49,670 nt of DNA from a virus. Numbering within the stretch: position 1 is the stretch's first letter; the number at the start of each line of letters is the position of its first letter. Position numbers and translations under genes: made by a program. The notes below the pieces were generated by a model that was not told where the DNA came from, did no database searches, and saw only the letters and a list, made by a program, of their open reading frames with translations. Below are positions 1 through 49,670 of this stretch, piece after piece. The DNA lies in the IMG/VR virus record IMGVR_UViG_3300022542_000604, positions 1 to 49,670 of that record. One strand, 5' to 3'.

Positions 1-217
1 CATTTGTAGTTGTTTCGGTATTATTTCCATTAGTTGCAGGTGTAGTATGAGAACTCATACTTTTTGATTTTTCATAATGCCAAAACTTTAAAGTATTATA
101 GGGAATTTCACTCTCTTCTGATAATTCTCGGAGAGCCTTAGCTTTGTTTAAGCCTTGTTTTAATTTAGCACGTACACCAAATTCAAAAGCCACCTTACAT
201 TGTTCTGTCCAAGCCAT
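1..217 (-). CDS. Putative HTH protein, N-terminal part (truncated by window start)
   Basis: The leftward frame starts with ATG at 217-215, preceded by an AAGG-type ribosome binding site, and stays open for 72 codons to the edge. Residues ~20-50 (KAKALRELSEESEIPYNTLK) read like a helix-turn-helix: a helix, a tight turn and a 'recognition' helix followed by Trp-His-Tyr. The following segment is Ser/Thr/Asn-rich, as in a linker. It is divergent from the rightward early genes and has its own consensus promoter (TTGACA/TATAAT). DNA binding is inferred; the family and any regulatory role are unknown because the C-terminus lies outside the window. Confidence 0.6.
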   Translation of the reverse strand, partial: MAWTEQCKVAFEFGVRAKLKQGLNKAKALRELSEESEIPYNTLKFWHYEKSKSMSSHTTPATNGNNTETTTN

Positions 218-243
218 TTTTTACCTTATTTTTAAGTTACAAT

Positions 244-273
244 ATTATAGGCACAGTTTTAAATTGTTGTCAA
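244..273 (-). promoter_or_regulatory. Sigma-70 promoter for the leftward gene
   Basis: On the minus strand TTGACA (273-268) and TATAAT (249-244) are both perfect consensus hexamers separated by 18 bp. The start codon of the leftward gene is ~27 bp downstream. Confidence 0.8.
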
Positions 274-291
274 GCCCTTTTTGCTTGACAA
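267..291. repeat. Inverted repeat covering divergent -35 boxes
   Basis: TTGTCAAGC (267-275) and GCTTGACAA (283-291) form a perfect 9-bp inverted repeat around a 7-bp centre. Each arm holds an outward-facing TTGACA. The leftward one has a good -10; the rightward one has no well-spaced -10 (the nearest TATAAT is 23 bp away). An operator for the divergent gene pair is plausible but not demonstrated. Confidence 0.55.
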
Positions 292-323
292 CCAAAGAAA
301 AATATATTAACCTTATAATCATC

Positions 324-506
324 ATGGAATCAAGACAACTTAAATGGCAAAAGAATAAACAAAACAAAGGTTTATGTATAATTTGCGGGAGAAATCCTAT
401 TTCAAAAAAAAGTAAAAGCCGTTGCGAACTTTGCTTGGCTAAGAAAAGAATCGTAAAAAGGCAAAGATTAAGAGATTACTCTAAAGCAGTAACTTGTTTG
501 GCCTAA
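324..506 (+). CDS. Small zinc-finger protein (60 aa)
   Basis: The ATG at 324 begins a 60-aa basic protein. It carries two CxxC pairs, CIIC at residues 18-21 and CELC at ~34-37, separated by a basic loop, which is a four-Cys zinc-ribbon pattern. It continues with a Lys/Arg-rich tail that would suit nucleic acid binding. A longer frame is open upstream to 144, but it runs through the divergent promoter region and is not believed. No strong ribosome binding site is seen. It is the first gene of the rightward early block. Confidence 0.55.
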   Translation: MESRQLKWQKNKQNKGLCIICGRNPISKKSKSRCELCLAKKRIVKRQRLRDYSKAVTCLA

Positions 507-528
507 ATAAAATTAAAAGGGAGACAAA

Positions 529-774
529 ATGAAATCTTCTAATCTTATAAAAATTACTGATTTTTTTGATCCATACAATATTGATCATATTCATGCATAT
601 AAAATTATGAGCAATACAGGAGTATGGCCTAAAGACTTTCTGCCTGAAAATATAGAAAGCAAGATTAATGGTTGGGATGGGCTCGTTTTGATGAAGAAAT
701 GTGTTAATGCATGGATAGAACAAGCATTAGCAGGTCATATTTTAGGAATGATGGGAAAAGGAAATAACCAATAA
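529..774 (+). CDS. Hypothetical protein (81 aa)
   Basis: An ATG preceded by GGGAG opens an 81-aa frame. The protein is mixed charged/hydrophobic, with a Trp-rich centre and a C-terminal Gly/Met/Lys tail. No recognised domain or Cys cluster is seen. Its position in the tightly packed rightward block and its own ribosome binding site support it as a real gene; the function is unknown. Confidence 0.6.
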   Translation: MKSSNLIKITDFFDPYNIDHIHAYKIMSNTGVWPKDFLPENIESKINGWDGLVLMKKCVNAWIEQALAGHILGMMGKGNNQ

Positions 775-806
775 ATGGCTTAAAAAATATAAGGAAAATA
801 TATCTA

Positions 807-992
807 GTGAGAATATATAAAGTTTTTCCAGGTAAGGATTGTAATCCACATTGCGAGGATAGTATTAAATCAGCTATAGCCGCAGTCGAAACCTGGTTGA
901 CAGATGGCGAAATTGGGACAGTGATAACGATTGTAATTATAGAAATGGATAAGACAAAATTTGATTTATTACCTGAATATCAGGGGCCTTGA
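807..992 (+). CDS. Hypothetical protein (61 aa), GTG start
   Basis: A GTG at 807 follows AAGGAAAA at ~791, giving a 61-aa frame. The C-terminal half alternates hydrophobic residues (TVITIVIIEM), like a beta strand or short buried segment. No family is recognised. Confidence 0.5.
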   Translation: MRIYKVFPGKDCNPHCEDSIKSAIAAVETWLTDGEIGTVITIVIIEMDKTKFDLLPEYQGP

Positions 993-1041
993 TATTATAG
1001 AACTTGCCCTTTGGTGTGAACTTATGAAAAAGGAGAATATT

Positions 1042-1311
1042 ATGGAAATTATGGAAAAGTTTGGAAATTTAGAAGGAAAAAGGTTGTTTGAGTTTATCCC
1101 GTGGGATTTACATTATGCGGGACAACAAAAACTAATAAATACTTGGATAGAGTATTTTAAGAAAAAAAACGTTCCTTTTATTATTCTGGCGAAAAATAGC
1201 ACCTGGGTAAAACAATCTGAGCCGAGAATAAAATTGACAGCATTGTTTAAAGAGAAATATGTTGGTAATATGGCTGCTACAATATCTTACGAAAATTTGG
1301 TAGGGATTTGA
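1042..1311 (+). CDS. Hypothetical protein (89 aa)
   Basis: The start is placed at 1042 because AAGGAG lies 7 bp upstream; in-frame ATGs at 961 and 1024 have no such site. The protein has an amphipathic N-terminus, an aromatic segment (FEFIPWDLHY) and a basic middle. No family is recognised. Confidence 0.6.
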   Translation: MEIMEKFGNLEGKRLFEFIPWDLHYAGQQKLINTWIEYFKKKNVPFIILAKNSTWVKQSEPRIKLTALFKEKYVGNMAATISYENLVGI

Positions 1312-1371
1312 AATTATCGCTGAAATGAAAACAACCAAGATCAACAAAATACAGAAAGGAGAATATGTATA

Positions 1372-1647
1372 ATGGGAAAAAATTGGCAATGGTTTACATT
1401 TTATAATGAAGTTGATAGCCATATTCGTAATTACGTTATTCCTCAATATGGTGATTTTCCAGATAAAACTATAGCAAAATTTACACCCGAAAAAATTCAA
1501 GGTAAGCTGGAAGCATATGTTGATAGAATTGGAAAAAGTAGCCGTGGTAAGGAAGACGCCATTAGGGATTGTTTAAAGATAGCTCATTTCGTATGTTATC
1601 TTCATTCGATATTAACAACAGGTTCAGCACATCCAACCGCAAGGTAA
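1372..1647 (+). CDS. Conserved-looking phage hypothetical protein (91 aa)
   Basis: An AAGGAG site at ~1356 precedes the ATG. Residues ~10-27 (YNEVDSHIRNYVIPQYGD) resemble a motif I recall from small phage accessory proteins, followed by a helical C-terminus (KIAHFVCYLHSIL). No catalytic residues are evident and the function is unknown. Confidence 0.6.
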   Translation: MGKNWQWFTFYNEVDSHIRNYVIPQYGDFPDKTIAKFTPEKIQGKLEAYVDRIGKSSRGKEDAIRDCLKIAHFVCYLHSILTTGSAHPTAR

Positions 1648-1687
1648 AAATCTACTGCGATTCTGGGAAAGGAGTTAAAGTTGAATA

Positions 1688-2413
1688 ATGCCCCGTGGTT
1701 ATTTTCACTTATATCGCAAATTTCAAGCTCACCCTTTTTGGACAGAAAAAAGAATTTTCTCAAAAGCAGAAGCATGGATAGATTTACTGTGGGAGGCCCA
1801 GGATGAAGAAAAACCCCAACAGATAAATTTAAGGCAGAGGGTTTTATATCGTAATTATGGGGAATCCTTAAAAAGCATAAGAACATGGGCAAAGCGATGG
1901 GGTTGGGGAGAGGCTAAAGTATATAGGTATTTAAAACTTTTAAAAAAAATGAGCCAAATTGAAACAGTAAGCGAAACAGTTTTGACACGGATAAGTATAT
2001 TAAATTACAAAGAATATAACATGCCTAAAAAGAAAAGTGAAACAGTTTTGAAACAGAAGCGAAACACTTATAAAACAGTTTTGACAACTAATAAGAATGA
2101 TAAGAATGTTAAGAAAAAAGATACCACTAATATTTATCCCGAGTGGTTAGATATGAACCTATGGGCAGACTATAAAAAACACCGGATAGAGATAGGAAAA
2201 GAAATGTCTAAGCAGGCTGAGACATTAAATATAACGAAATTAACGGGAATTATGAAGCAAGGGTTTACCCAGAAAAAGATAATAAACACTGTAATCGAAT
2301 TAGGCTGGCGAGGTATCTATGCCCCTCCAACAAATAATAGAAATAGAACGAAATTAGAAAACGCACCACGGTATAAATCAGTGGAAGAGGTTGTAAAGGA
2401 GAGAGGGTTTTAA
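1688..2413 (+). CDS. Replisome-organiser-like DNA-binding protein
   Basis: A 241-aa basic protein. The N-terminal half (residues ~1-115) matches phage replisome-organiser/replication-initiator N-domains: a helical core with Trp and Arg (AEAWIDLLWEAQ) followed by a winged-helix-like unit (KSIRTWAKRWGWGEAKVYRY) and a polar strand region. A Lys/Asn-rich linker (~115-150) leads to a C-terminal helical domain (LWADYKKHRIEIGK, then GWRGIYAP) seen in such proteins, probably for loader or helicase contact. It is the only replication-initiation candidate in the window, and no polymerase or helicase gene is seen, so the phage may recruit the host replisome. The role is inferred from domain pattern. Confidence 0.65.
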   Translation: MPRGYFHLYRKFQAHPFWTEKRIFSKAEAWIDLLWEAQDEEKPQQINLRQRVLYRNYGESLKSIRTWAKRWGWGEAKVYRYLKLLKKMSQIETVSETVLTRISILNYKEYNMPKKKSETVLKQKRNTYKTVLTTNKNDKNVKKKDTTNIYPEWLDMNLWADYKKHRIEIGKEMSKQAETLNITKLTGIMKQGFTQKKIINTVIELGWRGIYAPPTNNRNRTKLENAPRYKSVEEVVKERGF

Positions 2414-2418
2414 ATGAT

Positions 2419-2838
2419 ATGATAACTAAAAAAGTAAATAGATATTATTGTGAATTTTGTAAAAAAGCTAATTGTTCGGCCCCCTCAATATCAAGACACG
2501 AAAAGTCATGCACATTAAACCCTAATAGAATTTGCCGTATGTGTTTAATTTGTGATTTAGAACAGTCTAAAATGTCTGATCTAATGAAGATATTGCCAAA
2601 GCCAGTAATAATTGACGATAATTTAGGATTTCAAACGATTGTAAATATTAAAGAAATCGAAGAGGGCATGGAAAAGTTACGGGAAGTTACTGAAAATTGC
2701 CCGGCATGTATTTTAGCAACAATCCGGCAAATAGGTATCCCTGTCCCAGCGATTCAGTCTTTTAGTTTCACAGAAGAATGTAAGTCTTTTTGGGCAGATT
2801 TTAACCAAGCTCAAGCAGACAAAAATTATTGTGGATAA
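2419..2838 (+). CDS. Zinc-finger phage protein (139 aa)
   Basis: Residues 9-45 contain a dense Cys/His cluster: CEFC, a C2HC-like segment with His27 and Cys31, then CRMCLIC. Two zinc sites are likely. A second part carries CPAC within a helical region. It starts 5 bp after the replisome-organiser stop, so the two are probably translated together. Nucleic-acid or protein binding is inferred only from the finger pattern. Confidence 0.6.
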   Translation: MITKKVNRYYCEFCKKANCSAPSISRHEKSCTLNPNRICRMCLICDLEQSKMSDLMKILPKPVIIDDNLGFQTIVNIKEIEEGMEKLREVTENCPACILATIRQIGIPVPAIQSFSFTEECKSFWADFNQAQADKNYCG

Positions 2839-2846
2839 GATAAATC

Positions 2847-3017
2847 ATGAAAAAAATAACCTCTCCACATCGTGATCCCGAAACAGGCGAATATCGTTAT
2901 AATGGCAAGTGGTATGATTCATGGCCTAGAGAAGAAATAGAGAAAGATGAAGCTGCTTTAGATGAATACTGGGAACGAGAACAGGATAGAAAAAGAGATA
3001 AAGAATTAGAAGATTAA
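2847..3017 (+). CDS. Small charged protein (56 aa)
   Basis: The ATG at 2847 starts 8 bp after the previous stop and runs to TAA at 3015-3017. The N-terminus (HRDPETGEYRYNGKWYDSW) is polar and aromatic; the C-terminus is a highly charged helix of Glu, Asp, Lys and Arg. No family is recognised. Tight spacing with both neighbours supports it. Confidence 0.5.
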   Translation: MKKITSPHRDPETGEYRYNGKWYDSWPREEIEKDEAALDEYWEREQDRKRDKELED

Positions 3018-3030
3018 AAGGAGACTTATT

Positions 3031-3258
3031 ATGGATAACGAATTATTTTCAAAGTATGTATTTTTAGATGAAAATCGACAAATTGGAGTTATAGAGGTTC
3101 CTCATGGCGTAGCATTAGAGGGTATAACATATTCCCCTGAAAACGGTGAGACATTAACGCAACGTATCTCTTTTTCAACAGATGCCACTATTAAGTTATC
3201 AGAAATATTACAAGAATGGTTAAACACACCGTTAATGAAAAATAAGATGCCTTTTTAA
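3031..3258 (+). CDS. Hypothetical protein (75 aa)
   Basis: AAAGGAG precedes the ATG at ideal spacing. The protein is acidic to neutral, mainly predicted beta in the first 50 residues and a short amphipathic helix at the end (SEILQEWLNTPL). No family is recognised. Confidence 0.6.
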   Translation: MDNELFSKYVFLDENRQIGVIEVPHGVALEGITYSPENGETLTQRISFSTDATIKLSEILQEWLNTPLMKNKMPF

Positions 3259-3270
3259 AGGAATTTGCTA

Positions 3271-3309
3271 ATGATTTATTTTGAAACAGATGGAGGTTAT
3301 TTTAAATGA
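3271..3309 (+). CDS. 12-codon minicistron overlapping the next start
   Basis: The ATG at 3271 lies 8 bp after AAAGGA and encodes only 12 residues. Its TGA overlaps the ATG of the next gene (ATGA at 3306-3309), and its last codons run through that gene's own GGAGG. It could couple translation to the downstream gene or be chance. Confidence 0.25.
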   Translation: MIYFETDGGYFK

Positions 3310-3539
3310 AAAATCAAACTTGTCTTAATTGCAAATTATGTAAAAAATGTGGAAATAAATTGTTGTTAGGGAAGGTTTGGATCGAATCTATTCATCCTGA
3401 TGATGAACCTTATGAATCAGGGGAAGAAATCGAGATAGACGAAATAGATTTTAATGAGTCCCTTCTTGTTCATTATTGTGAAAAGTGTGAAATTATCCAT
3501 GATATTTGGGATGATGAAAATGTGCATTTAATCGGCTGA
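3306..3539 (+). CDS. Zinc-ribbon protein (77 aa)
   Basis: GGAGG lies 9 bp upstream. The N-terminus has CxxC.CxxC spacing (CLNCKLCKKCGNK) and the C-terminal part carries HYCEKCEIIHD. The four or more Cys residues would bracket an acidic beta region, as in treble-clef or rubredoxin-like ribbons. Function unknown. Confidence 0.65.
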   Translation: MKNQTCLNCKLCKKCGNKLLLGKVWIESIHPDDEPYESGEEIEIDEIDFNESLLVHYCEKCEIIHDIWDDENVHLIG

Positions 3540-3655
3540 CCTGCTAAGGCAGGGGATCAATACAAAAAGAAGGAATACTCTTATTGGAGTGCTACTGGTG
3601 ATAGTGCATGTATGAAAGATTAATCTTTTTGTCATTGAAAAAAGAGGAATAAATT

Positions 3656-3835
3656 ATGACAAAAACAGAATTTGATGAATGGAAATATGCTTGCCCTGTT
3701 TTCCAAAGTGTATATGCAAATGCATGTAGTATAAAAAATGCAAATTGTCATTTCGATTTATGTCCGTTCATGTATTGGATCAACAAAAACGAGGAACTTA
3801 TACAGAACAAGATAGAAAAAGGAGAACGAGAATGA
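3656..3835 (+). CDS. Small Cys-containing protein (59 aa)
   Basis: The ATG at 3656 follows AGAGGA and the frame ends in TGA at 3833-3835, overlapping the ATG of the radical SAM gene (ATGA). Cysteines at residues ~13, 24, 31 and 36 with a His (CSIKNANCHFDLCPFMYW) suggest a metal site. The stop-start overlap suggests co-translation with the radical SAM enzyme; a partner or accessory role is speculation. Confidence 0.6.
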   Translation: MTKTEFDEWKYACPVFQSVYANACSIKNANCHFDLCPFMYWINKNEELIQNKIEKGERE

Positions 3836-4668
3836 AAGCAAATAACTTAACAGTTAGTATTCCTCAACCAAAAGAAGGACCTCGGTGTGACAAGAATTGT
3901 CTTTATTGTATTTCTCTTATGACACAATCTGTTAAATTCAACTATGATTTATTTTTTAATAACTTAGATAAAGCTAAGTATGTAGCCCAAACATGTTCAG
4001 TATCATCAATCCTTTTAACTAGCAATGGAGAACCATGCCTCAACTATCACCTTCTTTTACAAACAGCTATGAAATTTAGTTCTTTTCCAATGGAACTACA
4101 AACAAATGGACTATGGTTGTTTAATCATAAAGACGCAATAAAAGAATTACAATTTGTGGGGTTGGACACTTTGGCTTTTTCCGTTGATAATCTATATACT
4201 ATTAATGAACTTTATCCTGTATTTAAATTTGCTCATGATCTTGGAATGACTGTTAGAGTTTGTCTAAACTTATCTAATAAAATTACTCCCAAAGTCAAGT
4301 TTGTTGAAATAATTGCCTCTATCAAGGGTTGTTTAATTGATCAACTTCTTTTACGTCAACTTACTATTCCTGATAAAACCTTGGAAACAGAAGAGTCAAA
4401 AAGAGCCCAATTATGGATAAAAGAGAATGTTGATGCTTCCACTTATATACGTCTTTATCAAGAGTTCCAGAATATTGTTGATGAGAAAGACCTGATTAGA
4501 ATTTTACCTCATGGAGTCATGGTTTATAATGTTGATAATATAACAGTGACATTTTCTGATTATTGTATCCAGGAATATAATAATACAGAGGATATTAGAA
4601 GCCTAATTTACCTGGAGGACGGGCATCTTTACACAAGTTGGGATAAAATTTCCAGCAGGTTATTTTAA
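3832..4668 (+). CDS. Radical SAM superfamily protein (278 aa)
   Basis: Cys19, Cys23 and Cys26 form the CX3CX2C signature (CDKNCLYC) that binds the 4Fe-4S cluster used to cleave S-adenosylmethionine. A Gly-Glu segment (TSNGEPCLN), a strand with QTNG, and LDTLAFSVD follow in the order expected for a partial TIM barrel. The start at 3832 is preferred over an in-frame ATG at 3745 because it follows GGAG and overlaps the upstream gene by 4 bp. It is one of three radical SAM genes within 4 kb. The substrate cannot be read from the sequence; nucleotide or tRNA modification and peptide maturation are all possible. Confidence 0.75.
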   Translation: MKANNLTVSIPQPKEGPRCDKNCLYCISLMTQSVKFNYDLFFNNLDKAKYVAQTCSVSSILLTSNGEPCLNYHLLLQTAMKFSSFPMELQTNGLWLFNHKDAIKELQFVGLDTLAFSVDNLYTINELYPVFKFAHDLGMTVRVCLNLSNKITPKVKFVEIIASIKGCLIDQLLLRQLTIPDKTLETEESKRAQLWIKENVDASTYIRLYQEFQNIVDEKDLIRILPHGVMVYNVDNITVTFSDYCIQEYNNTEDIRSLIYLEDGHLYTSWDKISSRLF

Positions 4669-4728
4669 TACACAAATCGTCGGTAATATTTATGGTCAAC
4701 TTAATGGAAAAGATAGAAAAAGGAGAAA

Positions 4729-4947
4729 ATGATGTTTGATGCAGATGTAGATGTTATACATTATTTATTTGATAAGCTTAGGGTAGAAAAATATGCAAAA
4801 GAAGAGTTGGTAGCGAAAAACCAAAATGTATTTAATTTAATTTGGATGCAGGCGTGGCGTTCAGCAGAAGATTATCATAGAGAACTTTATAAAAAGGGGC
4901 TAACAACAGAGCAAGACGCTATTAACCGAAATTTACGGCTTTCTTAA
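4729..4947 (+). CDS. Hypothetical protein (72 aa)
   Basis: AAGGAG precedes tandem ATGs at 4729 and 4732. The protein is helical and rich in Asp, Glu and aromatic residues (IWMQAWRSAEDYHRELY). No recognised domain. Confidence 0.55.
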   Translation: MMFDADVDVIHYLFDKLRVEKYAKEELVAKNQNVFNLIWMQAWRSAEDYHRELYKKGLTTEQDAINRNLRLS

Positions 4948-4994
4948 CGTATTAATAAAGGTTCAAATATTAATTGAGAAAGGAAAATTAATCA

Positions 4995-5168
4995 ATGGAA
5001 AAGATAATCAAAAAGAAACTATATAACCTTCGGAGTAAACTTGAATCAGTAGCAGGAGAGCGTTTATATGCAGATGCATTAAGATTAGAAGGTGCAATAT
5101 TTCACCTCGAAATGTTATATCAAGATTTAAAAGATGCCGGATATATTGGATCAACTAAATTCGAATAA
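4995..5168 (+). CDS. Small helical protein (57 aa)
   Basis: The ATG at 4995 follows AAGGAAAATTA and runs to TAA at 5166-5168. The product is almost wholly helical with heptad-like Leu spacing (KLYNLRSKLESVAGERLY). No family is recognised. Its stop overlaps the ribosome binding site of the next gene. Confidence 0.5.
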   Translation: MEKIIKKKLYNLRSKLESVAGERLYADALRLEGAIFHLEMLYQDLKDAGYIGSTKFE

Positions 5169-5181
5169 GGAGACTGGAAAG

Positions 5182-5646
5182 TTGGGTAAATATTTGAAAA
5201 TTGTAGGCCGAAGATTTGGTAGGTTAGTTGTAAAAAAAAGAGTTGAAAATGATAAATGGGGAAACCTCCGGTGGCTCTATCAATGCGATTGTGGAAGAGT
5301 AAAAGCGATTGTAGGGGGAAGTTTACAAGCAAAAAGGACTCGATCTTGTGGGTGTTTAAGTATAGAAAAGACACGAGATAGATCCTTACAACATGGCCAT
5401 AAAGTAAATTATAAACCAACAAAAATATATAGTGTTTGGCACGCTATGAAAGATAGGTGTAACAACCCAAATGACCACGCCTATAACAATTATGGCGGTC
5501 GAGGGATTACTGTTTGTGAGAGATGGAATGATTTCAAGAAGTTCCTCGTAGACATGGGAGAAGCACCCAAGGGACTAACTCTTGAGAGGAAGGATAATGG
5601 GTACCCCAACAATAACGCTAATAAACAGCATATGCGTCCATTGTAA
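5182..5646 (+). CDS. AP2/HNH-type DNA-binding protein, C-terminally degenerate
   Basis: A TTG at 5182 sits 9 bp after AAGGAG and is preferred over an ATG at 5134 that lies inside the upstream gene. The product follows the homing-endonuclease-like architecture common in phages: GRRFGRLVV, then CDCG and CGC zinc pairs, then IYSVWHAMKDRCNNP and YGGRGITVCERW, then GLTLERKDN. Relatives continue with an ENCRWAT-type segment and a basic tail; that motif is absent, and the frame instead ends quickly in a low-complexity Asn stretch overlapping another gene. The protein may therefore be truncated or inactive. DNA binding is inferred from the family. Confidence 0.65.
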   Translation: MGKYLKIVGRRFGRLVVKKRVENDKWGNLRWLYQCDCGRVKAIVGGSLQAKRTRSCGCLSIEKTRDRSLQHGHKVNYKPTKIYSVWHAMKDRCNNPNDHAYNNYGGRGITVCERWNDFKKFLVDMGEAPKGLTLERKDNGYPNNNANKQHMRPL

Positions 5647-5740
5647 ACAAAAAGGTTTTGTGATTCAAAATAATGGTCTATGTATTAAGTGTGTGGGAAA
5701 ACTAGCTGTGAAACGTATAAAAGAAGAAAGGAATAAATAA
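5597..5740 (+). CDS. Small zinc-knuckle protein (47 aa)
   Basis: The ATG at 5597 follows AGGAAGG inside the 3' end of the previous gene, in another frame. CVHC (residues 13-16) and CIKC (29-32) make a four-Cys finger, followed by a Lys/Arg-rich tail. The 50-bp overlap and loss of the upstream gene's usual C-terminus suggest the junction arose by recombination. Confidence 0.5.
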   Translation: MGTPTITLINSICVHCKQKGFVIQNNGLCIKCVGKLAVKRIKEERNK

Positions 5741-5751
5741 AGGAGAATTGA

Positions 5752-6572
5752 GTGAATATTAATTTGGTTTCTGACGCAAAACGCCACAATTTAGCCCTTA
5801 TGAAGATCTCGGCCTACCATAAAATGTTGGACGATAAAATATTTCTAAACGGTGTAGGTTGTTTTGATTTAACTATTGGCTCATGGCTATTTGATTTTAG
5901 TGAAAAATTACCTTGTGATTTAGAAGGTGGTCCAGGAATTGATCCAACCATACGATTAACTGATTACGATCAAATAAAACCTGATTACAGCCTATATTCA
6001 ATCTTGATTATTCCCTCGGCTATACATGGGCATATTGTCCCCGGAAATGCTCATTCTGTATAGTTCCAAAACAGAATAATCCTAAAATCCATTATTCAAT
6101 ATGGGAATTTCATGATTCTAAATTTAAGAAAATCTGCCTGCTCAATAACAACACCTTTTCAGATCCCCAATGGCGGGAAACATTTGAGGAAATATGGGAT
6201 GCTAGTTTAACGGTAATTGATGAAAATGGTTATGATTTACGACTAATGGATTTAGAAAAAGCCAATGCTTTAAGGAAAACAAAATTCCAAGGGTATATCC
6301 ATTATGCTTGGGATTTAATGGAAGATGAAGAAAGAATCCTTGTAGGATTGAAGCATGCTCCTCGTGGATTAGTATATGTGTTGATCGGATACAACACTAC
6401 ACAAGAAGAAGATTTATATAGATGCCAGAAAATACATGATTATAAATACGATCCTTATGTGATGCCATATAATCGAACTAAACAGGAAAAAACATTTCAA
6501 AGATTTATTAATACTCGTATGTATCGGAAATATCCAACTATCGAAAAAGCATGGCAGGACTATAAAAAATGA
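5752..6572 (+). pseudogene. Radical SAM protein with N-terminal cobalamin-binding-like part, frameshifted
   Basis: A GTG at 5752 after AGGAG opens a frame reading PNLALMKISAYHK-like (here NLALMKISAYHKMLDD), then GGPGIDPTIRL and PDYSLYS, which is the N-terminal half of a phage radical SAM family I recall. It stops at 6063. In the next frame, from ~6006, the expected continuation reads DYSLGYTWAYCPRKCSFC with the CX3CX2C cluster motif at 6036-6059, then continues without stop to 6572. Restoring one T in the TT at 6004-6005 would give SIFDYSLGY and a single ~273-aa protein. The break may be a sequencing error, a real mutation or recoding. An independent start at 6246 would lack the cluster and is not believed. 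Confidence 0.7.
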
Positions 6573-6700
6573 AAAAATTCAAAATCACATTTGAAATAGA
6601 TATGAACTCCCGGAAATCAATAGGAAATACTTTATCCTTATTGAAAAGGTATATCAATTTGTTAAATGAAAAGTGGAAAAAATCCGAGGTAAATACATGA
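6569..6700 (+). CDS. Small basic protein (43 aa)
   Basis: The ATG at 6569 overlaps the previous stop (ATGA) and the TGA at 6698-6700 overlaps the next start in the same way. The product is Lys-rich with one likely helix (NTLSLLKRYINLLNEKW). No family is recognised. Confidence 0.5.
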   Translation: MKKFKITFEIDMNSRKSIGNTLSLLKRYINLLNEKWKKSEVNT

Positions 6701-6900
6701 AAACCAAGACTTTATACGCTGTGTTGGGAGTAGAAAGAGAACATCAAGTGAGTATAGGAAATTTTAAAAAAGAATTAATTTTAACTTGGGCTGATAGAAT
6801 GTGTGGAGTTTTACCCGTTTTTGAGACTAAAAAAATGGCTATGAAATATGCAGGGAAAACGTTTAAAATTATGACAATGAAGATTGAGGTAAATAAATGA
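6697..6900 (+). CDS. Hypothetical protein (67 aa)
   Basis: The start at 6697 is chosen over 6673 because GAGG is 8 bp upstream and it forms an ATGA overlap. Beta-rich, Lys-rich, with one Trp. Function unknown. Confidence 0.55.
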   Translation: MKTKTLYAVLGVEREHQVSIGNFKKELILTWADRMCGVLPVFETKKMAMKYAGKTFKIMTMKIEVNK

Positions 6901-7088
6901 GAAAAGCGAAATATTGTCTTGATTGTATTTATCACTCACTATCTAGGGAATATAGCGAAATCCTAACCTGTGCAAAAGGACATAAACCAAGATTCTATCC
7001 ACCTAAAAGAAATTATCCGTTTATGGAACCATGTGAAGTGTATGGATGGAAAAGAAGATGTTTGGATTATAAGGAGGTAGAATCATGA
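6897..7088 (+). CDS. Cys-rich protein (63 aa)
   Basis: ATGA overlap with the previous gene, GAGG upstream. Cysteines in CLDC, then single Cys in TCAKGH, PCEVYGW and RRCLDY suggest one or two metal sites. Such small zinc proteins recur throughout this block. Function unknown. Confidence 0.6.
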   Translation: MRKAKYCLDCIYHSLSREYSEILTCAKGHKPRFYPPKRNYPFMEPCEVYGWKRRCLDYKEVES

Positions 7089-7267
7089 AAAACAAAATTA
7101 TGCCCGATGACGTCCACCCAAAATGTCCGTTCGTGGATTGTCTTTACGGTATGGGTTTAGCTGGGCGCGGTGTTTGTCTCGCGGGTGGAAAGTGGGATGA
7201 TCCTGATTGTTCTAAATATGAGAATGAATTCGAGGCTTTAGAAAGGTGGAAAAATGAGCCTAAATAA
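7085..7267 (+). CDS. Cys-rich protein (60 aa)
   Basis: GGAGG precedes the ATG, which overlaps the previous stop. Four Cys (HPKCPFVDC, GVCLAGG, DPDC) and an acidic helical tail. It overlaps the start of the downstream radical SAM gene by 14 bp, so the two are probably coupled. Confidence 0.6.
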   Translation: MKNKIMPDDVHPKCPFVDCLYGMGLAGRGVCLAGGKWDDPDCSKYENEFEALERWKNEPK

Positions 7268-7925
7268 AGTTAAAGGGGATATGTATCCCTGGGTTGATTT
7301 CACATGGAATACTGTTAAAGGTGAATGTCCTCATGGTTGTGACTACTGTTATATGAAGAAATGGGGCCCTCAGCCAGAACTCCATTTTGACGAAAAAGAA
7401 CTGAAAACAGATCTTGGTTCTGGAAATTTTATATTTGTGGGCTCCTCATGTGATATGTGGGCTGAAACTATATTTCCTATCTGGATATTCGACACTCTTG
7501 ATCATTGCAAAAAATACGATAATAAATATTTATTTCAATCTAAAAATCCTGATCGTATTTATCGTATGAGAAATCAGTTACCTCCCAATGTGGTTATAGG
7601 CACAACGATTGAAACAAATCGTTCATATGCTGAAATGGGTAGCGCACCTGGTATATTAGATAGGGCCTGGAATATTCTACAATTTAGTCTACTTAATATT
7701 GATATATTTATCACCATTGAGCCGATCTTAAATTTTGATCTAAATACGCTGGTTGGAATTATTAAGGCCGCAGAGCCTGATTTTGTCAATATTGGGAGTA
7801 GCACAACAATATTAAAAACACCATTACCAGAGCCATCCCCGGAAAAGGTCAGGGATTTAATCGAGGCGTTGAAAGAATTTACTGAGGTCAAGGTAAAGAG
7901 TAATTTAAGGAGGTTAATGTTATGA
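7254..7925 (+). CDS. Radical SAM / DUF5131 (phage Gp37-Gp68)-like protein
   Basis: A 223-aa protein. Residues 15-32 read DFTWNTVKGECPHGCDYC with Cys25, Cys29 and Cys32 in CX3CX2C spacing. It then follows the DUF5131 order: FVGSSCDMW, a helix, LFQSKNPDR, LPPNVVIGTTIETN, and FITIEPILNFD. Established knowledge places DUF5131 in phages and plasmids with spore-photoproduct-lyase-like radical SAM fold but no firm reaction. It is the third radical SAM gene of this block. An iron-sulfur enzyme acting on nucleic acid is an inference. Confidence 0.75.
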   Translation: MSLNKVKGDMYPWVDFTWNTVKGECPHGCDYCYMKKWGPQPELHFDEKELKTDLGSGNFIFVGSSCDMWAETIFPIWIFDTLDHCKKYDNKYLFQSKNPDRIYRMRNQLPPNVVIGTTIETNRSYAEMGSAPGILDRAWNILQFSLLNIDIFITIEPILNFDLNTLVGIIKAAEPDFVNIGSSTTILKTPLPEPSPEKVRDLIEALKEFTEVKVKSNLRRLML

Positions 7926-7987
7926 TTAAAACACGGATAATGGGTTGGTTTAAACTGTCAAAGCTCTCTGGATGGATGGAAATATAG
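7922..7987 (+). CDS. Possible 21-aa peptide
   Basis: The ATG at 7922 lies 7 bp after a perfect AGGAGGT. The frame gives a 21-residue basic, hydrophobic peptide with three Trp/Phe residues and ends just before the RusA start. The strong ribosome binding site suggests translation; it may be a real microprotein or a relay for the next gene. Confidence 0.35.
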   Translation: MIKTRIMGWFKLSKLSGWMEI

Positions 7988-7988
7988 A

Positions 7989-8405
7989 ATGATAATAACG
8001 ATTCAAGGTAAACCCATAGCCAAAGCAAGGCCAAGATTCGCCCGTCGAGGCAAATTTGTTGTAACCTACAATCCCCAAGAGACAGAGGAAGGCCGGTGGT
8101 TGTGGGAAGCTAAGAGCCAAATATCTCAATGTTTTAGCTGTGCCGTATGGGTTAGCTGTCATTTTTACCTAGAACGCCCTAAAGCGCATTATGGAACTGG
8201 TAGAAACGCCGGAAAGCTCAAAAATAATGCACCTAGACACCATACCGTAAAGCGTTATGATACGGATAACCTACTGAAGTGGGTGTTAGATTGTCTAAAT
8301 GGTATAGCATGGAAAGATGACTGCCAAGTTATAGAGTTGTACGGCAAAAAAGAATATTCAGGTAATCCAAGGACTGAAATTAAAATGGGGGAGGTCTTTA
8401 AATGA
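7989..8405 (+). CDS. rusA: RusA-family Holliday junction resolvase
   Basis: A 138-aa protein with the RusA signature: N-terminal basic P.AKARPRF segment (residues 9-17), then RYDTDNLLKWVLDCLNG with Asp91, Asp93 and Asp101, and WKDDCQV with Asp110-Asp111. These match the catalytic, metal-binding acidic residues of the family and the Lys near them. RusA cuts four-way junctions as a dimer, resolving recombination or replication intermediates before packaging. Length is close to E. coli RusA (120 aa). It overlaps the next gene by 4 bp. Confidence 0.85.
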   Translation: MIITIQGKPIAKARPRFARRGKFVVTYNPQETEEGRWLWEAKSQISQCFSCAVWVSCHFYLERPKAHYGTGRNAGKLKNNAPRHHTVKRYDTDNLLKWVLDCLNGIAWKDDCQVIELYGKKEYSGNPRTEIKMGEVFK

Positions 8406-8815
8406 CAGTACAAGGTTATAGCAGTGGTATTTTCAACCAGTTATATCGAAATTACGATAATAACAATCCAGAAAATTTAAAGGAATGGACGGAAAAACGT
8501 ATTGAATTAGTTAAGAAAATAAAAAATATTGACTCTCAGTTAGCCAATAAAAATATGTTGGCCGATGATGGAGGGCGATTAGGTGAAAAAGCATATTTTC
8601 AAAGACGGCAAAAATTAATAGAATCAAAGAATGAAATTGAACAGAAGCTTCTTGATCTGAATGCGATCAAATATAAATTCCATTCAACGATATCCTCGAT
8701 GCCTATGTCCTATCAAAATGGAGATCCCCATGCTATTATATTGACACTATTACGGGAAATGGCAACATCCTTAAAGCACATTCAATTTTTATTACATAGT
8801 GAATGGACAGACTAA
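8402..8815 (+). CDS. Coiled-coil protein (137 aa)
   Basis: ATGA overlap with rusA, GGGAGG upstream. Residues ~25-90 are a long charged amphipathic helix with heptad-like Ile/Leu (KKIKNIDSQLANKNM, KNEIEQKLLDLNAIK), probably a dimeric coiled coil. The C-terminal part is helical. Function unknown; translational coupling to the resolvase suggests a recombination- or replication-linked role. Confidence 0.6.
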   Translation: MTVQGYSSGIFNQLYRNYDNNNPENLKEWTEKRIELVKKIKNIDSQLANKNMLADDGGRLGEKAYFQRRQKLIESKNEIEQKLLDLNAIKYKFHSTISSMPMSYQNGDPHAIILTLLREMATSLKHIQFLLHSEWTD

Positions 8816-8816
8816 A

Positions 8817-9209
8817 ATGATAATAACCTGTAAAATCTGCCAAAAATCTTTTGAGTGGCACCGCAAGGGAGGGGGTCGCCAGCCAACAATTTGTCTTGAT
8901 CCCAAATGTTATAAGATACGGGATAAACTCCAGTATCAAAAATGGAAGGCAACTCATAATTATACACGTTATGAAAAACGAAAACCTACTATTAAATTAC
9001 AGAGTAATGTGTATAAAAAGAAGCGCTGTACGAATATATTAACAGATGATAATGGCAAAAAATACAGATGTAACAAAATCACAGCCAATGGAGGTCGAAA
9101 TAAATATTACTGTCAGGCTTGTTGGGATCGCTTATCAGAGGGAGTATCTCAAGAACATTCTGCCTTTATTTATGATCAATCATATTCCGAAAATATTGAA
9201 TGTTCATAA
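8817..9209 (+). CDS. Zinc-finger protein (~130 aa)
   Basis: Two Cys clusters are visible: CKICQKSFEW...CLDPKC near the N-terminus, resembling the short CxxC fingers of phage HNH-linked proteins, and CTN...RCNK...YYCQACW further on. The protein is basic throughout. Two in-frame starts exist (8799 and 8817); 8817 avoids overlap with the previous gene and is chosen with low certainty. Last rightward gene before the convergent terminator. Confidence 0.6.
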   Translation: MIITCKICQKSFEWHRKGGGRQPTICLDPKCYKIRDKLQYQKWKATHNYTRYEKRKPTIKLQSNVYKKKRCTNILTDDNGKKYRCNKITANGGRNKYYCQACWDRLSEGVSQEHSAFIYDQSYSENIECS

Positions 9210-9211
9210 AA

Positions 9212-9262
9212 AACCCAGTCAGTGCTTAAATTCTTATTTAAGGGAAACTGCCGGGTTCTTTA
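9212..9262. terminator. Bidirectional intrinsic terminator between convergent genes
   Basis: AACCC...GGGTT encloses a long imperfect stem in which CTTAAAT pairs with ATTTAAG, with ACTG/CAGT between. It is flanked by an A-run on the left and TTCTTT on the right, so it can serve the rightward early block and the leftward operon. Confidence 0.7.
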
Positions 9263-9388
9263 TAAATATAATTTGTTTAATGAGGCCAGGGATTATGATG
9301 TTTTAACAGCAAATTTAAAAATATCAGGCTTAGGCCAAAACATAAACACCACCTCCTTTCTTTCTATTGTCAAACGGTAAGATAAAAT

Positions 9389-9760
9389 TTAATACCCAAA
9401 ATGCAAAATTTTAATTTGATCCCATTTGGATAAATCTAGTGATTCAAGAAAAGCAATAAATGGCTTAATTCGCCTGTAACCATCATCATCAGCTTTCAGG
9501 CATTTGATAAGTGCCCCCATATCTACGTCTTTTAGTTTATCATCATACCTATCTTTTATAATTTGTGTGTTACCATCGTCGGCATAAATATAACAATTAG
9601 TAGGCAGAGAAATCTCTACAAGTTTCATTGTTTTGCTGCGATATCCCATTTTTGACATAGAAAAACAGGCTATAATAGAGGAAAAAACCATATTACCTGG
9701 TTCAGGTTTAATAAAAGATGATTTTTCGACTACATAAAATCTTGATTCATATCCTCCCAT
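9389..9760 (-). CDS. Conserved-looking phage hypothetical protein (123 aa)
   Basis: Leftward ATG at 9760 after GGAG. The N-terminus (MGGYESRFYVVEKS) and the following block (MVFSSIIACFSMSKMGY) resemble a small family of uncharacterised phage proteins; the rest is acidic with a run of Asp residues. It overlaps the upstream gene by 14 bp and is the last gene of the leftward operon. Function unknown. Confidence 0.65.
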   Translation of the reverse strand: MGGYESRFYVVEKSSFIKPEPGNMVFSSIIACFSMSKMGYRSKTMKLVEISLPTNCYIYADDGNTQIIKDRYDDKLKDVDMGALIKCLKADDDGYRRIKPFIAFLESLDLSKWDQIKILHFGY

Positions 9761-9941
9761 AATATTTCTCCTCCGTTTTTAATACTCTTCTAATTATTTC
9801 ATTCTCTGGAAACCTTGCACAAAAAGCGCAAAGTAATTGATTGAATTTCATAGGTTTATCAAGCTGAACCAGTACAGTTGCTTCTCTGTCTTTACAGATC
9901 ATGCACGGTCCGCCGAGTAAGTATGGTTTACAATTTTTCAT
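9747..9941 (-). CDS. Zinc-finger protein (64 aa)
   Basis: CMIC (residues 13-16) and CAFC (~38-41) form a four-Cys finger, followed by a basic helical tail. It overlaps the downstream leftward gene by 14 bp. Function unknown. Confidence 0.6.
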   Translation of the reverse strand: MKNCKPYLLGGPCMICKDREATVLVQLDKPMKFNQLLCAFCARFPENEIIRRVLKTEEKYYGRI

Positions 9942-9967
9942 TAGAGTCTACTTTTAGAATTTAGCAT

Positions 9968-10019
9968 TTAACTCCCTCAGGCCTACCTAGCTCCCAACTA
10001 GGCAAGATGAAGGGGTTAA
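9968..10019. repeat. Strong stem-loop between leftward genes
   Basis: TTAACTCCCTCA (9968-9979) pairs with TGAAGGGGTTAA (10008-10019), 11 of 12 positions counting one G-T pair. Inside, CCTAG (9986-9990) pairs with CTAGG (9998-10002). It lies between two leftward genes and has no U-tract, so it may be an RNA processing or attenuation element rather than a terminator. Confidence 0.55.
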
Positions 10020-10175
10020 TTACTTCCAAGGTTTAGGCTCAGGATAGTCAAAACCCCAGCCATCATGAGTTTTGAGGTATGCAATTTTTTTAGCATATCG
10101 GCTTAATTGACCTGGTATGCCCATACCTCTTTTACGTAATGACACCAATTTGATTCTTTTTTTACTCTTTGCCAT
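10020..10175 (-). CDS. Small basic protein (51 aa)
   Basis: The ATG at 10175 is preceded by GGAGGG. The product begins MAKSKKRIKLVSLRKRG, is strongly basic for 30 residues and ends with aromatic residues and Pro (GWGFDYPEPKPW). Nucleic acid binding is plausible from charge only. Confidence 0.6.
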   Translation of the reverse strand: MAKSKKRIKLVSLRKRGMGIPGQLSRYAKKIAYLKTHDGWGFDYPEPKPWK

Positions 10176-10191
10176 TTTCACTCCCTCCTCG

Positions 10192-10353
10192 TTAAATTTT
10201 TACACCTTCACTTTTGGCCCAGTTATACAATCCTATATCATTCAGAATCCATAACCGACGTTCATTGTTAGTCCGGGGTGATCCTGGAGCTATTTTCTGA
10301 ATACATTCATCAATTTCCTGTTTGTTTTGTTTTATAAATTTTGATAATGTCAT
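10192..10353 (-). CDS. Small helical protein (53 aa)
   Basis: The ATG at 10353 follows GGAGGG. Residues 1-20 (SKFIKQNKQEIDECIQK) are helical; the second half (PRTNNERRLWILNDIGLYNWA) reads like a short winged-helix or phage connector helix pair. No family is recognised. Part of the leftward operon. Confidence 0.6.
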   Translation of the reverse strand: MTLSKFIKQNKQEIDECIQKIAPGSPRTNNERRLWILNDIGLYNWAKSEGVKI

Positions 10354-10379
10354 ACTTAATCCCTCCATGTTTAAAGTGC

Positions 10380-10556
10380 TTAATTACCATTATAAAAAAA
10401 GTCATAGTGCCCAAAAAGATTCTTGTAAAATTTATATGTTACATGGCCTAATTTAACTAAATCCCATATCTTAGCACCATTGTTACACCAAAAAACCTTA
10501 TTATCGTGTTCAGTATACTTAATCGTTATATCATTGATTGTAATTGTTTGAAACAT
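10380..10556 (-). CDS. Hypothetical protein (58 aa)
   Basis: The ATG at 10556 is preferred over an upstream TTG because GGAGGG lies just before it. Mostly beta, aromatic-rich C-terminus (YKFYKNLFGHYDFFYNG). Function unknown. Confidence 0.55.
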   Translation of the reverse strand: MFQTITINDITIKYTEHDNKVFWCNNGAKIWDLVKLGHVTYKFYKNLFGHYDFFYNGN

Positions 10557-10614
10557 GGCTAAACCCTCCAATTAAATTGTTTGCTTCGGAACTCATATCC
10601 CCCCGTTAAAGTAT

Positions 10615-10896
10615 TTATATAGCATAATTATTATTATAAAATATCAACCAGCTTTCTAAAGTTTTCAAATCATCAAGAAGAGATTTAGTTATTCCCATTT
10701 TTTCTGGATGCAACAGCCAATGTAGTTTTATATGATCCGAATTATTTATAATTGCGAAATTATCCATATCATTATTAAACGGGTTTAAATCTACATGATG
10801 AACCACTTTATAGGTAGGCAAATTAGGATGTATTTTCTTAACTTTTCTTCTTGCCTTCATCCTCGAATAACCGATTTTACTATTTTTTGTTGTCAT
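10615..10896 (-). CDS. HNH endonuclease-like protein (93 aa)
   Basis: The HNH fold signature is visible at residues 32-60: VHHVDLNPFNNDMDNFAI with His33-His34 and Asn residues, then HIKLHW with His55 and His59. There are no zinc Cys pairs. The N-terminus is very basic (MKARRKVKKIH). Such proteins nick or cut DNA using one metal ion; this one is short, so it may be a free-standing homing enzyme or a regulator. Its start overlaps the upstream ribbon-helix-helix gene by 17 bp, which argues for one operon. Confidence 0.75.
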   Translation of the reverse strand: MTTKNSKIGYSRMKARRKVKKIHPNLPTYKVVHHVDLNPFNNDMDNFAIINNSDHIKLHWLLHPEKMGITKSLLDDLKTLESWLIFYNNNYAI

Positions 10897-11017
10897 TAAT
10901 TATCCTTTTTAATCCAATAACACAGGCATCTTGAATTGATTTAATTTTATCCTTTTCTTGTAATCTCCGAAGGGCTACCCATAGATCATGTTGTAATCTA
11001 ATAGTCACTATTTTCAT
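10880..11017 (-). CDS. Ribbon-helix-helix DNA-binding protein (45 aa)
   Basis: The ATG at 11017 follows a perfect AAGGAGGTGA. The product begins KIVTIRLQHDLWVALRRLQ, a beta strand with alternating residues followed by two helices (SIQDACVIGLKRII). This is the Arc/CopG ribbon-helix-helix pattern and length. Such proteins bind operators as dimers of the N-terminal strand and commonly autoregulate. It is the first gene after the strong leftward promoter, fitting an autorepressor of the operon. Regulation of the neighbouring non-coding region is speculation. Confidence 0.7.
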   Translation of the reverse strand: MKIVTIRLQHDLWVALRRLQEKDKIKSIQDACVIGLKRIINDNKK

Positions 11018-11049
11018 TTAGTTTCACCTCCTTTCGAGTTTTTACTGCT

Positions 11050-11078
11050 ATTATAGTACAACCGTTTTATGCTGTCAA
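11050..11078 (-). promoter_or_regulatory. Strong sigma-70 promoter of the leftward operon
   Basis: On the minus strand TTGACA (11078-11073) and TATAAT (11055-11050) are separated by exactly 17 bp: perfect consensus. The transcript would start near 11043 and enter the ribbon-helix-helix gene after ~25 nt. The -35 sits within GCTTGACAGC, a partial dyad. Confidence 0.9.
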
Positions 11079-11251
11079 GCTGTTTTTTTGTCATTCAGTT
11101 AATATGTTATGCAAAAGAGCGGCCAAACATAGTGGCCAGCTAACTATCTAATATTACACAATATCTTAATAAACAATATAAGATACTTATGTATCAAATA
11201 AAACACTATTGTACCGGGTTATTGAATGTTTAATTATTTCACATATTTACA

Positions 11252-11300
11252 GTGTCTCAAACCCAAGACACTTATGTCTTAGGTTTTATTTATGAGACAC
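11252..11300. repeat. Compound inverted repeat
   Basis: GTGTCTCA (11252-11259) pairs perfectly with TGAGACAC (11293-11300). Inside, AAGACA (11265-11270) pairs with TGTCTT (11275-11280) around CTTA, extended by AACC/GGTT. One side carries a 7-nt AT bulge. It could be a protein-binding site, replication-origin feature or RNA hairpin; no U-tract follows. Confidence 0.6.
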
Positions 11301-11350
11301 ATATTATCACCACTAAGTCAAATTAGATATATCGGATACTTATTACCCAT

Positions 11351-11379
11351 TTGACAGGACTGTCAGGGTATAGTATACA
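11351..11379 (+). promoter_or_regulatory. Promoter with operator-like dyad (candidate ncRNA 1)
   Basis: TTGACA (11351-11356), 17 bp, TATACA (11374-11379). The palindrome TGACAG-GA-CTGTCA (11352-11365) covers the -35, as an operator would. Confidence 0.75.
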
Positions 11380-11385
11380 TATATT

Positions 11386-11543
11386 GACTCACCAGCCAAG
11401 AGCTGGAGGAGATGGGATTTCCTTATTAAGTGGTAATCCTGAGATCAAAGCTGGCCGAGTTATTTCAGGTAGGCGCGGCGCCAACGTCTGCACCTAAACC
11501 CAGCAACCAGCAGTAAACGTGTGCCAGGTACTGGGTTTTTTTA
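11386..11543 (+). ncRNA. Candidate small non-coding RNA 1 (~158 nt)
   Basis: The unit lies between a consensus promoter and a U-tailed hairpin, without a usable reading frame. Predicted hairpins by eye: CCAGC/GCTGG (11392-11406), GGATT/AATCC (~11415-11439), and AGGT/ACCT enclosing a GC-rich loop (~11467-11495), then the terminator. The sequence does not match any RNA family I recognise. Regulatory, packaging or decoy roles are all open. Confidence 0.55.
11496..11543 (+). terminator. Intrinsic terminator of candidate ncRNA 1
   Basis: AAACCCAG (11496-11503) pairs perfectly with CTGGGTTT (11531-11538), followed by a further run of T. The 27-nt loop can pair further through ACC/GGT. Confidence 0.8.
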
Positions 11544-11551
11544 TTATTAAC

Positions 11552-11580
11552 TTGACAAGCTGTAAGTAAAAGAGTATAAA
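11552..11580 (+). promoter_or_regulatory. Consensus promoter in the non-coding region
   Basis: TTGACA (11552-11557), 17 bp, TATAAA (11575-11580). CTTGACAAG at the -35 is itself a palindrome with one central base. No clear terminator follows before the next promoter, so transcripts may read into unit 2. Confidence 0.75.
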
Positions 11581-11665
11581 GAGATCTCATAACTATTTTT
11601 CCTTCTTTTCATCTTGATAGAGACTTTGGATAAGTACGTGACATGCTTTTTCAGGGTTTTTTTTA

Positions 11666-11694
11666 TTGACAGGAACATTAAACTATGGTAAAAA
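11666..11694 (+). promoter_or_regulatory. Promoter for candidate ncRNA 2
   Basis: TTGACA (11666-11671), 17 bp, TAAAAA (11689-11694); the -10 is weaker than in the other two. GTATTAATAC, a 10-bp palindrome, lies at the expected start. Confidence 0.55.
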
Positions 11695-11700
11695 AGTATT

Positions 11701-11884
11701 AATACGCGTGAAGGCCATAGTTGGCCGTTAAATCCTGAGGTGGCCAACAAAGCGCCACCAAATTAGCGGACCTGTTCTTCTTATATTAATAGATTGAGCA
11801 TTAGGATAGGTTCAGATCCACTTAAACCCGGTGCCCAAGGAGTAGGAATAAAAGCGTTACACTCACCTGGCCCGGGTTTTTCTT
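11701..11884 (+). ncRNA. Candidate small non-coding RNA 2 (~184 nt)
   Basis: The unit contains two perfect hairpins, GGCCA/TGGCC (11713-11726) and GGTGGC/GCCACC (11739-11759). They compete with a third perfect pairing, GTTGGCC (11720-11726) with GGCCAAC (11742-11748). Mutually exclusive stems are typical of regulatory RNAs. It ends in a strong terminator. No matching RNA family is recognised. Confidence 0.5.
11824..11884 (+). terminator. Intrinsic terminator of candidate ncRNA 2
   Basis: AAACCCGG (11824-11831) pairs perfectly with CCGGGTTT (11872-11879), followed by TTC; the long loop pairs again through CCA...TGG. Confidence 0.75.
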
Positions 11885-11994
11885 AAACAATACCGAGGAT
11901 AAGCCAATGTTCAAATAGACTGGCAAAGTGCTTAAACTTATTCAAGCGAAGTCGCCGGATTAATATGAGAGTGGACTTTTCCGGTAAACCTTTT

Positions 11995-12043
11995 AAAACC
12001 CTTAGAATAGTCTGCATAGGATCATTTCCAGGGGTTTCTATAA
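11995..12043 (+). terminator. Terminator-like hairpin 3
   Basis: AAACCC (11996-12001) pairs with GGGTTT (12032-12037); GGA/TCC inside. Only a short pyrimidine stretch follows. No clear promoter is seen for the preceding ~110 nt. Confidence 0.45.
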
Positions 12044-12116
12044 CGACCATTAAGGCACCGATAAAGCCTAAAATGATACAGTGGGGACGATTTAATTAGA
12101 TCTCCATACCAAATTA

Positions 12117-12152
12117 GCCCCTGGTTGCTTACATAGGATCAGGGGTTTTCTT
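12117..12152 (+). terminator. Terminator-like hairpin 4
   Basis: CCCCTG (12118-12123) pairs with CAGGGG (12140-12145) around a 16-nt loop and is followed by TTTTCTT, a good intrinsic terminator just upstream of the HNH promoter. Confidence 0.65.
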
Positions 12153-12168
12153 ATGAAGATATTAGGTA

Positions 12169-12197
12169 TTGACAGAAAAACCATTATACTATATATA
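12169..12197 (+). promoter_or_regulatory. Promoter of the HNH gene
   Basis: TTGACA (12169-12174), 17 bp, TATATA (12192-12197). The predicted start (~12204) is within a few bases of the ATG at 12206, implying a leaderless or nearly leaderless mRNA. Confidence 0.75.
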
Positions 12198-12205
12198 AGA
12201 AGGTT

Positions 12206-12574
12206 ATGAGTGATTATAGAAAATATCTGAAATCCTACCAATGGAAAAATATAAAAGAACAAGTAATTACTAAAGTACATAACAAATGCGAATTATGTGG
12301 ATCAAGAAATAATTTAGTGGTTCATCACATAAAATATCCGAAGGTCTTAGGTACAGAGACATTAAATGATCTTCAGTGTTTATGTGATGATTGCCATAAC
12401 GTAAAATGTCATAATGGTAGCTCTTCAAATAGTAAGATTAGATTAACCAAACAGGAAAAGCGAAAGCGCAAAATAAGCAGGCAAAAAGCTAAATTCGCAG
12501 GACTTGTAAGAATATACAGTAAAGAGGAAATAAAGGACTATATTACCGGCATGGCTCGGCAACCATGTACATAA
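12206..12574 (+). CDS. HNH endonuclease (122 aa)
   Basis: Residues 28-64 form a complete zinc-HNH module: CELC (28-31), His40-His41, Asn54 and CDDCH (60-64). The N-terminus (YLKSYQWKNIKEQV) matches the helix that precedes the module in phage HNH proteins; the C-terminus is very basic, then polar. HNH proteins located next to terminase genes are known to assist terminase-mediated DNA cleavage in some phages (e.g. HK97 gp74), or act as homing enzymes. The position ~1.1 kb upstream of the small terminase fits either. The gene has its own promoter immediately upstream. Confidence 0.8.
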   Translation: MSDYRKYLKSYQWKNIKEQVITKVHNKCELCGSRNNLVVHHIKYPKVLGTETLNDLQCLCDDCHNVKCHNGSSSNSKIRLTKQEKRKRKISRQKAKFAGLVRIYSKEEIKDYITGMARQPCT

Positions 12575-12616
12575 CTGCCCTATTAAGGTAATATTTAACC
12601 GTTAACTTTTAAATAA

Positions 12617-12781
12617 GGTGTTAATCGTAGCAACTCCGCGTAGGACGAGCTATTCCCGGATGCCGCGGGCCTAATTACCTACCAGGATAATTACTAAGGT
12701 AAAGTAGGATATCGTAAAAAGGTGATACATAAGGTTGTTGTAATATTTATACCTTATCGTTACTTAGAAGTTGTTAACACC
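12617..12781 (+). ncRNA. Candidate structured RNA/DNA element upstream of small terminase
   Basis: The 325-bp gap between HNH and the next small gene holds no convincing frame but dense pairing. GGTGTTAA (12617-12624) pairs perfectly with TTAACACC (12774-12781) as an outer stem. Inside lie CCGCG/CGCGG, CCTA..TACC with GGTA..TAGG, and ATAAGGT/ACCTTAT. TTATCGTTAC (12754-12763) can instead pair with GTAACGATAA (12869-12878) downstream, and GGTATA/TATACC forms a hairpin at 12831-12846. It may be a riboregulator, a packaging or origin element, or an intron relic; none is proven. Confidence 0.4.
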
Positions 12782-12899
12782 GAAAAACCCTGGATATATC
12801 ACCTGGTAGAACCTCTGTAAATAGTTAAATGGTATATAAGTATACCAACCAACTATATCCTATAAAAAGTAACGATAATCAGTATTTAAAGGATTTATT

Positions 12900-13087
12900 A
12901 TGATAGATACATACCATTATATGCAGTTACAAGGTAAAGGACGTTGGCCTTCTGTAGATAAGATAGAGAATGAAGATATAGTGACAAAACCACACAAATT
13001 TATAACTTTTGGAAATGGCAAAAATTAGGGGAATATGAGGGATTAACTATTTATCGTATTAATGCATTGTTACCTCAAAAGGAGTAG
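12900..13087 (+). pseudogene. Small protein gene with apparent one-base loss
   Basis: The ATG at 12900 follows AAAGGA and gives 42 codons to 13028 (MIDTYHYMQLQGKGRWPSVD...). In the -1 frame the codons after 12992 read without stop to 13087 and look protein-like (FWKWQKLGEYEGLTIYRINA). Adding one A to the AAAA run near 12985 would join the two into a ~62-aa protein. Alternatively the 42-aa product is real as it stands. Confidence 0.4.
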
Positions 13088-13137
13088 TTATGAAAAAATA
13101 TCCGGTCTTACCGTAAAACCCTTCTATCCCCTAATTT
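13022..13137. repeat. Spaced 11-bp inverted repeat
   Basis: AAATTAGGGGA (13022-13032) and TCCCCTAATTT (13127-13137) are perfectly complementary across 94 bp, flanking the end of the small gene and preceding the promoter at 13144. Confidence 0.5.
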
Positions 13138-13143
13138 ATTCCC

Positions 13144-13172
13144 TTGACAGAATGTACCTAATATGTTATCAG
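13144..13172 (+). promoter_or_regulatory. Possible promoter for the terminase block
   Basis: TTGACA (13144-13149) with a 17-bp spacer to TATCAG (13167-13172). The -10 is poor beyond TAT, so confidence is moderate. Confidence 0.45.
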
Positions 13173-13211
13173 TAATAGTAATCATTACTAATAAGGAATA
13201 TCTTAGTCTCA

Positions 13212-13358
13212 ATGCCAAAACCCTACAAAAAGGAAACTAAATCACACTATATGTCCCGTTGCATCCATCACGTTCGGGAAGAAAACCCCGGCAAAAAAAG
13301 ACTATTCTATATTCTCCACTGCCAAGGACTCTGGGAAAAGTATCATGGCACTAAGTAA
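13212..13358 (+). CDS. Small conserved phage protein (48 aa)
   Basis: The ATG at 13212 starts MPKPYKKETKSHYMSRCIH, a pattern I associate with short phage proteins or protein tails reading 'MPKP..E....FMSRC', which usually end in a CYSIW-like motif; here a Cys-Trp pair is kept (HCQGLWEKY). It overlaps the small terminase start by 14 bp. Function unknown; the coupling suggests a packaging-linked role. Confidence 0.6.
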   Translation: MPKPYKKETKSHYMSRCIHHVREENPGKKRLFYILHCQGLWEKYHGTK

Positions 13359-13956
13359 AAAAGGGGTGAAATGGGATGTGATAGAAGTAGAATATCGCGC
13401 CGGTCAACTAGCTATCCGGGAAATCGCACGGCAACACAATATATCAAATCCTGCTATCATCAAACGAGCCAAAACAAGAGGGTGGACACGGGATCTAACA
13501 GAACAAATAAAACAACGGGTAAAAGCTAAAATGGTGAACGATGGGTTAGCAGTTAGCAACGCGCTAACCGATGAGGATATCATCGAAAAAGCAGCTGATC
13601 GAAATATAAAAGTCATTGAATTACACCGGAAAGATATCTCCGACCTCCAAGAAATAGAAACCACCTTAAAAGCAGAATTAGCTGCAAACCATAAACTTGC
13701 TATTGTGTATAAAGGTGAAGTTACAGGCCAATTACCTATGACTGTATTAGACAAATCCCGTACAGTAGACAATCTTTCAAAGATAATGCACAGGAGGATC
13801 ACTCTTGATCGGCAAGCTCGTAATATTGACGATAAGACCCCCACCGGCAGTGAATCAGATCCTATCCATGTTAAACATAGTATGGACACCTCCGGGTTAT
13901 CGAAGGCCGTTGAGGTGCCAAAACCCTGTGGAGTTCCGCAATTAGAGGAAGGATAG
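13345..13956 (+). CDS. terS: Terminase small subunit
   Basis: A 203-aa protein. The N-terminus (residues ~8-50) is a helix-turn-helix of the type found in small terminases: WDVIEVEYRAGQLAIREIAR, then HNISNPAIIKRAK and GWTRDL. A helical oligomerisation region follows (~65-155), and the C-terminus is Pro/Glu-rich, as expected for contact with the large subunit. TerS recognises the packaging site on phage DNA and loads TerL. It lies 2.2 kb upstream of terL with an HNH gene between, a frequent phage arrangement. Confidence 0.8.
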   Translation: MALSKKGVKWDVIEVEYRAGQLAIREIARQHNISNPAIIKRAKTRGWTRDLTEQIKQRVKAKMVNDGLAVSNALTDEDIIEKAADRNIKVIELHRKDISDLQEIETTLKAELAANHKLAIVYKGEVTGQLPMTVLDKSRTVDNLSKIMHRRITLDRQARNIDDKTPTGSESDPIHVKHSMDTSGLSKAVEVPKPCGVPQLEEG

Positions 13957-14068
13957 TTGAGGTTATGAGCATGTACGGACCTGATCCAATATAGAACGCA
14001 TAACTACTTGAAATCATTACAACGTCAGATAATATATTATATGTTCCTTAACTTTTATGTAAATAAAG

Positions 14069-14097
14069 TTGACATAATAAATAGTATATGATAATAT
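14069..14097 (+). promoter_or_regulatory. Promoter of the second HNH gene
   Basis: TTGACA (14069-14074), 17 bp, TAATAT (14092-14097), followed ~20 bp later by GGAGGTG and the ATG at 14127. Confidence 0.65.
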
Positions 14098-14126
14098 CTC
14101 TAAAAATTTAAACTGGAGGTGTTATT

Positions 14127-14639
14127 ATGAATAGATCGTGTTATTATGTACCTTTAACTGAAGATGTATTTGAAAGGGTTAGGAAGGCGTTTGAGGATGA
14201 TTTAGTACCGATCATAGAGATAGCTACCTGGTTTTATGTTAGTAGGCAGGCTATCTATAAGTTTTTAAAGAAGCATGGTATTAATACAACTAAAAAGCAG
14301 TTAAAGGTACAGTGTGAGTGGTGTGAGAGGGTATTTGATAGGACTAAGGGAAGGATAAGGAAGCAGAAATACCATTTTTGTTCTACTAAGTGTTATTACA
14401 GTTATATCGGTGAAATAGGGATTAATTACAAACCTAACCGTCATGGTCAAAGGATAGGGAGACAGAAGGTATCTAAATATTTTGAGTTGTTACCTGGTAT
14501 GGTAGTTCATCATGAAGACGGAAATAACCTAAATAATGAACTACACAATTTAAAAGTCTTTGCTAATAATGGAGATCATGTAAAGTATCATAGATGGGTT
14601 AATAAGACTGATCCTATCTGGGATGGATCGAAGCTGTAA
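14127..14639 (+). CDS. HNH endonuclease with HTH and zinc finger (170 aa)
   Basis: Residues ~26-50 form a helix-turn-helix (IIEIATWFYVSRQAIYKFL). Cys63/Cys66 and Cys85/Cys89 form a zinc finger. The HNH core lies at 126-155: VHHEDGNNLNNELHNL with His128-His129 and Asn residues, then HVKYH with His151 and His155. This order matches phage intergenic homing endonucleases. GC-poor codon use resembles its neighbours. It has its own promoter and sits between the two terminase genes, a typical invasion site for such elements. Confidence 0.8.
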   Translation: MNRSCYYVPLTEDVFERVRKAFEDDLVPIIEIATWFYVSRQAIYKFLKKHGINTTKKQLKVQCEWCERVFDRTKGRIRKQKYHFCSTKCYYSYIGEIGINYKPNRHGQRIGRQKVSKYFELLPGMVVHHEDGNNLNNELHNLKVFANNGDHVKYHRWVNKTDPIWDGSKL

Positions 14640-14653
14640 ACCAGTAAACTTGT

Positions 14654-14669
14654 TGTTTCACGTGGAACA
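14654..14669. promoter_or_regulatory. parS: Perfect bacterial parS site (ParB-binding)
   Basis: TGTTTCACGTGGAACA is the exact reverse complement of TGTTCCACGTGAAACA, a canonical chromosomal parS sequence bound by Spo0J/ParB. It lies in a ~230-bp gap between the second HNH gene and a small gene. A frame open across it (14623-14862) has no ribosome binding site and reads through a downstream repeat, so the site is most likely intergenic. ParB-CTP clamps load at parS and spread over ~10 kb of DNA. A phage copy could recruit host ParB for segregation, replication or packaging control; none of this is shown by sequence alone. Confidence 0.85.
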
Positions 14670-14833
14670 TAGAATATGCACTAGGAGGCGGGCCAAGTGG
14701 GCTAAAGAGTATTTGTTGAGTCTCGGCATGTACTCAGATATAGCCCCCGACCTATTAAACTCAAAAAAGCCTTTTAGAGAAAGAGGGGTGGGGGTACCCA
14801 CAATCGCAATGGGTCCCATAATGTATATATACT

Positions 14834-14847
14834 ACCCTAGTTTTATA
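14834..14847 (+). repeat. Repeat element copy 1 (ACCCTAGTTTTATA)
   Basis: First of three copies sharing ACCCTAGTTTTA, 40 bp upstream of the start codon at 14874. The spacing is similar in all three copies (40-45 bp), suggesting a promoter or leader signal. Confidence 0.6.
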
Positions 14848-14873
14848 GAATTATTTTTTTGAGATTTTTAGCT

Positions 14874-15035
14874 ATGTTAAATAAATGTTCAATATGGATA
14901 CGGGATAAGATGCGGGGTTTTTCTGATAAAGATATGGAGTCCCTGATTAATAAACGTCGTAATTCTGTTTTGTCACCTGGTGTGATAATAATGGTCACGG
15001 CTAAAGAATTAAGGGCTTTACGCCAGCTAAAATAA
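14874..15035 (+). CDS. Small basic protein (53 aa)
   Basis: The ATG at 14874 starts a helical protein, MLNKCSIWIRDKMRGFSDKD, ending in a basic helix (AKELRALRQLK). The ribosome binding site is weak (GAG). It is preceded by repeat copy 1. Function unknown. Confidence 0.5.
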   Translation: MLNKCSIWIRDKMRGFSDKDMESLINKRRNSVLSPGVIIMVTAKELRALRQLK

Positions 15036-15046
15036 ACCATTTTACC

Positions 15047-15060
15047 ACCCTAGTTTTATA
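15047..15060 (+). repeat. Repeat element copy 2 (ACCCTAGTTTTATA)
   Basis: Identical in 14 bases to copy 1; 45 bp upstream of the proposed ATT start of the next gene. Confidence 0.6.
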
Positions 15061-15091
15061 TTTTTAAAATTTTAAAAAAGGTAGTTTTATT

Positions 15092-15292
15092 ATTTTTAAA
15101 TTATTTAAGAGAAATAAGGATAGAATTTGGGATTTTGAGGGTCAGTGTAGTGAATGCTCTAAGCCTTTAAAGATTATTGTAGTTAGTGTTCGGCACAATG
15201 AGATAAAGATTAATGTTCAGGAATGTCCTAATCATCCAGAAGGTGCTCGTATTTTATGGCCATCTACTCGGGAAGATATAATTTGTTGTTAA
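15092..15292 (+). CDS. Zinc-ribbon protein with apparent ATT start (66 aa)
   Basis: The frame 15068-15292 encodes a protein-like sequence with CSEC and CPNH metal-binding pairs and a coherent hydrophobic pattern, but contains no upstream ATG, GTG or TTG. Reading from ATT at 15092 would give (M)FKLFKRNKDRIWDFEGQ, a typical phage N-terminus, and AAAAAAGG sits ~10 bp upstream. AUU is a known rare initiation codon (infC, pcnB). The common distance from the upstream repeat also points to this start. Confidence 0.5.
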   Translation: MFKLFKRNKDRIWDFEGQCSECSKPLKIIVVSVRHNEIKINVQECPNHPEGARILWPSTREDIICC

Positions 15293-15295
15293 TTT

Positions 15296-15309
15296 ACCCT
15301 AGTTTTAGA
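15296..15309 (+). repeat. Repeat element copy 3 (ACCCTAGTTTTAGA)
   Basis: Shares ACCCTAGTTTTA and the final A with copies 1 and 2; 45 bp upstream of the ATG at 15341. Confidence 0.55.
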
Positions 15310-15340
15310 TAAATTATATTTTATATAAAGGAGGTTACGT

Positions 15341-15382
15341 ATGGCAATAACATATTTTAAAAGAGGTTATTATGGATATTAA
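15341..15382 (+). CDS. 13-codon leader-like ORF
   Basis: AAGGAGGT lies 6 bp before the ATG. The 13-residue product is aromatic-rich and ends at TAA 15380-15382, 11 bp into the next gene. With the strongest ribosome binding site of the segment, it may couple translation to that gene. Confidence 0.35.
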   Translation: MAITYFKRGYYGY

Positions 15383-15578
15383 AAAAATAGAAAAAGCGAT
15401 AACATTGGGTATGAGTTATGTTTGTCCTAATCCGGTAATTGGTGGTATGAGGTGTTTTGATAGTCACATGGGTTATGGAAAGTATGTTGATTTAACTTCT
15501 CAGGAGTATGAGATTTATCAAAGGTTAACGAATCTTACGGTAGATGAGAAATTAAAGCGTCTTGAAGAATTATCTTAA
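15372..15578 (+). CDS. Hypothetical protein (68 aa)
   Basis: AGAGG precedes the ATG. An N-terminal amphipathic helix, two Cys in a Pro/Gly-rich middle and a C-terminal helix (TVDEKLKRLEELS) are visible. No family is recognised. Confidence 0.55.
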   Translation: MDIKKIEKAITLGMSYVCPNPVIGGMRCFDSHMGYGKYVDLTSQEYEIYQRLTNLTVDEKLKRLEELS

Positions 15579-15615
15579 TTTTAAAAAATAATATTTTTTT
15601 ATATGAAAGGTTAAA

Positions 15616-15927
15616 ATGAAATTACCTACTAAGACCGAGATATTTGGAATACCTTTTAATATAACCTGGGTTAAGACATCTGAAGTTGATATTCATGTAG
15701 TTAAAGTATTATTTGGGCAGATCCAGTATGATGAGCGAAAAATTAGAGTATCTAATGAAATAAATAATAGGGATAAATACTTAGCATTATTTGAAGAATT
15801 TCTTCATGGTGTTTTATGTGAGATGGAATATCATGATTTAAATCATGATCATAAATTTATAACCCCGCTTGTGAATGGGATGTTTACGGCCTTGGAAAAG
15901 GCGGGGGTGATTAAGATATGTCCTTAG
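15616..15927 (+). CDS. ImmA/IrrE- or SprT-like protein with degenerate metal motif (103 aa)
   Basis: The order of a short beta N-domain (KTEIFGIPFNITWV), a strand with IRVSNEIN, then ALFEEFLHGVLCEM resembles small phage metallopeptidase-like proteins in which HExxH follows the strand. Here the first His is replaced by Glu (EEFLH), so catalysis is doubtful. It overlaps the next gene by 10 bp. Function unknown; a structural or regulatory remnant is possible. Confidence 0.5.
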   Translation: MKLPTKTEIFGIPFNITWVKTSEVDIHVVKVLFGQIQYDERKIRVSNEINNRDKYLALFEEFLHGVLCEMEYHDLNHDHKFITPLVNGMFTALEKAGVIKICP

Positions 15928-16205
15928 AAGCCAATATACCAGAGAAGATTATACAATGCAAAGATATTCCGTCTGCGCCTATATTAATATTTATTTCTAA
16001 ACATGGTGGTATTGGATGTAATTGGTTTAGTATTAATAAGTTTGATAATCCGCGAAGTGTCCGTCACGCGATGTTGGAAGGCGTTCCGAGGAAGGTAGTT
16101 CTTGCTAAGATGAAGCATTTAATATCGAAGGGTTATATAAGTGGATGCGCGTGTGGTTGCCGTGGTGATTTCGAACTTACAGAGAGAGGTCTTCAAGTAA
16201 TATAA
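15918..16205 (+). CDS. Winged-helix-like protein (95 aa)
   Basis: The second half reads as a small winged helix: ARN-type helix RSVRHAMLEGVPRKVVLAKM, KHLISKGYI, and a wing (CGCRGDFELTERGLQVI) with three Cys. The stop overlaps the terL start by one base. It may be a terminase accessory DNA-binding protein, by position. Confidence 0.5.
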   Translation: MSLEANIPEKIIQCKDIPSAPILIFISKHGGIGCNWFSINKFDNPRSVRHAMLEGVPRKVVLAKMKHLISKGYISGCACGCRGDFELTERGLQVI

Positions 16206-17890
16206 TGCCCTTAGAAGCTAAGACTATAGAGAATGGAGATTATGCTCGCCAGGTATGCGAATTTTTACCTACAGCTTCATATGAGAAGGCTTTAGAGATA
16301 TATCAGCTTGTTTTAAATGATCCACATTTAGATGATTATGTGATAGCTCAAATGGGTAGGTATGACCGTTATTTTTTAATGACCATGATTTTAAGGGTTG
16401 GGAATACTGTCCCTTATGTTTTTCATCCTTGGGTATATGAAAGGACTAGAGAAGTTGAGGCCGAACCTGATCATTGCCTTGATTTTTGGGCGCGTGAGCA
16501 TTTTAAGTCAACCATAATTACGTTTGCCGGTTCTTTTCAGGAGATAATAAAGGACCCTGAAATAACGATAGGGATATTCAGTCATAATACGGTACATAGC
16601 CGTGATAAATTTGTTATGCGGATTAAATCAGAAATGGAGATGAATAAAAGTCTTCCCCGGTATTATCCTGATATTTTCTGGTCTAACCCTAAAAAAGAGT
16701 CCCCTTCTTGGTCAAGGGATAGTGGTCTTATTATTAAAAGACAAGGGAATCCTGCTGAGGCTTCATGGTCCGGTTGGGGGTTAGTAGATGGGCAACCTGT
16801 TGGATCTCATTTTGGATTAGTCATATATGACGATGTTGTAACTGAGAAATCTGTCACGCCTGAAATGATTATAAAAACTACAAAAATGTGGGAACTTTCC
16901 ACATTTATGACTAAACGTAGGGAAGATGGTACACGACCGAGGGTTTGGTATATCGGAACACGGTATAGTTTTGCGGATACTTATCATGTTATGTTAGAAC
17001 GAAAGATAGGAAAACCGCGTATTTATCCAGCTACGGATGATGGCCTGCCAGATGGAAACCCTGTTTATTTGACTAACGCTGAATGGGAGAATAAAAAATC
17101 GGATACAAGCCCCCAAACTATTGCCTGCCAGATGCTTCAAAATCCTTTAGCCGGTGAGGAACAAGAATTTAAGCCTGAATGGATACGAAGATATGAGGTG
17201 AGGCCAGAGACGCTTAATGTGGGTATTCTGGTCGATCCTGCGAGTTCCAAGAAAAAGGGTACATCTAATACGGCGATGGCCGTTATAGGAGTAGGGCATG
17301 GCCTGAATAAGTACCTATTGGATGGGTTTTGCCATAAGATGAATTTATCCGAGCGCTGGGTGAATTTGAAGAACCTGAGGACTAAATGGCTAAATCAGCC
17401 TGGGATACAGACTGTTAGTGTAGGATATGAAAAATATGGTATGCAGGCGGATATTGAGTATTTTCAGGAAATGATGGAGATAGAAGAGGAATCGTTCCCT
17501 ATTCAGGAAGTGAGTTGGACACGAGATGATACTAATGCTAAGGATGATAGGATACGACGATTGATACCAGATCATCAAAATTGGCGATTCTTTTATCCTT
17601 GGGAAAGGGATTTAAATAAACCTAACGAGGTTGATACTGCCCGTATGCGTAAAGCTAATGAGCAGAAGAAAGGTTATTTGTGTGCTAAGTCTATTAAGCG
17701 AAGGAACCATGATGGCCATATTTATAATCTGGTAGATTGGTTTATTGCCAATGAATATATGTTTTTTCCCGCGACTACAAGTAAGGACTTCCTGGATGCC
17801 ATGAGTCGAATATATGATCTGGATATAAGTGCACCTATTATATATGAGGAAGAAGATTTATTGCCGGATGTGGCGTTGTTTGGGACATAA
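16205..17890 (+). CDS. terL: Terminase large subunit
   Basis: A 561-aa protein with N-terminal ATPase and C-terminal RNase H-like nuclease. A Walker A-like REHFKST segment lies at ~96-102 with a coupling FSHN strand after it, and Walker B LVIYDDVVTEK at ~203-213, where the Asp pair replaces the usual Asp-Glu. A conserved WYIGTRYSF region follows at ~240. The nuclease domain opens with GILVDPASSKKKGTSN at ~339, giving the first catalytic Asp, and further acidic residues follow. TerL pumps DNA into the procapsid through the portal and cuts concatemers. Length and motif order fit P22/podovirus-type large terminases. Confidence 0.9.
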   Translation: MPLEAKTIENGDYARQVCEFLPTASYEKALEIYQLVLNDPHLDDYVIAQMGRYDRYFLMTMILRVGNTVPYVFHPWVYERTREVEAEPDHCLDFWAREHFKSTIITFAGSFQEIIKDPEITIGIFSHNTVHSRDKFVMRIKSEMEMNKSLPRYYPDIFWSNPKKESPSWSRDSGLIIKRQGNPAEASWSGWGLVDGQPVGSHFGLVIYDDVVTEKSVTPEMIIKTTKMWELSTFMTKRREDGTRPRVWYIGTRYSFADTYHVMLERKIGKPRIYPATDDGLPDGNPVYLTNAEWENKKSDTSPQTIACQMLQNPLAGEEQEFKPEWIRRYEVRPETLNVGILVDPASSKKKGTSNTAMAVIGVGHGLNKYLLDGFCHKMNLSERWVNLKNLRTKWLNQPGIQTVSVGYEKYGMQADIEYFQEMMEIEEESFPIQEVSWTRDDTNAKDDRIRRLIPDHQNWRFFYPWERDLNKPNEVDTARMRKANEQKKGYLCAKSIKRRNHDGHIYNLVDWFIANEYMFFPATTSKDFLDAMSRIYDLDISAPIIYEEEDLLPDVALFGT

Positions 17891-17905
17891 AAGAAGGAGT
17901 TTAAA

Positions 17906-18112
17906 ATGTTTTCATCACCTTGCGCTGAATGCGGGAAGCCATCAAAAGGATTTATTGAACTTGCAACTGGAAGGGTCGAAGTTAACGGTAAGGATATTGG
18001 GCAGTCTGTATCTTTATGTGATGACCATTGGCCGGAGCCAAGTAATGATGTTATGTCGCAACCAATGAATTGTAAAAACATAAAATTTCGCTGGCCAAAA
18101 TCCCGAAAATGA
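17906..18112 (+). CDS. Small zinc-binding protein (68 aa)
   Basis: AAGGAG precedes the ATG. CAEC near the N-terminus and CDDHW at ~38-42 form a C3H-like site, followed by a polar C-terminus. It follows terL by 15 bp and overlaps the next gene by 4 bp. Function unknown. Confidence 0.6.
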   Translation: MFSSPCAECGKPSKGFIELATGRVEVNGKDIGQSVSLCDDHWPEPSNDVMSQPMNCKNIKFRWPKSRK

Positions 18113-18237
18113 TAATGGGATTATTTAAAAAATATAACAAAAAATCCATCTGCACCTGCGGGTTTTGGATACTGTCAGATAAATGGTACAAAAGGTGCCT
18201 GCATTGTGGGAAAGTGTTGAAACATCAAAAAACTTGA
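18109..18237 (+). CDS. Zinc-ribbon microprotein (42 aa)
   Basis: ATGA overlap with the previous gene. CTC (residues 15-17) and CLHC (30-33) frame a short ribbon with Trp residues; the rest is Lys-rich. Function unknown. Confidence 0.6.
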   Translation: MIMGLFKKYNKKSICTCGFWILSDKWYKRCLHCGKVLKHQKT

Positions 18238-18252
18238 CATATTGAATGTATT

Positions 18253-18420
18253 ATGGTAATAAATCAGAAACAGTTGGATAATATCTATAATTTAATGATT
18301 TCATGGATGCGTAATAAAAAAGTGGGCAGTATTCAGATAAATTTTATGAAGGGAGGTATAACGAACGTAAATATCAAGCGGTCTTTGAAGGCTGAGGATA
18401 TAAAGGTTGAGGAAAATTAA
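18253..18420 (+). CDS. DUF2292/YezD-like small protein (55 aa)
   Basis: The ATG at 18253 gives a protein with an N-terminal helix (KQLDNIYNLMISWM) followed by VGSIQINFMKGGITNVNIKR. This GSI.I....G.I..V...  pattern is typical of DUF2292 (YezD-like) proteins, which are ~55-60 aa. The role of that family is unknown. The ribosome binding site is weak (ATTGAATG). Confidence 0.55.
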   Translation: MVINQKQLDNIYNLMISWMRNKKVGSIQINFMKGGITNVNIKRSLKAEDIKVEEN

Positions 18421-18456
18421 TAAAAAAACTTACCCAAAAAACTTGGAGGTTTTAAA

Positions 18457-18762
18457 ATGGTAATGGATAAATACCAAGATGTATTGGCAGAAATAGCAAA
18501 AGAGGGTTTATCAAAGGTTCTTATACCATATATAAAAAGTGGGACATCTACTGAAAAACTTGATTTAGAGAAGATTAAGACATCCCTACAAATGGTTAAG
18601 GAATACCATAAATATCTTGGAACAAAAGGTGCACATGCAGCAACACTTTTAGTAGCAGCGAAGTTTTTAGCAGAAGATAGGGATGAATTAAAAGCAATGA
18701 TAACTGAGAATTTTCCACTTTTATTAAAAAACGGGGTCCGCAATAATGACGCCGAAAAATGA
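18457..18762 (+). CDS. Hypothetical helical protein (101 aa)
   Basis: GGAGG lies 9 bp before the ATG. Fully helical with amphipathic segments (DVLAEIAKEGLSKVL, HAATLLVAAKFLAEDRDEL). No signature residues. It overlaps the next gene by 17 bp. Confidence 0.6.
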   Translation: MVMDKYQDVLAEIAKEGLSKVLIPYIKSGTSTEKLDLEKIKTSLQMVKEYHKYLGTKGAHAATLLVAAKFLAEDRDELKAMITENFPLLLKNGVRNNDAEK

Positions 18763-19114
18763 AAAACATAGATATAGTGACAAAAGAACAACCGAAGGTA
18801 AAAGATTAAATAATATAATAAAAGGAATAGTAAAAGATTTAGGTGGGAGAAAACATACTGACCCTGCCCAAGAACTTCTATTGATAGGTATCAAAACAAA
18901 AATAGTTATTTTATTCCAGATAGAAAAATATATTGATACTACTTCTTTTGAAACATTAATAACTGAAAAGGGTGATTTAGTTCCTTGCTTATCGAAAGGT
19001 TACTTAGCTTATTCTGAAAGTTTGCGACGTGATATAGAAAGCCTTTTTTCTTACAAAAGACATCAAATTGAGGATATGCCTTTTATGAAAGACATTTTAA
19101 GAGTAATTAAATAA
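18746..19114 (+). CDS. Hypothetical protein (122 aa)
   Basis: The start overlaps the previous gene and is preceded by GGGG. The N-terminus is basic and polar (KNEKHRYSDKRTTEGKRLN), the rest helical. It is the last gene before two hairpins. Function unknown. Confidence 0.55.
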   Translation: MTPKNEKHRYSDKRTTEGKRLNNIIKGIVKDLGGRKHTDPAQELLLIGIKTKIVILFQIEKYIDTTSFETLITEKGDLVPCLSKGYLAYSESLRRDIESLFSYKRHQIEDMPFMKDILRVIK

Positions 19115-19115
19115 G

Positions 19116-19145
19116 ACACACCCAGTATAAATGTCTGAGGTGTGT
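19116..19145 (+). terminator. Terminator-like hairpin
   Basis: ACACACC (19116-19122) pairs with GGTGTGT (19139-19145) directly after the preceding stop; only TATAA follows, so termination strength is uncertain. Confidence 0.5.
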
Positions 19146-19184
19146 TATAAATAATTAAATAACTTAGGCTACTCAAACAATTTG

Positions 19185-19243
19185 AAGCCTCTATCCGAGG
19201 GAGTTTTCATCCTCCTTTATCCCTTGGACATGAGGCTTTTTTT
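19185..19243 (+). terminator. Intrinsic terminator
   Basis: AAGCCTC (19185-19191) pairs with GAGGCTT (19232-19238), the inner TCCGAGGG/CCCTTGGA and GGAG/CTCC add to the stem, and a run of seven T follows. It separates the terminase block from the portal block. Confidence 0.85.
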
Positions 19244-19255
19244 ATTGGAGCAATT

Positions 19256-19402
19256 ATGGCAACAAGTGAGAAAAGCATACTAACCGAAGTTCTTGAATTA
19301 GATGACGAGCATTACGAGCCAGAGGACGTATATAAGTTCTCTAATGATCGGATTTTCAAGAGCACAGACATGACAGATAGCGGGGTTTATGATGGGAGTT
19401 AA
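19256..19402 (+). CDS. Small acidic protein (48 aa)
   Basis: The ATG at 19256 follows TTGGAG, right after the terminator. Rich in Asp/Glu (LELDDEHYEPEDVYKF). It overlaps the next gene by 14 bp. Function unknown. Confidence 0.5.
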   Translation: MATSEKSILTEVLELDDEHYEPEDVYKFSNDRIFKSTDMTDSGVYDGS

Positions 19403-19925
19403 AGATTGTGGACATAAGTTCAAAGAGGTTGAAGGCATAACTTGTGATAGCCCATTCGGGCATGAGGGCTTTCATAGCTACATCAAACATATTGAGGATA
19501 ATAGATTTCGTTCTTATGAATGGGATGATAGTGGGAATAAAGTCCATTATCCTGAAGAACAATGTATTAGATTTCCGGTTAATTATGATCTCGGGCATGA
19601 TGAACGCCAAAAAGCAATGGATATGGTTGTTGCTACAGCAAAATTAAATCTTCCTGTTGATGTCGTTTTTGAAATACGATCAAAATTAATTCCTCCTGAA
19701 AGTGGTTATGTATCGTATGATTTTAGAAGGAAAGAAATACATAGAGATGAATTAGCGAAAAAATGGGGAATTGCATGGTACTATATTCCTTATTCCGAAA
19801 CATGGAAACATAAATTTTCAATAAAACAAGAGCCTTTATTCTGTAATGACGTTGATAAAGGACATCGTGATAAATTGGGGGGATACATCCTTTTAGCGAG
19901 GATGCTTAATAAAGTTGGCAGTTAG
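19389..19925 (+). CDS. Hypothetical protein with WYY domain (178 aa)
   Basis: Tandem ATGs at 19389/19392. The C-terminal ~90 residues (AKLNLPVDVVFEIRSK ... WGIAWYYIPY ... IKQEPLF ... GGYILLARML) are clearly related to those of the gene at 23592: both share an LP...EIR strand, AWYY.P, EPLF and GGY.L..R. An N-terminal part with Cys/His (CGHKFKEVEGITCDSPFGHEGFH) resembles a small metal site. Function unknown; a duplicated domain in the head block. Confidence 0.6.
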   Translation: MMGVKDCGHKFKEVEGITCDSPFGHEGFHSYIKHIEDNRFRSYEWDDSGNKVHYPEEQCIRFPVNYDLGHDERQKAMDMVVATAKLNLPVDVVFEIRSKLIPPESGYVSYDFRRKEIHRDELAKKWGIAWYYIPYSETWKHKFSIKQEPLFCNDVDKGHRDKLGGYILLARMLNKVGS

Positions 19926-20079
19926 CGATTACCCGGCTCATAACTTTGATTTTAAACGATGGATAACGTCTGGCGAACCAACTAAAACGGAAAGCGATAG
20001 AGATTATCCGGACGGTTATCCTACTTTTAATGATTGTATGCCGGACCCGGATAACACAGATTATGAGATAGAAGAATGA
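19915..20079 (+). CDS. Small acidic protein (54 aa), TTG start
   Basis: A TTG at 19915 inside the previous gene's end opens a frame to TGA at 20077-20079. The product is polar, with repeated YP and PDP motifs (SDRDYPDGYPTFNDCMPDP). It overlaps the next ATG by 4 bp. Start uncertain. Confidence 0.45.
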   Translation: MAVSDYPAHNFDFKRWITSGEPTKTESDRDYPDGYPTFNDCMPDPDNTDYEIEE

Positions 20080-20240
20080 ACGATAAAACTAAAGAAACCA
20101 TTACTGCTATTTTGGAAGGTTTATCTATGTGTTTAGATGACTTGTCTATGGGATATACTATCCCTGAAGAGGCTGAAAAACAGAAAAGCAAGATAGATGA
20201 ACTATTGTCTGAATTGAAAGGTGAAAAAAAGAATGACTGA
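20076..20240 (+). CDS. Small helical protein (54 aa)
   Basis: ATGA overlap upstream; two amphipathic helices (TITAILEGLSMCLDDLSM, EEAEKQKSKIDELLSELK). No family recognised. Confidence 0.55.
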   Translation: MNDKTKETITAILEGLSMCLDDLSMGYTIPEEAEKQKSKIDELLSELKGEKKND

Positions 20241-20571
20241 TATTATATCAGTTCCATATCATGACATAGACCCAATTGATCTTACCCTTGCTAAGACTAT
20301 ATCTGATACCCTTGAGCAACATTATCCCGGTTGGGCATGGCAGGTTAATGTGAATTCCGAGGGAGGGATTGTGAATGTTATGAGTGGTGTGCTAAATGAT
20401 GGAAGGTTAAGAAATTATGGGTATGTTATGCATATAAGTGATCTTAATAATTATAGAGCAGTTTGTAAGAAAGCCATTATGGTAGGTGGTGAATTGTTAG
20501 AAAGAGCTAATATGCCACGAAGAAGGTGGCAAGGCCAAGAACCTAATATTATGGATAATTCTTATGCCTAA
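20233..20571 (+). CDS. Phage hypothetical protein (112 aa)
   Basis: ATG at 20233 after AAAGG (an in-frame GTG at 20221 is also possible). The centre (GWAWQVNVNSEGGIVNVMSG, NYGYVMHISDL) resembles a phage family of virion-adjacent proteins with a Gly-Tyr beta core. It overlaps the next gene by 8 bp and lies just before the portal gene. Function unknown. Confidence 0.6.
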   Translation: MTDIISVPYHDIDPIDLTLAKTISDTLEQHYPGWAWQVNVNSEGGIVNVMSGVLNDGRLRNYGYVMHISDLNNYRAVCKKAIMVGGELLERANMPRRRWQGQEPNIMDNSYA

Positions 20572-20803
20572 AAAACCATTTGATCCTGAAGGTCAAGACT
20601 ACGATTATGAATCCGCTAAAGCTGCTGGATTAGGTCCAGACAAGACAGGTCATTGGCCGAGCAGAGTGCCAAAAACTGGGTTATTACTTAAAGGCCGTAA
20701 ACATAAAACATGGCGTAAAACCGAACAGGGTGAATATGCTGCTGGATATGAAATTTATAATCATGATGGACGTTACTACTCAAAGAAAAAAGATGTTCGC
20801 TAG
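20564..20803 (+). CDS. Conserved portal-adjacent phage protein (79 aa)
   Basis: The sequence PFDPEGQDYDYESAKAAG, then TGHWPSRVPKTGLLLKGRKH, then a YY.K end is a pattern I recognise as a common small protein encoded beside phage portal genes. It is basic and predicted beta-rich. Role in the virion is unknown; position suggests head assembly. Confidence 0.65.
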   Translation: MPKKPFDPEGQDYDYESAKAAGLGPDKTGHWPSRVPKTGLLLKGRKHKTWRKTEQGEYAAGYEIYNHDGRYYSKKKDVR

Positions 20804-20812
20804 GACATAAAT

Positions 20813-22843
20813 ATGCCTGAGGAAGACAAAGACAATATATGGTTGAAAAGGGCGAAGTTCGCATACGATCAGTCTACGACATTTGTTGATAATAATTATC
20901 GTAAACAGTGGGAAGACGGCGAAAGGCATTTTCAATCTAAACATGCTAGTGGATCAAAGTATTATAAGGCTGCATATAAATATAGATCACGTATCTTCCG
21001 ATCTAAGACTCGGTCCGTTATCAGGAGTAATGAGGCCGCTGCCGCCGCCGCTTTCTTTGCCAATAAAGACGTTATTAACATGGAGGCCCAGAACTATGAT
21101 GATGAATACCAAAGGGCTTCTGCCGACGTATTACAAGAACTCCTGAACTACCGCCTTACAAATACTATTCCTTGGTTTATGACGTGTATAGGTGGCTATC
21201 AGGACACTATGAAGGTGGGAGTGGTTTGTTCTTATCAGACCTGGGAATATAAGGAGAAGATCGAAACTGTATATGAGCCGATGATTGATTCTGCTACAGG
21301 GATACCTATTATTGATGCTGAAACAGGCAAACCAGCCATGACAGAAACTAAAATAAGTACCCCTATTGTAGATAAGCCGTCTATTACCCTTATGCCTGTT
21401 GAAAACATACGGTTTCATCCTGCAGCCGATTGGATTGATCCTATTAATTCAAGTCCATACCTAATCAGGCTTATCCCAATGTATATAATTGATATTAAAG
21501 CCCGGATGGAGGATGGAAATATAAAAACAGGGCAAGCCAAATGGAAGCCATTGACTAATGAAGAAATAAAAGCTGCCAGTAAAATACAGTACGATAGCAC
21601 AAAACAGACAAGAGAAGGAAATCGGCAAGATGCCACTGAAGAGGAAAATACCCCCGATTTGGTCGAGTACGATGTTGCATGGCTACACGAGAATTTTATG
21701 TGCGAAGATGAAGAGGATTATGTTTATTACACCCTTGGTACTGAACATATACTTACTGACCCTGTACCTATTGAGGAAGTGTATTTCACTGGTGAAAGAC
21801 CTGTTGTACTTGGATGTTGCATTATTGAGTCTCATAAAGTCTATCCGGTTGGATATTCCGGGCTAGGTAGAAACACCCAAGAAGAAATAAATGAAAACGC
21901 GAACCAACGGTTAGATAATGTTAAGTTGGTTATGAATAAAAGATGGTTTGTGAGAAGGGGTGCTCAGGTAGATGTAAAGACTATCACAAGGAACGTTCCT
22001 GGCTCTGTAACAATGGTCAATAGTAAAAGCGGAAAATTAACCGACGATGTATACGGCCATGAATTTCATGATGTTACCTCTTCAAGCTACCAAGAACAGG
22101 ATAGATTAAGTTTAGATTTTGACGAGCTTGTCGGTATGTTTTCGCCTTCTTCAATACAGGCTAATCGTAAAATGAATGAGACTGTAGGCGGTATGTCTAT
22201 GTTACGCGGGGCTTCTGGAGCCCTTGGTGAGTATTCAATTAGAACATTTGCCGAAACATGGGTGGAACCTACCATGAGGCAACTTGTAAAACTTGAACAA
22301 AAGTATGAAACCGATGAAGTCATTCTTGCACTTGCTGCAAGTAAAGCACGATTATTCCAAAGATACGGCATTGATAGGGTAACAGACGATCTTTTAAATC
22401 AAAATGTTACCGCTGATGTGAATGTCGGGATGGGTTCGACTGATCCACTTCAAAAATTGCAAAATTTTATATTTGCTATTAGGGCCGTTCTTGATATTTT
22501 AAGACAAAACCCGGATAGCTCCCCGTTAAATGTTGTAGAAGTAATAAAAGAGGTTTTCAGTTTTGTTGGGTATAAGAGTGGGGCCAGATTTTTGATACAG
22601 AAAATGGAAGAGCAAGATCCTGAAAAAATGCAGATGGGTCAGATAATACAGCAACTTCAAGCGATGTTACAACAAATGCAGCAAGAACTTAAAAGCAAGC
22701 AGGCTGACCAAGCGGTTAAACTCAAGACAACAGAAATGAAAGAGTATGGTCAGGATAGGCGTAAGGCCGCTGATATAGCTGCTGATATCAAAATGAAACA
22801 TATGGATTTATTGAATCCAGTTGTGGGGGAAACAAGGCAATGA
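20813..22843 (+). CDS. Portal protein (676 aa)
   Basis: A long protein directly upstream of the scaffold and capsid genes. The N-terminus has the YR..WE...H pattern of podovirus-type portals, the middle is mixed alpha/beta with repeated Asp/Asn-rich loops, and the C-terminal ~100 residues form a Gln/Lys-rich helix (IQQLQAMLQQMQQELKSK), as in the barrel or crown of portals. The portal is the dodecameric ring through which TerL pumps DNA and to which the gp4-like adaptor binds. Family assignment rests on length, position and motif style rather than one signature residue. Confidence 0.75.
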   Translation: MPEEDKDNIWLKRAKFAYDQSTTFVDNNYRKQWEDGERHFQSKHASGSKYYKAAYKYRSRIFRSKTRSVIRSNEAAAAAAFFANKDVINMEAQNYDDEYQRASADVLQELLNYRLTNTIPWFMTCIGGYQDTMKVGVVCSYQTWEYKEKIETVYEPMIDSATGIPIIDAETGKPAMTETKISTPIVDKPSITLMPVENIRFHPAADWIDPINSSPYLIRLIPMYIIDIKARMEDGNIKTGQAKWKPLTNEEIKAASKIQYDSTKQTREGNRQDATEEENTPDLVEYDVAWLHENFMCEDEEDYVYYTLGTEHILTDPVPIEEVYFTGERPVVLGCCIIESHKVYPVGYSGLGRNTQEEINENANQRLDNVKLVMNKRWFVRRGAQVDVKTITRNVPGSVTMVNSKSGKLTDDVYGHEFHDVTSSSYQEQDRLSLDFDELVGMFSPSSIQANRKMNETVGGMSMLRGASGALGEYSIRTFAETWVEPTMRQLVKLEQKYETDEVILALAASKARLFQRYGIDRVTDDLLNQNVTADVNVGMGSTDPLQKLQNFIFAIRAVLDILRQNPDSSPLNVVEVIKEVFSFVGYKSGARFLIQKMEEQDPEKMQMGQIIQQLQAMLQQMQQELKSKQADQAVKLKTTEMKEYGQDRRKAADIAADIKMKHMDLLNPVVGETRQ

Positions 22844-23034
22844 AAGTTTCAGAAGTTATCATAGCCTTAAGTGCGATATTAAACAAACATGGCGACCTTG
22901 AAGTTGGATGTGCTGAGGGTGAATATACTTATAATCATGAGATTGTAGATGAAATATCTGTAAATGAAAATAAGTTTTATAATATTCATGGAATACCGAA
23001 AGATACAAAGATAGTCATGCTACACCAATTTTGA
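22840..23034 (+). CDS. Hypothetical protein (64 aa)
   Basis: ATGA overlap with the portal gene. Starts with an amphipathic helix (VSEVIIALSAILNKHG) then beta segments with Asn/Tyr; it recalls small phage proteins of the DUF-type 'VIIALQ...GDL.V'. Function unknown. Confidence 0.55.
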   Translation: MKVSEVIIALSAILNKHGDLEVGCAEGEYTYNHEIVDEISVNENKFYNIHGIPKDTKIVMLHQF

Positions 23035-23046
23035 GAAATAGGTTAA

Positions 23047-23322
23047 ATGGATCAACAAACTTCAATATTATACGCTGAAGCAATGTTGGGTGCTGATGCT
23101 GATGACTTCTTTAAGACTGAAATAGGTCGCTATGTTTTGGAAAGGTCAAAAGAAGAGAGTAAGGAAGCAACTGAAGACCTAAAGGATATTGATTTTTCTA
23201 AATCCAATGAAATAGCTCAATTACAAATGAAAATCAAAATAGCAGAATCAGCCATAAAATGGCTTAACGAATTACTTATCAGTGGTAAACAAGCAATACA
23301 ATTATTAGACGAAGGAGAATAG
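23047..23322 (+). CDS. Portal-associated phage protein (91 aa)
   Basis: An all-helical, acidic protein (DDFFKTEIGRYVLERSK ... LQMKIKIAESAIKWLN ... GKQAIQLLD). The order of an FF/GR segment, an ALQ-like helix and a terminal G.QA helix resembles a small phage family located after portal genes. Function unknown. Confidence 0.6.
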   Translation: MDQQTSILYAEAMLGADADDFFKTEIGRYVLERSKEESKEATEDLKDIDFSKSNEIAQLQMKIKIAESAIKWLNELLISGKQAIQLLDEGE

Positions 23323-23324
23323 CG

Positions 23325-23546
23325 ATGTTAGACCCTTTAAGTAGAAACACTTTTATTAAAGAGATGGCTATCAAAGTTGAGAAGCAAAGGGAAATGGAAG
23401 AAGCTAAATATGCGTTAAGGCCATTACTATTAAATCAACCTAATCAGTATGGCCTTCGTGCTATTTTTAGGTCAAAGATTAAATGTTTTGTTAGACGATT
23501 CAGAGAACGTATCAATATTGTATTGAGCCGAGTAGAACTCTGGTAG
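23325..23546 (+). CDS. Small basic protein (73 aa)
   Basis: GGAG precedes the ATG, 2 bp after the previous stop. Basic, helical C-terminus (FRSKIKCFVRRFRERIN). Function unknown. Confidence 0.5.
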   Translation: MLDPLSRNTFIKEMAIKVEKQREMEEAKYALRPLLLNQPNQYGLRAIFRSKIKCFVRRFRERINIVLSRVELW

Positions 23547-23591
23547 GAATTCTAAAAGAAGTATGTTTTGTAAATAACTAAGGAGAGTAAA

Positions 23592-23951
23592 ATGGAAGAA
23601 AAATTTGAGGAACTTGATTCCCGTGGTTTCTATATTACCCAAAAAGAGCAAGGAAATGAAATAATATTTAACAAAAATATAGATCAGCAAGAAAAACAAA
23701 AGCATTTAACAAATCTTCTCCATGAAGCCAATATCCGATTACCAAAAGGAACAATATATGAAATAAGGGAAAAATCATATTCGCGTAAATACAAATCTGG
23801 GCATGGTGCAGCATGGTATTATAAACCAACACTTAAAAAAGAACCTTTGTTTTTAAACACATTAGGTGAAGGAATGGAGAATAAAGATGGTGGATATGTT
23901 CTTACAGGGAGGTTGAAAGCGGGAGAACCAGTGCCTTCCGAACTATTTTAA
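23592..23951 (+). CDS. WYY-domain paralogue (119 aa)
   Basis: AGGAG precedes the ATG. Residues ~45-115 (IRLPKGTIYEIREKS ... GAAWYYKP ... KKEPLF ... DGGYVLTGRL) match the C-terminal domain of the protein at 19389, so the two are paralogues; this copy lacks the Cys/His N-domain. It lies between portal and scaffold. A similar AWYY string ends the major capsid protein, but that may be chance. Function unknown. Confidence 0.6.
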   Translation: MEEKFEELDSRGFYITQKEQGNEIIFNKNIDQQEKQKHLTNLLHEANIRLPKGTIYEIREKSYSRKYKSGHGAAWYYKPTLKKEPLFLNTLGEGMENKDGGYVLTGRLKAGEPVPSELF

Positions 23952-23981
23952 ATAAACTTTAAGGATTAAGGAGAATAAGAA

Positions 23982-25208
23982 ATGCCGAAGAAAAAAGATG
24001 CTACCCAAGAAAAGGGCGTATCGGATAAGGACAAAAACCTGAAACCCGATACACAGGAAAAAGAAATTAAAGAAGAACCCCTAACAGAAGAGGAAGTTAA
24101 GGTTAAGGAAGAAGCTGAGGCTAAGGAAAAGAAGGAGAAAGAAAGCACTCTTACAGACCGGAACCAGCAAATACAAGACATGGCTGACCGGGTAGATGAA
24201 GATTGGAAAAAAGAGGTCGGTATTACTGAGGAAGGAAAAACAGCTGAAGAAACGGAAGAAGAAGCTAAAGCCAAGGTAGAGAAAGAAGCCGAAGCTAAAG
24301 CTAAGGAAAAGAAAGAAGGGGAAACAGAAAGTGAATACCAAAAAAGGCAGGAAGACCTTCTGGAAACCCCAGAAGAATTGGAGCAAGAAAAGGCTGCTCT
24401 TGAAGCTAAGAAAAAAGAAGATACAGTTGAAATAACTGTTGATGGTGTTAAGAAAAAAGTACCTAAGTCTCAAGTGACTGATGCCGGTATTAGAGTACTG
24501 CAAAAGGAATCGGCAGCCGATGCCAGACTCGAAGAAGCTGTACAATTACTTAAAGAGGCTAAAGGTATAAAGGAAAAGAAAAAAGAAAAGAAAAAGCCTG
24601 ATGAAGAGCTTGCTGATCTTGGTGTAGATAAAAAGAAAATATCCGAACTCCGGGAAGCCATTCAATATGGTGAGGAAGAAGACGCCGCAACTGCTATTGA
24701 AGAATTAATTCGATTAGGGCGCGGTGGTAAAGCTGAAATACCTGAAGGTTTAATGACTATTGAGCAATATGAGGAAAAGGAAAAGGAAAAAACAGAAAAA
24801 CAAAACCAAGATAAAATCAATGAATTATTAGAGAAATTTCACCTTCCACCTAGTAAAGGCGGTTTTTCAGATGTAACGGACGACCCCTACCTTCGCGCTG
24901 CATGTATTGCAGAAATAGATGCTGAGTTAGAAAAGGGTACCCCAAATAATTGGGAACTCTACGAAACAGCAGGCAAGAAAGTGCGTACATGGTGGGGTAA
25001 TACGATAAATGAAAATGCTCTGAAAGAAGCCGCTGAGCAGAAGGCGAAGGACGAACTCGCTGCGAAGCGAGATAAAAAGGCAAAAGCAGCAGGGGCTACC
25101 ATAACGGGCGTCAATGCTAAAACGGAAACAACTAAAAAGGAGCCCAAAGAGGAAACCGTAAGCGATATTGTCGCTGAAATGCGGAAGAATCGTGGGCAGC
25201 CTGTATAG
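23982..25208 (+). CDS. Scaffolding protein
   Basis: A 408-aa, highly charged Glu/Lys-rich protein immediately upstream of the capsid gene, in the place of phage scaffolds. The first 150 residues are low-complexity helix; residues ~150-180 hold a small ordered segment (VEITVDGVKKKVPKSQVTD) with more helix after it; ~250-300 again ordered. The C-terminus is basic, as needed for capsid contact in P22 and phi29 scaffolds. Scaffolds template procapsid assembly and leave before packaging. The call rests on composition and position. Confidence 0.7.
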   Translation: MPKKKDATQEKGVSDKDKNLKPDTQEKEIKEEPLTEEEVKVKEEAEAKEKKEKESTLTDRNQQIQDMADRVDEDWKKEVGITEEGKTAEETEEEAKAKVEKEAEAKAKEKKEGETESEYQKRQEDLLETPEELEQEKAALEAKKKEDTVEITVDGVKKKVPKSQVTDAGIRVLQKESAADARLEEAVQLLKEAKGIKEKKKEKKKPDEELADLGVDKKKISELREAIQYGEEEDAATAIEELIRLGRGGKAEIPEGLMTIEQYEEKEKEKTEKQNQDKINELLEKFHLPPSKGGFSDVTDDPYLRAACIAEIDAELEKGTPNNWELYETAGKKVRTWWGNTINENALKEAAEQKAKDELAAKRDKKAKAAGATITGVNAKTETTKKEPKEETVSDIVAEMRKNRGQPV

Positions 25209-25220
25209 GAGACATAAATA

Positions 25221-26865
25221 ATGAGTGGACAAGTATGGGTTACAAACAGTCTTGGAGGTTATATGTCTGCCAAGAACTTGTCCAAAAAGCTGCGTTTGGC
25301 AGTACAGCCTTTGATAAAATTCCGTGGTGTAAACTGCTGAAATGACGGCGGAATTAAAACTCTCTCTGATTGACTTGGATACCCAGACATGGGCGACAGG
25401 GGGCAAGGTATGAACTTAAAAGAATTTAAAAAATGTCCTATATGTAAAAAAGTTATCCGTGAGTGCGAAACAGATTTTTTAACACAGTATCATGATATAT
25501 GTGTTGAATGTGGATGGCGGGGATGTTTTATAAGTCAATACCAGCCTGAACGACTGAGCGAGAGAGCATCTATAAAAGATGATGCGACAGTCTGAACCCT
25601 GATATAACGTAAGATAATATAAGTCAGGGAAGCTACCTTAACATGGCGTTCACCTTTATATAATGCTATCAAATAGTGACTATTGACGCATTAGGAAGGT
25701 CATAAAAGTAACAGATTGCAGTTATGCGATGTCAAAGACGCAACGCAGCAGGGCAAGAAAAAAGGTGATACATATCACTGGGATGTGTTCTCGGACGTTT
25801 CAACTCAAGGTACAACTCTAACTGAAACGAAAACCATGCCGGAAACCCCATTTGTGATTACACAGGGAACTTTAACTGTGGATGAATTTGGTGAGCTAAT
25901 CGCCACCTTATTGTCTCACATAAAGGCAATAATGGAAAAACGGGTGAATTGCTGGAATATCCTGAGAGCTGTTTATACTACAACGTGATTAGAAATGATG
26001 AGCGTGAATGTTATAAAAAATAAGCAGATTGGACAATCAGCAGCCAAGCCATGAAGGGCATAGGTTTCATGGAAGGTTCAACGACTATGAAGGTGAGTCC
26101 CAACAATAATCCTTCGCACGAGTGCCCGTCTCTAACGAGAAGATATAGTCTGAGCTGCATGGAGACATGTAGAGCTATGGTTTAAACGGCCATAGGATAA
26201 CAAAACTGAATAGTGTTCCGTTTACTCAGAAGCTCGATAATCTGAGTGAACTTCCGGTAACAACGATAATTAATAAGGTCATTAAAAACGACGCTAAAAA
26301 GGCGTTTGATATTGCAGCGGAAGCTCAGTTTTCTTATACCCCACTGCATATCTGTGAAGATGGCAGTTCAACTACTGCCGTAAATCTTATGACCGCTTCA
26401 ACCAATACTGATACTGCAAGTGTGGCTCTTGGTAAAGGTCATGTCAAGGCTATCAGGGATATTATGGTAGAACGTAATATTCCGCCATATCAGTTAGATG
26501 ATTATATTGCTATATCATGGCCGACTACATTCAGAACCTTTAAGAACGACCTTGAAAGCATTAAACAGTATACCCCTGCAGGATTTCACATGATACTGAA
26601 TGGTGAGGCTGGTCGTTATGAAAATACAAGGTTCATTGAACAGACAAACATTGCAAAAGACGGAACTACATCCACGGATTGGTGTTACTTTATGGGTGAT
26701 GATACCGTATGTGAGGCAATTGTTGTGCCGGAAGAGATAAGGGGAAAAATTCCGGGTGATTATGGAAGGTCTAAGGGGATAGCGTGGTACTACCTCGGAG
26801 GCTTTGGACTGGTACATACCGCACAACTACAGGCCCGCATCATTCGATGGGGCTCTAAAGCATAG
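25221..26865 (+). CDS. Major capsid protein, three exons split by two group I introns
   Basis: Exons 25221-25325, 25719-25892 and 26209-26865 join in one frame to a 311-aa protein. Exon 1 reads MSGQVWVTNSLGGYMSAKNL and ends LIKFR; exon 2 continues QLCDVKDATQQGKKKGDTYH and ends TVDEFG; exon 3 resumes NSVPFTQKLDNLSELPV and ends IRWGSKA. The joined order (QVW..NSLGGYM, KGD..HW.V, TQGTLTVDEFGNSVP.T.KL, KNDAKKAFD, ERNIPPY..DDYIAI, GRYENTRF.EQTN, E.IRGKIP) matches a phage capsid family I recognise. Both 5' exons end in U and both introns end in G, as group I splicing requires. Without splicing the frame stops after 39 codons (TGA 25338-25340). GGAG at ~25208 is the ribosome binding site. Confidence 0.85.
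25326..25718 (+). ncRNA. Group I intron 1 in capsid gene (393 nt)
   Basis: The last eight exon bases AATTCCGT (25318-25325) pair with GCGGAATT (25348-25355), giving an 8-bp P1 with the required U-G pair at the splice site. CAGAC (25384-25388) pairs with GTCTG (25590-25594), fitting P7; a 61-codon ORF occupies the P8-side loop between them. CCCTG/CAGGG follows as a P9-like stem. The intron ends in G at 25718 and the exon resumes at CAG. Remaining core helices were not fully resolved by eye. Confidence 0.75.
25410..25595 (+). CDS. Zinc-ribbon ORF inside intron 1 (61 aa)
   Basis: The ATG at 25410 follows AAGG (an in-frame ATG at 25389 lacks a good site). CPIC (residues 9-12) and CVECGWRG (~30-37) form a four-Cys ribbon like that of Lar-type or Com-like proteins. 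There is no LAGLIDADG, GIY-YIG or HNH core, so it is not an obvious homing endonuclease. Its stop codon lies inside the P7 strand. It may be cargo, a maturase-like helper or a homing enzyme relic. Confidence 0.5.
   Translation: MNLKEFKKCPICKKVIRECETDFLTQYHDICVECGWRGCFISQYQPERLSERASIKDDATV
25893..26208 (+). ncRNA. Group I intron 2 in capsid gene (316 nt)
   Basis: This intron has the group IA core strings known from T4 td-like introns: GGGTGAATTGCTGGAA, AATCAGCAGCCAAGCC, GGTTCAACGACTATG and AGATATAGTCTG. GACTAT (26083-26088) pairs with ATAGTC (26145-26150) as P7, and further hairpins follow (GCTATGG/CCATAGG). P1 pairs exon TGGT with GCCA near 25902 with U-G at the junction, plus a weaker outer part. 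No ORF lies within. It ends in G at 26208. Confidence 0.9.
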
Positions 26866-26882
26866 AAAGGAGGTATTAGAAG

Positions 26883-27320
26883 ATGGCGTATGATGATCCA
26901 AGATACGGTGTTATTCAGTCTTTGGCTATGGCAAAAGCGGCTGACGCGGCTATTGGTTCTGCTAATGCCGCCAGGTCAGTGCTTCAGCGCAAGACTTTCA
27001 TGAAAAATGTCACGGTAAAGGACTTTAACATTGAAGTTCTGACCGGGGCTACTTGTACGGGAACTTCTCAGGTATCCACACAGATTTATCAATTAGCAAT
27101 AGGTAAATCTCTTGGGGGTACGGGTAGTCTTGCTACTTTTGGAACAGCAGTGGTAGGAACCGCAGGGGCCGCTGATGGCACTGTAATTGATGGGAGTTTA
27201 ACCGAGACAAACTTTGTTGCTGGGGATGATATTACATTCTCAGTCGAGGTTGGTACGGCTCTTGGTGACAATTCCCTTATCGCCAGGGCAAACGTCTCTT
27301 ATGTTGAAAGATACGTATAG
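26883..27320 (+). CDS. Capsid-associated (decoration-like) protein (145 aa)
   Basis: AGGAGG precedes the ATG 17 bp after the capsid stop. An N-terminal helical part with Ala repeats (AMAKAADAAIGSANAA) is followed by Gly/Thr/Ala-rich beta sequence. Composition and the place after the capsid gene suggest a head decoration or minor head protein. Function unproven. Confidence 0.55.
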   Translation: MAYDDPRYGVIQSLAMAKAADAAIGSANAARSVLQRKTFMKNVTVKDFNIEVLTGATCTGTSQVSTQIYQLAIGKSLGGTGSLATFGTAVVGTAGAADGTVIDGSLTETNFVAGDDITFSVEVGTALGDNSLIARANVSYVERYV

Positions 27321-27352
27321 AGACTTATCCATGGGATGTTAATCTTTAACCT

Positions 27353-27376
27353 GGCTGGGGAGTAAAATCCCCGGCC
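27353..27376 (+). terminator. GC-rich hairpin after the capsid operon
   Basis: GGCTGGGGA (27353-27361) pairs with TCCCCGGCC (27368-27376) with one G-T pair; AAATAT follows instead of a U-run, so it may act as a processing stem or weak terminator. Confidence 0.55.
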
Positions 27377-27390
27377 AAATATCAATAAAT

Positions 27391-29061
27391 ATGAAGAGAG
27401 TTTTTATACATAGGGAAGGGGCATTTGGCGATCATGTCCATATGTCTAATGTGATACGAGCCTTTTATGAGGATGGTTGGGAAGTATCCATGCTCTATAA
27501 TTTTAAAGGTGCTCAAATACATTCAAGTAATCCTATGATTGCACATCATTATTTTTATGAAGCCGGTGCAAAAGAACTTACTCGTGAGCATGTACAAGAA
27601 CGTGCAGACTTAATTAAAAAAGCACAAGACGAGTTCGATAGGTATGTGTGTTTTCAGAATAGTATCGAACATGCCCTTATAGCTGGTGAAGATCAACCTG
27701 AATATTTCTGGCCATTGCACCTTCGCAGGGCGAAAAACGGTCATATCTGTTACTACGATTATTCTATGCAATGGGCTGGTCTAACGGATAAGAAATTTAT
27801 GGGTAAGACTGGAGATGTGTTTTTTACAGAAGAAGAGAATGCCCATGTTTTGAAGTACCTCGACCAATTTAAGGATAATTTCATTGTTTTATGGGGAATA
27901 CGTGGATCAATGTACCAGAAGGCCATATTCCCTATTGCGGAAGAAATATGCAATGAATTTATAAAAATGCACCCAGAGACGATTATAATTACCACTGGGG
28001 ATAAGTTCTGCCAGGAATGGGAATGGGAACACCCGAAGGTTATCCATAAGTCGGGCAGATGGCCTTTCCGCCAAGCATTACATCTTTCTAAATATGTTGA
28101 TCTTGTTGTAACCCCTGAAACAGGCTTAGGGATAGGTGCTGGCTCCTTTGATACGCCAAAAGTTATGCTTTTAACTGCCGCCAGCCTAACAAATGTTGTC
28201 GGAAATGACAGAAATGATTATTCTGTGCAATCTCCCGTCTGGTGCAGCCCATGTACCCGGGCTATTTACAACACAGATAATTGCAAATTAGGGCCTGAAA
28301 AACAATACCTTAAAGGGAAGGTTATAGATCAATGTGCGTATAATTACGGGGAGACAACCTTAACCCGTTTGCCAATATGTGTGGATTTTCCAAAAGAATT
28401 AGTCTTAGATCAGATGGAGAAGGCGTACAACGCAAAGCATATGAGGGCATGGGACCGCCCGGATGGATGGACAGAGGCTAATTGGAGAAAGGCTGCCAAA
28501 GATATAAGCAAAATCCCGCCTACTAGAATGAAAAGGAAACAGCCTAAGTCAGCAGTTAGTGATAATGACATTAAAGGTTTAATAACAGCGGCATGTTCTA
28601 CTCCCCCCGGTGATATTGTTGAAATTGGGGTGTATAGGGGTGGATCTGCCTGGCATTTGGATAAAATGTGTCATGACCAGGGCCGTACATTACACTTATT
28701 CGATACGTTTGAGGGTATGCCTTTTCGCTCTATGTATGACCAAATACCTGTTGGTTACTTTAGCGATATCATTTATGAAGAGATAGTCGCCCTTTTCCCT
28801 GATGCAAAGTTCTATAAAGGTGTATTTCCTGACACCCTACCCAATGATTTACATAATATAGCTTTTGTCCATATTGATTGTGACCAATATTACAGTGTTA
28901 AATCCGTTATTAAAACAATGCCGGATAGAATGGTTAAAGGCGGTGTTATGTATTTTGACGATTACGAAAATTTAAGAGGGGCTAAAATAGCTATTGATGA
29001 GTGCCTAAAAGATTTCACTGTTTTTGGTGGTGGGCACAAAGTTATATGGCAGAAACCTTAA
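27391..29061 (+). CDS. GT9-like glycosyltransferase fused to TylF-like methyltransferase (556 aa)
   Basis: Residues ~1-360 resemble glycosyltransferase family 9 (heptosyltransferase-type): an N-terminal Gly loop (REGAFGDHVHMSNVIRAF), a WPFRQALHLSKYVDLVVTPE region and ETGLGIGAGSF, with a Cys-rich segment (WCSPC...NC...QC) near 290-330. Residues ~385-556 match TylF/macrocin O-methyltransferases: VEIGVYRGGSAWHLDK at ~409, LHLFDTFEGMP, and VHIDCDQYYSVKSV at ~493. The two activities in one chain suggest sugar transfer and methylation of the same glycan. Such genes are rare in the structural block; they could modify host surface polysaccharide or the virion. Confidence 0.7.
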   Translation: MKRVFIHREGAFGDHVHMSNVIRAFYEDGWEVSMLYNFKGAQIHSSNPMIAHHYFYEAGAKELTREHVQERADLIKKAQDEFDRYVCFQNSIEHALIAGEDQPEYFWPLHLRRAKNGHICYYDYSMQWAGLTDKKFMGKTGDVFFTEEENAHVLKYLDQFKDNFIVLWGIRGSMYQKAIFPIAEEICNEFIKMHPETIIITTGDKFCQEWEWEHPKVIHKSGRWPFRQALHLSKYVDLVVTPETGLGIGAGSFDTPKVMLLTAASLTNVVGNDRNDYSVQSPVWCSPCTRAIYNTDNCKLGPEKQYLKGKVIDQCAYNYGETTLTRLPICVDFPKELVLDQMEKAYNAKHMRAWDRPDGWTEANWRKAAKDISKIPPTRMKRKQPKSAVSDNDIKGLITAACSTPPGDIVEIGVYRGGSAWHLDKMCHDQGRTLHLFDTFEGMPFRSMYDQIPVGYFSDIIYEEIVALFPDAKFYKGVFPDTLPNDLHNIAFVHIDCDQYYSVKSVIKTMPDRMVKGGVMYFDDYENLRGAKIAIDECLKDFTVFGGGHKVIWQKP

Positions 29062-29062
29062 A

Positions 29063-29896
29063 ATGATCAATCCAATAATAAACGGAAATGGCTTCAATCG
29101 AGTCGTAAAAGGAAAGTACGGGTATTTTCTTTATAACAAGAATGATGTTTTTGTAGGTAAAGCCATTGAGATGTATGGAGAATATTGCGAAGGCGAAGTT
29201 AATTTGTTTCGGGAGTTATGCGAACCCGGATTTCATGCTATGGACTTAGGCGCAAATATGGGAGCTTTGACATTACCTCTATTACGGATAGTTGGAAAGC
29301 ATGGCTTTGTGTATGCCTTTGAACCACAACAAGCCATTTTTCAAGTTTTGTGTGCGAATATGGCTCTAAACAGCATGGAGAATGTTCAATGTTTTCCCTT
29401 TGCTGTTTCCGATGTGGATAGCTATGGACAACTCCCATATTATAATTACAATATGACTGCTAATTACGGAGCCCCACAGATTGATGAGACGATGGACAAT
29501 GCCTATCAAGTTAAGCTGGTGTCTCTTGACGATCAGTTTTACAATATAAAACGTCTTGATTTCATAAAGATGGATATTGAAGGTATGGAGGCAAAGGCCC
29601 TACACGGAGCTACTACGCTGATTGATAAATTCCGGCCTATTATGTACGTGGAAAACGATAAAAAGGGGAAAACAAAGGAGCTTATCGAGTTGCTTCAGTC
29701 TTTTGGATATTTGTTGTATTGGCATATGCCAAAACTTTATAATCCGCAAAATTATGCAGGTGAATCTGAGAATATCTATAGGAATACAGTAACATTTAAC
29801 ATGATATGTATTCCACAAGAAGCGGGGATAAACATAGATGGCCCGCCTGTGATAACAGACAGTGATTATCATCCGCTGTTTAGCAATATAAGTTGA
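29063..29896 (+). CDS. FkbM-family methyltransferase (277 aa)
   Basis: The start at 29063 is chosen over 29024, which overlaps the previous gene. AdoMet-binding motif MDLGANMGALTLPLL at ~60-74, acidic loop FEPQQ at ~97, and the FkbM signature FIKMDIEGMEAKALHGA at ~170-186. FkbM proteins methylate sugar hydroxyls. It follows the GT9-TylF gene by 1 bp and the cassette likely acts on one glycan. Confidence 0.75.
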   Translation: MINPIINGNGFNRVVKGKYGYFLYNKNDVFVGKAIEMYGEYCEGEVNLFRELCEPGFHAMDLGANMGALTLPLLRIVGKHGFVYAFEPQQAIFQVLCANMALNSMENVQCFPFAVSDVDSYGQLPYYNYNMTANYGAPQIDETMDNAYQVKLVSLDDQFYNIKRLDFIKMDIEGMEAKALHGATTLIDKFRPIMYVENDKKGKTKELIELLQSFGYLLYWHMPKLYNPQNYAGESENIYRNTVTFNMICIPQEAGINIDGPPVITDSDYHPLFSNIS

Positions 29897-29907
29897 GGTC
29901 TTACCTA

Positions 29908-30642
29908 ATGGGTAATATAAAAAAAGTATTAGCGATGAAGGATATTGCCTCTCGGCAGATATCCTCGACAACAGTATGGGCTGATTTGTGCGAAAATATT
30001 CATCTGCATATTCGAAATATCAGGTTTGACTTTTCGGAACTTGAATGGGCACATTTCCGGGCAGCCATCAATTCTTTGGGTATAATTGTTGAAAAAATAG
30101 CTGTAGAAAAGAAGTATAAAGAGGGTGATCCTAATTATTTGATTCAAGCGAGGTATGATGTACCTATCAACGCAAATACAACTTATTACCCGGATAGAGT
30201 TTTAATAGAACTTAATAGGGATAATACTGTTCATTTTCACTACAGGGATCTTCGTTTGCATTTTGCCCTTGAAGAATTTGATAAAATTGCTGATTTATTC
30301 ATTGAGGCTAAAGATAAATTTAGTAAATTAAAAGAGTTTCCATACAAAGAGGCTGTGCAAGCATGGATAGACATAGGCTTAATTCAGCCTTACGATGCAG
30401 GACACAGGGCACTGTCTACAGATCAAGAACATAAGGATGGTATTGAGTATGTAAAGGGACTTATTCAAGAAGGTAAGCATATCAGACCAATACTTGTCAA
30501 TACCGAAGGTCAAAGGCTTGATGGATTTAAACGGTATATGGCTGCAAAAGAATTAGGGCATAAGGAAATTGAGTGTATTATAGATCCATTTGGAGTAATG
30601 GGTGGTCAGCATAATCAAAATTTATTAGCAGATAAGGAGTAA
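29908..30642 (+). CDS. ParB-like-domain protein (244 aa)
   Basis: GAGG precedes the ATG at 29908. The C-terminal part (~175-225) has the ParB/sulfiredoxin-like fold pattern: helix, then HIRPILVNTEGQRLDGFKRY and AAKELGHKEIECI. Here DGFKRY replaces the GxRR box of CTP-binding ParB proteins, and there is no HTH for parS, so it is not a segregation ParB. The N-terminal ~150 residues (HLHIRNIRFDFSELEW) are unlike ParB. It sits in the sugar cassette; function unknown. Confidence 0.6.
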   Translation: MGNIKKVLAMKDIASRQISSTTVWADLCENIHLHIRNIRFDFSELEWAHFRAAINSLGIIVEKIAVEKKYKEGDPNYLIQARYDVPINANTTYYPDRVLIELNRDNTVHFHYRDLRLHFALEEFDKIADLFIEAKDKFSKLKEFPYKEAVQAWIDIGLIQPYDAGHRALSTDQEHKDGIEYVKGLIQEGKHIRPILVNTEGQRLDGFKRYMAAKELGHKEIECIIDPFGVMGGQHNQNLLADKE

Positions 30643-30646
30643 TAAA

Positions 30647-31045
30647 ATGTTTAAGAAAATAATCTTAGGTTTATGTGTGTTTTGTTTTATTGCTATTCCA
30701 GCTTGGGCAGCAAACAATATTGAAGTATCAGGGCATACAATAGAGATATCATCAATTGATTCTGCATGGGTATCTTCTACTGATACTAAACTTTCAGCAA
30801 ATCAACGGCTTTATGGATTATATATTCATTCTATTTATTTTAAGCCTGCTGCAACTGATGATGAATGTACTGTTTATATAGGTAGTTCGACAGCTGGGAT
30901 TTTGTCATTTTCGTTTTTATGTGCCGATAAATATGATGAGCGTATTAAGTATTTTCCGCCAAATGTTAGGAACCATATTTATATAGCCGATACAGACCCT
31001 ACAGCTGGTAGTATAATTGTAATAGACCTTTGGAAATATGAATAA
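30647..31045 (+). CDS. Secreted-type protein with signal peptide (132 aa)
   Basis: AGGAG lies before the ATG. The N-terminus is a classic Sec signal: MFKKII, then a hydrophobic core (LGLCVFCFIAIPA) and AWA-A cleavage motif near residue 22. The mature ~110 residues are beta-rich. Small phage proteins with this layout occur in tail modules; export to periplasm or surface, or incorporation into virions, is possible. Confidence 0.6.
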   Translation: MFKKIILGLCVFCFIAIPAWAANNIEVSGHTIEISSIDSAWVSSTDTKLSANQRLYGLYIHSIYFKPAATDDECTVYIGSSTAGILSFSFLCADKYDERIKYFPPNVRNHIYIADTDPTAGSIIVIDLWKYE

Positions 31046-31115
31046 TGAAAATTATGCTTGGATAGAGATGGCAAAATAATTATAAGCAGAAAACTATTAA
31101 TGGAGGTTTATAAAA

Positions 31116-31520
31116 ATGAAAATAGATAAAAGTAAGGCAGGTCAAATTTATGGAACCCCTGGGGTGATGTGGAAAGTAGATGGTGTACGATACAATGCTC
31201 GTTGGGAAGAAATGGAGTTTGTTTCTGTGGGCGAAAATGAAGGTGATTCTGATATTTATCGGCTGAAAAAAAAGGTAGACCAATTACCTATTATTGTGCC
31301 AGAGAAAGTTGAAGAGGTTGTGGAGAGTGAAATAAATAATGTTGACCAGACTGAAACAGGTAAGGAATATGGCCAAGGTGTTTTGGAAGCAATGGAATGC
31401 GATTGGAGTATGAAAAAATCTGATATTAAAAAATCCCTTATCACACTAGGAGTAGCTTTTGAGGAACACAGCCGTAAGAGCGTATTATACGCCCTACTGA
31501 AGAATGCTTTAGACAGGTAA
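31116..31520 (+). CDS. Hypothetical protein (134 aa)
   Basis: GGAGG lies before the ATG. N-terminal residues (~1-65) are mixed with Trp; a Glu/Val-rich linker (PEKVEEVVESEINN) leads to a helical C-domain (SDIKKSLITLGV ... KSVLYALLKNAL). The C-terminus resembles small helical adaptor domains of head-tail proteins. Function unknown. Confidence 0.5.
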   Translation: MKIDKSKAGQIYGTPGVMWKVDGVRYNARWEEMEFVSVGENEGDSDIYRLKKKVDQLPIIVPEKVEEVVESEINNVDQTETGKEYGQGVLEAMECDWSMKKSDIKKSLITLGVAFEEHSRKSVLYALLKNALDR

Positions 31521-31525
31521 AAGAA

Positions 31526-33067
31526 ATGACGTGGAAGCGTGATAACCAACAATCTCATGAATACTTAAAAATCAAGTATGAACTTGTGCCTTATACTAGG
31601 GGTAAGGTTCTTGATCTGGGGTGTGGTCCGTTCAGGCCATTCCCTCATTTTATTGGTATAGATAATCTTGAGGAATTTACTAAAGGTGCAAAGTGGAGAC
31701 CCGATATTACAGGAGATTGTCGTGATTTATCCATATTTGCAAGCAAATCAATAGATGCTGTGTTTTCAAGCCACTTGCTTGAACATTTAGACAACCCAGA
31801 GAAGGTGCTCAGGGAATGGTGGAGGGTTATAAAAATAGGAGGCTATCTTGCCCTTTATCTTCCGCATAAGCAATTCTATCCTAATATTGGTGAGCCTGGC
31901 GGTAACGATCAGCATAAACATGATTTTATGCCTGATGATATTATCAATTATATGTCTAATATCAGTAACAAATGGGACTTAGTGGAGAATGAGGATAGAA
32001 ACCAAGACGATGAATATTCATTCTTTCAGGTGTATCGGAAGAAATCAAAGGGCCCTACTGAATTTAGCCATAAAACCCCAAAGCCCGAAAAGATCTGTGC
32101 TGTTGTCCGTTATGGTGGAGTTGGGGATATGCTTCAATCTTCAAGTATTTTCCCTTTATTAAAAGAGCAGGGCTACCATCTAACCCTTTATACAAGCGTT
32201 AATGGTCATCATATTATTAAGGAAGATCCATATGTTGATAAGTTTATTATCCAGGATACAGACCAGGTCCCAAACCATGAATTAGGGGCATTTTTTGATG
32301 TTATCCGCAAGAAATATAATAAATTTATCAATCTATGTGAATCCGTAGAAGGAACCTTCTTGGCTATGCAAGATAGGATTGCCTATCAATGGCCTCAAAG
32401 TGTACGGCATGAAATGTTAAATAAGAATTATATTGAGTTTACTCATGATTTAGCACAAGTGCCATTTAAGCCACATATTGAATTTTATCCTACTGTTAAT
32501 GAAATAAAGTGGGCGCAAAAACAAAGAAAAAAGTTAAATGGTAGGATTATTCTCTGGGCAATGACTGGAAGTTCAGTACATAAAGTATGGCCATATGTAG
32601 ATAAAATCATAGCAAGAATTATACTTACTTATCCTGATTGTAAAGTTGTTCTTGTAGGTGATGAAATATCAAAACTGGCTGAAACAGGTTGGGAAAATGA
32701 AACTCGTGTTATAAAAACCTGTGGTAGATGGTCTATTAGGCAGACACTTACTTTTGCTATGTATGTTGACCTTGCAATAGGCCCTGAAACTGGAATTTTA
32801 AATTCAGTGAGCATGTATGAAATACCAAAGATAATTTGTTTGTCTCATTCATCTAAAGAGAATCTTACGCGAGATTGGGTAAATGTAATTACATTGATCC
32901 CTAAAAATTGTCCATGCTTTCCATGTCATCAAATTCAGAAAGGTTTTGATCCTTGTGTCAGGGATGAGGAAACTGGTGTAGCTTTATGTCAAGCTAAGAT
33001 ATCCGCAGAGCAAATGTGGGATGCGATTAATCTATGGTTAAAAGAAGATAAACAGGAGGCTGCTTAA
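31526..33067 (+). CDS. Class I methyltransferase fused to GT9-like glycosyltransferase (513 aa)
   Basis: Residues ~1-175 form a type-11-like AdoMet methyltransferase: KVLDLGCGPFRPFPHF at 27-42, IDAVFSSHLLEHLDNPEKVL at ~80-99, then GGYLALYLPHK. Residues ~190-505 match GT9: AVVRYGGVGDMLQSSSIFP, WAMTGSSVHKVWP, VDLAIGPETGILNSVS, and a four-Cys patch (CPCFPCHQ...CV...C). It has the reverse domain order of the protein at 27391, yet the two GT9 parts share ETG and Cys-patch features, so they are likely paralogues that gained methyltransferases independently. The AAGCAG gap to the gp4-like gene is one base. Confidence 0.7.
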   Translation: MTWKRDNQQSHEYLKIKYELVPYTRGKVLDLGCGPFRPFPHFIGIDNLEEFTKGAKWRPDITGDCRDLSIFASKSIDAVFSSHLLEHLDNPEKVLREWWRVIKIGGYLALYLPHKQFYPNIGEPGGNDQHKHDFMPDDIINYMSNISNKWDLVENEDRNQDDEYSFFQVYRKKSKGPTEFSHKTPKPEKICAVVRYGGVGDMLQSSSIFPLLKEQGYHLTLYTSVNGHHIIKEDPYVDKFIIQDTDQVPNHELGAFFDVIRKKYNKFINLCESVEGTFLAMQDRIAYQWPQSVRHEMLNKNYIEFTHDLAQVPFKPHIEFYPTVNEIKWAQKQRKKLNGRIILWAMTGSSVHKVWPYVDKIIARIILTYPDCKVVLVGDEISKLAETGWENETRVIKTCGRWSIRQTLTFAMYVDLAIGPETGILNSVSMYEIPKIICLSHSSKENLTRDWVNVITLIPKNCPCFPCHQIQKGFDPCVRDEETGVALCQAKISAEQMWDAINLWLKEDKQEAA

Positions 33068-33979
33068 ATGGCAAGTTCTGGAAGTACAGATTTTTCTGTA
33101 AACTGTCTTGAACTTATTAAGGCAGCAATGAGGCAGATTGGAGTAATAGCTGTAGGTCAAACCCCTACAAACTCTGAAATAATAGATGCTCGTGAAGCCC
33201 TTAATATGCTTATCAAGCAATGGATGGGCCTAACCCACACCCTGAAGATGTGGCTCAGGAAAGAACTGACAATTACGCTGGTTGATGCAACCGCCGAATA
33301 TACCTTGAAAATCAGGCGGTTGGCATTTACAAGCGGTGGGGCTACAGCAATATCTGTGGGTGATACTATCACTGGAGCCACTGGAGGGGCAATGGCAAAG
33401 GTGTGTTGTGTTACCTTGTCTTCCGGCACATGGGCGGGAAGTGATGCTGTAGGTGAGTTCTTGATTTACAACCAGGTTGGTGATTTTGAAGCTGAAGAGT
33501 TAAACACCAATCTTGCCACTATATCGGCAAACAGTGAACAGTATGGGCCCTTTACGGAAATAGTTGAGGGGGTGTTAAGAAACTCAGACGATCAAGATAC
33601 TCCCATGCGACCTATGACTGAGGCCGAATATATGGCTATTGGTGGGAAACAATCAGAGGGCACACCACAAAAATACTTTATGATAAAGGGTATTGATAAG
33701 GTCGTAGTGAAATTTGATATGACTCCAAGCGATACTACAGATACAGTGGTTTTAGTTGTAAGGCGGCCAATAGAGGATTTTGATGCAAATACAGACGATA
33801 TTGATATGCCCAGAGAATGGTATAGGGCATTAAAATATAATCTTGCTATTGAGATTGCCCCTGAATTTGAAGCGAATGTTAGCCAAGTTCTTATGGCGCT
33901 TGCTGGTGATTCGATGGATAAGGCGCTTAGTTTTGAACCTGAAGATACGGTTATGTATTTTCAGCCGGGTAAGGATTAG
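33068..33979 (+). CDS. P22 gp4-like head-tail adaptor with inserted beta domain
   Basis: Residues ~5-80 and 215-300 match phage P22 gp4-type adaptor proteins: CLELIKAAMRQIGVIAVGQ, ALNMLIKQWMGL, then a C-terminal helix (PREWYRALKYNLAIEIAPEF). Residues ~88-152 are an inserted Gly/Thr-rich beta module (ISVGDTITGATGGAMAK ... LSSGTWAGSDAVGEFL) that gp4 homologues lack and that recurs in the tail protein at 37061. Gp4 binds the portal after packaging and starts the tail. Length (303 aa) is above P22 gp4 (166 aa), as expected from the insert. Confidence 0.7.
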   Translation: MASSGSTDFSVNCLELIKAAMRQIGVIAVGQTPTNSEIIDAREALNMLIKQWMGLTHTLKMWLRKELTITLVDATAEYTLKIRRLAFTSGGATAISVGDTITGATGGAMAKVCCVTLSSGTWAGSDAVGEFLIYNQVGDFEAEELNTNLATISANSEQYGPFTEIVEGVLRNSDDQDTPMRPMTEAEYMAIGGKQSEGTPQKYFMIKGIDKVVVKFDMTPSDTTDTVVLVVRRPIEDFDANTDDIDMPREWYRALKYNLAIEIAPEFEANVSQVLMALAGDSMDKALSFEPEDTVMYFQPGKD

Positions 33980-33982
33980 TAA

Positions 33983-34159
33983 ATGAAACTATGCTGTCCT
34001 GAATGTTTCCCGATTTGCGATTTTTGTGTCCATTACCGGTTTAATCCAGGGTTTAAAGGACGGTATGAAGATAATGGTTGCTGTATGTTGCATTATTTAC
34101 CAGAAGATCCAGATGGAGAATGTGAATATTTTGAATGTGGTATGGATAAGGATAATTAA
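33983..34159 (+). CDS. Cys-rich protein (58 aa)
   Basis: The ATG at 33983 follows the gp4-like stop by 3 bp. Ten Cys residues include CCPEC, ICDFC, GCC and ECEYFEC. Several zinc or disulfide sites are possible. It abuts the next start with no gap. Function unknown. Confidence 0.55.
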   Translation: MKLCCPECFPICDFCVHYRFNPGFKGRYEDNGCCMLHYLPEDPDGECEYFECGMDKDN

Positions 34160-34348
34160 GTGAAAACATTAATTGTATATATATTATCTCCCGCTTTTTA
34201 TTTTATTGGTCATGTTTGTTGTGTGATATGTCATCGTTTTGATTCTTATATTTTAGCTTGTGGATATCAAAAGTTCATGTGTTGGTCTTCTGATTTAGAG
34301 GAATGGTGTGAAAAAGAGATCGTATGGAAACGAGTTAAGACTGATTAA
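34160..34348 (+). CDS. Membrane-tethered small phage protein (62 aa)
   Basis: A GTG start lies directly after the previous TAA. The first ~25 residues are hydrophobic (LIVYILSPAFYFIGHVCCVI), likely a membrane segment; the rest contains FMCWSSDLEEW, a pattern I recall in small phage proteins of the neck/tail block. Function unknown. Confidence 0.55.
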   Translation: MKTLIVYILSPAFYFIGHVCCVICHRFDSYILACGYQKFMCWSSDLEEWCEKEIVWKRVKTD

Positions 34349-34360
34349 ATGGAAACACCG

Positions 34361-34799
34361 CTTGATATTGCGGAATAAAAGAAAGGAAAAGTGATATGGA
34401 AGAGAGAGAACAATTTATCAAATGGCTAAAAGAAATTTGTCGATGGGATAGGAATGATTGGTTTATTAAATATATTGGAGAAGAAAGTAGCCCAGGCGGT
34501 AAATGGAATGCTACAGTTGCGTTTTTCACCCATAACTATAAATACACTATTAGGGTTAAAATAAGGCCAGATCGTACTTATCTGGGTTGTGGTGTTGAGT
34601 CTCGCATACCAAGAGCTGGTGAAACTTGGACCCGAGGAAATGACTTATCGGATGGAATATTTACTCGTAAAACATGGGAAAATATTAAAAATGATATAAT
34701 TGCATATGAGTTGGTTAAAGTAGCGAAACCTGTTCAAAAAGCAATTGTAACAGAATCACCTAAAACTTTAGTTAAATAATTTTAAACCGCAATATCAAG
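34361..34799. repeat. 13-bp inverted repeat flanking one gene
   Basis: CTTGATATTGCGG (34361-34373) and CCGCAATATCAAG (34787-34799) are perfect inverted copies on either side of the gene 34396-34779. They look like ends of a mobile cassette, or two copies of a binding site. No target-site duplication was obvious. Confidence 0.55.
34396..34779 (+). CDS. Hypothetical protein within inverted repeats (127 aa)
   Basis: AAAGGAAAAG precedes the ATG. The N-terminus is charged and helical; the middle is beta with SPGGKWNATVAFFTHNYKYT and TWENIKNDIIAYELV. No recognised family. It is bracketed by the 13-bp inverted repeat and may be a morphogenesis-block insertion. Confidence 0.5.
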   Translation: MEEREQFIKWLKEICRWDRNDWFIKYIGEESSPGGKWNATVAFFTHNYKYTIRVKIRPDRTYLGCGVESRIPRAGETWTRGNDLSDGIFTRKTWENIKNDIIAYELVKVAKPVQKAIVTESPKTLVK

Positions 34800-34808
34800 T
34801 ATAAATAA

Positions 34809-35030
34809 ATGCAAATATCTAAAATACAGAAATATTTATTTATTCCTTTATTTACTTTCTTTTGGTCTAAAAGATTATGGTATGATCATATGTATTGCCC
34901 TGGTAATTGGCGTAAGGTAAAAGTAATTAAAGTTAAAGGATGGAGAACTGCCCTTGTTGATCAAATGTGTGAACGAATGACAATTACTTTTCTTTTTAAA
35001 TGGGAAGCAGAATGGAAATACCTATCATAG
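34809..35030 (+). CDS. Hypothetical protein (73 aa)
   Basis: The ATG at 34809 has no clear ribosome binding site. Hydrophobic and aromatic N-terminus (KYLFIPLFTFFWSKRLWY), basic middle. The end overlaps the gp10-like gene by 19 bp. Function unknown, moderate doubt that it is real. Confidence 0.4.
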   Translation: MQISKIQKYLFIPLFTFFWSKRLWYDHMYCPGNWRKVKVIKVKGWRTALVDQMCERMTITFLFKWEAEWKYLS

Positions 35031-36823
35031 GAAAACCGGAATTAGGGCCATACCCTATTAATATGTTCTACAGCCAGGCCGCTCATAAAGAGTTGAACTT
35101 GCCGGGGCTTATGGGAACGCCAGGATTGAAGGATTATCTTGATCCATCTCATGCCTTTGAGGTTAGAGGGCTTAAAGTGATGGGTAGTAATCTATACACT
35201 GTCATTGGAGATAGGGTCTATGCGATTAATAATACGCCTACAGCAACTTTATTATCTGGAACTTTAACTGGCACTACAGGGCCTGTCTGCATGGAACAGG
35301 ATGGAACCTACTTGATGATAGTTGAGCCTGAGGTTGAAGGCTATTTATACACTGTAGCTAGTGGAATTATTACCGCCATTGCTGATCCTCAATTTCCAAC
35401 CCCTTCATTTCTGACTTGGCAGGACGGGTATATGATTCCAACTGAAACAGATACCGGAAGATTCTGGATCCCAACGGTTTATCTACCTACTGATTGGAAT
35501 GGAACATATTATGCCACGGCAGAGGCAACACCGGATAATGTGTTATCAATTTTGTCAGCCAATAAAGAATTGCTTATATTCGGATCTGAATCTATTCAGT
35601 TTTACTATAATTCAGGTAATGCTGCTTTTCCGATTGAGGTTATTCAGGGTACTACTATCCAAGAGGGTATAAGTGCGGCTCATAGTGTGGCTAAGGGTGA
35701 CAATACTGTTTTTTATCTAGGCATGCATGGTAAAGTAATGCGTATCACGGGCCATGCAGCTAACCCTATTTCAAGCGATATAATTGCAGAAGAAATCAAT
35801 AACTTATCTACCTTTTCTGATGCCATAGGTTTCTACTATGCTCAAAAGGGTCATGGATTTTATGTGCTTACATTTCCTATAGGCGATAAAACTTATGTTT
35901 TTGATGTTAGCACAGGTTTTCCCCACAAAAGGCGAAGCTATCCGGTTCACCCGGATGGTACAGAAGGGCGCTGGCGAGCGTCTTGTCATGCGCTTTTTAA
36001 TGGAAAGCATATTGTAGGTGATTGGCAAAACGGGAAATTATATGAACTGGATTTTGATACTTACACGGATAATAGTCAAACTATCAGGCGGTATTTTGAT
36101 TTTCCGGCTATCGGAAACGGTAAAGACAGGATACGCCATAATAAGTTGAAGTTGGATTATAAGACAGGAGTTGGTTTGTCATATAATCCTGGCCCAAATT
36201 TATTAAAAGATCCAAGTTTTGAAATATCTGAATTGCCGGATTGGACTATTGGTAATTCAGCCGACGTTGATAGACATACTGACCCTAACTCTGGAACATA
36301 TTGTCTTGAGATTAATGAAAATGGTGTGGCAGATCCTTATGTTTATCAATCAGTAGATGTTGATGAAGGAGAACAATATGAAGCAAGCGTTTATGTTAAG
36401 CAAGGGACTGCAGTAGTATGGAAAATGCATATTTGGGATGAACAGAATAGTCAATACTTAGCAACTGAATTAGGGAACGCTACAGGTTCATATGTGCAAC
36501 AAAGCGCTCCTTTATCTATTCCAGTTAATTGTACTAGTATTAGGGTTATTTTACAGCATGAGGCAGCCTTATCTGCTGGAACAACTGTATTGTTTGATGA
36601 TGTTGTTTTTAGGAAGACATCGGTTCCACCTCAAGCAATGCTTCAATGGTCTGATGATGGCGGAAAGACTTGGAGTAATGAACTATGGACTGATTTAGGT
36701 AAAATAGGGGAATATGATAAAGAGGTTAATTTCAGGCGGTTAGGCGCTCCAAAAAGGCGAATATATAGAAATACTATATCTAACCCCGTGGAAGTAGTCA
36801 TCACGGGAGCGAAACTTACTTAA
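35012..36823 (+). CDS. P22 gp10-like DNA stabilisation protein with inserted carbohydrate-binding-like domain
   Basis: The start at 35012 is chosen with GGAAG 5 bp upstream. The first ~390 residues match P22 gp10-type hub/needle-associated proteins: LGTPG-like start (NLPGLMGTPGLKDYL), repeated beta (YTVIGDRVYAINN ...), and IPTVYLPTDWNGTYYATAEA, then FYLGMHGKVMRI. Residues ~393-536 are an inserted CBM4/9-like jelly roll: NLLKDPSFEISELPDW, SGTYCLEI, YVYQSVDVDEGEQY, and FDDVVFRK. The remainder (QWSDDGGKTWSNELWTDLG ... VEVVITGAKL) is the conserved gp10 end. Gp10 seals packaged DNA. The insert may bind host glycan or stabilise the tail. Confidence 0.7.
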   Translation: MEIPIIGKPELGPYPINMFYSQAAHKELNLPGLMGTPGLKDYLDPSHAFEVRGLKVMGSNLYTVIGDRVYAINNTPTATLLSGTLTGTTGPVCMEQDGTYLMIVEPEVEGYLYTVASGIITAIADPQFPTPSFLTWQDGYMIPTETDTGRFWIPTVYLPTDWNGTYYATAEATPDNVLSILSANKELLIFGSESIQFYYNSGNAAFPIEVIQGTTIQEGISAAHSVAKGDNTVFYLGMHGKVMRITGHAANPISSDIIAEEINNLSTFSDAIGFYYAQKGHGFYVLTFPIGDKTYVFDVSTGFPHKRRSYPVHPDGTEGRWRASCHALFNGKHIVGDWQNGKLYELDFDTYTDNSQTIRRYFDFPAIGNGKDRIRHNKLKLDYKTGVGLSYNPGPNLLKDPSFEISELPDWTIGNSADVDRHTDPNSGTYCLEINENGVADPYVYQSVDVDEGEQYEASVYVKQGTAVVWKMHIWDEQNSQYLATELGNATGSYVQQSAPLSIPVNCTSIRVILQHEAALSAGTTVLFDDVVFRKTSVPPQAMLQWSDDGGKTWSNELWTDLGKIGEYDKEVNFRRLGAPKRRIYRNTISNPVEVVITGAKLT

Positions 36824-36826
36824 ACT

Positions 36827-37060
36827 ATGTTGATAGCAAGGTGTAAATATTGCGGATCTATCTGGGTTTGTTGGAATTGGATTCATTCTTTTGGGGGAGA
36901 TAGGGATGCTTATGAGAAAGCAAATCCTCATATAGATCCTAAAGAGTTAAAGGATTGGGGCCATGAATGTTGGCGTTGTGATGGTTGCCAAGAAACACAT
37001 AAGAAAGTAAAAAATGGTGTCCCTTATTGGTTATTGAATTTACTTTGGAGGTGGATTTAA
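36827..37060 (+). CDS. Zinc-ribbon small protein (77 aa)
   Basis: The ATG at 36827 follows 3 bp after the gp10-like stop. CKYC (6-9) and CWRCDGC (~48-54) give a Cys cluster, flanked by Trp and His residues. The start of the next gene is one base after its stop. Function unknown. Confidence 0.55.
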   Translation: MLIARCKYCGSIWVCWNWIHSFGGDRDAYEKANPHIDPKELKDWGHECWRCDGCQETHKKVKNGVPYWLLNLLWRWI

Positions 37061-38539
37061 ATGAAAAAATTCTTACTTGCAATAATTCTTGTGGTGATAT
37101 CGCCTTTGATTGCTTGGGGCGCAGGGGCTTTTATCGGAAATGCCAAATTCCAGGCATTCGATTCTAATGGTGATCCTCTATCTGGGGGTAAAGTATATAC
37201 TTATAATTGTGGATCAGCTTCACCAAAGACAACCTACAGTGATAGAGCTTTGGGGAGTGCAAATGCTAATCCTGTTGTTTTGGACTCTCGGGGTGAGTGC
37301 GATATTTATACTACAGGATGTATTAAGATTATTCTTAAAACCTCGGCTGATGTTACTATTTGGACGGTTGATAATTTCGGGGGTGTAGGTGAATCCTTTA
37401 TACAAGACGCCGATGGCGATACAAAGGTAGATGTTGAAGAAAGCACAGATGAGGATATTGTAAGAATTGTTTGTGGGGGAACAGAACAAATCATTTTCCA
37501 GGATGGTTCAATGGTCCCGACAACAAATGACGATATCATAATAGGCTCAGAAGCCAAAAAAATCAAGGAAGTTAAAACCCTTAAAGTATCCGGTGATGCC
37601 TTTCCTGGATTTCTCATCCGACCTAAATTCACATATGTTGAATCTCTTGACTACACTTCAGGTGGGCCTCATGAATTAGTTGTAGGTGATACAGTCGAGG
37701 GAGAAACTGGTGGGGGCACTGGCTATATAGCCCATATCACATTAACAAGCGGCACATGGTCTGGTGAAGACGCTGCCGGTGTAATTTACCTTCATACCCG
37801 CAATGCGACTGCTTTTCAGTCTGAAACCTTAAAAGACAACGGTAATTTGAATTGTGCTTCTATTGCGGCAGCATCTAAAAAAGATTCTATCCTTATGTCA
37901 CCTTTTGTTTATCACCATAATGGAACCACAGAACAATTGCTCTATTCGGATTCCAATATCCCTTTTGAGTTCGCTAATTTAGGAACAAGTGACTGGTCTT
38001 ACTTGTATTTTGATGATTCAGCTATTGTCACGGCGGCCACGAATTTAATTAGTGCGACTGAACTCATTGATGCAGTCACAGAACCTTCACCTTCGGAGGC
38101 AAAGCATGGGGAATATAACGGAGAGGATAAGTGCTTTTTTGCTGTATTAACAGATGGTGCGGATAATATTCTTGAGTTTTTCCATGATGGGTTAGATTAT
38201 GTCGGATATGCCGATGAAATTGCTGAAAGCACAAATGTTGACCCAGATACAACTTGGACAGATGAGACTTTAATTTTGCCTTCATTTTGTATTTCTGCAA
38301 TAGTCGTATTTTATCATGACTTTGGAGATCAGTCTACATGGCTAAGATATAGAACAAACGGCCAAACAGGGACAACTGGTCGTAGAATAGTAGGAGCTAA
38401 TGCGACAACAGATCCTACATCAGCTATTGTAAAGGTAATTACCGATACATCTCAAAAAATAGAAATAAAGATGGATGATGCAGGAACCAATACTTGTGAT
38501 ATGTGGACACAAGGATGGTTTTTTCCAAATGGTATGTAA
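37061..38539 (+). CDS. Tail fibre/spike-like protein with signal peptide (492 aa)
   Basis: GGAGG before the ATG. A Sec-type signal starts the protein (MKKFLLAIILVVISPLIAWG). Residues ~20-110 match a tail-protein head domain common in phages: KFQAFDSNGDPLSGGKVYTY, SDRALGSANANPVVLDSRGE, IWTVDNFGG. Residues ~200-266 are the same Gly/Thr beta module as in the gp4-like adaptor (VGDTVEGETGGG ... LTSGTWSGEDAAG). The C-terminus (~270-492) is beta-rich and polar. Likely a virion tail or baseplate fibre; the export signal is unexplained. Confidence 0.6.
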   Translation: MKKFLLAIILVVISPLIAWGAGAFIGNAKFQAFDSNGDPLSGGKVYTYNCGSASPKTTYSDRALGSANANPVVLDSRGECDIYTTGCIKIILKTSADVTIWTVDNFGGVGESFIQDADGDTKVDVEESTDEDIVRIVCGGTEQIIFQDGSMVPTTNDDIIIGSEAKKIKEVKTLKVSGDAFPGFLIRPKFTYVESLDYTSGGPHELVVGDTVEGETGGGTGYIAHITLTSGTWSGEDAAGVIYLHTRNATAFQSETLKDNGNLNCASIAAASKKDSILMSPFVYHHNGTTEQLLYSDSNIPFEFANLGTSDWSYLYFDDSAIVTAATNLISATELIDAVTEPSPSEAKHGEYNGEDKCFFAVLTDGADNILEFFHDGLDYVGYADEIAESTNVDPDTTWTDETLILPSFCISAIVVFYHDFGDQSTWLRYRTNGQTGTTGRRIVGANATTDPTSAIVKVITDTSQKIEIKMDDAGTNTCDMWTQGWFFPNGM

Positions 38540-38839
38540 ATGGCTAAACGTTCACCATTAAATAGTAGATCAAAATTATTCGAGACTTTGTTTGATGCTC
38601 AAGGCAGACCTATTGTTCAAGGGTCATTATCCAGTGAGTTTCTATTATTTGTAAATCAATTTTTGACACAGGCTGAAACACAAGCTGATGTAGCAGCTTC
38701 AGAATCGCATACAATAGCAGATACGGGGGAAACTGTTGATAGGTCTGATATTGAAGATAAATTAGATGCTTTAGGGATAGAAATAAATAAGGTTAATGAT
38801 TTAATTGATAAACTCCAAGTGGCAAAACAGATGGAATAA
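38540..38839 (+). CDS. Small helical protein (99 aa)
   Basis: The ATG abuts the preceding stop. Thr/Gln/Ala-rich middle (LTQAETQADVAASESH) and a C-terminal coiled coil (DIEDKLDALGIEINKVNDLI). Probably a structural or chaperone protein of the tail block. The stop overlaps the next ATG by one base. Confidence 0.55.
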   Translation: MAKRSPLNSRSKLFETLFDAQGRPIVQGSLSSEFLLFVNQFLTQAETQADVAASESHTIADTGETVDRSDIEDKLDALGIEINKVNDLIDKLQVAKQME

Positions 38840-39315
38840 TGGATGACCTAAAAGTAAAGGAAATATTTTCGAGTATAACAAGTAAGTATCCTTCACTGTA
38901 TGATCTTGAAAAAGAATTAGCTAAGTTACCGGGAGCAACAACAGATGAAGGAGATGTTGGACATATATTTTCAGGGGGTGTGTATATAAGACAGCTTACA
39001 ATGCCTAAAGACACTTTAGCTGTAGGGAAGAGACACAGGTTTGCGACGTGCAATATGTTAATGAAAGGTGAAGTATCTGTGTATATGGGCGAGGACATGC
39101 CAGTACAGAGAATAAAAGCACCTTTTCATTTTACATCCCCACCCATGACAAAAAAGATGTGTTACTTTCATGAAGATAGTATTTTTATGAATCTACATCC
39201 TACGGAAGAAACTGATTTAGAAAAGATTGAAAATCATTTTATAATCCCGGAAGAAGAATACTTACTACTTTCTTCTGGCGATATTACTAAAATTGAAGAA
39301 GGAGAAATAAAATGA
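38839..39315 (+). CDS. Cupin-like phage protein (158 aa)
   Basis: The one-base overlap with the previous gene and the order FSGGVYIRQLTMPKDTLAVG, HRFATCNMLMKGEVSVYMGE, IKAPFHFTSPP, KMCYFHEDSIFMNLHPT are typical of a small phage double-stranded beta-helix (cupin-like) family. Metal-ligand His residues are present (His in KRH and FHEDS and LHP). Role in the virion block is unknown. Confidence 0.6.
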   Translation: MDDLKVKEIFSSITSKYPSLYDLEKELAKLPGATTDEGDVGHIFSGGVYIRQLTMPKDTLAVGKRHRFATCNMLMKGEVSVYMGEDMPVQRIKAPFHFTSPPMTKKMCYFHEDSIFMNLHPTEETDLEKIENHFIIPEEEYLLLSSGDITKIEEGEIK

Positions 39316-39932
39316 GTTGGATAGCAGTAGCAATAGGTGGATCAACATTAATTGGGGCTTATATAGGTTCAAAAGCAGCCAAGAAAGCAGCTAAAGCTCA
39401 AGTTAAAGGGGCTGGTCAAGCAACTCAGGCCCAACTTGAAATGTATTATCAGTCTCGTGAGGATTTAGCGCCATGGCGTGAAGGTGGGGAATGGGCTTTA
39501 GGTGAATTGCGTGCTCTGATAGAAGCAGGCCCAGGTGAATATACTGAAAGTCCCGGATATCAATTTCGGCTTGGTGAAGGTATAAAGGCTCGTGAGCGCG
39601 GGGCCGCTGCCAAGGGTAATGTGCTATCCGGTGCTCAAACAAGAGATTTAACTAAGTTCGGTCAGGATTATGCTACTCAGGATTACGATAATTGGTTAAG
39701 ACAGTGGTATCAAAGCCTGACACCGTATCAGTCAATGGCTGGTCAAGGCCAAACTACAGCAGTTCAAACGGCTCAAATGGGACAGCAAACTGGATATGGT
39801 GTAGCTCAGAATTATCTTGCAGCCGGTCGAGCCAGAGCAAGTGGTTATATTGATCAGGCCAATGTTATGAGTGGAGCCATAGGTAGCGGTGTAGAAAATT
39901 ACTTGCTTTATGATTATTTAAAAAGGAATTAG
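39312..39932 (+). CDS. Ejection-type protein with N-terminal membrane segment (206 aa)
   Basis: An N-terminal hydrophobic segment (WIAVAIGGSTLIGAYIG) is followed by AAKKAAKAQVKGAGQATQAQ, Gly/Gln/Ala-rich sequence and GYQFRLGEGIKARERGAAAKG. This resembles the DNA-ejection/internal protein group of podoviruses (P22 gp7 or gp20-like). Such proteins leave the head with the DNA and form a channel across the cell envelope. Assignment by pattern and position. Confidence 0.6.
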   Translation: MSWIAVAIGGSTLIGAYIGSKAAKKAAKAQVKGAGQATQAQLEMYYQSREDLAPWREGGEWALGELRALIEAGPGEYTESPGYQFRLGEGIKARERGAAAKGNVLSGAQTRDLTKFGQDYATQDYDNWLRQWYQSLTPYQSMAGQGQTTAVQTAQMGQQTGYGVAQNYLAAGRARASGYIDQANVMSGAIGSGVENYLLYDYLKRN

Positions 39933-39943
39933 GGAGGAATCAA

Positions 39944-40840
39944 ATGGACGGTGTACCAACATTAAATATTCAATATCCTAATCTCGGTAATGTACTTGCT
40001 AAGGGCGCGACTATAAAGGGCCAGGAAGCCCGTAATGTGCTTACTCAAATGCAGATAGAAGGCTATCCCGAAGAGCGTAATTGGCTTAGGGAAAAGAGGG
40101 GTTATGTCAGGGAAGATAGAGCTATTGCAGCGGAAGAGAGAGAGCGAACGGCGGGTATTGCAACAGCAAAGGAAAAACGGGAAGCAGCAAAGCATGTGCA
40201 GGAGCTGGAAATAGGAGAACTTAAAAAGGAACAGATGGTCATGAAACAAATAAGGGACTGGCTTGCACAGATAGAAAATGTTGCTGATTATGCAAAGTTT
40301 GTAGAAGGAATAATTAGAAGGGGGGGCAGTCCTCCCGGAAAATTTAGAGATCCGTCTACTTTCCTTAATCCTGATGGTACACCTAATGAAGAGATGTTTG
40401 ACCAATATCAAAAGAATATGATTTTATCGGCGGACGACCATGTTGCAATAATTCTAGAGGAAATGAAAAAGAAAGAAGCTAAACCAACATATGACCATCA
40501 AACAATCTACGGACCTAAAGGTCAGACTAAAAGGGTGGCGATTAAAAAAGGGGATACTTATATACCGCCTGATGGTTGGAGTTTGACTAAGCCAGGTATA
40601 GAAGGTACGAAAAAGGAATATACCATCGCACAACGAATAGATGACGCAAGAGGATATTACAATTTTAAGAAAGGAACTTTGCTTGGCGATTTTGGGACTG
40701 TTAAAGAAGGAAAAGAAAAAGAATATGATAAGTTGTCAGAAAAATTAGCGGCGGACATAAGGGCTATAAAGGCCGGTAAAGAACCTTCTTATCTTAAAGA
40801 AAAAGAAATAACCTCGAAGTCTTGGAGAGATTATCAATAA
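39944..40840 (+). CDS. Internal virion/ejection protein (298 aa)
   Basis: GGAGG precedes the ATG. A long charged helix spans ~40-105 (REDRAIAAEERERTAG, KEKREAAKHVQELE), followed by mixed sequence and a basic C-terminus. Located between two likely ejection genes. It overlaps the next start by one base. Confidence 0.55.
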   Translation: MDGVPTLNIQYPNLGNVLAKGATIKGQEARNVLTQMQIEGYPEERNWLREKRGYVREDRAIAAEERERTAGIATAKEKREAAKHVQELEIGELKKEQMVMKQIRDWLAQIENVADYAKFVEGIIRRGGSPPGKFRDPSTFLNPDGTPNEEMFDQYQKNMILSADDHVAIILEEMKKKEAKPTYDHQTIYGPKGQTKRVAIKKGDTYIPPDGWSLTKPGIEGTKKEYTIAQRIDDARGYYNFKKGTLLGDFGTVKEGKEKEYDKLSEKLAADIRAIKAGKEPSYLKEKEITSKSWRDYQ

Positions 40841-43800
40841 TGCAAGAGATGTTTCAAGAATGGCAGAATGACGCCGAATTTCAAGCCTTGCCCCCTTCGG
40901 AAAAGGAAAAGGTGTATCTGAACTATTTTGACCAAGAATTGGCCGATGATGAATTTCTTGCATTAGGAAATAGTGAACAGAAAAGAATACAATCTAACTT
41001 TCTTAAATCTCTTGGAATTGAGATTGTATCTTCTAGAGAACCTATGACTATTGGGCTTACTCCTTTAGGGATATTAGACGATAAAGCATTATTTCCTGAT
41101 AAAGAACCAGAAGAAACAATATCTGATACATCAATAAAAGATGCTACTGTTTATGCTGGTAAACAAATAGTAGGTGCTGGTGAAGCTGCTCTATCTTTAG
41201 CAAGTGGTATGGCTCTTTATGTGCCGTCAAAGATTGCTGGATCTATTGGTGCAGCATTAGGTCAAGACCCTCGATTAGTAGAGGAATGGTTTCAGACAGA
41301 ATTTTTACCGGTTTACGAACCTTATACGGAGGCAGGCCAACAGGCAGTTATTCCTATTCAGAAATTATTTGAATGGGGTTTATTTCCTGCTAAAAAGATC
41401 GGTGAAATAGTCGAGGAAAAGACTGGTTCACGGGATGCTGGTTACACTGCTGAAACGGCAGCTGAATTTGCTACATTTGGTATAGTTGGTAGGGCGGTTA
41501 GAGCTGCTAAACCTAAAGCGAAGCCACCTAAAGTTGTTGAAAAAGTAAAAGGCAAAGAAAAATTACCACCTAAAGAAGAGTTACTGAAAGAAGTTGAGGA
41601 AAAGATTAAACAAGATAGGATGGATAAACTTTTTGAAGAAGAAATAAAACCTATTGAGAAACCCATTATAAAAGAAAAAGTAAAGCCTGTACCAAAGGCT
41701 GAGATGAAACCAAGAGTTAAAAAGAAACCCCCTGCCGCACTCGATACTATTAAGGAAAAGCCTATACTAAAGGATAAAGGACTACCCGAGGAAAAGATCG
41801 GTGTGGTGGGGGAAGTTGAAATAGGTGATGTTATTACCGATGGATTAATAAAAGGAGAAGTTCTTAGTACCGAAGGTACAATCAAATTTGGCAGAAAAGA
41901 TTTACCTGCTTTTAAAGTAAAAATTCTTACAGGACATGAGAAAGGCAAAACATCTTTAATAATCAAAGAGCAAATAGAGGGAGTTGAGAAACCCACCCCC
42001 AAGCCAGTAAAGGTAAAAGAGCCTGAATTATTATATCATGGTGCTAATGAGGCTGGAGCAAAGATTATTAAGAAACAAGGATATTTAGGTGGTCATACTG
42101 ACCGTGTATTCTTAACCCCATCCAAGCAATTAGCGGAAGGATATGCTAAGTCTGAAGGTAAAGGGGGAAAGGTTTTTGCAATTAAAAAGTCTGATTTGCC
42201 CGCTGAATTATTGAGAGAAGAAGGTGGCCCTCTTTCTATTCCACAAAAACAACTTCAGGATTTACGTATACCAATTTATAAACCTAAACCCACCCCCAAG
42301 CCAGTGAAGTTGAAGGCTAAAGAGCCTGTAAAACCCAAGAAAGTTGAGCCACGTGTGGCTGAGGAAGTCAAGGAAGCCGTTAAAGTAAAGCCGGAAGAGG
42401 TTACAACCGAATTTGGTGGCTTACAACACATATACGAAGCAATATTTCCCCCTAAGTCAAAGAAAGCCCCTGTCCCTGTAAAAGTTCCTAAAGAAATTAA
42501 ACAGCCGGAACAAAAACGGGCATATAAACTTTGGAAGGAGTTCTGGACACCTTTTAGTACAGTTCCTAAAGGCAAAGAAGCCCTCTTTGCAAGATCTAAG
42601 GCTATGGGTGATTTGGCGCGAGTAGAACGATTTATTGATAGATTATTCAAACGGTTTGATAAATTTCCTGATGATGTCAAAATGGATGGCTTTAAATATC
42701 TTGATGGTCAAATTCCTAAAGAGGTATTACCGACAGACAGTATAAGAATAATAGAAAGCATTAGGCAACGCACTAAAACTATTGGCCGAATGCTTGTCAA
42801 ACGAAATATTATCACACAAGAACAGTTTAATAAGCTCAAAGGAAAGTATATTCATTATATGTATGCAAAGCATGTACTTGGAGATGATGTTATTGTTAAT
42901 GTTATGCCAACTGGAAAGTTAAACTTGTCTTACGCAAAACCACGTAAAAAATTAAGTGCTACAGACAAGAAAGTTTTAGGCCAGATTGAAGATATGGCTG
43001 TAGCTGTTCCTGTTGGTATGGGTAAAGCCTTAACAGACATTATGAAGTATGACTACTTGGATATTTTATCAAAAAAAGAGCTTGGTCTAGTATGGGAACC
43101 GTCAATTGTAAAAGTACCTATTGGTAAAGATGGTAAACCTGTTGAAATGAGTATTGGGAAGCTCGTTGATGAGGTTAAGGTTTATAAAAAAATGGTTCAG
43201 GAAATGCCATCCTCGGAAATCAAAGCCCGATATGAAACATTAAGAACAGCATTAGATAAAGCCGAAGCAGAAATGGGTGAAATACCAAAGGATTTTGCAC
43301 AGTTACCAAATATAAAAACTTGGGGGCCATTAGCTGGTGCATATATAAGAAAACCTATCTTTGATGATATTGTTCCTCTTATGAAGAACTGGCAGAATAG
43401 AGGTGCATTATTTGAGCAGTTTGTCAAAATAGAACAGCAAGGCATGGCACTATTTAAAATGGGTAAAGTGGCCCTCAACCTACCTACTGCCGCGAGAAAT
43501 GCTGTCACTGCTTTAATTATCCAAAATAATATGAGGGGTAGAGCATTAGGTAAAATACCCGGAGACATTGTAAATGCTTGTAGATCAGTATTGGCAAAAG
43601 ATAAATATCATGAAGAAGCATTTAGACATGGACTTTTTAAACATAACTGGTCAGTTACAGAAATTAATGAAATATTGAATACGTTTGCCACGACTAAACC
43701 TGGCGGGGTGTATGCAAACATTTTAGGAAACGTTAAGGAGCTTTCTAAATATTATGGCAAAATTGATGATTTAGGAAAACATAGCATTTATGTTCAGATG

Positions 43801-44703
43801 CGAAAAGCGGGTAATCCTGTAGACGTTTCTATTCTTGACGCTGCTAAGTGGGGTATGGATTATAGTCTTGCATCTCGCTCTGTGAAGCATTTAAGGCAAC
43901 ACATGGTACCTTTCATATCATACCAATATAAAATTGCACCACTTATCGCCGAGAGCCTTGCGAAGCGCCCCTGGGTAATTGGGAAGTTTGCTGTTGGCAT
44001 CCCAACCCTTGCTGTTGCGGCAACTATGGCTATGCACGATTTAACAGATAAAGACTGGAAAAAACTACTAAAGCAGCTTCCATCGTATATAAAGAAAAGC
44101 GGATCTTATGTGATTATGCCCTGGAAATCACCAGAGGGAATGTGGCAATGGGTGAATCTTGAATATTTTTTCCCTTGGGGGAATCAACTTGGTATATTAA
44201 GAGATTTAAAGGAAGGGGATATTGGTCCTGCTATTAAACAATTAGGTATTTCTAATCCTTACCTCAGTACTCTTCAAATGGTCACAAGCGTTTTTGGAGA
44301 CTCCCCCCCTAAACATCCATATTTTGGAAGTGATATTTATAATCGTCTTGATCCTGCATATGTTAAAGCAGGTAAAATGGTGGAGGCCATAGCATTTACA
44401 TGGGCGCCTTCGATGTTAAGCCGGAAAGGGGCATTAGGATATAGTTATAGTGCTGCTTTTCAAGGTGAAGATAAATGGGGCCGAAAAGTTACACCTGCAC
44501 AAGCAATAGCTCGTTGGTTTGGAATTAATATTGTTACTATAAGCCCGAAACAGACAAAAGTTATAAAGAGAGCCAAGATAAAACAATTAAGAACTGATCT
44601 TTATAGGATTATGACAGATCCACGGAAAGGCAAATCAGAAAAAAAGAGGGCTAGGGCAACTTATAGAGAAAAGAAAAAGCTTATTGAAAAAAATTTAGAT
44701 TAA
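40840..44703 (+). CDS. Large internal virion protein with ADP-ribosyltransferase-like segment (1287 aa)
   Basis: The start at 40840 follows GGAGA and overlaps the previous stop. Residues ~100-150 are hydrophobic Gly/Ala-rich (GAGEAALSLASGMALYVPSK). Residues ~220-330 are Lys/Pro/Glu low complexity. Residues ~394-450 read LLYHGANEAGAKIIKKQG, VFLTPSKQLAEGYAKSE and GKVFAIKKSDLP, the order of the beta-sheet core of ADP-ribosyltransferase-like (ART) proteins. The rest (~530-1287) is a long mixed helical domain with hydrophobic stretches near 1040-1080. Large internal proteins of this kind are ejected with DNA in podoviruses. Whether the ART-like part is active is unknown. Confidence 0.6.
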   Translation: MQEMFQEWQNDAEFQALPPSEKEKVYLNYFDQELADDEFLALGNSEQKRIQSNFLKSLGIEIVSSREPMTIGLTPLGILDDKALFPDKEPEETISDTSIKDATVYAGKQIVGAGEAALSLASGMALYVPSKIAGSIGAALGQDPRLVEEWFQTEFLPVYEPYTEAGQQAVIPIQKLFEWGLFPAKKIGEIVEEKTGSRDAGYTAETAAEFATFGIVGRAVRAAKPKAKPPKVVEKVKGKEKLPPKEELLKEVEEKIKQDRMDKLFEEEIKPIEKPIIKEKVKPVPKAEMKPRVKKKPPAALDTIKEKPILKDKGLPEEKIGVVGEVEIGDVITDGLIKGEVLSTEGTIKFGRKDLPAFKVKILTGHEKGKTSLIIKEQIEGVEKPTPKPVKVKEPELLYHGANEAGAKIIKKQGYLGGHTDRVFLTPSKQLAEGYAKSEGKGGKVFAIKKSDLPAELLREEGGPLSIPQKQLQDLRIPIYKPKPTPKPVKLKAKEPVKPKKVEPRVAEEVKEAVKVKPEEVTTEFGGLQHIYEAIFPPKSKKAPVPVKVPKEIKQPEQKRAYKLWKEFWTPFSTVPKGKEALFARSKAMGDLARVERFIDRLFKRFDKFPDDVKMDGFKYLDGQIPKEVLPTDSIRIIESIRQRTKTIGRMLVKRNIITQEQFNKLKGKYIHYMYAKHVLGDDVIVNVMPTGKLNLSYAKPRKKLSATDKKVLGQIEDMAVAVPVGMGKALTDIMKYDYLDILSKKELGLVWEPSIVKVPIGKDGKPVEMSIGKLVDEVKVYKKMVQEMPSSEIKARYETLRTALDKAEAEMGEIPKDFAQLPNIKTWGPLAGAYIRKPIFDDIVPLMKNWQNRGALFEQFVKIEQQGMALFKMGKVALNLPTAARNAVTALIIQNNMRGRALGKIPGDIVNACRSVLAKDKYHEEAFRHGLFKHNWSVTEINEILNTFATTKPGGVYANILGNVKELSKYYGKIDDLGKHSIYVQMRKAGNPVDVSILDAAKWGMDYSLASRSVKHLRQHMVPFISYQYKIAPLIAESLAKRPWVIGKFAVGIPTLAVAATMAMHDLTDKDWKKLLKQLPSYIKKSGSYVIMPWKSPEGMWQWVNLEYFFPWGNQLGILRDLKEGDIGPAIKQLGISNPYLSTLQMVTSVFGDSPPKHPYFGSDIYNRLDPAYVKAGKMVEAIAFTWAPSMLSRKGALGYSYSAAFQGEDKWGRKVTPAQAIARWFGINIVTISPKQTKVIKRAKIKQLRTDLYRIMTDPRKGKSEKKRARATYREKKKLIEKNLD

Positions 44704-44715
44704 GGACGTAAATTA

Positions 44716-47700
44716 GTGAAACTAATCCTAATACTTATAGCTATTCTATTACTCCTATGCTCTCAGGCGTGGGCGACTCCTTACTTTGTTCGCGATGATG
44801 GTAATGATGGTAATGACGGCACAACTGACGCTCAGGCTTGGTTGACCCTTAGTTATGCTTCTGCTCAAATGGGTTCAAAAAGTGCAGGAGACGATCTATA
44901 CCTTAAATGCGATGATGTGTGGGCAAGTCAGAAAATTACAATTGATTGGGATGGAGTTGATTCTAATAATCCGTCTGTGATTGGGGCTTATTACGGAAAC
45001 GGTACAATCGGTGTAAGTGGTAATAAGCCTATAATTGGTGGAAGTAGTCATACGTATCCAGGTCAATATGAGGCTCTTATATATGGAGAAGGGATAGACT
45101 ATGTGACTATTAAAAATATCAGACTGGCAAACTCTTATTCTAACGGTATCTATCTAACAGGCCATGCAACACGAGGACATTCGACTAATCTTATTGTGGA
45201 AGATTGCTGGACATACCATAACGGTAAAAATGGTATTTTCATGGGTACAACTGGCTCACACGAATACGGAGTTCAAGACAGTATTATTCGAGATAACCTT
45301 TGTGAACGCGACGATTATGATGGTATTTTGGCTGGCTCAGTTTCTTCAATTACTATAAACGGAGCATTTAAAGATAACACGACAAAGAATATTTTGATTC
45401 AGGGAAATACCGTAATACAGGGAACCGAAGGAATAGGTATTTATAAAACCGCCTGCGACATAATTGTTGAATATAATATAGTCCGAGATGGACAAATTTA
45501 TCATATTTATGTGGCAGGTGGATCACATCATATTACTATTCGACATAACTTGGTATACGAAAGCACAAGTGATAGAGATAGTTCAGCTGATAGCCTTATA
45601 GTAATGAACAATGAGTGTTATCAGAATATCCCGCCCAGATCGACCGGCGATCTTGAAATTTACGGAAACCTAATAGCCAGTGGTTCACATGGCATACAGT
45701 TAGAAAATAATTGTGCGTCTGAGGGTCTAATCCCATCTAATATTAACATTTACAATAATACAATAGTGGACTGTGATGCAAATTTTTATATTTATGGCAC
45801 ATGGAATGGAATAAACTCAAATATAAAGAATAATATTTCTTACACGATAGATGGTGGGTCTACTCATATAAATAATGCAAGTCCGACTGGTATTACATTC
45901 AGTCATAATAATTATGACGAAGATCCTGGGGGTAATGCTAATGACAATGCTGTAATTGGGGTGCCCGGTATATCCAAAACCTCTAACTGGCAGTCTCTTG
46001 TAGCTGGAGCGGTAGATGGAACTGAATTTAAACTTCTAGATACAAATAATTGTGAGGATGCCGGCCTTGATCTTGGTGGCACCCCTACGAATCCTTATTA
46101 TTATATCTTAGACCTTGATGATTCAGATTTTACTGCTTTTACCTTCGAGATTCTAAACCAAAACGATTATGGGGCTGGTTGGGAAATTGGCGGAGACGTT
46201 TACCAGTCTTCAGGTGAAGATCCCCCATCTAACAATGACTGTTCTTCTGCTATTGCTCATTATAAATTAGACGCTGATGTAGAGGATTCCACCACCAATA
46301 ATAATGACCTCACAGCCGTTGGGACACCTACATATAGTGGGAACGGTATTGTCTTGAATGGATCAAGTCAATATGCTCATATAACAAATCTAAGTGGAGA
46401 CATTGGTAGCGTAAGCCTTTTTGCCAATTTCAAATTTGATAATGCCTTTGCAGATGGTGAGACAGATCCTATCTGTGGTGAGTATGACTTCGGAGATAAT
46501 GAAAGGGTTTTTATTCTACTTATTGGGGATGCCACAGGTGCAGGCGACGGCAATGATGTGGTGCGGTTCAGGATTGGGCATACTAATGGCACAGGTAATG
46601 TTGCATTAGAAAGCACGTATGCTATGAGTCCGGGAACACAGTACTCTGTGCTTGCAACCTATGATACCGGGAATGACGATGCACATATTTATATTCATAA
46701 TCTGTCCGGTACAATTCTTAATGGTGCAAGCGGTGAAACAGATGCTACTTTATTAGATGCAAGTGTACAAAATGTTGAATCTACTCCTTTTGTTTTAGGC
46801 TCATTCTATGATAGTGGCAGCCCATTTGATTACTTTGATGGTACAATTTTTGAAGTAGCTATTTATGATAGTGAGAAATCACAGCAAGATGGGCAAGATT
46901 TTGCGCTTACCGAATATTCTGATGCTTCGGCTATTTCTGTACAGGGTATGTCGTCGGCTTGTGGTAATATCACGGCTGCTGGGGTTATGACTTGGGCTAT
47001 TGGTTGGGATAAAGAACCATATACAGAAGGCGGGGCTTGGACTATTGATGTTGACTTCGATTATCCAACTACAACACAGACTATGAACTATGTTGGAAAA
47101 TGGAACGATCAGGTAGGTTGGACAAATCATGTTGGGAATATTTGGAAAAAGACTACTTACATTGAACCTACGAGTGTTAAGGCAGATACTAATGTTTTGG
47201 CTGAAAACGACGGTAACTTTGCTACACTCGGGGCAAATGAATGGGATTGGGCATCAAGCATTTTATATGTCAATGTAGGTAGCGACCCGGACGATGACGT
47301 TATAACTCCTACACCCTGGGAAACCTATATTGCCATTGATACTCTGGCAGGTTGGAGGCAAAACAGTTTCGGAGACGCACAGATTGGAGCAGATATTACA
47401 CTCCCATCGGGTGTAACAATTACTGATATTCAGGATACAGCCGCTACTATTGTAGGAGCGTTGACTGGTTTAGGCACTTATCCGAGCAATACAGTGGCGA
47501 ATCCTAAATTGTCAACTGATCCCTGGGATTTGAGTGCAGGCGGTGATTATGCCACATTTGTAGCTTTTGATACAGCTATTTATAGTGTACCAGACGACAA
47601 CTTCGACTGTAATTTCACAGGTGATATAAACACTGACATTGCTGGCACGTCAGGCCATGAAATAGTGTTTACAGGTACAGTTACAGGTCAAGTTACGATT

Positions 47701-47742
47701 GATGAGGATTATATTAAGTTTGAGAGGATGATAATTCAATGA
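44716..47742 (+). CDS. Tailspike: beta-helix plus LamG-like protein with signal peptide (1008 aa)
   Basis: A GTG at 44716 gives a signal peptide (KLILILIAILLLLCSQAWA). Residues ~60-420 have parallel beta-helix repeats (IRLANSYSNGIYLTGH, IEGN-type turns, ITIRHNLVYESTS, LEIYGNLIASGSHG). Residues ~510-728 are a concanavalin/LamG-like lectin fold: AHYKLDADVEDSTTNNN, GIVLNGSSQYAHI, VRFRIGHTNG and FDYFDGTIFEVAIYDSE. A beta-rich C-domain follows. Beta-helix spikes bind or cleave surface polysaccharide. The lectin-like part suggests sugar binding. Confidence 0.65.
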   Translation: MKLILILIAILLLLCSQAWATPYFVRDDGNDGNDGTTDAQAWLTLSYASAQMGSKSAGDDLYLKCDDVWASQKITIDWDGVDSNNPSVIGAYYGNGTIGVSGNKPIIGGSSHTYPGQYEALIYGEGIDYVTIKNIRLANSYSNGIYLTGHATRGHSTNLIVEDCWTYHNGKNGIFMGTTGSHEYGVQDSIIRDNLCERDDYDGILAGSVSSITINGAFKDNTTKNILIQGNTVIQGTEGIGIYKTACDIIVEYNIVRDGQIYHIYVAGGSHHITIRHNLVYESTSDRDSSADSLIVMNNECYQNIPPRSTGDLEIYGNLIASGSHGIQLENNCASEGLIPSNINIYNNTIVDCDANFYIYGTWNGINSNIKNNISYTIDGGSTHINNASPTGITFSHNNYDEDPGGNANDNAVIGVPGISKTSNWQSLVAGAVDGTEFKLLDTNNCEDAGLDLGGTPTNPYYYILDLDDSDFTAFTFEILNQNDYGAGWEIGGDVYQSSGEDPPSNNDCSSAIAHYKLDADVEDSTTNNNDLTAVGTPTYSGNGIVLNGSSQYAHITNLSGDIGSVSLFANFKFDNAFADGETDPICGEYDFGDNERVFILLIGDATGAGDGNDVVRFRIGHTNGTGNVALESTYAMSPGTQYSVLATYDTGNDDAHIYIHNLSGTILNGASGETDATLLDASVQNVESTPFVLGSFYDSGSPFDYFDGTIFEVAIYDSEKSQQDGQDFALTEYSDASAISVQGMSSACGNITAAGVMTWAIGWDKEPYTEGGAWTIDVDFDYPTTTQTMNYVGKWNDQVGWTNHVGNIWKKTTYIEPTSVKADTNVLAENDGNFATLGANEWDWASSILYVNVGSDPDDDVITPTPWETYIAIDTLAGWRQNSFGDAQIGADITLPSGVTITDIQDTAATIVGALTGLGTYPSNTVANPKLSTDPWDLSAGGDYATFVAFDTAIYSVPDDNFDCNFTGDINTDIAGTSGHEIVFTGTVTGQVTIDEDYIKFERMIIQ

Positions 47743-49670
47743 TTAAGAAATTTTGGAAATGTGTAATCATAGGCTTAGTATTGCTTCTCCCAACTTGGGC
47801 TTTTGGGGCAGACCAGAATATCTATCTAGATAACGCCGGGGCTGGTGCTGGTAGTGAAGGTGATCCTTATGGGGCATTTAGTGAAATCAACTGGACTACT
47901 GGTGGGGCTAACTCTATCTTTGACTGGGCAGCTGCAAGTGATGATGTTCATATTAACCTGAAAAAAGGTGTGACATGGCGTGAGCAGTTGACAATAGTTA
48001 CATCTGGTGCAAACGGGTATCCTATTACTATCCAGGCTTACTCAAGTGGGGCTGATCCGATTATTAGCGGAGCCGATGTGGTAAGTACATGGACAGGGGT
48101 TGAGAGTTTAGGTAGTGAATTGACTACTGATGGTGATGCTGAGGTTTACGGAGCAAATTGGTCAGATTGGGGTAGTCCTGATACCAGAGAACAATCAGCG
48201 GAACAAGCACATGGTGGTACTAAGTCAAGCAAACAAATAACAACCTCTGCTAATGATGGGCAGGGCTTTAATAACACTAGTACGACTATTTCAACTAATT
48301 ACAGGTTGTCAGCGTATGTTTATATTAGTGCTCTAACAGCTACGAACGTTACTGTTAATTTAAGGCGTACTGATACATGGCAAGTATTTGGAGATTCTGG
48401 AATTGTTACTACAACAGGTTCATGGCAGCACGTAGAAATTGATTTTACTGCTGTGACTACAGCAACAACAGTATCTTCAGTACAAATTGGAGCGGGTGGT
48501 GCCACATGGTATATTGACGATATTTCAATCAAAGAAATTATTATTTCAAACACTAAATGGGAAGCAACATTAGCCACTGAACCATATAATGTATTTTTTG
48601 ATGATACAGCAGGAACTAATGAAGCTGGTACTTGTCCAGACGATTTAAACTCAGATACCGAATGGTGTTGGAATTCTAATGTTTTATATCAGTATTCTAC
48701 TTCTGACCCGGATACAAGATATACTTCTCCAGGATCAGAGGTGAATGTAAGGTCTTTTGCAATTGGTAGTAATAATACCGCTGATTATATAACCATTCAG
48801 AATTTAGAACTTAAGGGTGGTACTCTTAGCCCTTTTTGGGTAAGAGAAAATGATTATTGGATTATTGATAATTGTACAATAAACAATGGTGATCTAAATG
48901 GTATATATGCCGAAGGAAATACCAGCGGGGCTGGATCTATTGTGGGATGGCAGATTATAAATAATACAATTGGCAGAACTGGAACCGGGGAAGCTCAACT
49001 GGACGTTGTTCCAACCGATGCGAGAGCGGGGATAAATATCAAAGGAGCAACTGCACCTATAATAGCAAATAATTATGTCGAAGCTATCAATACTATTGGT
49101 ATTATTACTGGTTGGCAAACTCATGTAGGAGCAGTTTCTTCCGCCCCCGTAATTTATGAAAACGAAGTTACTAATTCTCAATCGGGCATCATTATTTATA
49201 ATACCGCCGATGCGTTTGTTTACAGAAATTACATCCATGAAGGTTACGGGATAGGCATAGCGATCAGCACTAATTCCACCGGGGCAAAAGTTTACTACAA
49301 TGTTATCTGGGACATTAACAGTCAACATGCTAGTTGGTACAATGGAATTGATGTAAACTTTGATTCTGATAATGGGATAGCTTATGGAAATACAGTTTAT
49401 AAAGTTTATAAATCCTGTTTCACTTTAGAGGCGGGTGGTGATGAAAGCCATCCGTGTGATGGTTGGCTTGTAAAAAACAACATTTTTGACTCATCGGGCA
49501 ATTACGAACTGGGTGGAAACAGCTATTCTCTTGAATTGGAGGTTGGTGTAAGCACAGTCACTTATGCAAATAATATTTACAATTTTAAAGATGCCCTTGC
49601 CAATATTTTCAATGTTGGGGGAGAGAAGGCTACTTGGGCGGAGTGGCAGACTTTTTTAGGTGGTGAAGGC
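47739..49670 (+). CDS. Second beta-helix tailspike, 3' end outside window
   Basis: The ATG at 47739 overlaps the previous gene by 4 bp and the frame stays open for 644 codons to the edge. A signal peptide (MIKKFWKCVIIGLVLLLPTW) ends in AFG-A. Residues ~124-267 are a CBM-like jelly roll (SELTTDGDAEVYGANW, GTKSSKQITTSAND, YIDDISIKEI). Residues ~340 onwards show beta-helix repeats (ITIQNLELKGG, IIDNCTINNG, IINNTIGRTG, VYYNVIWDIN). It resembles the preceding spike in start and design, so the two may be adjacent receptor-binding variants. Confidence 0.7.
   Translation, partial: MIKKFWKCVIIGLVLLLPTWAFGADQNIYLDNAGAGAGSEGDPYGAFSEINWTTGGANSIFDWAAASDDVHINLKKGVTWREQLTIVTSGANGYPITIQAYSSGADPIISGADVVSTWTGVESLGSELTTDGDAEVYGANWSDWGSPDTREQSAEQAHGGTKSSKQITTSANDGQGFNNTSTTISTNYRLSAYVYISALTATNVTVNLRRTDTWQVFGDSGIVTTTGSWQHVEIDFTAVTTATTVSSVQIGAGGATWYIDDISIKEIIISNTKWEATLATEPYNVFFDDTAGTNEAGTCPDDLNSDTEWCWNSNVLYQYSTSDPDTRYTSPGSEVNVRSFAIGSNNTADYITIQNLELKGGTLSPFWVRENDYWIIDNCTINNGDLNGIYAEGNTSGAGSIVGWQIINNTIGRTGTGEAQLDVVPTDARAGINIKGATAPIIANNYVEAINTIGIITGWQTHVGAVSSAPVIYENEVTNSQSGIIIYNTADAFVYRNYIHEGYGIGIAISTNSTGAKVYYNVIWDINSQHASWYNGIDVNFDSDNGIAYGNTVYKVYKSCFTLEAGGDESHPCDGWLVKNNIFDSSGNYELGGNSYSLELEVGVSTVTYANNIYNFKDALANIFNVGGEKATWAEWQTFLGGEG

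Follow-up and report, generated by a model that had tools for sequence, protein, structure and literature searches.

Positions 11351-12152 of virus record IMGVR_UViG_3300022542_000604 carry an array in which rightward promoter motifs alternate with terminators. The array is confirmed as a feature of the sequence, and it most likely makes three short RNAs. That its three units encode phage small RNAs acting in trans is the best-supported reading, to which we give about even odds. Promoter motifs, terminators, their alternation and the absence of convincing reading frames are seen directly; from these we infer transcription, RNAs of discrete size, action in trans and a host target.

Promoters and terminators in a gene-poor gap

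The record is a single contig of 49,670 bases, which we analyzed at full length and refer to as the window. Its source is an unclassified tailed phage that codes for an O-like replication protein, a RusA resolvase, HNH proteins, a small and a large terminase, and an SU10-type portal. A tRNA search of the window found none. The large terminase shares about 60-64% identity with its nearest counterparts found in IMG/VR, and the portal about 37% with Vibrio phage portals. The phage therefore has no close sequenced relative in the searched collections, which possibly omit its own record. The array lies in a gene-poor gap of about 2.3 kb (11018-13344), with leftward genes on one side and, on the other, the genes for HNH, small terminase, and large terminase, all rightward. 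The gap itself contains the HNH gene (12206-12574) and, at 12900, what may be a 42-aa ORF. For one step, gene calls came from a crude home-made codon score. The features of the region are as follows.

11078, minus strand: consensus promoter TTGACA-N17-TATAAT, start of the leftward genes
11259-11286, plus strand: hairpin with a T-rich tail, upstream of the array (AAACCCAAGACA...TGTCTTAGGTTT)
11351-11379, plus strand: P1, sequence motif TTGACA-N17-TATACA
11386-11546, plus strand: predicted RNA1, about 160 nt, its ends inferred from promoter and terminator
11496-11538, plus strand: T1, AAACCC...GGGTTT followed by TTTTATTA; passes strict limits
11552-11580, plus strand: P2, TTGACA-N17-TATAAA, beginning within 15 nt of T1
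11587-11663, plus strand: predicted RNA2, about 76 nt, an unpaired pyrimidine-rich 5' part (UUUUUCCUUCUUUUCAUCUU) and then the terminator hairpin
11620-11660, plus strand: T2, weak GU-rich terminator-like hairpin followed by eight T; absent under strict limits
11666-11694, plus strand: P3, TTGACA-N17-TAAAAA with TG ahead of the -10 element (extended -10 type)
11701-11884, plus strand: predicted RNA3, about 184 nt, lacking a convincing reading frame
11824-11879, plus strand: T3, AAACCC...GGGTTT followed by TTCTTAAA; passes strict limits
11996-12037, plus strand: hairpin AAACCC...GGGTTT with a poor T tail and no promoter of its own, CATAGGATCA on the loop side; found under laxer limits only
12117-12146, plus strand: terminator GCCCCTGG...CAGGGGT followed by TTTCTT, no promoter of its own, contains CATAGGATCA; passes strict limits
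12169-12197, plus strand: P4, TTGACA-N17-TATATA, promoter of the downstream HNH gene, motif as in P1-P3
12206-12574, plus strand: HNH endonuclease gene (122 aa), the first gene past the array
13144-13172, plus strand: promoter-like TTGACA-N17-TATCAG, preceding the small terminase gene
13345-13956, rightward: small terminase gene

The initial annotation had placed three rightward promoters in the interval, and this is borne out: TTGACA-N17-TA occurs at 11351, 11552, and 11666. Among 5,000 dinucleotide shuffles of 11351-12152, 4,898 had no match, 100 had one and 2 had two; none reached three. Across the gap 11018-13344 there are five matches, and 0 of 5,000 dinucleotide shuffles reached even three. 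The whole window has nine, at 285, 11351, 11552, 11666, 12169, 13144, 14069, and 18234 on the plus strand and at 11078 on the minus strand. All nine are apparently intergenic, six of them ahead of candidate reading frames and three opening the non-coding units. The related pattern TTGACAG-N16-TA matches five times in the window, always within 11054-13168, a count reached in 0 of 100 whole-window shuffles.

A generic sigma-70 scan of 10000-13500 gave 17 sites against a shuffle mean of 14.0, no excess, and P1-P3 are missing from its list because their -10 hexamers do not end in T. With our own sigma-70 weight matrix, 150 sites in the window score at least 8, so that P1-P3 are not exceptional on score alone. 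They stand out for having an exact -35 hexamer and an unvarying 17-nt spacing and for alternating with terminators. We judge them to be real mainly because the same motif fronts other genes of this phage, namely, HNH (12169), small terminase (13144), and a second HNH gene (14069).

Under strict limits (T score of at least 3.3 and dG of -12 or lower), the plus strand of the interval has three terminators; 1,000 dinucleotide shuffles had none in 880 cases, one in 111 and two in 9, and never three. Laxer limits gave four, as many as were reached by 12 of 1,000 shuffles. On the minus strand of the interval, no terminator was found under strict limits. All four rightward hairpins claimed earlier were recovered (11496-11538, 11824-11879, 11996-12037, and 12117-12146). 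Their similar design holds insofar as three have the AAACCC...GGGTTT form. The same form recurs at 9207-9262, in a two-way terminator between convergent genes; it is therefore a terminator style of this phage and no sign that the RNAs are related or belong to one RNA family.

The elements are closely packed. Past the T1 hairpin, which stops at 11538, the T tail reaches about 11546, and P2 begins at 11552; the T tail of T2 ends at about 11663, and P3 begins at 11666. The HNH promoter at 12169 likewise comes shortly after the hairpin at 12117-12146. At least two complete units had been proposed, 11386-11543 and 11701-11884, and both stand; the number is most likely three, since 11552-11663 forms a further short unit, whose terminator is weak.

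Several repeats were seen around these hairpins. The sequence CATAGGATCA occurs exactly twice in the window (12015-12024 and 12132-12141), in the 3' part of each of the last two hairpins; when one mismatch is permitted, there are nine matches against a mean of 3.9, and 2 of 100 shuffles reached nine. The hairpins at 9207-9262 and 11918-11965 are alike (AGTGCTTAAA..CTTATT.AAG.GAA...GCCGG). Segment 11885-12045 resembles 9220-9257 with a strict score of 33, which 3 of 60 shuffles equaled, and the minus-strand folds are alike. Just before the array, an imperfect long inverted repeat (GTGTCTCA...TGAGACAC, about 11252-11300) encloses the hairpin at 11259-11286. The fold of 11220-11300 has a z score of -3.62, and this palindrome may be a protein binding site.

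Predicted RNAs

We propose that host sigma-70 RNA polymerase would initiate at the three phage promoters, all of the TTGACA-N17-TA type, and that an intrinsic terminator would end each transcript ahead of the next promoter. The products would be RNAs of about 160, 76, and 184 nt. Since the same promoter type fronts the HNH and terminase genes, the RNAs are probably expressed together with those genes in the course of infection. They could then act in trans by base pairing or through a host RNA-binding protein, and their targets may be host rather than phage RNAs.

The interval had been described as free of protein frames. This is right for the plus strand, where predicted RNA1, RNA2, and RNA3 contain frames of at most 28, 16, and 30 codons, with no Shine-Dalgarno sequence apparent ahead of them. 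It is less certain for the minus strand, where a leftward ORF at 11465-11590 with AAGAAGGAA is a candidate. Four minus-strand ORFs of 41-67 aa overlap 11351-12152; the one at 11465-11590 (41 aa) is antisense to the RNA1/RNA2 junction and has AAGAAGGAA about 9 nt ahead of its ATG.

Compared with shuffles, the bodies of the RNAs are weakly structured, not clearly above chance. Predicted RNA1 folds with a z score of -1.37 (-0.93 without the 3' arm of the terminator), predicted RNA2 with -1.88, and the segment 11884-12152 with -1.79. Predicted RNA3 has -2.67, and its terminator hairpin alone gives -2.56 versus -1.66 for the body; much of its fold signal is therefore the terminator. Predicted RNA2 has a layout common among base-pairing small RNAs, in which an unpaired stretch leads into a terminator hairpin and a long U tail.

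The initial annotation recognized no known RNA family, and a search of Rfam agreed, matching none over the array. Two subthreshold hits, rdlD at 12100-12151 (22.8 of 50 bits) and STnc150 (12.5 of 60 bits), were taken as chance. We also looked for pairing with 75 start regions of the phage. Shuffles did at least as well in 28 of 40 cases for RNA1, 5 of 40 for RNA2, 10 of 40 for RNA3, and 33 of 40 for 11884-11995; this is a weak test, and with pairing no better than in shuffles it indicates no phage target. The idea of a CsrA decoy was rejected, as 16 GGA motifs against a mean of 11.7 were reached by 198 of 2,000 shuffles. Kinship between the units was rejected as well: pairwise alignments were within chance after multiple testing, and consensus folds were near zero. 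RNA1 and 12575-12800 align with a local score of 37 (1% of 300 shuffles; 21 pairs), and the same score is found elsewhere in the window.

Possible roles of the array

Of the original reading as a phage-encoded small RNA array, the non-coding promoter-terminator units hold, far beyond chance, and the small RNA function is what we propose. Phage small RNAs are already known; it is the arrangement of three in a row that is unusual, with none of 219 related loci having two or more units. Lambda PreS/LPR1, 6S, and OOP, 24B_1 of the Stx phage, and sRNA1 and sRNA2 of PAK_P3 are likewise short, non-coding and located in phage genomes. An account of PAK_P3 describes two abundant RNAs of about 100 nt, from neighboring intergenic regions, that are high late in infection (PMC4933390), and a review covers bacteriophage small RNAs (PMC12197685). 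The known examples were observed as transcripts, whereas the present units are known from sequence; here, in contrast to them, three promoter-terminator units stand head to tail. Neither blastn in phages nor Rfam gave any sequence relation to known phage small RNAs. The array would work in the manner of the small RNA genes of lambda and PAK_P3. If the three RNAs are made, the late region of the phage would open with a compact multi-sRNA cassette. Phage small RNAs are thinly described in the literature, and the repeated promoter motif can serve as a search handle in other unclassified phages.

A possible alternative, to which we give a smaller share of belief, is control in cis of the late genes. 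Here the stacked terminators would insulate the HNH and terminase genes or form a read-through leader, and the short RNAs would be by-products. The position fits, directly upstream of the rightward HNH, small terminase, and large terminase genes, as do the two promoterless hairpins (11996-12037 and 12117-12146) between RNA3 and the HNH gene. The model would be the lambda late leader (pR', 6S RNA, tR', and Q), in which a promoter, a short RNA and a terminator likewise stand upstream of the late genes. However, lambda has one such unit and the array has three, more promoters than an insulator needs. Moreover, the downstream genes carry the promoter motif themselves: the sites at HNH (12169) and small terminase (13144) would be superfluous for a single read-through leader. 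Among 40 window proteins compared with PHROGs, most of which had no PHROG or one of unknown function, none was named as an RNA polymerase, a phage sigma factor or an antiterminator such as Q. It is rather unlikely that the region is decaying regulatory DNA, with relic promoters and terminators left after the loss of small genes and invasion by free-standing HNH genes, and with transcripts that perhaps have no function. HNH-type genes do flank the array on both sides (10615-10896, 12206-12574, and 14127-14639), the RNA bodies have no excess structure, and no homologue was found in the loci and collections compared. Against decay, the three promoters with identical -35 element and spacing and the three strong terminators are all intact.

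We regard a packaging region as very unlikely. The HNH gene at 12206-12574 adjoins the small terminase gene at 13345-13956, as in an HK97-type cos region, and the hairpins could be recognition structures of a cos or pac site; in HK97, according to PMC11331095, the HNH protein gp74 stimulates cos cleavage. The strongest features, however, are promoters and T-tailed hairpins on one strand, and a search of 10900-13400 revealed no conspicuous set of direct repeats. An arrangement like a type I toxin-antitoxin pair, with a small leftward peptide under antisense control, is highly improbable. It would have RNA2 act as antisense to the start of the 41-aa ORF at 11465-11590, and the AAGAAGGAA ahead of that ATG is indeed the complement of the RNA2 pyrimidine stretch; but no strong leftward promoter lies just upstream of the ORF, and RNA1 and RNA3 would be left unexplained. 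Scarcely credible is a single system in which the RNAs are partners or guides of the stand-alone HNH protein, a minimal IscB-type nuclease without RuvC. As with IscB and its omega RNA (HEARO), a non-coding region lies directly upstream of an HNH gene with an IscB-like HNH part. The protein encoded at 12206-12574 matches IscB NF040563 in the HNH part only (E of 5e-11; 42.3 bits, with a family cut-off of 175 bits) and gives weak matches to IscB chain 9k2z_A and to a Cas-HNH chain. However, IscB has RuvC parts besides HNH, whereas this protein has 122 aa and the HNH part only, and no Rfam match to HEARO RNA at E of 10 or below lies upstream of the gene. RNA anti-CRISPRs (Racrs) also differ: they are solitary repeat units, and the array has no repeated unit. 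Rfam includes CRISPR repeat families. None of these matched the array at E of 10 or below, within a partial Rfam coverage of them.

Related loci and the rest of the window

The comparison set comprised 219 related loci with 2,685,535 bases: 58 were found via the portal, 79 new ones via the large terminase in viral contigs, and 80 came from genome contigs and 2 from phage records. A large terminase relative is present in 177, of which 105 have at least 3 kb upstream of it. When 11001-13344 was compared with these loci, nhmmer found nothing, and blastn gave only two matches, in one locus, with E of 0.36 and 0.97. Under the limits used, which included the same sigma-70 weights, 0 of 219 loci had an array of at least two promoter-terminator units within 700 bases. 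As a control with strict terminators, the window itself yielded the units 11351 to 11496 and 11552/11666 to 11824, T2 (11620-11660) being outside the strict list. TTGACA-N17-TA occurs 43 times in the 219 loci, never three times within 2.5 kb on one strand. The comparison is only a rough one, because many of the relatives have a higher G+C content and infect other hosts. Terminator clusters upstream of the terminase genes in two loci (L127 and L200) proved to be ordinary ones, located between genes or close to them and unrelated in sequence. In a third (L019), a structural gene is preceded by a promoter and three hairpins, which have no sequence relation to the array. In the phage and plasmid collections, blastn found nothing credible, nor did a search of viral contigs for three exact patterns. 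With small terminase, large terminase alone, and HNH as queries, no relative was found in viral contigs; the portal and large terminase alignments did find relatives.

A few observations concern other parts of the window. The 45-aa leftward ORF at 10880-11017, directly after the consensus promoter at 11078, resembles a ribbon-helix-helix repressor by eye; it had no match in Pfam, PHROG, or NCBIfam. Across the window, a single Rfam hit reached the gathering threshold, a group I intron at 25888-26172 (75.2 bits), which appears to interrupt the gene (25210-26420) that follows 23982-25208. A second intron-like insert, at about 25330-25690 with a small cysteine-rich ORF, is probable by eye and has no Rfam match. 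Finally, at 5752-6572, two adjacent ORFs match positions 1-95 and 179-275 of the 305 positions of phrog_9298 (radical SAM). Since these are the first and last thirds of the family, the radical SAM gene is split or broken.

Follow-up and report, generated by a model that had tools for sequence, protein, structure and literature searches.

A stretch of viral DNA from IMG/VR raises the question of why a phage would carry, among its late genes, a sequence that bacteria use to segregate their chromosomes. The window analysed here, meaning the whole stretch of 49.7 kb (49,670 nucleotides), is a linear and incomplete fragment. At 14654-14669 on the + strand it holds the 16-bp palindrome TGTTTCACGTGGAACA, an exact match to parS with zero mismatches to TGTTNCACGTGNAACA, and, the reading of this palindrome on the − strand aside, no second parS with up to three mismatches is present in the window, bearing out an earlier note on this DNA that had reported a perfect parS site here. 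That note had also judged a chance match very unlikely, in agreement with a first-order Markov expectation, counting both strands of the window, of 1.3e-5 for the exact 16-mer and of 8.6e-5 for all TGTTNCACGTGNAACA sequences. Its statement that the site is a canonical parS in reverse complement is likewise accurate: the coding strand of Bacillus subtilis parB contains parS as 5'-TGTTCCACGTGAAACA (PMC4333373), of which the phage 16-mer is the exact reverse complement, and B. subtilis ParB binds the identical parS sequence in vitro (PMC4333373). Compared with bacterial chromosomal parS (TGTTNCACGTGAAACA, PMC7022226), the window site thus equals the parB-internal B. subtilis site on the opposite strand, whereas it is viral, lies away from oriC and is unaccompanied by parAB. 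Judged by the consensus TGTTNCACGTGNAACA, 14654-14669 is a chromosomal-type parS at which ParB loading is predicted, and we consider it very probable that the ParB of the host would bind there.

The site lies in the terminase region, as the earlier note had placed it. Upstream on the + strand are the genes for the terminase small subunit TerS (13345-13956; phrog_1206, E 6e-33) and an HNH endonuclease (14127-14639; phrog_7545, E 2.9e-10), whose stop codon is 14 nt from the start of parS; a spacer follows the site (14670-14873, +), and the gene for the large subunit TerL (16205-17890, +; phrog_38, E 8e-29) begins 1,535 nt downstream of it. The HNH gene, for which a promoter scan found a promoter-like site at 14069-14097 (TTGACA-17-TAATAT with TG before the −10) as well as a GGAGG, appears to have been inserted between the two terminase genes. 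A 79-aa ORF (14623-14862) runs through parS, but it matches no family and overlaps the end of the HNH gene, and is therefore probably not a gene; parS stands outside any well-supported gene. In the same region, ACCCTAGTTTTA occurs three times within 500 nt (14834-14845, 15047-15058 and 15296-15307), each time before a small ORF, and is a possible phage promoter or regulatory repeat. Elsewhere the window encodes an SU10-type portal (20813-22843), a P22-like head closure protein Hc3 (35000-36823) with relatives mostly in proteobacterial phages and genomes, an SU10 adaptor, a DnaD-like helicase loader and RusA. No integrase was found in the 49.7-kb window, and the phage is probably virulent. A group I intron (25888-26172; Rfam RF00028, 75 bits) lies just upstream of a gene at 26389.

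A palindrome 14 nt behind a stop codon might instead act as an RNA hairpin terminating the HNH gene, or as the operator of some regulator other than ParB. RNA from the + strand can indeed form a 6-bp hairpin (−5.4 kcal/mol over 33 nt), and copies of the 16-mer in another viral contig, L045, precede many genes in an operator-like arrangement. However, we rejected an intrinsic terminator because no T-run follows the palindrome and the fold is no better than that of shuffled sequences, and a terminator scan found none on the + strand here. The enrichment of the sequence in viruses (below) depends on every one of the 16 bases, the outermost pair among them, as fits parS, leaving a hairpin or foreign operator a very improbable explanation.

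If the site is a parS, the protein that reads it would have to come from somewhere. No ParA was found in the 49.7-kb window, as the earlier note had stated, and its companion statement that no segregation ParB is encoded holds in substance: the window contains no canonical ParB, and ParB_N nowhere rises above its cut-off. The nearest candidate is a 249-aa protein (29893-30642, +) with a weak C-terminal ParB/Srx-fold domain (approximately residues 159-247, nucleotides 30433-30588; PF02195 at 12.4 bits, below the family cut-off). Its best phrog match is phrog_498, a methyltransferase family, and it has no Pfam hit and no convincing PDB relative. In canonical ParB, the helix-turn-helix (HTH) that reads parS follows the ParB/Srx-type domain; here the protein ends with that domain, and we rejected it as a phage-encoded ParB and parS binder because there is neither room nor a match for an HTH. 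Phage ParB-CTPase folds often occur as fusions with further domains, methyltransferases among them (PMC12704722), and a cluster of methyltransferase-type genes (27391-33067; TylF, FkbM and Methyltransf_11 families) surrounds this protein. In this incomplete fragment of 49.7 kb, parS thus comes without any canonical ParB or ParA of the phage's own, as expected of a phi29-type phage that would exploit host ParB. A centromere-type site is also found on phages and prophages that have a ParABS of their own, such as extrachromosomal mycobacterial prophages (PMC7157519), but they encode ParA and ParB together with cognate sites, whereas the parA and parB genes of such a phage-plasmid are both absent from the window.

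Across viruses, the 16-mer is far more frequent than control sequences. In a collection of 50,697 phage records, 147 contain TGTTTCACGTGGAACA, at 213 places in total, against about 1 under a uniform expectation; these records are not independent and include many close kin, for example Listeria and Arthrobacter phages. The reversed 16-mer occurs in none of the 50,697 records, and a control that keeps CACGTG and the near-palindrome in 5. Symmetric parS is found in 286 records, but once the outer base pair alone is swapped the number drops to 4, and these come from two Sulfolobus viruses; the streptococcal parS variant, in which the outer pair is changed, is carried by no Streptococcus phage in the collection. 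The P. aeruginosa-type consensus TGTTCCACGTGGAACA, which agrees with that given in PMC7022226, appears in 58 phage records with Pseudomonas as the largest named group (17); ten Klebsiella records also carry it, several of them jumbo phages in which it sits inside a structural gene, and they show that some matches are incidental. Escherichia, with at least 338 records in the collection, is outside the ten commonest names in all three parS lists, and Enterobacteriaceae lack chromosomal par genes (PMC7022226). This pattern of hosts is suggestive and falls short of a formal test. Among the phage records, Microviridae such as MG945168, MT135422 and PQ006149, which are ssDNA phages of about 5 kb, bear one or several parS, and bajarodino virus 6 has 12 strand-counted places corresponding to about six sites.

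In IMG/VR, the 16-mer occurs at no fewer than 119 loci (118 records listed), compared with 1 and 12 for the controls, so that up to about 10% of the exact matches could be due to chance. The loci listed form 86 sequence clusters, and the DNA flanking parS differs in nearly all of them. Of the 133 sites at these loci, 42 fall in no ORF of at least 80 aa, against 12.4 expected, and ParB_N is above cut-off in only 4 of the 118 parS-bearing records listed, many of which are fragments. Judged against the controls, parS in phages is no accident. One contig, L045 (IMGVR_UViG_3300037518_000322; 117 kb, viral, 65% GC in the analysed stretch), holds 11 exact 16-mers and one symmetric parS within 5 kb (8906-13878), mostly intergenic and beside start codons, and shows no ParB_N match.

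The earlier note had proposed asking whether site and position are conserved in related phages, and the answer is mixed. A near-identical record (L123) matches the window at 100% over 10 kb but ends short of the parS site. A parS within two mismatches is missing from eight portal relatives (L146-L153, 37-74% identity) and likewise from the remoter records examined, several of which are fragments; TerL as a single-protein query against IMG/VR returned no relative. Conversely, a distant relative retrieved through its own exact parS (L089; 46% identity in the portal, 47% in gene 31526, with further similarity in the capsid region and Hc3) carries the site between its portal and major head genes. 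Because the eight portal relatives lack a site and L089 has one elsewhere, the position of parS appears not to be conserved across the wider group, and what recurs is possibly the possession of a site.

The eight relatives without parS, the adjoining mobile-type HNH gene and the finding that control 16-mers match 1-12 IMG/VR loci would all be expected if the window site were a chance 16-mer or a functionless fossil of host DNA brought in with the HNH cassette. Against this stand the window expectation given above and a roughly ten-fold or greater excess over the harsher control. No relative of the HNH protein was found in the other 119 parS loci listed, which led us to reject joint movement of parS and the HNH gene. 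We consider chance or fossil origin improbable.

The location beside the terminase genes suggests another role, in which ParB and SMC loaded there would order concatemers or mark the start of packaging. Several observations fit. Twenty-six parS loci form a family related to pelagiphages HTVC023P and HTVC027P, with the site often near TerL or portal. Among 26 parS-selected loci with phrog_38-type TerL, 10 have the site at most 1 kb upstream of TerL, against 3.4 expected, an excess that is an observation rather than proof because most of the loci are kin. The loci of the 26-locus cluster were chosen for the exact 16-mer, and conservation within that cluster was therefore left out of the evidence. 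Pelagibacter phage HTVC027P, an isolate reached through TerL similarity and not through parS, has a one-mismatch parS (CGTTTCACGTGAAACA; L166:15933-15948) in its TerS-TerL gap; in the stretches examined of HTVC023P and 023Pt_psg01, no CGTTTCACGTGAAACA-like site lies between the terminases, and HTVC023P has one dissimilar one-mismatch site, TGTTACACATGTAACA. In Pseudomonas phage phiPsa374, parS lies within the direct terminal repeat (L170:389-404), and the same holds for several phiPsa374 relatives and for Vibrio phage phi 3. However, the TerL-proximal excess comes mostly from one phage family, the phi29 sites are scattered across the right half of that genome, and the L089 site lies between portal and capsid genes, and a role in packaging or DNA organization is accordingly unlikely.

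The closest precedent is phi29 (EU771092), which carries four copies of the identical 16-mer spread over the right half of its genome and, like the window, has no phage ParB annotated. Spo0J reportedly takes part in the entrapment of phi29 in spores. A passage of PMC9429907 citing Meijer et al. (2005, EMBO J) describes phi29 as trapped in spores of sporulating B. subtilis. Whereas phi29 infects a known sporulating host and has four sites, the window has a single one and belongs to another phage group. A second precedent is SGI1, whose parS mimics are proven to stabilize SGI1 and expel its helper (PMC10954446). Here too a mobile element mimics the parS of another replicon and uses the ParABS of that replicon, but SGI1 is an integrative element, its ParB/parS are of the IncC plasmid type, and its case rests on experiment.

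We favour, with moderate confidence, the reading that 14654-14669 is a functional host-type parS retained by the phage, by which host ParABS carries the infecting genome. On binding to parS, ParB forms a closed CTP clamp that slides (PMC12704722); from the 16-bp match, we infer that such clamps of host ParB would be loaded onto the phage genome at 14654-14669 and would then slide along it. Host ParA (and SMC) would then handle the ParB-coated DNA as an extra chromosome origin region, inviting ParA-driven movement and SMC loading onto it. The payoff, as described for phi29 during sporulation of B. subtilis, would be that an infecting genome whose lytic cycle is delayed is retained and passed on to a daughter cell or spore. 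Taken on its own, carriage of the genome by host ParABS is a tentative step, a little short of an even prospect. The earlier proposal that host ParB is recruited gains indirect support from the enrichment of the 16-mer, the scarcity of ParB in its carriers, the non-coding preference and the phi29 precedent; the outcomes it had listed, namely partitioning as an episome, control of an origin and interference with host segregation, are not separated by these observations.

Interference is the rival to which the evidence for ParB recruitment applies equally: parS on many phage copies would titrate ParB and SMC off the chromosome origin, stalling segregation and division. Copy number in lytic growth would multiply the effect, and the SGI1 mimics show that one set of sites can both stabilize its bearer and act against another replicon. 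However, there is only one site per genome here, no recognized phage effector adjoins parS, and since many bacteria can do without parB (PMC7022226), it is unclear what a lytic phage would gain. We consider interference unlikely, if somewhat less so than a packaging role, and our favoured order is genome carriage, then host interference, then packaging.

Beyond this locus, it is an even question whether host-type parS is a common and largely unrecognized strategy across unrelated phages, frequently placed near terminase genes, by which host ParB, ParA and SMC would be made to handle the viral genome. The window would be an SU10/P22-like instance, and phi29-like phages, Otagovirus, Listeria phages, actinophages, gokushoviruses and pelagiphage-like podoviruses would be others. 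The kind of phage parS is already known from phi29, and its breadth appears under-described in searchable papers: the literature searched, which covered few subscription papers or preprints, contained no survey of parS across phages. If this reading is true, viral DNA can mislead parS-based origin finding, and a 16-base deletion would directly test whether virulent phage genomes are carried through slow growth or dormancy. Host chromosome segregation would then be a general target of phages of many kinds.
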